This document shows positions 1 through 40,042 of a stretch of DNA of 40,042 nt, one piece after another (position 1 is the stretch's first letter; the number at the start of each line of letters is the position of its first letter). The notes beneath the pieces were generated by a model that worked only from the letters and a program-made list of their open reading frames with translations, was not told the origin of the DNA and searched no databases. Origin of the DNA: Bacteroidetes bacterium GWF2_33_38 (GTDB taxonomy: Bacteria > Bacteroidota > Bacteroidia > Bacteroidales > GWF2-33-38); assembly GCA_001769505.1 (NCBI GenBank), contig MEOF01000034.1, forward strand, positions 1 through 40,042. The letters are read 5' to 3'. The position numbers and the translations under genes were made by a program.

Positions 1-27
1 ACCAAAAAAGTAATGTTGAAAAAATAA
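1..27 (+). CDS. C-terminal end of a T9SS-sorted protein (cut by window edge)
   Basis: Only the final eight codons plus TAA are inside the window, reading TKKVMLKK. This is exactly the C-terminus of the complete gene that follows (165-4898), whose last strand is the end of a type-A T9SS sorting domain. The upstream gene is therefore almost certainly a paralogue with the same sorting domain, lying head-to-tail with it. The start and the rest of the protein are outside the window, so nothing can be said about its passenger domains. Confidence 0.75.
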   Translation, partial: TKKVMLKK

Positions 28-47
28 TCAACATAAATCAACTTCTT

Positions 48-79
48 AAAAAGGCTCAAATTTTTGAGCCTTTTTTTTT
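48..79 (+). terminator. Rho-independent terminator of the upstream paralogue
   Basis: A perfect 13-bp stem with core GGCTC/GAGCC flanked by A and T runs closes a 2-nt loop and runs into nine T residues. It lies 20 bases after the TAA of the partial gene. Confidence 0.9.
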
Positions 80-92
80 GTTAAAGATATAG

Positions 93-123
93 TTGCAAAT
101 TTTTTATTTTGTAATTATATTTA
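93..123 (+). promoter_or_regulatory. Putative Bacteroidota-type promoter for the 1577-aa adhesin
   Basis: TTG at 93-95 is followed after 20 bases by TATATTTA (116-123). This matches the Bacteroidota -33/-7 pattern (TTTG, TAnnTTTG) at 7 of 8 bases in the -7 box. A start of transcription near 130 would give a leader of about 35 bases. The same TTG-N20 spacing recurs upstream of 5033 and 18544. Confidence 0.4.
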
Positions 124-164
124 TAAATTTACGACAAGGAATTATGTTTAACTAAATTAAAATT

Positions 165-3100
165 ATGAGAAAATTTACATTGTTTATTGCTTTAGTCTTT
201 GTTGTTGCTTTCACGCAAGCTCAGATTGAAAGGAGTATTTCGGTGCAAAAAGCTCCTCCCGAATTAAACAGTTCAGAAGCAGTTAAAGCACAAACAGCCG
301 AACAGTCTAATAGAGGAGTGTTTTGGTCAGAATATTTTACCGATGGAGTTTTGCCGGCAGGCTGGCAAAATGTCGATAACTCAGGAAATAACTTTGTTTG
401 GATTTGTACCAATCAACCTCCGGGAGGAACCTATTCAGCGAATATTCCTGTAATCAGTTCAACCAGCGGAGGGCATTTTATGCAGTTACGCGGAGATTAT
501 TATAATACTCCAATGCCAACCCCAACAAATAAAATGGATGCTTATTTTCAAACACCGCCAATCGATTGTTCCGAAAGAAATGGTGTTGTCGTTGCTTTTA
601 ATCAATACTTTAGATATTATAGCACCGTTACATGGGTTCTTCAAGTAAGTAACGACAATGTAAATTGGGTGTCGTATGACTTAAAAGAAGGTTTGGCAGG
701 AAATGCATCATCGGCAAATCCTGTTAAAATGGAATTTAATATATCGAGCGTTGCTGCAAATCAACCAACTGTATATTTGCGTTGGTACGTAGCCGGAACA
801 AGCCATTATTTTTGGATGGTCGATGATATCGAACTTACAGAACCTACTGTAAACGATATTCAATTAGCCAAAATATATCCAGAGTTTTATGGGATTGGAT
901 TTTATTCAAAAATTCCAACTACTCAAGTCCAAGATTTTTATTTCTCTGCAACTGTTTCTAATTTTGGGATAGCAGCACAACACAATGTTCGATTAAATGG
1001 TGTTGCAAGCGATTTTTTGTCGAATGTTTATTTCGATAATTCGTCGGTAGCTACTGACATAATTGAATCAGAAGCGGTTGATACATTCGGAATCGAAACT
1101 GCTTTTGCTTTGCCGGCAGAAGTCAGATCTTATGAAGCAACATTTTCTATTCTTCAAGACGAAGTAGATGATGTTCCGGGTAATAATGTTGATAAGGTTT
1201 GGTTTGATGTAACCGATTCGATTTACGCTCGAGATATTACGATTACAACACGTACAGGTCCATCGAACTATACCGATGGTGTTGATGGGGATAAGGTTGG
1301 AGTTGTGTATTATTTTCCAAACGACGAAGAAATAAATTCTATTACAGTATTTATTAGTTCATATAGCACAGAGGGAACATCTTTTATAGGAAAACTTTTA
1401 GTTGATGACGGAGTCGGCAATTTAATTGAAAAAGCTACAACAGATATTTATACATTATCGGCATCAGACATAGGACAGTGGATAACCGTACCAATTATAA
1501 AAGATGGTGCATCAGAATTTATCGAAGCCGGATCTGACGGAATTTTGGCATATGCAATGATTGAATGTTATTTTGAAGGAATAGGCGACTTTTATGTAGG
1601 TGCAGACCAGTCGATTCATCATATTTTTGAAGACGAATCTCTTTTGATGCTTGGTTCAAGCAATTATTGGATTTCGATGGTTCCTGCGGTTCGTATAAAT
1701 GTAAATGTTCAAGGAGCAGAACTTTCAAGTTCAATTATTACCCGTGTTAATACATCATGTAATGGAGTTGCCGATGGCGAAGCCGTTGTTTATGCAACAG
1801 GAGGAACTCTTCCATACACGTATTTATGGTCAAATGGAGCAACAAACGATACAAATACAGGTTTAGTTGCCGGAACTTATTATGTTACGGTTTCTGATAA
1901 TGTTGGAGCAACTACACTCGATACCGTAATAATCGAACAGCCCGAAGTATTAGCAATTACAGCAGTAATTATTGACGAAGGAGGTTATCAAGCCTCTGAT
2001 GGCGAAATTAATATTACCACAAATGGCGGAACATATCCTTATTCGTATGTTTGGAATACTGGCTCTTATTCTGATGATATTGAAAATTTAGCAGGAGGCA
2101 CTTATACGATTACCGTTACAGATGCAAATGATTGTGTTGCGATTGAATCTTATGAGGTCGCAGGGTCAGCTTGTGGTATGACTTCTGAAATTTCAGGAAC
2201 AAATGTTTCTTGCTTTGCAGGAAATGATGGAACCGTAAATTTTACAGTTGCAAATGGAACGGCTCCTTATACATTTGAGTGGTTATCAGGACAAACAACA
2301 GAAGATTTAATAGGCTTAGAAGCTGGTTATTATAGTGTAACAGGAACTGATGCTGAAGGTTGTATTTCATATGCAAATATTACCTTAGAACAACCAACAG
2401 CTATATCTTCATCTTCAGTAGCTGCTAATGCTTTATGTAACGAAGGTTCTGACGGTTCGATAGATTTATCGGTAAGTGGCGGTACAGCACCATATACTTA
2501 CGAGTGGAACAATGGAGCTTTAGCACAAGATGTTCCCTCATTATCAGCAGGAGATTATGTAGTAACAATAACTGATGCAAAAGGATGTGAGCTGTTAGAC
2601 ACAATAACAATTTCAGCACCTAACGCATTAGTAACGACTTTGAATAATATTGTAACCTTAAGTTATTGCAATGGAGGTAAAGCTATTGCAGATATGAGTT
2701 ATACAGGCGGAACAATACCATACACATATTTATGGTCAACTGGTTCAACAGCAGCAGATTTAGCAATTATGACAGCCCCTGCAGAAGGAACCTATATAGT
2801 AACCGTAACCGATTCTCATGGCTGTATAGCTTTAGATACCATAGTAATTGATATGCCAGACATTATCTCTGTAACAGGAGTAGTAACACCAACAATAGGA
2901 ACTGATGGAGCAATAGATATTACAGCAGTAGGCGGAACCACTCCTTTTACTTATACATGGAGTAATGCAGCAACTACAGAGGATTTAACAGGATTATCAG
3001 AAGGAATTTATACCGTAACGGTAAAAGATTCGCACAACTGTACATCAAACTATGTTGGAGCAGTAAATGATGCATCATGCGATTTAACCGTAAGTTTAAA

Positions 3101-4898
3101 CCCAACGTCTTTATTATGTAATGGAGATGCAGACGGAAGCATAGCATTAGATACAACCGGATCAAGTGTTTCTATCGCTTCTTATGCTTGGAGTAATGGA
3201 GCAACAACACAAAACTTATCATCATTGGTTGCCAATATATATACAGTAACTGTAACCGATGATTCAAGTTGCGTTGTAATAGCATCAGCTGTAATAACTG
3301 AACCAGAAGAGTTAAGTTTAGATATGATTGGGACGGATATTTCATGTAATGGATTAACCGATGGTGCAATTGAGACTACCGTATCAGGAGGCACAACAGC
3401 TCATACTTACTTATGGGATAATGGAGAAACAACAACAGACATCACAGGATTATCAGCAGACACATATTCTGTAATCGTAACCGATGCAAATAACTGTACA
3501 GTTGAAGATTCAGTAACCATTATAGAACCAAGTGCAATATTAGCAAGCATTGTTGGAATAGACATCACATGTAATGGCAATTTTGATGGTTCAGCAGACT
3601 TAAGTGTAAGTGGTGGAACAGCACCATACACATACGATTGGAGTAACAATGCAATGACCCAAGACCTTGCCGATTTATTGGTAGGAACATATGCTGTAAC
3701 TGTAATTGATGCCAACGCATGCGAAGTCGCAACGACAGTAGATATAGCAGAGCCATCATCAATAGAAATAAGCATAGTTGGAACAGATGTATTGTGTTAT
3801 GGAAATTTTACTGGAGTAGCCGATTTAAGCGTAAGTGGCGGCATCACACCATACACTATTACATGGAGTAATTCAGAGGCAACCGAGGATGTTTCAGATT
3901 TAGCAGCAGGCACATACACAGTTGTCGTGTTAGATTCAAATTCATGTTCAGCTAATGCAAGTGTAGTAATTGCAGAATCAGCAGAAATAGTTGCCAGCAT
4001 TGTTGGAAGCGATATTACATGTAATGGTTTAACCGATGGCGAAGCCAACTTAACCGTAACAGGCGGAGTTAGTCCATACGCATTTGCATGGGATAATGCA
4101 GCAAGTACAGAAGATTTAACAGGATTATCAGCAGGCACATATAATGTAGTGGTAACTGATTCAAATGCATGTACAGCAACAGCATCAGTAATTATTTTAG
4201 AACCAACTGCTTTATCAGCAAGTGCCACAGGAACAAATGTATTATGTAATGGAGCAGCAACCGGAGATGCTGATTTAACAGTAACAGGAGGAACTGCCCC
4301 ATTTACTTATGCATGGAATAATTCAGCAACAACACAAGATTTAACCAATGTAGTAGCCGGCACATACAACGTAATCGTAAGTGATGTAAATGTTTGTACA
4401 GCAACAGCATCAGTAAGCATAACCGAGCCAACGGAATTAATTGCATCAACCGTAGTCGCAGACTCATCAACAAGCAACGATGTAACGATTGATTTAACAG
4501 TTACCGGAGGCGTAAGTCCATATACCTTTGCATGGAGCAATGATTCAACAACAGAAGATATAACCATTGATGTAGCAGCAACTTATTCTGTAACCATAAC
4601 TGACGCAAATGGATGTTCTGTTAACACTTCTGAAATAGTAATAATAACAGCCATCAACGATGCGGTAACAAATACTATCAACATTTATCCAAATCCAAGT
4701 AAAGGATTATTAAATGTAAGCAATGTAAAAGGAGCCGAAGTATCGATTTACAACATAATAGGCGAAACCATAATAAAAGTAACATCGACTACAAACAATG
4801 TATCTTTAGATATGAGTGAATTATCAAACGGAACATACATTGTAAGAATTGTAAAAGATTCGAATGTGATAACCAAAAAAGTAATGTTGAAGAAATAA
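165..4898 (+). CDS. T9SS-secreted SprB-repeat adhesin, 1577 aa
   Basis: Predicted cell-surface or secreted adhesin exported by Sec and then T9SS. Residues 1-19 form a signal peptide ending ...TQA. Residues about 48-225 resemble a MAM/concanavalin-A-like jelly-roll adhesion module (YFTDGVLPAGW near its start, FWMVDDIEL at its end). Residues about 225-520 are beta-rich with no family I can name. Residues 521-1500 hold 13 SprB-type repeats of about 75 aa, typified by CNG..DG, GGT.PYTY.WSNG and AGTY.VTVTDANGC. The last about 75 residues are a type-A T9SS sorting domain beginning INIYPNPSKG and ending TKKVMLKK. SprB itself is the mobile gliding adhesin of Flavobacterium johnsoniae, but it is far longer, so orthology is not claimed. 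The ATG at 165 fits the signal peptide and promoter. A terminator follows directly, so the gene is probably transcribed alone. The partial gene upstream is a paralogue. Confidence 0.9.
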   Translation: MRKFTLFIALVFVVAFTQAQIERSISVQKAPPELNSSEAVKAQTAEQSNRGVFWSEYFTDGVLPAGWQNVDNSGNNFVWICTNQPPGGTYSANIPVISSTSGGHFMQLRGDYYNTPMPTPTNKMDAYFQTPPIDCSERNGVVVAFNQYFRYYSTVTWVLQVSNDNVNWVSYDLKEGLAGNASSANPVKMEFNISSVAANQPTVYLRWYVAGTSHYFWMVDDIELTEPTVNDIQLAKIYPEFYGIGFYSKIPTTQVQDFYFSATVSNFGIAAQHNVRLNGVASDFLSNVYFDNSSVATDIIESEAVDTFGIETAFALPAEVRSYEATFSILQDEVDDVPGNNVDKVWFDVTDSIYARDITITTRTGPSNYTDGVDGDKVGVVYYFPNDEEINSITVFISSYSTEGTSFIGKLLVDDGVGNLIEKATTDIYTLSASDIGQWITVPIIKDGASEFIEAGSDGILAYAMIECYFEGIGDFYVGADQSIHHIFEDESLLMLGSSNYWISMVPAVRINVNVQGAELSSSIITRVNTSCNGVADGEAVVYATGGTLPYTYLWSNGATNDTNTGLVAGTYYVTVSDNVGATTLDTVIIEQPEVLAITAVIIDEGGYQASDGEINITTNGGTYPYSYVWNTGSYSDDIENLAGGTYTITVTDANDCVAIESYEVAGSACGMTSEISGTNVSCFAGNDGTVNFTVANGTAPYTFEWLSGQTTEDLIGLEAGYYSVTGTDAEGCISYANITLEQPTAISSSSVAANALCNEGSDGSIDLSVSGGTAPYTYEWNNGALAQDVPSLSAGDYVVTITDAKGCELLDTITISAPNALVTTLNNIVTLSYCNGGKAIADMSYTGGTIPYTYLWSTGSTAADLAIMTAPAEGTYIVTVTDSHGCIALDTIVIDMPDIISVTGVVTPTIGTDGAIDITAVGGTTPFTYTWSNAATTEDLTGLSEGIYTVTVKDSHNCTSNYVGAVNDASCDLTVSLNPTSLLCNGDADGSIALDTTGSSVSIASYAWSNGATTQNLSSLVANIYTVTVTDDSSCVVIASAVITEPEELSLDMIGTDISCNGLTDGAIETTVSGGTTAHTYLWDNGETTTDITGLSADTYSVIVTDANNCTVEDSVTIIEPSAILASIVGIDITCNGNFDGSADLSVSGGTAPYTYDWSNNAMTQDLADLLVGTYAVTVIDANACEVATTVDIAEPSSIEISIVGTDVLCYGNFTGVADLSVSGGITPYTITWSNSEATEDVSDLAAGTYTVVVLDSNSCSANASVVIAESAEIVASIVGSDITCNGLTDGEANLTVTGGVSPYAFAWDNAASTEDLTGLSAGTYNVVVTDSNACTATASVIILEPTALSASATGTNVLCNGAATGDADLTVTGGTAPFTYAWNNSATTQDLTNVVAGTYNVIVSDVNVCTATASVSITEPTELIASTVVADSSTSNDVTIDLTVTGGVSPYTFAWSNDSTTEDITIDVAATYSVTITDANGCSVNTSEIVIITAINDAVTNTINIYPNPSKGLLNVSNVKGAEVSIYNIIGETIIKVTSTTNNVSLDMSELSNGTYIVRIVKDSNVITKKVMLKK
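1725..4655 (+). repeat. Array of 13 in-frame SprB-type repeats (coding)
   Basis: The period is about 225 bp (75 aa). Each unit runs from a short strand with C(N/Y)G..DG, through GGT.PYTY.W.N, to a (A/L).GTY.V.VTD..(G/A/S)C strand and an (E/A)P linker. Repeats 8-12 are the most alike, suggesting recent unit duplication. Repeats 2, 5, 6, 7 and 13 are more diverged or lack the first Cys. This is protein-level repetition, not a CRISPR array or satellite. Confidence 0.85.
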
Positions 4899-4957
4899 TC
4901 AACATAAATCAAATTCTTAAAAAGGCTCAAATTTTTGAGCCTTTTTTTTTGTTAAAG
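4872..4957 (+). repeat. Copy 2 of the duplicated gene end plus terminator
   Basis: Matches 1-86 at 84 of 86 positions and spans the last codons of the 1577-aa adhesin, its 3' untranslated stretch and its terminator. Confidence 0.9.
4919..4950 (+). terminator. Rho-independent terminator of the 1577-aa adhesin
   Basis: Same 13-bp stem (GGCTC/GAGCC core within A/T arms), 2-nt loop and T9 tail as at 48-79. It begins 20 bases after the stop codon. Confidence 0.92.
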
Positions 4958-4970
4958 TTTTGTTAAAATT

Positions 4971-5001
4971 TTGCTTTTATCTTTTCATAATGTTAATTTA
5001 G
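4971..5001 (+). promoter_or_regulatory. Putative promoter for the duplicated-domain lipoprotein gene
   Basis: TTG at 4971-4973, a 20-base spacer, then TAATTTAG at 4994-5001 (7 of 8 against TAnnTTTG). Transcription would start near 5008, 25 bases before the ATG at 5033. It sits immediately after a terminator, so an independent promoter is needed here. Confidence 0.4.
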
Positions 5002-5032
5002 ATTAATTAAAAATAAATAAAAAATTAATACT

Positions 5033-6028
5033 ATGAAAAACATACTTAAAACATCCGCAGTATTTTTATTTGCATCTCTGATTTTTTTTACTTCATGTAG
5101 CAAAGAAGAATTATTAATGAATAATAAAAATACAAATAACATTAATAATGATGTTATTAATGTCAAATCTGAATCAACTTCAAGTAGTGTTGTATTATAT
5201 GCAGGACAACACATTGAATCTGGCTCAGTGAATGTTGAAATTATAGATGAAACTTTATTTGTAACCTATTCTACATCAAATGGGTTTTTATTAAAGGATG
5301 TTCACTTATTTGTTGGACAGAGCCTTGACTTAATGCCTCGAACACAAAATGGAAATCCAAAAGTTGGTCTGTTTCCTTATAAAGCAAACGATTTAGGAGG
5401 CAGAATAGAATATATTTTTGAAATTCCATTATCAAATATTGGTGTAATAGAGAGTTTATGTGGAAAAGATTTATATCTCGCGGCTCACGCTGTTGTATAT
5501 AAAAATAATTCAAATGGATGTTCTCACAGCGAATCAGCTTGGGCTGATGGTCAGTTAATTTCTAAACATGGCAGTTGGGCTACATATTTCTCATATAGAG
5601 TTCTTTGTGATATTACTTTGCCAGAAAAATGTCAAAATGCTTTTGCTTTTGGAGAAAGTTCTTTTATCGAATCCGGATTAACGGATAATGCTGAAGGTTG
5701 GGTGATTAATTTATCAGAAATAGGCTATTTTACTACTCCTATTTACGTTGAATCAGACCAAAATACCATACAGGTTGGAAATCTTGAGTATTCTTATGAT
5801 GGGCGAGAATTGTTTATTTATTACAATATTTTTAGAGGATATACATTGACAGAAACACATTTGTATGCTAGTGATTTATTCCCAAATACTATTAATCCAG
5901 GACAATTTTACCATCAACATTATTTAACAGATGCTAGTAGAGATGAATTTAGAATAGCTGTTGTTGGTTCCGAAATTTATATTATAGCTCATGCTGTTGT
6001 TTGCCCTAGAAAGATTGCTAAAATATAG
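5033..6028 (+). CDS. Putative surface lipoprotein with two copies of a beta-domain, 331 aa
   Basis: The signal peptide ends at Cys22 in a lipobox-like F-F-T-S-C. The next residues, SKEE, fit the Lys-plus-acidic export signal described for Bacteroidota surface lipoproteins, so outer-leaflet display is likely (inference). The mature part holds two related domains, roughly residues 62-185 and 240-325. Each has a GxVxV/GxLEY start, a (V/I)xY strand, GFLLKDVHLFVG or GYTLTETHLYAS, a (P)x(N/T)..G...FPY or ..GQFYH turn, and a C-terminal L/IYxxAHAVV strand. A middle segment (C.NAFAFGESSFI) resembles a motif I associate with the same modules in other Bacteroidota surface proteins. I cannot assign a function. 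Its own promoter and the convergent gene downstream imply a monocistronic unit. Confidence 0.75.
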   Translation: MKNILKTSAVFLFASLIFFTSCSKEELLMNNKNTNNINNDVINVKSESTSSSVVLYAGQHIESGSVNVEIIDETLFVTYSTSNGFLLKDVHLFVGQSLDLMPRTQNGNPKVGLFPYKANDLGGRIEYIFEIPLSNIGVIESLCGKDLYLAAHAVVYKNNSNGCSHSESAWADGQLISKHGSWATYFSYRVLCDITLPEKCQNAFAFGESSFIESGLTDNAEGWVINLSEIGYFTTPIYVESDQNTIQVGNLEYSYDGRELFIYYNIFRGYTLTETHLYASDLFPNTINPGQFYHQHYLTDASRDEFRIAVVGSEIYIIAHAVVCPRKIAKI

Positions 6029-6053
6029 TTATTAATAGCTGTAAGAGAAAGCT

Positions 6054-6077
6054 GCTTAATAATTAAGCTGCTTTTTT
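6054..6077. terminator. Possible bidirectional terminator between convergent genes
   Basis: A 6-bp stem GCTTAA/TTAAGC with a 3-nt loop (6054-6068) is followed on the plus strand by TGCTTTTTT. It lies in the 51-bp gap between the convergent genes ending at 6028 and 6080. The stem is short and AT-rich, so it is weak as an intrinsic terminator. Confidence 0.4.
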
Positions 6078-6079
6078 AT

Positions 6080-9000
6080 TTACCGGATTAATGTTACAGT
6101 TCCTGTTTTTTGGAATTCCATTCCGCTTGGCTTTTTAGAGATTACCAACCAAGTATAAACGCCAGATTCGCCCAAACTACTACCTCCAATTCTTCCGTCC
6201 CAACCATATGTTTCCGGAGACTCAAAGTCGTACTTGTTTGTTTCGTAAACAATTTCGCCCCAACGATCGTAAATATAAAATTGAAAATTATTGGCATCAA
6301 AGCCATTCCCTGAAATGTAAAAAACTTCATTAATTCCATCCTTATCGGGCGAAAAAGCTGTTGGAGCATAAAAAGTTAAATGTTCATCAATTTCAATAAT
6401 AACCATTGCTGTATCATGACATCCAAATTGACTTTCAACATATAATCCAACTTGATATTCGCCTGGATATTTGTATTCGTAAACTGGACTTATTTGCTCA
6501 CTAACACCCACTTCATCACCAAAATTCCAGAGACAATAATATGTGTCTGAAGAAACGTTCTCAAATGATATTTGAGGTTTTATAATAGTTGTGTAAGTAG
6601 GATCTGCATTGAATGCGACAATCGGTTTTTTGTAAACAGTAATATAGTTTTCTTTCGTAACAATATTTCGACATCCATTAGTTCCTGTTACAGTTAAGGT
6701 AAGGTCAAATATGCCATCGTTATTATATATATAATTTGGATTTTTCTGGGTAGAAAAACTATTATTATCTTCAAATTCCCAAAAATATGTTTGCCCTTCA
6801 TCGCTACTAGACTCAATAAAATTGACAGTAAGTGGTTGGCAACCACTTGAAACATCCGGTGTAAAATTATTTGGAGGCGTTTCGTATAAATGCAAGGTAA
6901 CCGTATCATATGCCGTAGGTGTAGTACAATAATCTTGAAGGGAAAAAACATAATGCAAAATAGTATCTGCCCCTTGTGGAATATATGTTTGCCCAGAAAT
7001 AAAAATTACGTTATCGTTCAATAAATTACACCAATATGGACCACCACTTCCTCCAGCAGTTTCCATATCAAATTGAATTTCGCTTCCTGGACAAAAAGAT
7101 GTTTCAGATGGAGTAACCGAAAAAGATAATTCAGGGTATAATTGAGCTTTTGCATTAACATAACTTGTTGTACAGCCTACTGCATCAACAGCATATAAGT
7201 TTAAAATTGTATTTTCATAAGGGGGGATAAACGTAATCGTTTCACCGCTGTCAAGTCCTAACTCTGGATTATACCAATAAAATGTGTATGGAGTTGTTCC
7301 GCCAAAACCAAAAGCAGCTAGTGTTGCTTCGCTTCCGATACAAACTTGTTTGTCTTCGGTGATTACAAAGAAATTTGCGGGTTGAGGAACTGTTGCAACT
7401 CCTCTTACAAAGCAATCGTTTGCATCAGCAATAGTAAAATAATAATTCCCTTTAATCAGACTTTCATTAATATTTGTAGTAATTCCATTTGACCATAAAT
7501 AAGAGTATGGTGGTGTTCCTGCACTTGCTATTAAGGTTGCTTCTCCATCATTATCGCCATGACATTTTACCGGTTCTATCGCTTTTACGTAAGTTAATTG
7601 TGTTGGTTGTTCAATTATAAAGTCTGCTTGAACAGAGCATGCATTAATATCTGCAACCGTAACAGAATAAGTTCCGATACAAAGACTGCTTATTTCAGGA
7701 ATCGTGGTTGTTTGATTTGTTGACCAAGAATATGAATACGGCTCAACTCCTCCTATTACAGTGAGTTCTGCTCCTCCATCGCAAGAACCATAGCATAAGG
7801 TTGAATCCTCGTGAATTGAGATGATTTTTACTACTGCGGGAGCATATGCTTCGAGGGTAGTAGGAAAGTTAGAAACACAAGAATTCATAACAACACTATC
7901 AAGGGTAATATTGTACATTCCAGGTATATACCAAGTTACTTCATAAGGCCCTTGAGAATTTCCCGAAAGAATTGCAGCATTGTCAAAATCCCAATAATAT
8001 TCAGCTTCGGAAGTTGCATTTCCTGTATATAGAACATTTAATGTGTCGCCTGTGCACATTAAACTGTCTATTGAAAAATTTGTTGTGGGAATAGGTTTTA
8101 CTAAAATTGTGTCGGAATATACTTCGGTGTAAACGATATTACTTACTGTTACTGAAACAATATAAGAGCCTATTGCGTCCCACTCTAAAACATAAGGCCC
8201 CTCGTTGCTTCCCGAAATGATATTTGCCCCATCAAAATTCCACACGATTGTTAATGAATCGTGATAAGTACCATTATATGTGATGGTAGAAGTATTATTC
8301 CCAAAACAAATATCATTTGCATCGAAATGGGGAACAATAGGAGATGCCACATATACAATAGCCGAGTCGTAAACTTCTCCGCCACACATGTCTGTTATGG
8401 TTAAATAATAGGTTGTTGTTTGAGTTGGACAAACCGAAATATCTTGATTATTTGAACTAGTATTCCAATTATAATCAACAAAATTCTCATTTACATTATG
8501 AAATGAGGTAAGAGTTGTACATTCATTAGGTTCCACTATAACCTCATCTTCAAAAATTCCTCCTTCGAGTTCGTCTTTATCGTTAATGTTTATTGTAAAT
8601 GAATTATATTCAACATTACAAGGGCATCCATTTCCTAAAGCAATATTTATTGTTTCTGTACCCTCTGTTAAACCGTCTAATATTGCGGTGTAATAAATAG
8701 TATCGTGAATAACACCTGCAGGAATGGTGTAGTTTAAGGGTATAAAATTAGTTAAATCAATTGTTGTCGAAGCTGTTCCTGTAATAGTGGTTAAAACTTC
8801 GAGTGGTTGAGAAATGTTAAAAGTGTCGGCTCGGGAAAAAATTAAACGATTTTCGCAGCCTTCAAATGTCGTAAACGATTCTGCTCCATTCACAAGCAAG
8901 TGTTCGCTAACAACTTGCTCGCCCGATGAAAAACTTCCGGCTTCTAAAAAAACTCCTGAATCTAAAGCTCCGTCGGCACCATCAGCAATAGCTAATTTAA

Positions 9001-10543
9001 TATGATACGTTTCGCAAGATTGCAAATACATGATTGCAGTCAGAGGAACAGTAAAACCTTGATACAAAAAAGCATCACTTGTTGAAACATAATTCGGGTC
9101 GTTGTTTATATATAAATTGTCGTTTATGGCGAGACATGGTTCCCAAGGAGTATCTCCAGTATTATCATGAATATTTGCTATACATACAGGTTCGTTAGTT
9201 CCGGGAATTAAAGCAACATTTACAGCATTATCTGCGTAAGTACCATTGATACCTGGTCCACTTACAAAAAACGCAAAAACATCGTTATAAACTTCACAAT
9301 TATATGTTGGGTATTCATTCGATGCAAATATAAAACGAAATTCGGTTGTGTCAGATGAAGGAACGAAATCGAATTCAAGAATTGAAACGTCATGAACTGA
9401 CAAAGTGCCAGCATTTTCTTCTGCCATTTCTTGCAAATCGCTTTCTACAGGTGTATTTGAAGTAACAAATCCAGGATCCATTTCAGAACCATCTCCGCTT
9501 GCATTTAGTACATTTCCTGTCGATAAAATAATCCCTGAATTAAAACCAAGAATAGTTCCAGAGCCTTCGAAATAACCTATAGCTGAACTTGCTCCTTCAT
9601 ACTCAACATTTGAAGCTTCTAAACAACCTGTAACCAAAATATCTTCGACTAAATATTGTGGTGTAAAGGTATTTGTTAGTACATCGACATTAGCTGGAGG
9701 GTTGTAAGCACAAATACTGAAACTTCCTTGAGATGTTGTTCCTGTAGGCCAAAAACGAATCCAAATCATTTGCCCTGCAAGATTATTACCTGGTCTTATT
9801 CTAGCACCTGAAGGCATTCCAGTGCTACTCTCTGAGCAACTTACCATTGTTAAATTATTGCAACTTCCTTTGTAAACAGCTATTCCTCCCGAAGTTACGG
9901 TTCCTGCCGAAACATCAATATTCAATCTTCCTGAAGCTGGAACTTGGACTGAAAACCATACGTCTTGCCCATTATAATTTGTCGCACAAACAGGATCTGC
10001 TATTGTTGTGTGAGTAGCACCGGCTGTTGAATATTGTTGATTTACACAATTATTATTTATAGGAATACTTGTTGCAGCACATGGGTCGTCATTTGATGGC
10101 GGCGGAGGGGGTACATAGCAATTTGATGAACATGATATTTGTGCTACAAATCCGCTCCTTTCGACTGATGCATCAGAAACCAAACGAATAGTTATGCACG
10201 AAGACGAAGAAAAAACATCTGCAGGAACGACAGCTCCTGTGAGAGTTGCTAACAATGTTGAACTTGTGTTAGCTCCATCGTAAACGTAAACAAAATCGTA
10301 ATTATCTTCAAGATTAAAACTTGTAAAATCAACTTTTATACAAGACCCATTTGTTGAACAAAATGTAATTTGCTGATCTTCATTTGATCCATAATTTCCA
10401 GTGTCATCGCCACTATCATATAAGGTAGCAATACAAGTATTGATGGTCTGTCCATCGCTTGTTTCAATGTTATAATTAACTGCAAAAGCAGTGTTAATTA
10501 CCAGTATTAAAAGAAAGCCTATTATAATTTTTTGCACGTACAT
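6080..10543 (-). CDS. T9SS type-B multidomain adhesin (CUB, anchor-L, PKD, SprB), 1487 aa
   Basis: Predicted very large secreted surface protein. Residues 1-21 are a signal peptide ending AFA. Residues about 24-140 are CUB-like (C.ATLYDSGDDTGNY, DFVYVYDG). A PPPPP linker follows, then a pre-peptidase-C-like domain at about 151-280 (DPCAA, DVWFSV, SFSICAY). Residues about 285-540 match the choice-of-anchor L type (GIILSTGNV, F.F.FASNEYP, DVFAFFVSGPG). A Calx-beta-like segment lies at about 555-670 (GLTEGTETI), then PKD-like domains to about 910, two SprB-type repeats at about 914-1055, further Ig/PKD-like domains, and the CHU_C gliding-motility-associated sorting domain from about 1391 (APTAFSPDKDGIN, YDRWGE, GVYTW). 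The last class is handled by T9SS. No catalytic domain is visible, so adhesion or scaffolding is the best guess. It lies downstream of the related 2127-aa gene on the same strand, separated by a REP-like element. Confidence 0.88.
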   Translation of the reverse strand: MYVQKIIIGFLLILVINTAFAVNYNIETSDGQTINTCIATLYDSGDDTGNYGSNEDQQITFCSTNGSCIKVDFTSFNLEDNYDFVYVYDGANTSSTLLATLTGAVVPADVFSSSSCITIRLVSDASVERSGFVAQISCSSNCYVPPPPPSNDDPCAATSIPINNNCVNQQYSTAGATHTTIADPVCATNYNGQDVWFSVQVPASGRLNIDVSAGTVTSGGIAVYKGSCNNLTMVSCSESSTGMPSGARIRPGNNLAGQMIWIRFWPTGTTSQGSFSICAYNPPANVDVLTNTFTPQYLVEDILVTGCLEASNVEYEGASSAIGYFEGSGTILGFNSGIILSTGNVLNASGDGSEMDPGFVTSNTPVESDLQEMAEENAGTLSVHDVSILEFDFVPSSDTTEFRFIFASNEYPTYNCEVYNDVFAFFVSGPGINGTYADNAVNVALIPGTNEPVCIANIHDNTGDTPWEPCLAINDNLYINNDPNYVSTSDAFLYQGFTVPLTAIMYLQSCETYHIKLAIADGADGALDSGVFLEAGSFSSGEQVVSEHLLVNGAESFTTFEGCENRLIFSRADTFNISQPLEVLTTITGTASTTIDLTNFIPLNYTIPAGVIHDTIYYTAILDGLTEGTETINIALGNGCPCNVEYNSFTININDKDELEGGIFEDEVIVEPNECTTLTSFHNVNENFVDYNWNTSSNNQDISVCPTQTTTYYLTITDMCGGEVYDSAIVYVASPIVPHFDANDICFGNNTSTITYNGTYHDSLTIVWNFDGANIISGSNEGPYVLEWDAIGSYIVSVTVSNIVYTEVYSDTILVKPIPTTNFSIDSLMCTGDTLNVLYTGNATSEAEYYWDFDNAAILSGNSQGPYEVTWYIPGMYNITLDSVVMNSCVSNFPTTLEAYAPAVVKIISIHEDSTLCYGSCDGGAELTVIGGVEPYSYSWSTNQTTTIPEISSLCIGTYSVTVADINACSVQADFIIEQPTQLTYVKAIEPVKCHGDNDGEATLIASAGTPPYSYLWSNGITTNINESLIKGNYYFTIADANDCFVRGVATVPQPANFFVITEDKQVCIGSEATLAAFGFGGTTPYTFYWYNPELGLDSGETITFIPPYENTILNLYAVDAVGCTTSYVNAKAQLYPELSFSVTPSETSFCPGSEIQFDMETAGGSGGPYWCNLLNDNVIFISGQTYIPQGADTILHYVFSLQDYCTTPTAYDTVTLHLYETPPNNFTPDVSSGCQPLTVNFIESSSDEGQTYFWEFEDNNSFSTQKNPNYIYNNDGIFDLTLTVTGTNGCRNIVTKENYITVYKKPIVAFNADPTYTTIIKPQISFENVSSDTYYCLWNFGDEVGVSEQISPVYEYKYPGEYQVGLYVESQFGCHDTAMVIIEIDEHLTFYAPTAFSPDKDGINEVFYISGNGFDANNFQFYIYDRWGEIVYETNKYDFESPETYGWDGRIGGSSLGESGVYTWLVISKKPSGMEFQKTGTVTLIR

Positions 10544-10603
10544 TCAATAATTTATACCAACCATAGACGGAAAAAAAATGAAATAGTTGTATTATAATGG
10601 AAC

Positions 10604-10634
10604 CAAAAATACAGTTTAAAAATGAATTTAAAAA
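10604..10634 (-). promoter_or_regulatory. Possible -7 element for the 1487-aa adhesin
   Basis: On the minus strand TATTTTTG (plus 10604-10611) matches TAnnTTTG exactly and would start transcription about 54 bases before the ATG at 10543. At the 20-base spacing the -33 position is TTT rather than TTG, so support is partial. Confidence 0.3.
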
Positions 10635-10646
10635 AAATAGTTGAAA

Positions 10647-10666
10647 GTCAATTCGTTCGAATTGAC
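10647..10666. repeat. Perfect 9-bp palindrome with 2-nt centre
   Basis: GTCAATTCG, TT, CGAATTGAC. It stands 15 bases to the left of the REP-like inverted repeat and shares the GTCAnTTCG word with it, so it may be a degenerate half of the same element or a hairpin in the 5' region of the 1487-aa gene. Confidence 0.6.
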
Positions 10667-10681
10667 AAATTGCTCTTGCCT

Positions 10682-10806
10682 GTCATTTTCGAGGGAAGCG
10701 AAGCGACGAGAAATCTGAATTGTAAAAAGCAATAAAAATGATTTTTTGCAGGAAACTCGAAAAGACAAAAAAGAGGAATAGATTTCTCACATACGTTCGA
10801 AATGAC
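10682..10806. repeat. REP-like imperfect inverted repeat (MITE-sized)
   Basis: Left arm 10682-10716 begins GTCATTTTCGA and ends GAGAAATCT, with a GC-richer centre (GGGAAGCGAAGCGAC). Right arm 10780-10806 read on the minus strand begins GTCATTTCGA and ends GAGAAATCT, with a different centre. The arms are separated by 63 bases of A-rich DNA. Conserved ends around a variable core is the layout of dispersed palindromic elements such as RAYT-linked REPs, and words like these recur between genes in Bacteroidota genomes as far as I recall. No coding potential is convincing within it. It could also fold into a transcript-end structure after the 2127-aa gene. Confidence 0.6.
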
Positions 10807-10839
10807 AAAAAACTCAAAAATGACAAATTCGAAGTAAAA

Positions 10840-13800
10840 CTATTTTATAAGCGTCACTATTCCTTTTGCTTCATGCGAAACATCAAGATTATCTTTATAA
10901 ACCAAATACCATGTATAAACTCCAATTTCTGCTGTAATTCCACTTTCTAAACGACCATTCCAACCAAATTCTTCAGGATTATCGTAATTAAAGTTCTGTG
11001 TTTCGAAAATTAATTCGCCCCATCTATTGTATATTCTAAGTGTAAATTCTTCAGCATCAATACCATTTCCTGTAATAAAGAATACATCGTTAATCCCATC
11101 ATTGTCAGGGCTAAAAGCGGTAGGTGCGTAAAGAGTATATTCATCGTTAACTTTTACCATTACAATGGTTGTATCGGTACAACCTAAATTGGTTGTTACT
11201 ACCAATTCAACTTCATAATCCCCAACTTTTTCATATTCATGTGTAGCATTTTCTGAGTATTCATTATCTCCGTCTCCAAATTCCCAATAGTTTAGGTCGT
11301 TATACAATGAATTATTGGTGAAATTAAAGATTGGTTCAATAATCGAAGCATATCCTGGTTCAACTGAAAATTTTGCTGTCGGATTTTGATAAACAGTAAT
11401 ATAAGCTTCCTTGGTTTCTCGGTGAGTACAACCACCTTGCGATTTCACATCAAGGGTAATATCATAACTTCCTGGATTTTCGAATGTGTGTTCAGGATTT
11501 CTTTCAAAAGCTATATTATTCAATTCTCCATCATTAAAATTCCAACGATAATTGTATTTTTCTCCCGTAAAAGGTGAATTTTCATTAAAGTTAACATTTA
11601 GAGGGGGGCAACCCGCTAAGGTATCTGCTGAAAAAACATTTGGAGGTGTTGGGAGTAAATAAATATCGAAAGTATCAACATCGATTGGAGAACCACAAAA
11701 ATCTTTAGAAGTTATTACATATGTTACTGTTGTGTTATCTCCATCTGGGGATAATTTAAAAGGAGGTGTAACCATTCCATAACCAGCTAGATCACAAGTA
11801 TAACCAAATCCTTGACCTCCTGTTATTGTCGCCGATACTGTCAAGGTATCTCCTGGACAAATAGTTTGTGGATCGGTTTTAAAAATTGCACTTACAGCTG
11901 GGTAAATTTTTACACTCACATTCAAAGGATCGCTTAAACAATTATGACCATCAATTCCGTACACGCTATATCCTGTAACCGGTTGCGTTGGGGATACAAT
12001 TAATTGTTCTGTTGTATCTCCAGTTGACCAAACAAAATCATATGGTGCTGTTCCTCCTGTAAAACGCGAAGCATAAAAAGTTGCTGACATCCCCTGACAA
12101 ATCCACTTTTCAGTCGGAGTTACAATAATTTTCAATTTGCCTGGTGCGGTAATCATTTGACTTGACGAGGCAATACAAAGATGCCCATCGGTAACATTTA
12201 CGGTATAGTTTCCAGCTCCGATATTATTGATGTTTGCTCCTAATGTTCCTGTATTCCAAATATAAGAATATGGTCCAGTTCCTCCTATTGCTGTAGCTAT
12301 AGCAGAGCCATCGGAATACCCATGACACGAAGGTCTTGTAAAATCGGTTACATCAACAGTTAATTCTAGCGGTTGTGAAATTGAAATTGAATCTATAGCT
12401 ATACAACCATGACTATCGTAAATAGTTACCTGAGTTACTCCTGCACATAAACTTTCGTTAATTTGCGATGTTTCAATATTTTCCCAAAAGTAAAAATAAG
12501 GTGCGGTTCCTGTTCCTGCGACAACGTCAACTCGACCTTCTCCATCACAACTTTCATAACATTTTGCATTTTCAAGAACAGTTGTCGTTGTTTGAAGCGG
12601 ACTTGGTGCTGAAATAATAATTTGTGCGGTGGCGGTACAAGAATTTGCATCGGTAGCCGTTACTGTGTATGTATTTGCACACAAGTGGTTTACACTACCC
12701 TGACTTCCTGCACTATTTGACCACAAATAGGTGTATGGGGATGTCCCATAAATAGCTTCAGCTAATGCTGTTCCATCGCAATTACCAAAACAAGAAGCGT
12801 TCATATAACTGGTAATATTTACAAGTAGTTGTTCAGGTTGAGTAATATTAACCTCAATCGTTCCTTCGCACATATTTGAGTCGTAAATGGTAACAACATA
12901 AACTCCTTTACATAAATTTGTACGTGTTTGTGATACACTTCCATTCGACCAAAGGTATGTATATGGAGGAGTTCCTCCTTCAGGAGAAATTGTTACTTCT
13001 CCATTGCATAATCCATAGCAACTTACATTTGCAAGGTCGGTTAAAGTTGCCGTAACTTCCAAAGGTTCTGTAATTCTAATTGTATCTATATAATTGCAAT
13101 TATTTGCATCGGTTACAGTTATTGAATATAGACCGGCGGCTAAATTTGATACGGTATTTGTTTCTAAACTTGAAATTACAGAAGCATGTCCCAACCATGT
13201 ATAGGTATAATCGGGAGCTTGATTTGCAATAACGCTTACCGTTGCGGAGCCATCGGATGAACCAAAACATAGGGTATTGCTTGAATCAGTAACGCTTGCA
13301 ATTACTCCATTTTCGTCCTGTATTAAAATGTTTAAAAATCCAAAACATCCATTGTCATCATTTATTGTAACATTGTAAGCCCCTGAAGCTAATCCTGAAT
13401 TAGTTGCTGTAGTTGGAAAATCGCCAACTCCTGTTCCCCAATTGTATGAATAATTTCCCGAACTTGATGTGCCTCCTGTTGGCGTAACTTCTGCAGAGCC
13501 GTCTTCTTGTTCGCAATGTGCATTTGAAATTAAGGTCGATGTTGCTGTGATTGCTGTTGGCTCTTGAATGTTGATGGAGTCTGTTGCGGTACATCCATTT
13601 GCATCGGTAACAGTAATGAACGCCCAGCCATCGCATAAAATATTAGTTTGATTGGCAAGTTCGCCATTTGACCATAAATAAGTATATGGAGTTGTGCCAA
13701 ATGTTGCTTGACTCAATGCAAAGCCGTCGCAGGTATCGTTGCATGATGTGTAAGCAGAATCAATAATGTCAATTGATAAGGATTGTGGCTCAGTAACATT

Positions 13801-16800
13801 TATACTGATTGATGCTTTACAATCCCCTGCATCAGTAATATTTACTGTGTAAACATCTGAACATAAACCCGTGGCAATTGAATCGGTTATTCCTGTCGAA
13901 CCCCATGAATATGTGTAAGGGTATTGTCCTCCGGAAACCGAAATTGTAGCTTCTCCGTCGCAGGCTCCATTACACGATGCTTCAACTAAGGATTCAAGAG
14001 TAATCAACATTGAATCAGGTTCAATAATTACGATTGAATCAGAAATAAAACAACCAACAGCATCGGTTGCAGTAAATGTATAAACTCCGGCACATAAATC
14101 TTGTAAATCTTCGGTTATTGCAGCATTTGACCAAATAAAAGTTATGGCTGAAGTTGCATTATTGATGGTTAAATTTATAGACCCGTCGCATTCGCCATTA
14201 CACGAAACATCGGTTTGTGCAATATCTATCCCAAAACTTGTAATTTCAACCGATAAAGTTGTATCGTAAACACAACCCATATTATCAACAACAGTGAATA
14301 CATAATCATAAGTTCCATTGTTATTTGCAACAAAAGAAGTGTTATTTGAAGTATCACCTGTAAGCCATTGCCCAGTCCAAACGCCTTCGTTAGGAATCGA
14401 GGGTTCGAAACTCCATGGTGCAGGATATAAGGATTCGTCGAAATTGATTGACCAATTAAAAATGTATCCATTGTCAGCTAAAATATTGTCAATTACGTGT
14501 ATTGACCATGTTCCGTTTAAGGGGCAACCAACCAGAGGATCATAACTATCAATAGGGATGTATGTGTCGCTTGGAACTGAGACTCCACTAGCTGTTCCTA
14601 AGTTGTTTATAGTAGAGCTACCTGTCATATTAAAACAGTAATCATATCCACTTCCAGGTAAATTAACAGTTGGATCCTGATTGGGAGAATTATCATAATC
14701 AGAGTGGTCAACTCCGCCTAGCGGTTCTCCTAAGAAAGCACCTGAACTAGAAGTTCCAGAACCTGTATACAAATCAAATAACATTGCTGTGCTTCCATTT
14801 GGGCATTCGATGTAAACATCTAAGTCGCCAAGATACGAGTGTTCGATGTTCAAGCAAATATCAACAACATCGTTAACGTCTTCTAAGGTTTGTCCAAAAG
14901 TAAAGGAGTTGAAAAATATAGGTGCAGTATATTCATCTCCACTACCATCAGGCAAAAAAGTTGTGTCGGCTAAAACAACGGGGGCTGCTGCGTTCCAAAT
15001 TGCAGGAGTTGCAACACCAGTTAAATCAACAGAATATCCAGAGCAAGTTGTGGTTGGGTTAATTTCGGTTCCTGCAAATGAAGGCGTAAGCGAAACTCGA
15101 ACTTTTTGTTGAATATCGTTTAAGTTTCGGCAACCGTTATTATCAGTAATTGTCAATGCAAGATCATAGCCTCCTTCATCGGGAAAAACATAATAAAAAT
15201 CTTGAAGGTTTGAAACGATTTCGTTATTAATTGTCCACTCGAAACTTGAAGTAGCATCGTCTTGGTGATAATCTTCATCGTTGTTATTGTATATTCCAAG
15301 CCCTTCGAAATGAACAATGTCTCCTTGGCAAATATCAATAAATGGGACACCTCCTGTTGAATATGCTTCTACTGACTGGCAAGGGGGAGAACAAATTGCA
15401 TTTGCTGTCCATCCATTTCCTCCTTCGGCCACATCGTTAGATTGAAAATGGAATGTTAAACAACCCGAAGTATTCAAATAAGAAGGTTTAATAACTTGTG
15501 TAGGGATATTTCCCGTTGTAAAACAGTCAATTTGCATGGCGGTTGTATCCATTCCATCGTAAACACATAAGATATCAGACGCATCGAGGTCAAAAGCAGT
15601 GAAATCAATTTGAGAAGCTAAATTCGGATCAGATGGGCAATAAGTTACAATGTTGTTTTCACAAACAGAGTAATCGCTAGTTGCTCCGCCTGAATCGTAA
15701 AATGTTGCCGCACAAGTTGTAATTGTATCTGGAGCCAAAGCTGTGAGAGCTATATTTAATGTAAATCCTGTACATTCATACGTTTCTTTAGTCGCAACTA
15801 TGAAATAATAAGTTTGACCTCCTGTAAGTTCTAAATAACAAATAGTTGGAGCTCCAGTATTGCTGGTTGCTGTATAAACACAAGTTGCACCTGCAACATC
15901 AGGACAATTATTTAAAACAAATAATCCCATATCGTCAACAGTAGTGTTTGAAATAGCTGCAGAAATAAATTCATTCGCAACCGGAGTATATTCAAATACA
16001 AAGTCTTCGCCATTCATATATTCGCTCCCACAAGCATCGGAGCTATTGTAATCGCTTTCAAATCCACATGTAGTTGCGGTATGATTATAGGGAATTGCAT
16101 TGATAACCTCAGGTGTAGCACAAGTCATTCCTACTGGACAGGCAGCACAAGGTCCGCCGCAGTCAACACCTGTTTCTCCTTGATTTTGAAGTCCGTCGGT
16201 GCAGGTTGCTGCGGGAGAATAAGCACAAATACTAAATGTTCCTTGTGTGTTTCCTCCGTATTCCCAAACACGAACCCATAATGTTTCTCCTGCGGTTCGT
16301 CCTGTTAATTCGATATATGACATTGAAGCATTTGCACTTCCATCATCATCGCAGTCAACTAGTGTTAGAGCATTACAATTAGCTCCAGAATAAACGGCCA
16401 TTCCTGCGTCAGTTATAACTCCTGAGTTTTGGTCAAGGATAATATGTCCATCTGTAGGAACCGTAATTGAAAACCAAATATCAGGACCTGAAAAACTTGC
16501 ACAGCCTGGATCTGGAGGTCCAACAGATTCGGTCATGCCAACATTTGTATATTGCACAAAGTTACAAGATGAGTTAACTGTTAATGCAACAGGGTTGCAA
16601 ACATCGTCGCCAAGTCCACATGCAGGGCAGGTTGCTCCACCGCAATCAATTCCAATCTCATCTTGATTTAAAATTCCATCACTACAACTAGGGGCAGGAG
16701 GAGCTCCAAAAGTTACAGACCAGCCTAATAAATTTCCTGAGTCAGAGGCATAATCATCACCAACACAAAGTTGCCAATTACCATTCGCACTTTCAGAATT

Positions 16801-17223
16801 AAAATCAGAAAAACTACCTTCTGGTTTGTAGCTTCCTGTAATTGGACCGGTAGATGATACTGTTGTTATTGAGGCTGATGCATACATATCGAAACACATT
16901 GAGCCTATACTTGTTCCAAAATCATCTCCACCACCTCCCCGACCTAAAGAAAGTGGGACTTCGGTTCCAGCAGGGCTTACTAAATATATATCCAAGTCTC
17001 CATTATATGTATGTTCAATGTAAATGCAAACTGATGAGATGGTTATACTTGTTCCATCAATTGTTCCTATTCCTGAAACATTGACTGTATTACATACTCC
17101 GCCACCGGGGTAAGTGTTTCCATCGTCAGGTATTGCTACTGAAATATTTCCGGAACTAAAAGTTTGAGAAAACGAAAAAAAGGTGCTAAAAATGAAAAGG
17201 AAGAGGATATATATGTTTTTCAT
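10840..17223 (-). CDS. Giant T9SS type-B adhesin with P-domains, CUB and nine SprB repeats, 2127 aa
   Basis: Predicted secreted or surface adhesin. The signal peptide ends near residue 20 (SFSQ). Domains in order: a P/Homo-B-like domain (about 21-176; HTYNGDLDIYLVSPAG, NGNWQLCVGDD); a Cys motif C.DG..NQ.E.G.DCGG (about 178-200); a pre-peptidase-C-like domain (205-335); a second Cys motif; another PPC-like domain (365-495); a CUB-like domain (about 498-612); a PKD-like domain; a second P-like domain (about 765-930; HSYLGDLDVYIECPNG); an Ig-like segment; nine SprB-type repeats (about 1000-1691); further Ig/PKD-like domains; and a CHU_C type-B T9SS sorting domain from about 2033 (APTAFSPDNDGIN, YNRWGE, GVYTWYLVYKD). 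P-domains usually accompany subtilisin-like proteases, but no protease domain is present. The sorting domain and the CUB/PPC modules are close to those of the 1487-aa neighbour, so the two are shuffled paralogues. No terminator is obvious apart from the REP-like element. Confidence 0.88.
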   Translation of the reverse strand: MKNIYILFLFIFSTFFSFSQTFSSGNISVAIPDDGNTYPGGGVCNTVNVSGIGTIDGTSITISSVCIYIEHTYNGDLDIYLVSPAGTEVPLSLGRGGGGDDFGTSIGSMCFDMYASASITTVSSTGPITGSYKPEGSFSDFNSESANGNWQLCVGDDYASDSGNLLGWSVTFGAPPAPSCSDGILNQDEIGIDCGGATCPACGLGDDVCNPVALTVNSSCNFVQYTNVGMTESVGPPDPGCASFSGPDIWFSITVPTDGHIILDQNSGVITDAGMAVYSGANCNALTLVDCDDDGSANASMSYIELTGRTAGETLWVRVWEYGGNTQGTFSICAYSPAATCTDGLQNQGETGVDCGGPCAACPVGMTCATPEVINAIPYNHTATTCGFESDYNSSDACGSEYMNGEDFVFEYTPVANEFISAAISNTTVDDMGLFVLNNCPDVAGATCVYTATSNTGAPTICYLELTGGQTYYFIVATKETYECTGFTLNIALTALAPDTITTCAATFYDSGGATSDYSVCENNIVTYCPSDPNLASQIDFTAFDLDASDILCVYDGMDTTAMQIDCFTTGNIPTQVIKPSYLNTSGCLTFHFQSNDVAEGGNGWTANAICSPPCQSVEAYSTGGVPFIDICQGDIVHFEGLGIYNNNDEDYHQDDATSSFEWTINNEIVSNLQDFYYVFPDEGGYDLALTITDNNGCRNLNDIQQKVRVSLTPSFAGTEINPTTTCSGYSVDLTGVATPAIWNAAAPVVLADTTFLPDGSGDEYTAPIFFNSFTFGQTLEDVNDVVDICLNIEHSYLGDLDVYIECPNGSTAMLFDLYTGSGTSSSGAFLGEPLGGVDHSDYDNSPNQDPTVNLPGSGYDYCFNMTGSSTINNLGTASGVSVPSDTYIPIDSYDPLVGCPLNGTWSIHVIDNILADNGYIFNWSINFDESLYPAPWSFEPSIPNEGVWTGQWLTGDTSNNTSFVANNNGTYDYVFTVVDNMGCVYDTTLSVEITSFGIDIAQTDVSCNGECDGSINLTINNATSAITFIWSNAAITEDLQDLCAGVYTFTATDAVGCFISDSIVIIEPDSMLITLESLVEASCNGACDGEATISVSGGQYPYTYSWGSTGITDSIATGLCSDVYTVNITDAGDCKASISINVTEPQSLSIDIIDSAYTSCNDTCDGFALSQATFGTTPYTYLWSNGELANQTNILCDGWAFITVTDANGCTATDSINIQEPTAITATSTLISNAHCEQEDGSAEVTPTGGTSSSGNYSYNWGTGVGDFPTTATNSGLASGAYNVTINDDNGCFGFLNILIQDENGVIASVTDSSNTLCFGSSDGSATVSVIANQAPDYTYTWLGHASVISSLETNTVSNLAAGLYSITVTDANNCNYIDTIRITEPLEVTATLTDLANVSCYGLCNGEVTISPEGGTPPYTYLWSNGSVSQTRTNLCKGVYVVTIYDSNMCEGTIEVNITQPEQLLVNITSYMNASCFGNCDGTALAEAIYGTSPYTYLWSNSAGSQGSVNHLCANTYTVTATDANSCTATAQIIISAPSPLQTTTTVLENAKCYESCDGEGRVDVVAGTGTAPYFYFWENIETSQINESLCAGVTQVTIYDSHGCIAIDSISISQPLELTVDVTDFTRPSCHGYSDGSAIATAIGGTGPYSYIWNTGTLGANINNIGAGNYTVNVTDGHLCIASSSQMITAPGKLKIIVTPTEKWICQGMSATFYASRFTGGTAPYDFVWSTGDTTEQLIVSPTQPVTGYSVYGIDGHNCLSDPLNVSVKIYPAVSAIFKTDPQTICPGDTLTVSATITGGQGFGYTCDLAGYGMVTPPFKLSPDGDNTTVTYVITSKDFCGSPIDVDTFDIYLLPTPPNVFSADTLAGCPPLNVNFNENSPFTGEKYNYRWNFNDGELNNIAFERNPEHTFENPGSYDITLDVKSQGGCTHRETKEAYITVYQNPTAKFSVEPGYASIIEPIFNFTNNSLYNDLNYWEFGDGDNEYSENATHEYEKVGDYEVELVVTTNLGCTDTTIVMVKVNDEYTLYAPTAFSPDNDGINDVFFITGNGIDAEEFTLRIYNRWGELIFETQNFNYDNPEEFGWNGRLESGITAEIGVYTWYLVYKDNLDVSHEAKGIVTLIK

Positions 17224-17445
17224 TTACCTAAATATTTATTATATGTGTCAATAAATCAAGTAATTATATATGATTCTTCGTCTTGGAATTATATATAAAT
17301 ATATTAGGAGACGAATGTAATACTTTTTGGTTGTTTTTCTTTAGATTTTTTAATGAAATTTTTTGGATGTGTGATAACAGAATATAATGGCTAAATGCTA
17401 TATTAAAAAAGTAAATCAGTAGTTAAAATTTGATTTTAATCGGAT

Positions 17446-17691
17446 TTAAATTTTTCTATTTTTGTCATCTTCGATTGTTACAAGGTACAGTTTTTCAACT
17501 TTAGCTCTTGCCCATTCTGTTTTTCGAAGGAATTTCAAACTTGAATTTATACTAGGATTTTCGATAAAACAATTTATTCTAATTTTTGAACCAAGTTCTT
17601 CCCAACCATAAAAATCGTGTAATTTTTCGAGCATAACTTTTAATGTAATTCCGTGTAAAGGATTATTTTTTTGTTCTATCTGGCTCGTCAT
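17446..17691 (-). CDS. VF530-family (DUF2132) small putative DNA-binding protein, 81 aa
   Basis: The whole protein fits the VF530/DUF2132 family: [42 protein letters not shown] and WAR.KVE.LYL are its hallmarks in order, and the length is typical. The family has a solved structure and has been proposed to bind DNA; its role in the cell is not established. Here it starts 10 bases after the end of the 239-aa gene on the same strand, so the two are probably co-transcribed. The C-terminal tail (EDDKNRKI) is species-specific. Confidence 0.88.
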
Positions 17692-17701
17692 TTCAAAATT
17701 T

Positions 17702-18421
17702 TTACGTTGATTTGAGTATAAAATTTTTTATTTCAGAATTTGTTAATGCTTTTACGTTGGTAAGTAAAAAATTAGGTTTTAAAAATCCCCCGTATTGATT
17801 GCATTCTCTTATAAGTTTTTGAAAAAAGTCTTTTAATTCTAGTTTTAAGGGAAGTAACAAAACTCCCTTACAAAAATTTTCTTCGAAAGAAATTTCTTCG
17901 AGTTGACCTTTCTTTTGTTCAATCACAAAATCTAATTCATCACTAATAATTTTTTTTTGATAGTCTTCAAATTCACTTTCGTCGATTTTTATTAAAACTA
18001 CAAAGTATCTTAATAAATTTTCTTTCCCGCCCAAACCAGTAGAGATAATTACTCTTTGTTCATCGAGAAGCGAATTTTCAAGCAACACTTTGCTTTCTTG
18101 TAAAGCTAAGGCAGCCCAGTCTTTAAGTTCGTTGCTAACGCTTTTATTAAAAGATTCAATTGTTCTAAACGAATCAACATCACCAATAGCGGCTAAATTT
18201 ATAAGAATTATTTTTTTATCATTTAACGAGATCCTATCATCGTAAAGTTTAACAACTTCATTGAAAACATCCTGACTTTTTGACTTATTTTCTACTTTTC
18301 GAGCCAATTCAAAATACTCGATTTGAGTACTTACATCTATTTGTTGGTCAATAATAGAATAATTATCGGGAACCGATTCAAGAAATTTTTGAATGTCGAT
18401 ATTTTTTTTCTCACTATCCAT
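17702..18421 (-). CDS. Conserved protein of unknown function, all-helical, 239 aa
   Basis: No signal peptide or membrane segment, so it is cytoplasmic. The sequence looks mostly helical, with HEAT/armadillo-like pacing in the first half ([48 protein letters not shown]), then a mixed stretch ([25 protein letters not shown]) that I associate with a conserved Bacteroidota hypothetical family. The C-terminal third is variable. It is the first gene of a two-gene unit with the VF530-like gene and diverges from feoAB across a 122-bp gap. No function can be assigned; its placement beside iron transport may be incidental. Confidence 0.7.
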
Positions 18422-18460
18422 AGCAACATAACGAATTAGAGTTCTGATTATTTTGCATCA

Positions 18461-18468
18461 CAAAAATA
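18461..18468 (-). promoter_or_regulatory. Possible -7 box for the 239-aa/VF530 unit
   Basis: TATTTTTG on the minus strand matches TAnnTTTG exactly, 40 bases upstream of the ATG at 18421. No TTG lies at the expected spacing upstream, and that region is occupied by the palindrome at 18477-18494. Confidence 0.3.
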
Positions 18469-18476
18469 CAAATAAA

Positions 18477-18494
18477 ATACCAATATGTTGGTAT
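18477..18494. promoter_or_regulatory. Operator-like palindrome in the feoAB divergent promoter region
   Basis: ATACCAA, TATG, TTGGTAT is a 7-bp inverted repeat with a 4-base centre. Its last base touches the -33 TTG of the feoAB promoter and it lies just upstream of the -7 box of the divergent unit, a position suited to a repressor. Iron control by a Fur or DtxR-type regulator is an inference. The sequence does not resemble the classical Fur box. Confidence 0.45.
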
Positions 18495-18524
18495 TGCCAA
18501 ATTTGCACTTCAAGAGTACGTTTG
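18494..18524 (+). promoter_or_regulatory. Putative feoAB promoter
   Basis: TTG (18494-18496), a 20-base spacer, then TACGTTTG (18517-18524), an exact match to the Bacteroidota -7 consensus TAnnTTTG. Transcription would begin near 18531, giving a leader of only about 13 bases before the ATG at 18544. Confidence 0.55.
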
Positions 18525-18543
18525 TACAGAAATTAGAAACAAA

Positions 18544-21060
18544 ATGAACTTATCAGACTTGTTGACTGGAGAAAAAGGTTTTATCGTTAAAGTAAAAGGA
18601 CGAGGAGCTTTTCGTAAAAGAATCATGGAAATGGGTTTTGTGAAAGGGAAGTTGGTTTCGGTAATTAAAAACGCTCCGTTAAACGACCCTATTGAGTATC
18701 AAATCATGGGTTACGATGTTTCGTTACGTCGGAATGAAGCAAGTTTGATTGAAATCGTTAAAAGCGATGTTGATTTGGATTACAAGGAAAATTCGTTTAA
18801 TGGAACAATTGAAGAGCACGAGATAAAATCAATCGTCAAAGAAAAGGAAAAGACCATTAATGTTGCACTTGTAGGAAATCCAAATAGTGGAAAAACAACT
18901 CTTTTCAATCATGCGTCAAATTCAAAAGAACATGTTGGTAATTACAGCGGAGTAACTATTGAGGCTAAAACGGCAAATTTTAAATACAAAGGCTACCATT
19001 TTAATATTACCGATTTGCCTGGAACATATTCTCTTACAGCGTATTCTCCCGAAGAGTTATTTGTGCGTTCGTACATTCACAACAATTTTCCCGATATAGT
19101 TGTAAATGTGATTGATACTTCGAATTTGGAACGTAATTTATATCTTACATCGCAATTAATCGATATGGATATAAAAGTTGTGGTTGCATTGAATATGTAC
19201 GACGAACTGCAAGCAAAAGGCGACAAATTCGACTATGTTTCGTTAGGAAAAATGCTCGGAATTCCGTTTGTTCCAACAATTAGTTCAAAGGGACGAGGAA
19301 TTGCAGAACTTTTCGACAAAGTAATTGATTCTTACGAAGATGCAGATCCAATTACCCGACACATTCACATTAATTATGGAAGTTGCACCGAAAAAGCTAT
19401 AAAAAAAGTTCAGGAGAAAATTAAATGTCCCGAAAATTTATTTTTAACTGACAAAATTTCGTCTCGATTTCTCGCATTAAAACTTTTAGAACGTGATAAG
19501 GAAGCCGAAAACTTGATTTCTCCTTTACAAAATTCTAGTGAAATTATTGAACAAGCGGAAAAGGAAATTAAACAACTTGAAGAAAATTTGCATGAAGATT
19601 CAGAAACAATAATTACCGATGCAAAATATGGATTTATTGCCGGAGCATTGAAGGAAACATACAAAGAAAGCGGAATATCGAAAAGAAAACGTACCGATAT
19701 TATCGATACGTTTATAACTCATAAATTATTTGGATTTCCTGTTTTTATTTTCTTTATGTGGCTAATGTTTCAAACAACATTTAGCTTGGGGGCTTATCCA
19801 ATGGGATGGATTGATTCATTCGTTTCGTTTGTCAGTAATCACATTGAAAAAATGATGACCGATGGAGCGTTGAAAGATTTAATTATTGATGGAGTTATCG
19901 GGGGCGTTGGAGGGGTTGTGATTTTTTTGCCAAATATTCTTATTCTCTTCTTTTTTATCTCGTTGATGGAGGATACCGGCTACATGTCGCGTGCAGCTTT
20001 TATTATGGATAAAATAATGCACAAATTCGGGCTGCATGGAAAATCGTTTATTCCATTAGTAATGGGATTCGGCTGCAATGTCCCAGCAATAATGGCAACC
20101 CGAACCATTGAAGGCAAAAACGACCGATTGCTAACTATTTTAATCAATCCCCTGATGTCGTGCAGTGCGAGGTTGCCGGTTTATGTTTTACTGATTGGAG
20201 CATTCTTTCCGAATTATCCCGGGCTCGTTTTGTTTTCGATTTATTTAGTCGGAATTTTATTGTCGGTAATTGTCGCAATTATATTGAAAAAAACAATCTT
20301 CAAATCAATTGAGTCGCCTTTTGTTATGGAACTTCCACCGTATCGTATGCCGACCATGAAAAGTACCATAAAACATATGTGGAGCAAAGCCGCACAATAT
20401 CTTCAAAAAATGGGCGGAGTAATACTTGTTGCTTCGGTAATAATTTGGTATTTGGGATATTATCCGCTAGAGATTGAATATTCGAAAAATTATGATCAAT
20501 TAATTTCGCAAACAAGTGCTCAATTTGAAACTAAAATTGGGCAAGTTGATGATTCGGTGCAGATTAGAAATTTACAAATTCAACAAACACTAGAGATTGA
20601 TAAATTGTTGATTGAGAAGGAATCTGAACATCAAAAAAACACATACATAGGGCGAATGGGTAAGTTTATCGAACCAGTAATAGCACCTCTTGGAATGGAT
20701 TGGAAGATGGGTGTAAGCATGATTGCCGGCGTTGCGGCAAAAGAAATTATAGTAAGTACAATGAGCGTTTTATACTACAATCAAAAATCGGAAGTGGAAG
20801 TTATAGACAAGGATTACGACAAATTATCGAATCGCTTGCGAAATTACACAAACGAGAAGGCAGAAAAACCATTGAACCCTGTAAATGCATATGCTTTTAT
20901 GTTGTTTATTTTGATTTATTTTCCCTGCATTGCGTCAATTGCTGCTATTAAAAAAGAAACAGGAAGTTGGAAATGGGCTTTATTTACGGTTGGGTACACA
21001 ACTGCATTGGCATGGCTTGTTTCATTTAGTTTTTATCAAATAGCAAGTTTATTTATGTAG
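18544..21060 (+). CDS. feoB: Ferrous iron transporter, FeoA-FeoB fusion, 838 aa
   Basis: Inner-membrane Fe(II) uptake protein with its FeoA partner fused at the N-terminus. Residues 1 to about 75 are the SH3-like FeoA domain (LSDLLTGEKGFI, RIMEMGFVKG). A short charged linker leads to the FeoB G domain: P-loop GNPNSGKT at 111-118, G2 region around GNYSGVTIE, DLPGTYSL from 157, and NMYD (G4, Met for Lys as is common in FeoB) at 217-220. A helical GDI-like segment follows. The membrane part starts near residue 400 and holds the Cys/Gly-rich gate motifs GFGCNVPA and SCSARLPVY and the AAKEIIVSTM motif. A predicted hydrophilic coiled insertion of about 70 residues (EIEYSKNYDQ to ESEHQKN) sits between membrane segments. 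Fusions of this type are common in Bacteroidota. A FeoB-associated small protein follows, 72 bases downstream. Confidence 0.96.
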   Translation: MNLSDLLTGEKGFIVKVKGRGAFRKRIMEMGFVKGKLVSVIKNAPLNDPIEYQIMGYDVSLRRNEASLIEIVKSDVDLDYKENSFNGTIEEHEIKSIVKEKEKTINVALVGNPNSGKTTLFNHASNSKEHVGNYSGVTIEAKTANFKYKGYHFNITDLPGTYSLTAYSPEELFVRSYIHNNFPDIVVNVIDTSNLERNLYLTSQLIDMDIKVVVALNMYDELQAKGDKFDYVSLGKMLGIPFVPTISSKGRGIAELFDKVIDSYEDADPITRHIHINYGSCTEKAIKKVQEKIKCPENLFLTDKISSRFLALKLLERDKEAENLISPLQNSSEIIEQAEKEIKQLEENLHEDSETIITDAKYGFIAGALKETYKESGISKRKRTDIIDTFITHKLFGFPVFIFFMWLMFQTTFSLGAYPMGWIDSFVSFVSNHIEKMMTDGALKDLIIDGVIGGVGGVVIFLPNILILFFFISLMEDTGYMSRAAFIMDKIMHKFGLHGKSFIPLVMGFGCNVPAIMATRTIEGKNDRLLTILINPLMSCSARLPVYVLLIGAFFPNYPGLVLFSIYLVGILLSVIVAIILKKTIFKSIESPFVMELPPYRMPTMKSTIKHMWSKAAQYLQKMGGVILVASVIIWYLGYYPLEIEYSKNYDQLISQTSAQFETKIGQVDDSVQIRNLQIQQTLEIDKLLIEKESEHQKNTYIGRMGKFIEPVIAPLGMDWKMGVSMIAGVAAKEIIVSTMSVLYYNQKSEVEVIDKDYDKLSNRLRNYTNEKAEKPLNPVNAYAFMLFILIYFPCIASIAAIKKETGSWKWALFTVGYTTALAWLVSFSFYQIASLFM

Positions 21061-21092
21061 AAAGTTTGTCAAGTTAAAAGTTTGTAAAGTTA
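21061..21092 (+). repeat. Two tandem 16-bp units after feoAB
   Basis: AAAGTTTGTCAAGTTA is followed directly by AAAGTTTGTAAAGTTA, one mismatch. The words resemble the AACTTTGTCAAAGTT palindromes at 39802-39816 and 39871-39885. The array is very short and may be a relic of an intergenic variable repeat. Confidence 0.6.
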
Positions 21093-21132
21093 AAAAACGA
21101 GTAATACTAGTTTAATTAAAAAAGTAAAACAC

Positions 21133-21285
21133 ATGCAAATACTGATTACACATATTATTTTTTCGATTGCGATGGGATATGTTTTTTACCAAGTATTTCA
21201 TATTCTTTTTCGAAAACCGAAATGTTCGGGTTGTGCAGCTGGAGTATGCAGTGTTGCTGCGTTAAAACAAAAACGGCGAATATAA
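21133..21285 (+). CDS. FeoB-associated Cys-rich membrane protein, 50 aa
   Basis: A 50-codon frame translating as MQILITHIIFSIAMGYVFYQ followed by VFHILFRKPKCSGCAAGVCS and a basic tail VAALKQKRRI. One N-terminal membrane helix, then a C-x2-C-x4-C cluster (Cys31, Cys34, Cys39) and Lys/Arg-rich end is the layout of the FeoB-associated Cys-rich family, usually encoded right after feoB. Location and strand agree with that. The protein is believed to assist Fe(II) transport, but its mechanism is not known. Its shortness makes it easy to miss in automated annotation. Likely co-transcribed with feoAB. Confidence 0.85.
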   Translation: MQILITHIIFSIAMGYVFYQVFHILFRKPKCSGCAAGVCSVAALKQKRRI

Positions 21286-21449
21286 ATTTGTGCCCAATTT
21301 GTTCTGAAAAAAGTTTTTTTTGAAAGAATGATACAAAATATTGTTATTCTATTTTTTAGAGTCGGTCTTTCATTTCAAGATTTAAATTTGACAACTTCCA
21401 TTATTATACCAATTACGATTCAATGTGACCGACACAATTTAAAAATAAG

Positions 21450-21469
21450 ATACCCGCTTTTGCGGGTAT
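21450..21469 (+). terminator. Hairpin, possible terminator of the feo unit
   Basis: Perfect 8-bp stem ATACCCGC/GCGGGTAT with a TTTT loop. It is the most GC-rich hairpin in the gap, but only a short, interrupted T run (AATTTTTG) follows 6 bases later, so termination is possible rather than clear. Confidence 0.4.
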
Positions 21470-21488
21470 GTGGTAATTTTTGAGGCAC

Positions 21489-21508
21489 ATTCCCTTGAAA
21501 AAGGGAAT
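21489..21508 (+). other. GAAA-tetraloop hairpin
   Basis: Perfect 8-bp stem ATTCCCTT/AAGGGAAT closing a GAAA loop on the plus strand, a GNRA-type tetraloop. It stands 19 bases after the previous hairpin. If transcribed it would be a stable RNA stem. Confidence 0.5.
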
Positions 21509-21647
21509 CTAAAAAATCACATATGTGTCATATGGAAATAGAATTGGTATTAGATTGAGTCTTTCCAAAATTCATAAAAAAATTTTAACCGTCACTAAGC
21601 TTAAAGTTTTAAAATAAATTTTATTACTTTGGTGAAAATTATCAAAC

Positions 21648-22400
21648 ATGATTAACGGCAAGAAAATTATAGTTGTCATGCCGGCATATAATGCAGAAAT
21701 GACACTGGAAAACACGTATAAAGAAATTCCCTTCGATGTAGTCGACGAGGTAATCTTGGTTGACGATTGCAGTAGAGACAACACATCGAAACTAGCCGAA
21801 GAACTTGGGATTAAACACGTTATTCGACATGAGCAAAACAAGGGTTATGGAGGAAATCAAAAAACGTGTTACAACAAAGCACTAGGTTTGAATGCCGATA
21901 TAGTAGTTATGCTTCATCCTGATTACCAATATACTCCCAAACTTATTCATTCAATGGTATATTTGATTGCAAACGATTTGTATCATGTTGTTCTGGGCTC
22001 GCGAATTCTTGGAAATGGAGCTTTAAAAGGAGGAATGCCATATTACAAATATGTTTCAAACCGATTTTTAACTTTTTTTCAGAACCTATTAATCGGACAA
22101 AAATTATCGGAATATCACACCGGATTCAGAGCCTTTTCGAAAGAAGTGCTACAAACAATAAATTACAACACAAATTCCGACGATTTTGTTTTCGACAATC
22201 AAATGCTTTCGCAAATTGTATATGCCGGATATGAAATTGCTGAAGTAACTTGTCCAACAAAATATTTCAAAGAAGCATCGTCAATAAACCTCAAACGAAG
22301 TACGATTTATGGAATAGGAGTATTGAGTGTTTCTGTAAAACACTTTTTACAAAGAATAGGGCTTGCGAAATTTAAAATGTATAAAAAAAGGATGGACTAA
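21648..22400 (+). CDS. Family 2 glycosyltransferase (polyprenyl-phosphate sugar transferase-like), 250 aa
   Basis: A GT-A fold transferase with VVMPAYNAEMTLE at the nucleotide-binding start (residues about 9-21), VILVDDCSRDNT (about 35-46), and MLHPDYQYTP in place of the usual DxD region, a variant seen in a dolichol-phosphate-mannose-synthase-like subgroup. GFRAFSKEVL and the late DDFVFDNQML (acidic acceptor region) also fit. No C-terminal membrane helices are present, so it probably works as a soluble or peripheral enzyme loading a sugar on a lipid carrier (inference). It is separated by 362 non-coding bases from the feo genes and is convergent with the next gene, so it appears monocistronic. 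Its substrate is unknown. Confidence 0.85.
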   Translation: MINGKKIIVVMPAYNAEMTLENTYKEIPFDVVDEVILVDDCSRDNTSKLAEELGIKHVIRHEQNKGYGGNQKTCYNKALGLNADIVVMLHPDYQYTPKLIHSMVYLIANDLYHVVLGSRILGNGALKGGMPYYKYVSNRFLTFFQNLLIGQKLSEYHTGFRAFSKEVLQTINYNTNSDDFVFDNQMLSQIVYAGYEIAEVTCPTKYFKEASSINLKRSTIYGIGVLSVSVKHFLQRIGLAKFKMYKKRMD

Positions 22401-22442
22401 AGTCCACCCTATAAATCGATTCAAAAATCAAATCCTGAGATT

Positions 22443-25400
22443 TTAATTTTTAATTATTTTTTCTACTTTAATGCTAGTATTTGATTTAACTTTAATGAAA
22501 TATATACCATTCGGTTCGTTTTCAATATTTAGACTTATGTTTTTGGTATTATGTACGTTTTTTTGAAAAACAACCGAACCTATCGAATTTATTATCGTAA
22601 CTTCAATATCCCCCTCGAATCCTTCTATTAAATAGAGATTAAACAATCCGCTATTCGGATTGGGTATCACTTCTATAATAGAACCAAATTTTTCATGCGT
22701 AATCTCTCCATTTTCAAGTAATCCTTTAAGTTGTTGTTTTTCAATAATAAAAGCATAATCGTACGCATAACCTGAAGCTAAACAAGGTGGTGTCAATGTA
22801 AGTATTCCATCAACAGTTGGAACACTTGTTGATTGCTGACAATCAGTATTTGTTACTTCTGTTACAGATGTATTTGTTGCATTAGTAAAATATCCTAACG
22901 TATTATACCACTTAATATTATAAGTTGCATTGCTCAAACCTGTTATTGTAAAATATGGCATATCTAAAGGATCCTTTACATAGTCAATAGGAATAGGTGT
23001 TGAATCATCTTCTGTACAGAATGTTTGGGAAGAAGTGCAGTTGTCCTCATCTAAGTCAACCGAATAATGATAACTATTATCTGTTAATTCAAAATTAGTT
23101 AAATCTAAATTACCATAATCATCATAAGCCGAATAATAATCGTAATTAGCCCAATAATTTGAACGGTTATAAACCCAACCAATTGCATAATTTTTAGTCG
23201 ATTCAACCAAGGTAAAAGCCCCCAATACATCAGCAAGGGTATAATTACCCCAATTGGAACTATTATAGTTAGTAGGATAACATTGTGGGATATATTGCTC
23301 CTGCAAATTAATGTTATTATCAGGTAGTGTTTTGTTTAAGAACTCGGTTAAAGTTGTTAAATGATTTGTAAAATCGGGTGTAATATCTTCTATGGGGTAA
23401 TCTGCATTAATAACTGGATTCCCATCTTCATTAATTCTAATACATGTATTAGCGTCGGTTATTTCATACCAATTAGGCCAAAAGTTTGGAGCAGCCTGAA
23501 ATTCAGTTTCAAAATTGGTATAAATCGTACCATATATTGAACTAGAATTATTTATATATGCATTCTCTGCCTTCTTTAAGCCAATATCAGATAAATAAAA
23601 TCGATAAAAATATAAACCAGGTCCAACTGTGCCCATAAAAGCTGAAGCCCAAAGTTGATTATGAAATTCAACACTATTGTACATTCCTATATGTTTTTGT
23701 GCTGGATCATCACCAATCCCAACTTCAGGTAAATCAATTGGCTTATTCAAGCCATTACTGGACAAGAAACTGCGTGTTAATTGAACACCATCATATAACT
23801 TGAAAAGCCCATTTCTTTTGCAAGAATAAAAATCAAAGCCCTCGACATCTATTGTCGGTATTTTAGATATATTATTTGCAGGATTGCTAAGATAATCTGG
23901 ATTAAGATATCCGCTTATGTGATTTAACGATAATAAATGTTTTGAGACATCAAGAGTTTTAAAATAAAGAGACATTTCAGGAACCCAATTTATCAATTTA
24001 TTATTTATATCATTATTTCGTGTATCCAATCTACCACATGGATTATCAGGATCTGAAAATGACTTATGATTAAAGGTTGTATTTTCCAATTCTGCCCACA
24101 TATCAAATAAGGCAATGTTTGTACTGTAGCCCCATCTTGCAAGAATATACTTTAGTCTGTTTTTGTAAAGTATTCTTACATCACTACCCTCTTCTCCAAA
24201 AAAATTCAATATAGAAGTTGACGTGCTAATATCTTCAGTAGGCATTAATGTTCCTTCATTAACTAAATTTGCATCTCCTAATTGGACTGCCTTTCGATAG
24301 GGGTGAGAGCCCAAATAATCGCGAGAACCGTTATTCCCATCATTATCGAAATTATTCTGTGTGTTTTCACCACACATAAAGAATGATTGAAAAAAATTTA
24401 AAATATAGTTCAGATAAATATTATTATCTTCTGCTTTTTTCAAAAAGTTATCAAATTCCCACATTGTATTTTGATGCGAATCGTAATTTAATGGATAATC
24501 TTGTTCAATAAAAAAATTGTTATACTGCCCAATCCTTAAGTAATTACCCCTTCCTTTTATATTATCTAAAAATAAACTATTGAGGTAATATTCTCCTGCC
24601 GAGTTGGTATAAACATTCCCATCTAATGCAGCAGCATCCATATTTCCATAACCAACAGGAATAAATGTTTCGCCTGCTTTACTAAACGACATATACTTGC
24701 TACCAGAATTAAATTTCAAATAACCTAGATTATCAGAAGATTCAACTGTGAACGTTTTTTCATCATTATTTTCATAAACCACCTGATCGTAGCAAGAAAT
24801 TTTTATTTTTGTCGAGTAATCTCCAATTTCTGGTGGTGCGAATCTTGCTCGCCAGCCTTTTGAGAGTTCTACCCAATCTTCTGGTAAATTCGTAACTGAG
24901 GGATCAGAACTTGCTCCAAGAAATTCATATTCATAATCTTTGTAATAAAAGCCCCAAGTTTTGAATGTTTCTCCCGTAGATATATGAGTAAAAGTAATTT
25001 CAATTTCTATATCTTCAAAATCATAGGGATTGGTAAATTTATTTGGATATGTATTTGAATTAAAAAATGCATCAATGTCATCTTTTAAATTAACACTAAC
25101 CTTTTCAGGTTCTGTTGGAATCCAATCTCCATTGGCATTTACAGTATAATCGTTTCTGGTAATATCTACTTCTGGTAATATAATACCAAATTCCATTTTT
25201 TCAAGTTGAGCATAACTCCCATTTGCATTTGCCTGTGTTAATATTGTCAAATTATCGATATATGCATGAAAAATACCTGTAGAAAAGCCACCTGCATGAA
25301 ATCCGGGATTAAGTTGTATTTCACTGGCTGAAACATAATCAACAACAGCCGTTGAGGTGTAACTTACTCCGGCTGAATTAGAAGTTAAAGTACCGACACA

Positions 25401-25550
25401 TGGATTACCACCTGCTGGAATGTAATAATTACCCGTAGATATTGTTCCTGTATTTTCATCATCACAACTCTGAGCTCTAGTTTCATTTTGATTAAATAAA
25501 GCTAAAGTAATAAATAATATGAGTATGATTTTATTTGTTATTTTTTTCAT
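22443..25550 (-). CDS. T9SS-secreted clan GH-A-like glycoside hydrolase, 1035 aa
   Basis: Predicted extracellular polysaccharide-degrading enzyme. The signal peptide ends near residue 26 (TRAQ). Residues about 28-105 look like the Bacteroidota '3-coathanger' stack (IQLNPGFHAG, FHAYIDN). Residues about 130-270 resemble the Ig-like DUF5060 N-domain of glycoside hydrolases (ITFTHISTGE, W.ARFAPPEIGDY.TKI). Residues about 280-730 look like a TIM barrel: FIPVGYGNMDA at the first strand, FDMWAELEN (483-490, candidate acid/base Glu) and IDLPEVG with Glu609 as candidate nucleophile. A short C-terminal beta region leads to a type-A T9SS sorting domain from about 960 (VIPNPNSGLFNLYL, NGIYFIKVK). The family and substrate cannot be fixed by eye. 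It is 25 bases downstream of the tail-fibre-like gene on the same strand, so they form an operon. Confidence 0.75.
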   Translation of the reverse strand: MKKITNKIILILFITLALFNQNETRAQSCDDENTGTISTGNYYIPAGGNPCVGTLTSNSAGVSYTSTAVVDYVSASEIQLNPGFHAGGFSTGIFHAYIDNLTILTQANANGSYAQLEKMEFGIILPEVDITRNDYTVNANGDWIPTEPEKVSVNLKDDIDAFFNSNTYPNKFTNPYDFEDIEIEITFTHISTGETFKTWGFYYKDYEYEFLGASSDPSVTNLPEDWVELSKGWRARFAPPEIGDYSTKIKISCYDQVVYENNDEKTFTVESSDNLGYLKFNSGSKYMSFSKAGETFIPVGYGNMDAAALDGNVYTNSAGEYYLNSLFLDNIKGRGNYLRIGQYNNFFIEQDYPLNYDSHQNTMWEFDNFLKKAEDNNIYLNYILNFFQSFFMCGENTQNNFDNDGNNGSRDYLGSHPYRKAVQLGDANLVNEGTLMPTEDISTSTSILNFFGEEGSDVRILYKNRLKYILARWGYSTNIALFDMWAELENTTFNHKSFSDPDNPCGRLDTRNNDINNKLINWVPEMSLYFKTLDVSKHLLSLNHISGYLNPDYLSNPANNISKIPTIDVEGFDFYSCKRNGLFKLYDGVQLTRSFLSSNGLNKPIDLPEVGIGDDPAQKHIGMYNSVEFHNQLWASAFMGTVGPGLYFYRFYLSDIGLKKAENAYINNSSSIYGTIYTNFETEFQAAPNFWPNWYEITDANTCIRINEDGNPVINADYPIEDITPDFTNHLTTLTEFLNKTLPDNNINLQEQYIPQCYPTNYNSSNWGNYTLADVLGAFTLVESTKNYAIGWVYNRSNYWANYDYYSAYDDYGNLDLTNFELTDNSYHYSVDLDEDNCTSSQTFCTEDDSTPIPIDYVKDPLDMPYFTITGLSNATYNIKWYNTLGYFTNATNTSVTEVTNTDCQQSTSVPTVDGILTLTPPCLASGYAYDYAFIIEKQQLKGLLENGEITHEKFGSIIEVIPNPNSGLFNLYLIEGFEGDIEVTIINSIGSVVFQKNVHNTKNISLNIENEPNGIYFIKVKSNTSIKVEKIIKN

Positions 25551-25575
25551 AACATTGCCTTTTTATTCCTGATTG

Positions 25576-26517
25576 TTATTCAATTCTATTTGAAACATCA
25601 TCTATTTGACTTTTCATTTTGTCAATCAGTTTTTGCTGTTCTATAATGTACAATGTTAATTCTTCAATTTTTTGTAGTAACAATGCATCCATATCTCCAA
25701 GGCTGAATCCGTTTTCTGTTACTTCATTTTCTGAAGGAACATTAGGCAAATGATTATTTTCATTTATAAAATTCTCAAGCTCCCGTAACGACATTAATTT
25801 ATAGTCGCTTTCAAAAACAAAATCAGACCAAACATCGGTTTTTACAAAAATTACTTTAGCATTTAAAGTAGCATTAATGTAGGTTGTTCCATTGTTGGCG
25901 ACAGAAAATTTGGTAACCCCAGATACATCTTCCATTATTTTAAATGAATGAAGAATACTTTGATCTCCTGGATTACAAATATACTCAGGCTTAGATAAAT
26001 CAATCAATTTTTCAGCTTTAATATTCCCATTTACAACTAATTTCTCACTTGGACTTAGGAAACCAATTCCGACATTTCCTGCTAATGACATAGAGGTTGT
26101 TTCATTACTAGGATCAATAAAATAATTTGCATTATCTAAATCCTTGTAAATTCTCGAGTTTACTATTTCAAGTTTACTTTCAGAACCTGGATTACAAAAA
26201 TAATTAATGTTATCTAAATCATAAAAAATATTAGATTTTACATTTAGTATTTTGCTTTCAAACGATGGGTTACAATAATATGCTGTATTGTCTATATCAA
26301 TAAAACTACTAGCTTTAACGTTTCCCGTAACAACTAATTTTTCACTTGCATTTGTAGAACCAATTCCGACATTTAACCCATTTTGATATATTTCGCTATT
26401 TCCTAAAACGCCTAGTGGTGCAACATATTTCGGTATATAATTAACCGATTGTGAAAAAACATTGAAACTCACAAGATTAACAAAGATAAATGTAGCTAAA
26501 ACTTTTAAATTGCTCAT
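25576..26517 (-). CDS. Secreted tail-fibre-like coiled-coil protein, 313 aa
   Basis: The signal peptide ends near residue 23 (FSQS). The body has two copies of a module NVGIG....SEKLVV.GN.KA...ID (residues about 49-84 and 148-183) and four variants of a D.DN..Y(Y/F)..(N/D)P motif ending near residues 84, 110, 136 and 183, like repeats in phage tail fibres and related trimeric fibres. The C-terminal part (WSDFVFESDYKL, NNHLPNVPSE, GDMDALLLQKIEELT) is a tail common in Bacteroidota secreted fibres and ends in a predicted coiled coil (about 280-312). No peptidase S74 chaperone domain or T9SS domain is present. Function unknown; a trimeric surface or secreted fibre is plausible. It is first in an operon with the glycosidase. 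Confidence 0.72.
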   Translation of the reverse strand: MSNLKVLATFIFVNLVSFNVFSQSVNYIPKYVAPLGVLGNSEIYQNGLNVGIGSTNASEKLVVTGNVKASSFIDIDNTAYYCNPSFESKILNVKSNIFYDLDNINYFCNPGSESKLEIVNSRIYKDLDNANYFIDPSNETTSMSLAGNVGIGFLSPSEKLVVNGNIKAEKLIDLSKPEYICNPGDQSILHSFKIMEDVSGVTKFSVANNGTTYINATLNAKVIFVKTDVWSDFVFESDYKLMSLRELENFINENNHLPNVPSENEVTENGFSLGDMDALLLQKIEELTLYIIEQQKLIDKMKSQIDDVSNRIE

Positions 26518-26659
26518 AGATAAAATGATTTATATTAATAATTTACGAATTAAATACAATATAAAGACTTTTTAATCACTTAACATTATGTTATTAAGCA
26601 TTGTGATTTGTTTTTGGTGGTTAATTAAAATAAATAATTAGAATTGTTTTTATTTATTT

Positions 26660-26667
26660 TAATTTTG
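26660..26667 (+). promoter_or_regulatory. Possible -7 box for the GH16/GT-C/phosphoesterase operon
   Basis: TAATTTTG matches TAnnTTTG exactly in the 202-bp divergent gap, 52 bases before the ATG. The -33 position holds TTA rather than TTG at 19-base spacing. Confidence 0.3.
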
Positions 26668-26719
26668 TCGAGTAAACTGAATCGAAAAATCTGATATAAA
26701 AAAGGATTGCTTTTATTTT

Positions 26720-28732
26720 ATGACTATGAAAAATATAAAATTTTTAATAATCATTTCCGTATTTCTGTATGGATGTGGAGAAAGTGCGACAAACAACGAT
26801 ATTAAAGTTGTAAATTTCAATCCTTTTGCCAATTTTAAAATTGACGACGATAGCTTATTAATCATCGATATTGACTATACAAATGCAATTGATAGTGGCT
26901 TTATAATTCCATCAATAAATCAAATTGCGAGAGGAAAATTTGCTGTTACTTTTGATATCGTAAATAACTCTGGGATTGCAAAAGAATTTTATTATAAAAT
27001 ATACTACCAAAACGAATCGTATAAATTTCCCGAAACACATATACATTCAAATGAAAATTTTTACGGCTCGTGGGAAAATACATCAAAAACATTTGTGGCT
27101 ACTGGGAAAATAGATTCAGATGGTAAAACACATACAATTAACGACGAAATAAGAATCGTTGGAAATCCACGAAATGAAACCTGCTATTTTGGAAAAAATA
27201 ATACACAGCACAATGAACAAGATATAATTTCAACAATTGATAAAATAAAAGGCGATGCTAATTGGTACAAACAGATTGTTGAAAAAGCGAAGAATAATAA
27301 TATTTCTATAGAAAAGCAATTAGAACTTGACGCTATTTATATTTTGAATCAAAATACTGATAAAGACGGCGTTAACCAAAGATGGAAACGAAATCCAAGA
27401 GTCGGCTCTTATAAATTTTTGCTTGTTTTAATTGAAAAAGAAGAATATGAGGCAAAATTGATTCCTGACTATATTCAAGACATAAGTATGAACTTTGATA
27501 ATACTTTCATTAACCCTTTCTACTATTTTTTATATGGAGATGGGAGTAAACTAAAAAATGTTTATTTAAGCACAAACAATTCACTTAAACTTATTGCAAA
27601 GCCAAATTTAGGATCTGGTATATACATCGACAAAGATAAATTAGCTGGAAGAACAATAAATAAATCATATTATAGCAATGAGTGTGGAGAAGACAATGAC
27701 CTATACAATAAAGCTCATTTCCAGCAATTCTTTCATGATTTAAGAAGCGAAGATATCATAAAAAATGTACCCTTAGTAAAAGATATTTTTAATGAAGATT
27801 ATACAATTGACGATTTTGAAAACAATAAGCTAAAATACACCGATGATAAATTAATTGTAACCAATGTTCAATTAACCGACTGCCCATGCAAAACTGTAAA
27901 GTCTGACATCGAAAATCAAAAAATTGTGATGATAAATCCTTCAACAAAAGAAGGCGAATGGAAAAAAGAAAGTGTTGGCGTTAAAACAAGGCACGGGTTT
28001 ACGTATGGGAAATATAGGTCGAAAGTTAAAATGACAGAATTGCTCAATAAACACGGTGTATGGAACGGAATCACAAATGCTATTTGGTTAATTTTCCAAA
28101 ATGGAGAATGGAACAATAGAAGAACCTGTGATAATAAAGGGTATATTCCGAAAGATCAATATGGTCGTGATAGTCAGCGAGTTAATAGCATTGATTACTC
28201 TGAAATTGATTTTGAAATTATAAAAACTAGTAGAGATTGGCCAAAAACTTCATATTCCGAAAAATATAATATAAAACCTTCCAATAACGATAAAAAAGAA
28301 GATATAATTGTTGCATGTACTAATTGGGATATGGCATGTCCATCGCCATCAAAATTCGACGTTGGAGTACATACTATTGAATATAATAACGAAACTTTTT
28401 ATTTACATCGATGGGATCATTGGTATAAAGCACTAACATCGAAAATTCCTGCAAATGAAAGCGAACTTTTCGAATCTGAATACTATTATTTCGAAATTGA
28501 ATGGAAGCCTACTGAAATAATATGGCGAATAGGACCTTCGGTTGATAAAATGAAAGTCGTGGGATATATGAATGAAGAATATTCGTCAATTCCTAATAAT
28601 CAAATGCTGATGGTATTTACTCAAGAATTTCACCTAGGAGATTGGTGGCCTCTAACACAATTTCATCAAAATTACATTCCCTTTCCTCAACAAGATTATA
28701 AGGGAGAAATATACGAAATAGTAATTGAATAA
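26720..28732 (+). CDS. GH16-like lipoprotein, putative glycan hydrolase or transglycosylase, 670 aa
   Basis: A lipoprotein signal with Cys19 in a LYGC lipobox; a second in-frame Met two codons later is an equally good start. Residues about 30-400 show beta-sandwich features but no family I recognise. Residues about 400-670 follow the GH16 jelly-roll plan: TYGKYRSKVKM, WNGITNAIWLI, then EIDFE at 495-499. That fits the E-x-D-x-E catalytic signature, with Glu495 as nucleophile and Glu499 as acid/base. Next come FYLHRWDHW, YYFEIEWKPTEIIWRIG and FTQEFHLGDWWP. GH16 enzymes cleave or re-join beta-1,3/1,4 glucans and galactans. The active site looks intact; the substrate is unknown. It is first gene of a tight three-gene operon with a membrane transferase and a phosphoesterase, so trimming of a locally made polymer is a reasonable guess (inference). 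Confidence 0.75.
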   Translation: MTMKNIKFLIIISVFLYGCGESATNNDIKVVNFNPFANFKIDDDSLLIIDIDYTNAIDSGFIIPSINQIARGKFAVTFDIVNNSGIAKEFYYKIYYQNESYKFPETHIHSNENFYGSWENTSKTFVATGKIDSDGKTHTINDEIRIVGNPRNETCYFGKNNTQHNEQDIISTIDKIKGDANWYKQIVEKAKNNNISIEKQLELDAIYILNQNTDKDGVNQRWKRNPRVGSYKFLLVLIEKEEYEAKLIPDYIQDISMNFDNTFINPFYYFLYGDGSKLKNVYLSTNNSLKLIAKPNLGSGIYIDKDKLAGRTINKSYYSNECGEDNDLYNKAHFQQFFHDLRSEDIIKNVPLVKDIFNEDYTIDDFENNKLKYTDDKLIVTNVQLTDCPCKTVKSDIENQKIVMINPSTKEGEWKKESVGVKTRHGFTYGKYRSKVKMTELLNKHGVWNGITNAIWLIFQNGEWNNRRTCDNKGYIPKDQYGRDSQRVNSIDYSEIDFEIIKTSRDWPKTSYSEKYNIKPSNNDKKEDIIVACTNWDMACPSPSKFDVGVHTIEYNNETFYLHRWDHWYKALTSKIPANESELFESEYYYFEIEWKPTEIIWRIGPSVDKMKVVGYMNEEYSSIPNNQMLMVFTQEFHLGDWWPLTQFHQNYIPFPQQDYKGEIYEIVIE

Positions 28733-28742
28733 TAACTTTATA

Positions 28743-31244
28743 ATGAAAAAACAAATATTGTATTTAACCGGACTGACTTTATTGGTTTTAATATTTTTTT
28801 CAATATTTTATGGAAAAGTGTTGCTTAATCCCAATAGCTATCTTTTCAATAAATATGGCGATGGCATAAAAACATATTACACGTATGCATTTCATATAAA
28901 AAATGACACTTCTTATACTGAATTTTCGGGAATGAACTACCCATTCAATGAAACTATTTTTTATGCGGGAACACAACCCGTTTTATCGAATTCAATTAAA
29001 TTGATTTCAGAGATTTTTCCTTCAATTGCCGATTATTCTATTGGGATTCTGAATTGGTTGATGATTATGTCTTTCCTCTTATGTTCGATATTTCTATATT
29101 TAATATTTCAAAAACTTGGCGTTTCAAATTGGTATGCAATTATTGCTGCATTAGCAGTAACAGCACTCTCTCCACAAACATTTCGATATTGGGGACATTA
29201 TGACCTTTCATACCATTTTTTCTTTCCGCTAAGTTGGTTTTTAGTTATTAATCTGTATGAATCTACCAAAAAAATAAAGTGGACAATATTATTTTTTATC
29301 AATAACCTTTTTTGGCTCTTTATTCATCCATATTTAGGAATGATTTCGATAATGTTTAGTCTAACATATTGGTTAGTCGATTTTATTATAAACTTTAAAG
29401 AAAAACGCAAGAATCTTATTCAATATTCTTATTTATTTATTCATTCTATTTTACCGCTATTGATACTTAAAATTGTATCAACTGCTGTCGATTCTCACAT
29501 TGATAGGACAAATAATCCTGTTGGATTTTTTCTATACACTACTAATTTAATCTCTGTTTTCACCCCTTACACTGTTGGAGGAATGCGTTGTTTTTACAAT
29601 CTGTTTGTAACGGGAGGTCAATATAGCGAAGAAGGAATTGCCTATATAGGATTTATTCCAAGTATTACTTTAATTATTGTTTTTGTTTTATTAATCGCAA
29701 GAATCATTAAGAGGAAAAAACAAAATAAAAAGTTGATTCTTTTTAATGAAACAATTGGAATTTCTACTATTTGTGCTATTTTATTATTGTTTTTTGCTAT
29801 GGCTTATCCTTTTAAATGGAACTTAAGTATTATATTAGATTGGTTCTCTTTCCTAAAGCAATTTCGTGCATTAGGACGATTTGCTTGGATATTTTATTTT
29901 GTAATTTCTGTTTTTAGTTTTTACTTTATATTCAATGCTTTTAAATTTTTAATAGAAAAACACCCCCGCAAAAAATATTTTTTTTATTCGATTTTAATTA
30001 TTGCCCCTATTTTTTCAATTTATGAAGGAACGATATATCATTCAAAATTTAAACACGAAATAACGAAATCTCCCAATTTATTTGATAAAACTCAACTTCC
30101 TGAAAGCTATACAAATGCAATAAATAATATAAATCGTGAAAAGTATCAGGCAATAATTCCAATGCCATTTTATTTAACTGGATCAGAAAATTTTCAAATT
30201 GATAGTTGTGCAGAAGTTAAAATTAACTCGAAAATACTTTCATATCATTTAAATATGCCAATAGCGGCAGCTTCGCTTTCACGTTCTTCTTTATCAGAAG
30301 CACGAAAACTAGTACAAATAGTTACTCCCAATTATTATAATGAAACTTATGACGAAGATATTACAGATAATCGTCCATTTTTAATTGTAAATTCAAATGA
30401 GAAGATGAATCCGTATGAAAAAAAAATAATTAATAAATCAACACTTATTTACGAGTCAACATTATTTAAATTATATGAACTATCTCGCGAAAAATTATTT
30501 GAAGACGAAACACATGATTTAATTGATAATTTTAATATTGACTCCCCCAAATTAACATATAAAGACGAAATGTTAGTTACAGATTCAACAGCATTTGTAT
30601 ATTTTGATAATTTCGACACTCAAAAATCAGATTTTACATATTTTGGAAAAGGGGCTTACAAGAATGCAAAATGGGAGTATAATAAATTTTTTGTTGTAAA
30701 TTCAAATATACTTAATCTTAATCGAAATTATGATGTTAGCATGTGGTATTATAACAATGGAGACCGAATTAATCACGTTATGGCAATTGCTGAAGAAAAT
30801 TTCATCGACGAAAGTAAAGCCAATTGGAATTACCTTACAGATCCTCGCTTTTCAAAAGTTGTAAATGGATATTGGTCGTTAATTGAATGGGCTTTTAAAC
30901 CTATAAAACCAAATACAGAATATACAATAATGACAAAAGCGATAGACCAAAATAAAGATACTATTCATGTAGACAATCTTTTAATTAAACCAAAAGGTGT
31001 AAATATTTATAAAATAATTACAATTAACAACGACTCTGTTAATATCATGTTTAATAACCACATTTTTCACATTGCTAAAAAAGAGGCAGAACCGATAATT
31101 ATTAAATTTCTAATCGAGAAAATTAAGACGAATCAAGATTGGTTGAATGATATTAAACTAAAAGCAATGAAGCAAAACATATTATTAGAGAATATGATTT
31201 GGCTAGATGCTAAATACATGGCAGAAAGATTAAAAATCGAATAA
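28743..31244 (+). CDS. GT-C-like polytopic membrane protein with C-terminal beta-domain, 833 aa
   Basis: The ATG at 28743 is preferred over an upstream TTG at 28725 because it leaves a 10-base gap after the GH16-like stop and starts the first membrane helix directly. About ten membrane segments fill the first 430 residues. The first outer loop carries FNKYGDGIKTYYTY and FSGMNYPFNE, where acidic residues sit as in GT-C-type lipid-linked sugar transferases. Residues from about 430 to the end are non-membrane and probably outside. Within them, about 619-755 form a carbohydrate-binding-like beta domain (YDVSMWYYNNGD, KPNTEYTIMTKA, DTIHVDNLLIKP). The enzyme family is not certain: a glycosyltransferase, a YfhO-like protein or an unassigned relative are all possible. 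ATG of the next gene is 3 bases after its stop, so translation is probably coupled. Confidence 0.7.
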   Translation: MKKQILYLTGLTLLVLIFFSIFYGKVLLNPNSYLFNKYGDGIKTYYTYAFHIKNDTSYTEFSGMNYPFNETIFYAGTQPVLSNSIKLISEIFPSIADYSIGILNWLMIMSFLLCSIFLYLIFQKLGVSNWYAIIAALAVTALSPQTFRYWGHYDLSYHFFFPLSWFLVINLYESTKKIKWTILFFINNLFWLFIHPYLGMISIMFSLTYWLVDFIINFKEKRKNLIQYSYLFIHSILPLLILKIVSTAVDSHIDRTNNPVGFFLYTTNLISVFTPYTVGGMRCFYNLFVTGGQYSEEGIAYIGFIPSITLIIVFVLLIARIIKRKKQNKKLILFNETIGISTICAILLLFFAMAYPFKWNLSIILDWFSFLKQFRALGRFAWIFYFVISVFSFYFIFNAFKFLIEKHPRKKYFFYSILIIAPIFSIYEGTIYHSKFKHEITKSPNLFDKTQLPESYTNAINNINREKYQAIIPMPFYLTGSENFQIDSCAEVKINSKILSYHLNMPIAAASLSRSSLSEARKLVQIVTPNYYNETYDEDITDNRPFLIVNSNEKMNPYEKKIINKSTLIYESTLFKLYELSREKLFEDETHDLIDNFNIDSPKLTYKDEMLVTDSTAFVYFDNFDTQKSDFTYFGKGAYKNAKWEYNKFFVVNSNILNLNRNYDVSMWYYNNGDRINHVMAIAEENFIDESKANWNYLTDPRFSKVVNGYWSLIEWAFKPIKPNTEYTIMTKAIDQNKDTIHVDNLLIKPKGVNIYKIITINNDSVNIMFNNHIFHIAKKEAEPIIIKFLIEKIKTNQDWLNDIKLKAMKQNILLENMIWLDAKYMAERLKIE

Positions 31245-31247
31245 ACA

Positions 31248-32153
31248 ATGAAACTATTTGCTCTTGTTTTTATATTAATATCATTTATTGTTTCGACGAA
31301 CGATTCTTTGATACAAACAGAAAAGAAACCTGATTCAGATACTTTAAAATACATTTTTATTTCGCATTTATATCAATGGTATTCTGGAGGTAAAAAAGTT
31401 GATTTACGAGTCGAACAACTCAACCTATCCTCTTATTCAGGTATATGGTTAGGTGGTGATGTTTGTAGCGAAGCTGCACAGAGCTTTACCACGCTAGAAT
31501 ACATAGATAATTTGTTTGATTTGAGCAATACGTTGACCTTATGGACATTGGGAAATCATGATACTCGTAACTTTAATATGGAATGGATTTCTGAATTTAC
31601 AAATAAAAATTCTTACTATACAACACATTCTAATGGAATTACATATATTGTATTAAATACGAATTTTGTTCCATATGATTGTGAAAATATTGATAATCAA
31701 TACCGATTGTTGACAAATGTTTGTGACACAATAAGTACATCTTCGCACTTAATAATTTTAATGCATCATGGGATTATCTCCAATGTATCAGGAGTTCCAC
31801 AGCCTGATACATATGCACATACAAATTATTCATATTGGAATGCTAATTGCTATTCTGCCGATAGTAACTTTGCTAACACAATATATCCAAAATTAGTTAA
31901 AGTTAAACAAAAAGGAATTGATGTAATTTGTATTGTTGGAGACATGGGGTCGTTGCACAAAACGATTGAACTAACTTCACCTGATAGTATAAAAATATTA
32001 GGTTGCGGATTAAATAATTCATACTTTTTAGACTCGGTTGAGTTGTCTCAGGCAGACAAGGATAAAGTTCTAATATTTAAACACATTCCTGAGATAAGAA
32101 AATTATTTTGGAATTTTTGTGATTTAGATTCATTGTTAGAATCTCAAAATTAG
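31248..32153 (+). CDS. Exported metallophosphoesterase-like protein with altered metal motifs, 301 aa
   Basis: A signal peptide or anchor covers residues 1-17. Calcineurin-type motifs are present in order: GGD at 69-71, GNHD at 102-105 and MHHG at 172-175. The first motif, normally D-x-H, reads S39-H40-L-Y42, and the last, normally G-H-x-H, reads GDMG at 231-234. Two metal-ligand sites therefore differ from the classical family. Either this is a subfamily with other ligands or it is a weak or dead enzyme. It ends the operon begun at 26720 and its stop overlaps that of the convergent gene by 4 bases. A role in removing phosphate from a surface glycan would suit the neighbouring CotH-type kinase, but this is speculation. 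Confidence 0.72.
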   Translation: MKLFALVFILISFIVSTNDSLIQTEKKPDSDTLKYIFISHLYQWYSGGKKVDLRVEQLNLSSYSGIWLGGDVCSEAAQSFTTLEYIDNLFDLSNTLTLWTLGNHDTRNFNMEWISEFTNKNSYYTTHSNGITYIVLNTNFVPYDCENIDNQYRLLTNVCDTISTSSHLIILMHHGIISNVSGVPQPDTYAHTNYSYWNANCYSADSNFANTIYPKLVKVKQKGIDVICIVGDMGSLHKTIELTSPDSIKILGCGLNNSYFLDSVELSQADKDKVLIFKHIPEIRKLFWNFCDLDSLLESQN

Positions 32154-33613
32154 TGTTTAATTGATAATTTACCAGTATATTTTTCGCCATTATCTAACGT
32201 AATATTATACAGATACACCCCTTCTTTTAAATGACTAACCGAAATTTCACTCTTATAACTGTTTTTAACTTCGTAAAAATCAATTTGAACACCTTGTAAA
32301 TCATAAATGCTTAAATAATATTTAACACTTTTAAATTTAGGAATTTCAATTATTAATAATTCATCTGCGGGATTAGGAAATACATATGCATGCAATTCTG
32401 TCGAATCAAAAATATTGGAAACATAAATGATATCACCATTTTTGTTGATTTTTAGCAAATATATGTCTTCGTCGCCGCTCCCAAAACTCCTCGTTTTTCC
32501 AAGTACCGCAACGTTTCCTTCTTGGATACTTGCTACTGAATAACAATAATCTGATTCATTTCCTCCAAAAATGTTATTCCATATTATATTTCCATTAAAA
32601 TCTGTTTTAATGATAATTACATCTGTCTTATAATCATCACTATAACTGCTTGTCGTACCGCATAAATAAATTTCACTATTGTTATAAATACACATTGATT
32701 CACCATATTCAAATTCGCCTTCTCCGTACGTTTTTTCCCATCCAATATTACCAAACTCATTAATATTTATTAAGTAAATATCAAAACTTCCATTGCCATA
32801 CGATTGAGTTGATCCCATAATAAAATAACCCCCATTTTGGTCACTGATAATAGACTTTCCAAAATCATGTAAATTTCCCCCATATATTTTTCGCCATTCT
32901 TCAGTACCCGAAACATCGGTTTTAATTAATAGAATATCAGCATCGTGATAATAATATTCTATGGTTGGAGAATTAAATAAATACCCTTTTGTTGTTCCAA
33001 GCAATAAAAATCCATCATCGTTATTTGCACACACAACATCAAAACCAAAATCAACATAGTTTGATTCGTATGTTCTCGACCACTCAATATCACCATTTAC
33101 GTTAAGTTTATTTAAATAAATATCTCCATCATAATTTACAGTATTTGAATATCCTATTACAATAAGCTCTTCATCATGAATTTCTTTAACCGAAAAATAC
33201 ATTTCATTATAACTTCCCTCGAAATATTTCTGCCAAATAATATTTCCATTTGAATCAAGTTTTATAATAACACCATCGATTCTAAAACCATTGTCTATCA
33301 AACTCCAACAATATCCTGAAACTATATAATTTCCACTAGATGTTTCAATCGCATTAGTAGCAAAATCAAAAGAAATACCGCCGATATATTTTTGCCATAA
33401 GATATTTCCTAGTGTATCCGTTTTTATTAGCATTATATCATTACTTCCTGTTCCTGAACTTCTTGTATTAGCCACTATTAAATACCTTGAATCTGAAGTA
33501 TAAATGATTTTGCATCCACTATCATTCTTTGTCCCTCCATAGGTATATTCGCTTTGTGCTTGAACAAAAAATGTGTAAGAAAAATATATACTAATAATTA
33601 GAATCGTCCTCAT
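32150..33613 (-). CDS. T9SS-secreted beta-propeller-like repeat protein, 487 aa
   Basis: The ATG at 33613 gives a clean signal peptide (MRTILIISIYFSYTFFVQAQ); a TTG one codon upstream is less likely. The body is about seven repeats of roughly 50 residues built on W.K.YGG...D.G.SI....DGGY...G.T.S.G.G..DIYLIK.D.NGN, a pattern typical of secreted Bacteroidota propeller-like proteins. The last about 80 residues are a type-A T9SS sorting domain (YVFPNPADELLIIE, LKEGVYLYNI, GKLSIKH). No catalytic residues are apparent; binding or display is more likely. Its start overlaps the end of the upstream GT2 gene by 23 bases, so the two are translationally coupled. It converges with the phosphoesterase gene. 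Confidence 0.8.
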   Translation of the reverse strand: MRTILIISIYFSYTFFVQAQSEYTYGGTKNDSGCKIIYTSDSRYLIVANTRSSGTGSNDIMLIKTDTLGNILWQKYIGGISFDFATNAIETSSGNYIVSGYCWSLIDNGFRIDGVIIKLDSNGNIIWQKYFEGSYNEMYFSVKEIHDEELIVIGYSNTVNYDGDIYLNKLNVNGDIEWSRTYESNYVDFGFDVVCANNDDGFLLLGTTKGYLFNSPTIEYYYHDADILLIKTDVSGTEEWRKIYGGNLHDFGKSIISDQNGGYFIMGSTQSYGNGSFDIYLININEFGNIGWEKTYGEGEFEYGESMCIYNNSEIYLCGTTSSYSDDYKTDVIIIKTDFNGNIIWNNIFGGNESDYCYSVASIQEGNVAVLGKTRSFGSGDEDIYLLKINKNGDIIYVSNIFDSTELHAYVFPNPADELLIIEIPKFKSVKYYLSIYDLQGVQIDFYEVKNSYKSEISVSHLKEGVYLYNITLDNGEKYTGKLSIKH

Positions 33614-34547
33614 CAATTATATAAATTGGTCGCTTTTTATTTTCATCAAACAGATATCCAATGTACACTCCTATAATCCCGATTAAAAAAAATTGAACCG
33701 CAAACAAAACACTTATAAGAACAACTGTTGTAGTGTATCCAGGAGGCACATTACCGAAAATTCTCATTACAATGGAATAAATTCCAACAATTAAAGAAAA
33801 AACACTACAAATAATTCCCATTAACAATCCAAGGTAAAGAGGAATTTTCGAAAAGGAAACAATTGCAACCGTCGAAAGAATAAGCAATTTAAAAAAAGAA
33901 TACTTACTTTTGCCACCTATACGAGCATTTGCCGTGAACTCAATGGTAGTTTTTTTAAACCCTACACTCTGAATAAAGCCTCGTATAAATCTTGCTCTTT
34001 CGCGATATTCTGATTTAAGAATATTTGCAACACGTTTAGAAATCATAAAAAAGTCGGAAGCATTCTGCTCGAATTTAATTGGAGATATTTTATTAAGCAT
34101 AAAATAAAATACCTTTGATGTTAATCGTTTGTATAGTCCACCATCATGCCTTTCTTTTCTTACCATATTAACAATATCATATCCATCGTTATACGCCTTA
34201 ATCATGGCAAAAATCTTATCTGGAGGGTGCTGCAAATCAGCATCAAGACATATTATGACATCTCCAGTGCTTTTGTCTATTCCTGCCAACATAGCAGCCT
34301 CATGTCCAAAATTTTTGGAAAAATGAATGTTTTTTACATGGGTATGCTTTGCACAAATATCGTTAATAATTATTCTACTATTATCAACGCTTCCGTCGTT
34401 AACAAAAATCACTTCCCTTTCATACTGAATTTCTTCCAACACCAAATTCAATGTATTCCAAAAAAGCAGTATTACATCTTCCTCATTAAACATAGATACA
34501 ATAATTGAAATTTTTTTCAATTCTCTTTTTGAAGAATTTTGCAACAT
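33591..34547 (-). CDS. Membrane-anchored family 2 glycosyltransferase (GtrB/DPMS-like), 318 aa
   Basis: The Met at 34547 is chosen because it places KISIIVSMFNEEDV near the N-terminus as in the family. An upstream ATG at 34637 would add 30 residues of unlikely sequence. Motifs: VIFVNDGSVDNS, ICLDADLQHPP (DxD-type metal site), RHDGGLYKRL and the acceptor-loop QNASDFFMISK. Two C-terminal membrane helices (about 230-300) match GtrB-like enzymes that load a sugar on undecaprenyl phosphate at the inner membrane. The sugar might then be passed to a GT-C transferase such as the product of 28743-31244 (inference). It overlaps the downstream propeller-like gene. Confidence 0.88.
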   Translation of the reverse strand: MLQNSSKRELKKISIIVSMFNEEDVILLFWNTLNLVLEEIQYEREVIFVNDGSVDNSRIIINDICAKHTHVKNIHFSKNFGHEAAMLAGIDKSTGDVIICLDADLQHPPDKIFAMIKAYNDGYDIVNMVRKERHDGGLYKRLTSKVFYFMLNKISPIKFEQNASDFFMISKRVANILKSEYRERARFIRGFIQSVGFKKTTIEFTANARIGGKSKYSFFKLLILSTVAIVSFSKIPLYLGLLMGIICSVFSLIVGIYSIVMRIFGNVPPGYTTTVVLISVLFAVQFFLIGIIGVYIGYLFDENKKRPIYIIDEDDSNY

Positions 34548-34661
34548 ATATAGTATTATTTTAAACCGCTTAAAGGTAATGAATAATATGTTAGTATGAA
34601 AAAAATAACTCTGTAAATACTCATAAAATGCTGACATTTATGTAAAGTTGAAAAATTATAA

Positions 34662-34669
34662 TAATTTTG
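34662..34669 (+). promoter_or_regulatory. Possible -7 box for the CotH gene
   Basis: TAATTTTG matches TAnnTTTG exactly, 107 bases before the ATG at 34777. No TTG lies at the usual distance upstream, and a leader of about 100 bases would be long for this locus. Confidence 0.25.
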
Positions 34670-34776
34670 TCAATCTATAAAAATGAAAAAAAAGATAAAA
34701 AAACAAAATGTATAAACATTTTTAGCCGTTTCGAAAAAAGGAGTCCTAAAAAAACAATTAAAAAAAATTCAAGCAA

Positions 34777-37767
34777 ATGAAAATAGAACGAATAATATTT
34801 TTGCTAATTACCATTATTTTAATTGGAGTTGGTTGTAAAAAAAAGCAAACATTTCAAAAGATTAAACCAACTTTATTAGCTTCTTGCACATGTGGTGCCG
34901 AAAAACTGAATGCAGACAGCAAAAGATTTGACTGTGGCAACAATATTACTTGTTCAGGAGTTGATACAAGAACCGAAGAAAAAGTTCGCTCAGGAAAGTA
35001 TGCCGTACGATTATCAAACGATTTTCCTTTCAGTATGACATTCCAATTTGACGATGTAAAACAAGGCGAATATTTTGAAACTTCCGTTTGGTATTTTGGA
35101 GAAAATGGAAAAAGTAATATAATTGCATCTGATTTATCTGGTAAAAAAATATATATAGTTGAAAACCGAATAGCTAAAATTGAAAATGGATGGAGACTAC
35201 TAAAATTAAAATTCAGCATTCCTGTTTATGAAAATACAAATTCTATTAAAATATATCTATATTGCCAATCTAACAAACCTACATATTTCGACGATATGAC
35301 AATATCTCGATACAATATAAGACCTCGTAGCAAAAAAGAATCTGCATTATACCTTGAATACAAACCTGAACAATATGAACTTTTTAGAAGTCTTAAAGAA
35401 AAAATTTTAGAAGCATTTGTAATTGACAATAAAGAAAAAGAATGGGTAAAAGCAAATCTCTTTTATGAAAATCAAAAATATAAAACAAAAATCCGTTTTA
35501 AAGGAGATTGGACTGACCATGTTAGCTCTGACAAGTGGTCGTTTAGAATAAAAATAAAAGATGACTCATGGCAAAATTTGCGTACTTTCTCTATTCAGTC
35601 TCCAGTAGTTCGAGATTTTATGCATGAATGGGTGCTTCATAAACTTTTTACCTACGAAGACGTCTTAACCACTCGATACGAATTTATTCCCGTATATGTA
35701 AATAATATATATACGGGGATATATGCATATGAAGAACATTTCGAAAAACAATTAATTGAAAATAGAAATCGACGTGAAGGACCAATTATCAAATTCAATG
35801 AAAATGATATGTTTTCTAAATCAAAACACGAATTTAAGTCAGGTAGAAATGTTCGACTACCTATAATTCAAGCAAGTGAAATATTACCATTTGGCGAAAA
35901 TAAATTATTTGCAGATACTTCAATGAAAAGACAATTTGAAATTGCACAAAATCTTTTAAATGCATATAGAACCAATGCCTTATCTCCTGAAGATGTTTTT
36001 GATTTGGACCCTTTAGCAAAATTTTACGCCATCATTAGTTTAACAAAATCCTATCATGCATTAGCTTGGCATAATCAACGCTTCTATTTTAATCCCATAA
36101 CTCAAAAGCTAGAAATAATCGGATATGATGGAGGAGATCCGCATGGATATTCATACGGATGGGTTAAGCCAGCTATTTTTGGCGACTTTGAATTTTTACA
36201 TGGAATAAAAGATGCTAATTTCGATGAAAATTTATATAATTTCAATCTCAATTTATTTAAAAATAAAACCTTTTTGAATTTATATGTAAAATATCTTGAA
36301 AAATACAGCAATCCAGATTTTATTACCGCATTTAAACAAAGCATTAATACTGATTTTGAAAAAAATTTAAATATAATACAAACCGAGTATCCTGATTATA
36401 TCTTTAATTTTGAAAAATTATTTACGAATGCTCAGAATATCAAAAAAGCTATTGAACCATACAAAAAAACCATTTCTAAAAATGATTATATCGATAAATT
36501 TGAAACATTAAAAACGTCTAGTTTTGATGTAAACTATGACTTTTTTTACGACAAATTAATGTTAAAAGCATATAAAAAAAATATTGCAAAAGACTCTATT
36601 AAAATCCAAATTGCGAGTTTTATTTCCAAAAAAATTTATATAATTGGAACTGAAGATAAACAGGGAATTATACATAAATTCAACAATGAAGTTGCAATAT
36701 CTCAATATAAACTCGAACCTATTTATTGTGAAATAAATTGTCATGATGGCGACAGTTTGATATTTTATTCACAATCAAAAGATAAGTTACAGAAAGTAAA
36801 AATTCATGACTGGCAAATACCTAATTCAAATATTCCATTTCAACAGTTATTTTTAACTAATGATATCAGAAACATTGCAATATTTGATGAGAAAAATAAA
36901 GTTATAACTTTCAAAAAAAAGACAACAATTTCAAAAAACATAATTATACCATCTGATTACTCTGTAATTATTACCAAGGGATCTTCAATCGACATTGTTA
37001 ACAACGCTGTATTTATGACTTTTTCACCTATACAAATCGATGGAACAGAAAAAGAACCTGTTACAATAACTTCATCCGACGGCACAGCTCAAGGCTTTAC
37101 TATTTTACGAGCTAAAGGCAAATCCCATTTAACCCATGTCGTTTTTGATGGATTAAACACATTAAATTATAATGGATGGAATCTTACTGGAGCTGTTACT
37201 TTTTACGAATCAGATGTCGAATTCGGAGATTGCACATTTAAAAATAATAAATGTGAAGATGCATTAAATGTTATTCGTTCAACATTTGATATGAAAAATT
37301 GCATATTTAATAACATCTTCTCAGATGCTTTTGATTCAGATTTTTCTGATGGAATCATATTGAACAGTCGCTTTGAAAAAATAGCAAACGACGCCATCGA
37401 TTTTTCAGGCTCTAATGTAAAAATTGAAGACTGCAATATCGTAAATGCGGGGGATAAGGGAATAAGCGGGGGAGAAAATTCAAAAATGAATATTAGCGAT
37501 ATTATTATTAAAGGTTGCAACATAGGAATCGCATCAAAAGACAAATCGGTATTAGAAGTTAATAATTCAACGCTGGAAAATTGCAAATACGGGTTCGTAT
37601 TATTACAGAAAAAACCAGAATACGGAGATGCGTCTTTAAATGCAAATAATATTAAACTTAATAACTGTGCCGTAAACCATTTAATAGAAAGTGGTTCAGA
37701 TTTTTATATTGATGGAGAAAAAATAATTGGGAAAGAAAAAAAATTAGCTGATATTTTTTATAAATAA
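34777..37767 (+). CDS. CotH-kinase lipoprotein with N-terminal beta-domain and C-terminal beta-helix, 996 aa
   Basis: A lipoprotein with Cys20 in a VGC lipobox. The next residues are KKK, not acidic, so it may stay in the periplasm rather than reach the surface. Residues about 36-180 are a beta-domain (CGAEKLNADS, VKQGEYFETSVWYFG, GWRLLKLKFSIP, YFDDMTIS) that recurs as the core of the next gene. Residues about 200-570 are CotH-like: IRFKGDW, WSFRIKIK (candidate ATP-binding Lys), VNNIYTGIYAYEEHFEK (319-324), WHNQRFYFNP (431-440) and GYDGGDP (449-455) for the catalytic Asn/Asp region. CotH of Bacillus spores is an atypical kinase that phosphorylates coat proteins. Residues about 690-985 are a right-handed parallel beta-helix (short repeats of .DCTFKNN., .NCIFNNI., .DCNIVNAG.) ending in a charged tail. 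A kinase tethered to a glycan-binding-type helix suggests phosphorylation of a wall or surface polymer or protein (inference). Confidence 0.8.
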   Translation: MKIERIIFLLITIILIGVGCKKKQTFQKIKPTLLASCTCGAEKLNADSKRFDCGNNITCSGVDTRTEEKVRSGKYAVRLSNDFPFSMTFQFDDVKQGEYFETSVWYFGENGKSNIIASDLSGKKIYIVENRIAKIENGWRLLKLKFSIPVYENTNSIKIYLYCQSNKPTYFDDMTISRYNIRPRSKKESALYLEYKPEQYELFRSLKEKILEAFVIDNKEKEWVKANLFYENQKYKTKIRFKGDWTDHVSSDKWSFRIKIKDDSWQNLRTFSIQSPVVRDFMHEWVLHKLFTYEDVLTTRYEFIPVYVNNIYTGIYAYEEHFEKQLIENRNRREGPIIKFNENDMFSKSKHEFKSGRNVRLPIIQASEILPFGENKLFADTSMKRQFEIAQNLLNAYRTNALSPEDVFDLDPLAKFYAIISLTKSYHALAWHNQRFYFNPITQKLEIIGYDGGDPHGYSYGWVKPAIFGDFEFLHGIKDANFDENLYNFNLNLFKNKTFLNLYVKYLEKYSNPDFITAFKQSINTDFEKNLNIIQTEYPDYIFNFEKLFTNAQNIKKAIEPYKKTISKNDYIDKFETLKTSSFDVNYDFFYDKLMLKAYKKNIAKDSIKIQIASFISKKIYIIGTEDKQGIIHKFNNEVAISQYKLEPIYCEINCHDGDSLIFYSQSKDKLQKVKIHDWQIPNSNIPFQQLFLTNDIRNIAIFDEKNKVITFKKKTTISKNIIIPSDYSVIITKGSSIDIVNNAVFMTFSPIQIDGTEKEPVTITSSDGTAQGFTILRAKGKSHLTHVVFDGLNTLNYNGWNLTGAVTFYESDVEFGDCTFKNNKCEDALNVIRSTFDMKNCIFNNIFSDAFDSDFSDGIILNSRFEKIANDAIDFSGSNVKIEDCNIVNAGDKGISGGENSKMNISDIIIKGCNIGIASKDKSVLEVNNSTLENCKYGFVLLQKKPEYGDASLNANNIKLNNCAVNHLIESGSDFYIDGEKIIGKEKKLADIFYK

Positions 37768-37770
37768 CAT

Positions 37771-37778
37771 TATATTTG
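37771..37778 (+). promoter_or_regulatory. Possible -7 box for the small CotH-linked lipoprotein
   Basis: TATATTTG matches TAnnTTTG exactly in the 49-base gap after the CotH gene, 38 bases before the ATG. No TTG lies 20 bases upstream, so it may only be an internal secondary promoter. Confidence 0.3.
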
Positions 37779-37816
37779 TGCTCGAATTGAATAACTAATT
37801 TTTAAAATAAACCTAT

Positions 37817-38371
37817 ATGAAATCATCGTTTTTTTTACAACTGCTTTTTGTTACAATAGTTTCGCTTACTATATCATGTAACAATGATGAAAAAGCAACT
37901 GAAATATCTGAATTTGTTTTCTGTGATGCTGAAAATTTGAGTGCTGATAGTTCAATGATTGTTCCATCTACAAAGTTTTGGACTTCAACTTTTAAAGGAG
38001 GCAAAATGATTTCAGACGAACAAGCCAAAAATGGAAAAAGTTCAATTAAGCTATTTGATAAAAATCAATTTGGATTGACTTACATAGTTAATAATGTTAA
38101 GTCGGGAGATAAATTCGTTGCTGAAGTTTGGCGATTTGGAGCAGATTTAGCTCTTGTTGCATCAGCGAGAGATTCTAAATTATTTTATAAAGACCAAAAA
38201 GAAGCAAAGGAAAAAGATGAGCGTGGTTGGGAAAAACTTGAATTAGAAATAACTATTCCTGCAGGATATATTGAAACCGAATTGCTTATTTATGTTTGGA
38301 ATCCTAAAAAAGATATTGCAAATTTTGCCGACGACTTAAAAATTAGCTTTATTCAAAAAACATCTGAATAA
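37817..38371 (+). CDS. Small lipoprotein, stand-alone copy of the CotH N-terminal domain, 184 aa
   Basis: The signal peptide ends at Cys21 (LTISC) followed by NNDEK, whose acidic pair suits surface export. The whole mature chain aligns with residues about 36-180 of the CotH lipoprotein upstream. Shared words are C.AE.L.ADS, GK.(A/S)(V/I).L, VK.G(E/D).F...VW.FG, GW..L.L.(F/I)(S/T)IP, and a closing F(D/A)D(D/M).IS. It has neither kinase nor helix. The fold looks like a carbohydrate-binding-type beta-sandwich, but no family is recognised. Lying 49 bases after the CotH gene with a terminator behind it, it probably forms a two-gene unit and could bind the same ligand or act as partner or competitor (inference). 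Confidence 0.75.
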   Translation: MKSSFFLQLLFVTIVSLTISCNNDEKATEISEFVFCDAENLSADSSMIVPSTKFWTSTFKGGKMISDEQAKNGKSSIKLFDKNQFGLTYIVNNVKSGDKFVAEVWRFGADLALVASARDSKLFYKDQKEAKEKDERGWEKLELEITIPAGYIETELLIYVWNPKKDIANFADDLKISFIQKTSE

Positions 38372-38394
38372 AAATAAAATTACTTTTTTATTAC

Positions 38395-38429
38395 AAAAAA
38401 CCATTGACTTTTTAAGTCAGTGGTTTTTT
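38395..38429 (+). terminator. Rho-independent terminator after the CotH/lipoprotein pair
   Basis: A 16-bp stem with one G-T pair (core CCA.TGACTT/AAGTCA.TGG), a TTT loop and six T residues. It begins 23 bases after the stop and closes the unit 34777-38371. Confidence 0.9.
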
Positions 38430-38499
38430 GTTTATATATACGTCAATTTTTTGCATTGCACATTTAACATTAAACATGTAGATTTGAAAAAAAAATGTA

Positions 38500-39786
38500 T
38501 TGAGCATACTATTAGCTATATTGTACGTTGTTGTGTTTATTTTTTTGATTTATCGTTTAGAGTTTTTCCAAACCAATGGTATTTCAAAACGAATAATAAG
38601 TGCGATTTTTATACTTAAAATTCTCAGTGGTTTTGGGCTGATTTTTATTTACACTCATTATTATAAAACTCGCGAAAGTGCCGATATATACAAGTATTTC
38701 GACGATGCAAAAGTTATTTATTCGGCTGCTTACGAAGCTCCTGTTGATTATTTGAAGATGATTACTGGAATTGATTCCGATTCTGATTATTTAAGAGAAA
38801 TGTATTTTTCAAAAACGAATTCTTGGTATAAAGAATGGGACTATCATTTGTACAACGACAATCGAACGATTACTCGATTTAATGCTCTTGCCATGCTTAT
38901 TTCAAACCAAAGTATTTACATTCATACTATATTCATGGCTTTTTTATCGTTAATCGGGTTATTGTCTATATATAAGGTATTTGTAAATTATTTGAAAGGA
39001 AAAGAAAAATTGTTAATAATTTTCACGTTCCTATTGCCAACCGTTATGCTATGGTCGTCAGGAGTGCTTAAAGAAGGCATTTTGGTTTTTGCATTTGGAA
39101 TTATGTTTTTGGGTTTTTATCGAATGATTCAAAAGTTCAGTTTTCGATACCTTCTGTTGTTTTCAATAGGAATAGCTTTACTTTCAATTACTAAATTTTA
39201 TACACTAATGGCAGCAATTCCAGGAATGATTGCATTGCTTTGGATACAAAAAACAAACGGAAAACGACCTTTTTTAAAATTCATAATTGTCCACACATTA
39301 GCATTTATTGGAGTCATAAGCAATAATTATGTTTTATTTGTTTTGTATAAAAAACAAGTCGATTTTCAAATCCTGATTGACGGTTTAACAACCCAAGTTG
39401 GAAGTTACATAAGTGTTCCTAATCTAGAGCCAACGGCTTTAAGTTTTCTCAAAAACGCACCTATTGCATTTTCAAATACTTTTTTACGACCGCATATTTT
39501 CGAAGTGTATTCTCCGGTTGTATTTTTTGCTGCCGCAGAAAATTTACTCATAATCATGGGTCTTGTTTTGAGTTTGATTTTTATAAACAAAAGGAAAATC
39601 TCAAATTATTCCCTTTTGTATTTTTCTATCTTTTTTGTTGTGATAATGTTTATTTTGTGCGGATTAGTAACTCCTGTTATGGGTGCGTTGGTACGTTATA
39701 AAATGCCTGCATTGCCATTCCTCTTCATTATTTTTATCATGATTGTAGATATTGATAAAATCAAACGGTTTTTAAAAAAGGGATAA
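38500..39786 (+). CDS. Polytopic membrane protein, putative glycosyltransferase or polymerase, 428 aa
   Basis: About ten membrane helices with one large outer loop near residues 58-130 (ADIYKYFDDAK, YKEWDYHLYNDNRTI), rich in Asp, Tyr and Arg as in GT-C transferases and EpsG/Wzy-type polymerases. A second conserved-looking stretch is SSGVLKEGILVFAFG. I know similar Bacteroidota proteins only as hypotheticals. The start is taken as TTG at 38500 because an in-frame TGA lies at 38485-38487, the nearby ATG at 38495 is out of frame (it reads M-Y-stop), and the first hydrophobic helix begins at once. A frameshift in the preceding run of nine A residues is an alternative. It has its own transcription after the terminator at 38395-38429. 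Confidence 0.65.
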   Translation: MSILLAILYVVVFIFLIYRLEFFQTNGISKRIISAIFILKILSGFGLIFIYTHYYKTRESADIYKYFDDAKVIYSAAYEAPVDYLKMITGIDSDSDYLREMYFSKTNSWYKEWDYHLYNDNRTITRFNALAMLISNQSIYIHTIFMAFLSLIGLLSIYKVFVNYLKGKEKLLIIFTFLLPTVMLWSSGVLKEGILVFAFGIMFLGFYRMIQKFSFRYLLLFSIGIALLSITKFYTLMAAIPGMIALLWIQKTNGKRPFLKFIIVHTLAFIGVISNNYVLFVLYKKQVDFQILIDGLTTQVGSYISVPNLEPTALSFLKNAPIAFSNTFLRPHIFEVYSPVVFFAAAENLLIIMGLVLSLIFINKRKISNYSLLYFSIFFVVIMFILCGLVTPVMGALVRYKMPALPFLFIIFIMIVDIDKIKRFLKKG

Positions 39787-39801
39787 TCTAATACTTCGGT
39801 C

Positions 39802-39816
39802 AACTTTGACAAAGTT
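39802..39816. repeat. 15-bp palindrome AACTTTGACAAAGTT (copy 1)
   Basis: A 7-bp inverted repeat around a central A, 16 bases after the stop of the membrane-protein gene. It is the reverse complement of copy 2 at 39871-39885. Confidence 0.65.
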
Positions 39817-39870
39817 ATTTTTACAAGAATTGTAAATGCCTAATATTCAATAGTTTAATAAAATCAACGC

Positions 39871-39885
39871 AACTTTGTCAAAGTT
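39871..39885. repeat. 15-bp palindrome AACTTTGTCAAAGTT (copy 2)
   Basis: Same 7-bp arms around a central T, 69 bases after copy 1. The rest of the terminal gap (39787-40042) holds no supported gene; a 27-codon frame at 39903-39986 has no recognisable features. Confidence 0.65.
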
Positions 39886-40042
39886 TTGATTATCAACATA
39901 ATATGAAAATTAAACGAACTATTGATAATCAACAGTTTGAAAACATTGAAATAACAATAAACTCTAAGTACATGACAAAAGATTGAGGCATTTTTTATAA
40001 TCTACTGTTATTCTGTTAAATAAAGCATGTGAAATAAATATT

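Follow-up and report, generated by a model that had tools for sequence, protein, structure and literature searches.

A CotH-fold envelope lipoprotein with an altered active site and a beta-helix, from a widespread family often encoded beside VTC-type and DUF4956 genes

Results

A lipoprotein joining three domains around a rebuilt CotH site

We analyzed a 40,042-nucleotide stretch of Bacteroidetes bacterium GWF2_33_38 (contig MEOF01000034.1; hereafter, the window) and found that one of its genes, the core, encodes a lipoprotein in which a CBM-like beta-domain, a CotH-like domain and a right-handed beta-helix are joined in one chain, and in which the catalytic Asp of CotH has been replaced. The three-domain design is not rare and defines a widespread uncharacterized family: a single scan returned 519 relatives, and 79 of the 80 that were kept carry all three domains. 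We tentatively read the core as a periplasmic or envelope lipoprotein of a phosphate- or nucleotide-using module that may modify surface polysaccharide. The core, its parts and the adjoining satellite gene are as follows.

34777..37767, + strand: core gene, 996-aa lipoprotein of beta-domain, CotH-like domain and beta-helix (ORF, sub-range Pfam matches, AlphaFold2 model)
34777..34836, + strand: signal peptide and lipobox, aa 1-20, IGVGC then KKKQ (sequence, pattern)
34873..35316, + strand: N-terminal jelly-roll CBM-like beta-domain, aa ~33-180 (model strands, satellite match, CBM-type fold matches)
35332..36501, + strand: CotH-like domain, aa ~186-575 (PF08757 profile, 5jda superposition)
36055..36075, + strand: altered catalytic loop H427-A428-x-x-W431-H432-N433, with A428 at the canonical CotH Asp position
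36127..36129, + strand: D451, aligned with the Asp that B. cereus CotH has at its metal site (5jd9 alignment; taken as B. subtilis D251)
36544..36846, + strand: small all-beta linker domain, aa ~590-690 (model strands; poorly conserved)
36853..37746, + strand: right-handed beta-helix, aa ~693-990 (PF13229 profile, AlgG superposition)
37817..38371, + strand: satellite, 184-aa lipoprotein consisting of the beta-domain only (ORF; model pLDDT 87.9; CBM-type fold)

An earlier note on this sequence had described a lipobox, a beta-domain, a CotH-like domain and a parallel beta-helix in one chain, and all four are present, as are the WHNQRFYFNP and GYDGGDP motifs that it named. The AlphaFold2 model of the core has a pLDDT of 86.2 and a pTM of 0.88. 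Whole-protein scans with Pfam (hmmscan, E<=1) and NCBIfam reported neither CotH nor the helix; the Pfam matches were obtained with sub-ranges given alone, and in that form both domains exceed their cut-offs, CotH reaching 39.5 bits with PF08757 (cut-off 23.8) and the helix reaching 42.3 bits with PF13229 (cut-off 25.9). A whole-genome family search recovers the CotH domain at 39.2 bits. Single-sequence searches of the PDB gave no useful match and profile searches succeeded. The profile and structure comparisons suggested by the note both came out positive, with superposable folds. The lipobox pattern is present in 43 of the 80 named cores; the remainder are truncated, begin at a wrongly placed start or have no lipobox.

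The catalytic Asp is replaced and close relatives retain the nucleotide-site residues

The CotH-like domain superposes on B. cereus CotH (5jda) over 329 residues, with Z 27.3 and rmsd 3.5. In the alignment, the catalytic D228 of B. subtilis CotH corresponds to Ala428 of the core, and the WHNQRFYFNP motif marks the site of this missing Asp. Across 80 close rows, position 428 is Gly in 57, Ser in 18, Ala in 5 and never Asp, and His427, immediately before it, is invariant; the Asp is also replaced in all 32 of the more diverse core rows. Canonical CotH rows have Asp at this position in 11 of 12 cases, and the twelfth seems to carry an insertion here. The core keeps all four residues of the nucleotide/metal site, namely Lys (K253), Glu (E320), Asn (N433) and Asp (D451). 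In the close rows, K253, N433 and D451 are each kept in 80/80 and E320 in 79/80, D244, H248 and H321 are invariant, and D247 is found in 78/80; the 32 diverse rows retain K253 in 27, E320 in 29, N433 in 21 and D451 in 22. Some outlying lineages are without K253, E320 or N433, as at loci L056, L057, L058, L060, L061, L062, L069 and L079. At least 90% conservation in the close rows is reached by 67 of 390 CotH positions.

Compared with the Bacillus spore-coat kinase (PF08757; 5jd9, 5jda), the core family thus shares the fold and keeps the Lys, Glu, Asn and metal Asp, but has Ala, Gly or Ser for the catalytic Asp, with a conserved His preceding it, differs in its conserved D244, D247, H248 and H321, and is a lipoprotein with an added beta-domain and beta-helix. 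The fold, and the nucleotide/metal residues of this protein and its close relatives, agree with the CotH-like domain of the earlier note, whereas the label "kinase" is unsupported because none of the aligned core rows has the catalytic Asp.

The CotH domain could instead be a pseudokinase whose bound nucleotide or polyphosphate serves structure or sensing, with no phosphate transfer, while the beta-helix acts on polysaccharide. The replacement of the Asp in both sets of rows is consistent with this, as are the strong conservation of the helix, the lineages that have lost a site residue and the presence of N433D together with D451E in the cores of all 10 loci that have a canonical CotH gene in the same cluster. 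However, the near-invariance of the metal and nucleotide residues in the close rows, the window's included, exceeds the constraint that a decayed enzyme would need, and the ten N433D/D451E loci form one clade and count as one event. For the same reason, we rejected the pairing of N433D/D451E with canonical CotH as repeated proof of a division of labor. We regard a pseudokinase as possible and somewhat doubtful.

The beta-domain and the satellite lipoprotein

The gene that follows the core encodes, as the earlier note stated, a second lipoprotein with the beta-domain only. The two genes lie on one strand, 49 bases apart, and the N-terminal regions end in lipobox-like IGVGC (core) and LTISC (satellite, first 21 residues). 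From its Cys, the satellite continues as CNNDEK. PMC5080379 describes a signal for surface export, and CNNDEK resembles it more than does the CKKKQ of the core, which has no acidic stretch; this agrees with the more export-like signal that the note ascribed to it. The shared domain was likewise borne out, with 28% identity between the satellite and the core beta-domain (E 5e-12 to 1e-12).

Neither copy of the beta-domain has a Pfam match at E<=1, described CBM families included. The jelly-roll matches the folds of CBM16, CBM22 and porphyran-binding CBMs, with Z scores from 12.1 down to 10.6 across 122-137 residues, a likeness of fold that is unspecific to CBMs, since other proteins of this fold score similarly and the top match is a mosquito surface protein (Z 12.3). 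Matches to the domain at E<=1e-6, many of them weak, occur in 120 of the 295 genomes sampled from the class, and elsewhere it is fused to membrane proteins with DUF2079, DUF2142 or DUF6311. Only 7 of its 149 positions are at least 90% conserved in the 80 close rows.

The satellite may be a copy of the beta-domain of a core-type gene that bears no particular relation to this core, and we consider this a minority possibility. Within its own genome, itself aside, it matches the beta-domain of the C62 protein best (32%, E 1.2e-18), ahead of that of the adjoining core (28%, E 1e-12). Other free-standing copies are not close to cores, and two have MBOAT and AlgX genes in their vicinity; the free-standing copy at locus L139 groups with the beta-domain of its own core, with weak support (85/51). 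Against this, identities of 28-32% argue that the copy is not recent, the mostly unresolved beta-domain tree leaves the window satellite unplaced, and the two beta-domains within one chain at L043/L155 suggest that two copies can be of use.

The beta-helix is strongly conserved and superposes on AlgG

The core helix superposes on AlgG with Z 27.8 over 281 residues and 9% identity. In the 80 close rows, 53 of its 293 positions (693-985) are at least 90% conserved, as against 2 of 117 in the linker (576-692), and E811, D828, D850, D853, D855, D872, D875 and D893 are acidic positions conserved at 95% or more. These acidic positions, and the presence of AlgG, mannuronan C-5 epimerases and lyases among the best fold matches, would suit a polysaccharide epimerase or lyase in which the beta-domain and CotH domain serve for targeting and regulation. 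We find that unlikely: right-handed beta-helices are common, tailspikes and NosD (Z 23.1) stand in the same match list, and the core is compared with AlgG and the epimerases by fold alone.

The core-satellite pair is rare

A same-strand, free-standing beta-lipoprotein adjoins the core at 1 of the 80 named loci (L139); at L093, a 105-aa fragment lies beside the core on the opposite strand, and each of two sampled genomes of the same family encodes a free-standing beta-lipoprotein on one contig and a core-like protein on another. The satellite is thus an occasional companion and not a conserved partner of the core. The earlier note had proposed a kinase with a satellite binder, in a design that it did not recognize; this system is unsupported because the pair rarely co-occurs, an outcome that the note itself had named as a refutation. 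The core design itself is common. An active envelope protein kinase with the satellite as binder or substrate is very improbable, despite the CotH fold, the retained nucleotide-site residues and the closely adjoining genes, given the absent Asp, the reported inactivation of B. subtilis CotH by D228Q (PMC7821199) and the rarity of the pair.

VTC-type and DUF4956 genes near relatives of the core

The core family is a variant of an already known association of CotH, VTC and DUF4956. Within 3 kb of the core, DUF4956 is encoded at 31 of 47 relatives' loci and a VTC-type polyphosphate polymerase at 29, always on the same strand; both lie within 2 kb at 27 loci, and 15 have neither within 3 kb. Neither gene adjoins the core of this window, the pair being located on contig C65 of the same genome. 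Of 45 genomes in which CotH or the helix is matched, 41 have VTC, compared with 103 of 250 others. The VTC-family proteins encoded at the relatives' loci match yeast Vtc4 (3g3q; E 3.2e-6), but are short, and 11 that were checked have no predicted membrane segments; the yeast VTC complex is described as both synthesizing polyphosphate and carrying it across the membrane (PMC10657179).

CotH, polyphosphate polymerase and DUF4956 genes have been reported to adjoin Gram-positive pel clusters (PMC7112168), where the same three families neighbor one another and are linked to a polysaccharide. Those are described as accessory genes of Streptococcus, Clostridium and Bifidobacterium, whereas here the CotH domain and a beta-helix are fused within a lipoprotein of Bacteroidota, and this genome has VTC and DUF4956 on another contig. 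Titles and abstract openings on CotH and polyphosphate in Bacteroidetes showed nothing apparently relevant.

Glycosyltransferase genes lie within 3 kb of the core at 10 of 47 loci. The family's neighbors thus include phosphate and glycan enzymes, which we count toward a phosphate-linked modification of polysaccharide. The ten-locus clade has genes for a Wzy_C-type ligase and for canonical CotH, but these lie within 3 kb at 0 of the 80 named loci. MBOAT-like genes were rejected as a core partner, as they were found within 5 kb at just 7 of 80 loci with our own profile built from four proteins.

A possible module for modifying surface polysaccharide

In the module that we tentatively favor, the beta-domain would dock the core on a glycan, and the CotH-fold domain would bind a phosphate-rich donor, nucleotide or polyphosphate, and either transfer phosphate or keep the donor as a ligand. 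The rebuilt active site would comprise D247, H248, K253, E320, H427, N433 and D451, and the beta-helix would bind or reshape the same polysaccharide. In many relatives, the VTC-type polymerase and DUF4956 may synthesize polyphosphate and carry it through the inner membrane, with transport via DUF4956 a guess, and the exported polyphosphate could supply the ATP-poor periplasm. The satellite lipoprotein would have an accessory role in binding glycan and may sit on the outer face. The analysis shows the domains, folds, conservation and gene neighborhood, from which the target glycan, the donor, phosphate transfer, the synthesis and export of polyphosphate and the location of the proteins are inferred. 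Against the module stand the missing catalytic Asp, the location of VTC and DUF4956 on another contig, the 15 of 47 loci with neither gene, the absence of Wzy_C-type ligase and canonical CotH genes within 3 kb at the 80 named loci and the poorer retention of site residues in the diverse rows.

A wider proposal, that envelope phosphotransferases use polyphosphate provided via VTC/DUF4956, and not ATP, to place phosphate on extracellular polysaccharides or glycoproteins through a His-centered CotH-fold site, is speculative and quite unlikely to hold as put. The question that it addresses is how proteins with a kinase fold could function beyond the cytoplasm, with ATP in short supply; the frequent linkage of a rebuilt-site kinase-fold lipoprotein, a VTC-type polymerase and a DUF4956 membrane protein offers a testable answer, and suggests roles for DUF4956 and for the unnamed CBM-like domain.

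Other genes around the core in the window

Four further genes flank the core and satellite.

31248..32153, + strand: exported metallophosphoesterase-like protein with atypical metal motifs (PF00149, 21.9 bits, cut-off 21.5; alignment)
32150..33616, - strand: secreted protein ending in a C-terminal T9SS sorting tail
33591..34637, - strand: family 2 glycosyltransferase, gene oriented divergently from the core (PF00535 above cut-off)
38500..39786, + strand: 428-aa membrane protein with ~10 predicted transmembrane segments and no Pfam match

A profile search with the metallophosphoesterase-like protein returned general phosphoesterases and nucleases only. The glycosyltransferase resembles polyprenyl-phosphate sugar transferases, by NCBIfam matches below cut-off. 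A protein similar to the one with the T9SS tail recurs at this place upstream of cores, and relatives of the 428-aa membrane protein are found near the cores of L060, L061, L062 and L178.

Domain architecture and distribution of the core lipoprotein

The earlier note placed both reading frames correctly. They lie on one strand with 49 bases between them:

34777–37767, forward strand, core, 996-aa lipoprotein
37817–38371, forward strand, satellite, 184-aa lipoprotein

An AlphaFold2 model of the core, built from an alignment of 33 sequences including that of the window, was confident along most of the chain (mean pLDDT 86.2, pTM 0.88), with low-confidence stretches at residues 19–27, parts of 458–486, and 580–586. 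From N- to C-terminus, the modeled chain folds into a jelly-roll, the CotH domain, a small all-beta unit, and finally a long right-handed beta-helix. Structure searches recovered both folds that had been proposed. The CotH part superposes on 5jda, Bacillus cereus CotH bound to Mg/AMP, over 329 residues (Z 27.3, rmsd 3.5). The helix matches AlgG (Z 27.8, 281 residues) as well as many further solved helices, mostly carbohydrate-active.

One scan of GTDB genomes yielded 519 relatives. From these, the best 80 were retained as named loci. The titles of these 80 name Bacteroidota groups, with five from Chlorobiota, and their proteins are 32 to 42% identical to the core across the best segment. The beta-domain accompanies CotH and helix in 79 of the 80, the exception being a 784-aa protein (L131). 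A match occurred in 54 of 295 sampled genomes of the class, in nine of them via the beta-domain alone. The design is therefore common, not unique. Two core genes share one locus in five of the 80 named loci (L087, L109, L110, L113, and L159).

Catalytic site of the CotH domain

In the family profile alignment, Ala428 of the core aligns with the Asp, and N433 with the Asn, of the B. cereus CotH motif NFDGFVHN, and D451 aligns with the metal-site Asp. We equate the Asp of each motif with D228 and D251, respectively, of Bacillus subtilis CotH, on the basis of a 23-residue spacing and the alignment. Asp occupies the position equivalent to 428 in 11 of 12 canonical CotH rows; the twelfth, from contig C58 of this genome, has a seeming insertion where the Asp would be. 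Position 428 is Ala, Gly, or Ser in all 32 diverse core rows, 23 of which carry the helix, and Gly (57), Ser (18), or Ala (5) in 80 close rows (the window and 79 of the 80 named loci). The close rows are invariant at D244, H248, K253, H321, H427, N433, R435, and D451, and nearly so at E320 (79/80) and D247 (78/80). The diverse rows are looser: H427 is kept in 31 of 32, E320 in 29, K253 in 27, D451 in 22, and N433 in 21. Several His and Asp residues fixed in the window's branch are absent from canonical CotH rows. B. subtilis CotH D228Q is reported to be inactive (PMC7821199).

Because of these residue counts, we consider the nucleotide/metal site kept and the usual catalytic residue lost in the window's branch. 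The site looks rebuilt rather than decayed, and any catalytic activity is putative. Judged by alignment, the core is a CotH-superfamily protein lacking the Asp that is the test of CotH kinases.

Association with VTC and DUF4956 genes

Neighbors were counted in the 47 named loci (from the best 80 of 519) with at least 3 kb on each side, using profiles built here from protein clusters. Within 3 kb of the core, and always on its strand, were DUF4956 membrane protein genes in 31 of 47 loci and VTC-type polyphosphate polymerase genes in 29; in 27 loci the two were both found within 2 kb. Other genes within 3 kb were a metallophosphoesterase in 20 of 47 loci (13 on the same strand) and a family 2 glycosyltransferase in 10, and 15 loci had neither VTC nor DUF4956 within that distance. 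Two VTC and two DUF4956 cluster members passed Pfam cut-offs, and the relatives' VTC proteins match yeast Vtc4 (E 3.2e-6). VTC was present in 41 of 45 genomes with a CotH or helix match and in 103 of the 250 without one (Fisher p 1.8e-10, kinship among genomes ignored). VTC and DUF4956 matched in the same three of 14 named control genomes.

Adjacent CotH, polyphosphate polymerase, and DUF4956 genes are reported beside Gram-positive pel clusters, with no more than a suggested regulatory role (PMC7112168). VTC and CotH genes are also described in proximity in Clostridium perfringens (PMC2879425). Among the papers listed by the literature searches, we found no published account of a Bacteroidota CotH/beta-helix fusion. 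We therefore file the core as a CotH-superfamily protein without the catalytic Asp of CotH kinases, and as a variant of the known CotH/VTC/DUF4956 association.

A ten-locus clade shares, with small variations, an operon that runs in the order DUF4956, VTC, canonical CotH, Wzy_C-type ligase (in nine of the ten), core, and metallophosphoesterase. Canonical CotH and Wzy_C-type ligase genes lay within 3 kb of the core in none of the 80 named loci (best 80 of 519). The core carries both N433D and D451E in all ten loci that have a cluster 4 canonical CotH gene, a combination found in none of the 22 remaining diverse rows and none of the 80 close rows. These ten loci (families f26, f36, f14, and f13; one, L071, without a helix match) form a single clade (support 100/99) and are therefore counted as one event. 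The substitutions beside a canonical CotH would fit a lone core that does the chemistry itself, and would fit a scaffold role for the core as well.

The satellite and its domain

In a separate model (pLDDT 87.9), the satellite shares its jelly-roll fold with CBM16, CBM22, and a CBM that binds porphyran (Z 12.1 to 10.6). It matches other proteins with this fold about equally, one at Z 12.3, and the predicted CBM-type fold is no proof of binding. The proposed pairing of kinase and satellite did not hold among relatives: a same-strand, free-standing beta-lipoprotein adjoins the core in one of 80 loci (best 80 of 519), where it sits between VTC and core (L139). Elsewhere, an opposite-strand, 105-aa beta-domain fragment adjoins the core (L093), one chain carries two beta-domains (L043/L155), and two genomes of the same family have a free-standing beta-protein and a core-like gene on separate contigs. 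One of these free-standing copies (L177) and another in G133 (L185) adjoin MBOAT and AlgX-type acetylation genes. The domain, matched in 120 of 295 sampled genomes, is also fused to DUF2079-, DUF2142-, and DUF6311-family membrane proteins; we read it as a putative mobile glycan-binding module.

Between core and satellite, TATATTTG (window 37771–37778) resembles a Bacteroidota -7 promoter element, and the satellite may therefore be transcribed from a separate promoter. A surface-export lipoprotein signal is described in a published study (PMC5080379). The satellite has CNNDEK, similar to the acidic export-type signal, and the core has no such signal after its Cys; the two may therefore occupy opposite faces of the outer membrane.

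The locus in its own genome

One VTC–DUF4956 pair of this genome is on contig C65, which holds none of the genome's five CotH matches; no CotH gene was seen in 20 kb of sequence around the pair. Besides the core, the genome encodes four CotH proteins:

C6 139716–140684, with the catalytic Asp
C10 29123–30121, without beta-domain or catalytic Asp
C58 14462–15487, with a seeming insertion at the catalytic site
C62 47363–48829, with beta-domain, without catalytic Asp

Leading up to the core, the window keeps the gene order metallophosphoesterase, T9SS protein on the opposite strand, core, with a glycosyltransferase gene intervening in this case. This order occurs in 14 of 68 loci, and eight of those 14 also contain VTC at some position; the T9SS profile used can match any T9SS tail as well. 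Given the shared order, the window probably represents the same locus, its VTC/DUF4956 pair being either missing or relocated.

The usual metallophosphoesterase motifs are DxH and GHxH. In the metallophosphoesterase encoded at 31248–32153 and its aligned relatives (A6), GH or SH replaces DxH and GDxG replaces GHxH, and GD, GNHD, and a His are retained in all 11 rows. By these motifs it is, like the core's CotH domain, a conserved but atypical putative phosphate enzyme. Its gene lies head to tail and almost gapless with those of a 670-aa lipoprotein-like protein and an 839-aa protein with eight predicted membrane segments (26720–32153); neither of the latter two had a Pfam or NCBIfam match. Relatives of the 670-aa protein occur near free-standing beta-lipoproteins (L176 and L185). 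At 165–4898, the window also encodes a 1577-aa T9SS protein with 12 SprB repeat stretches.
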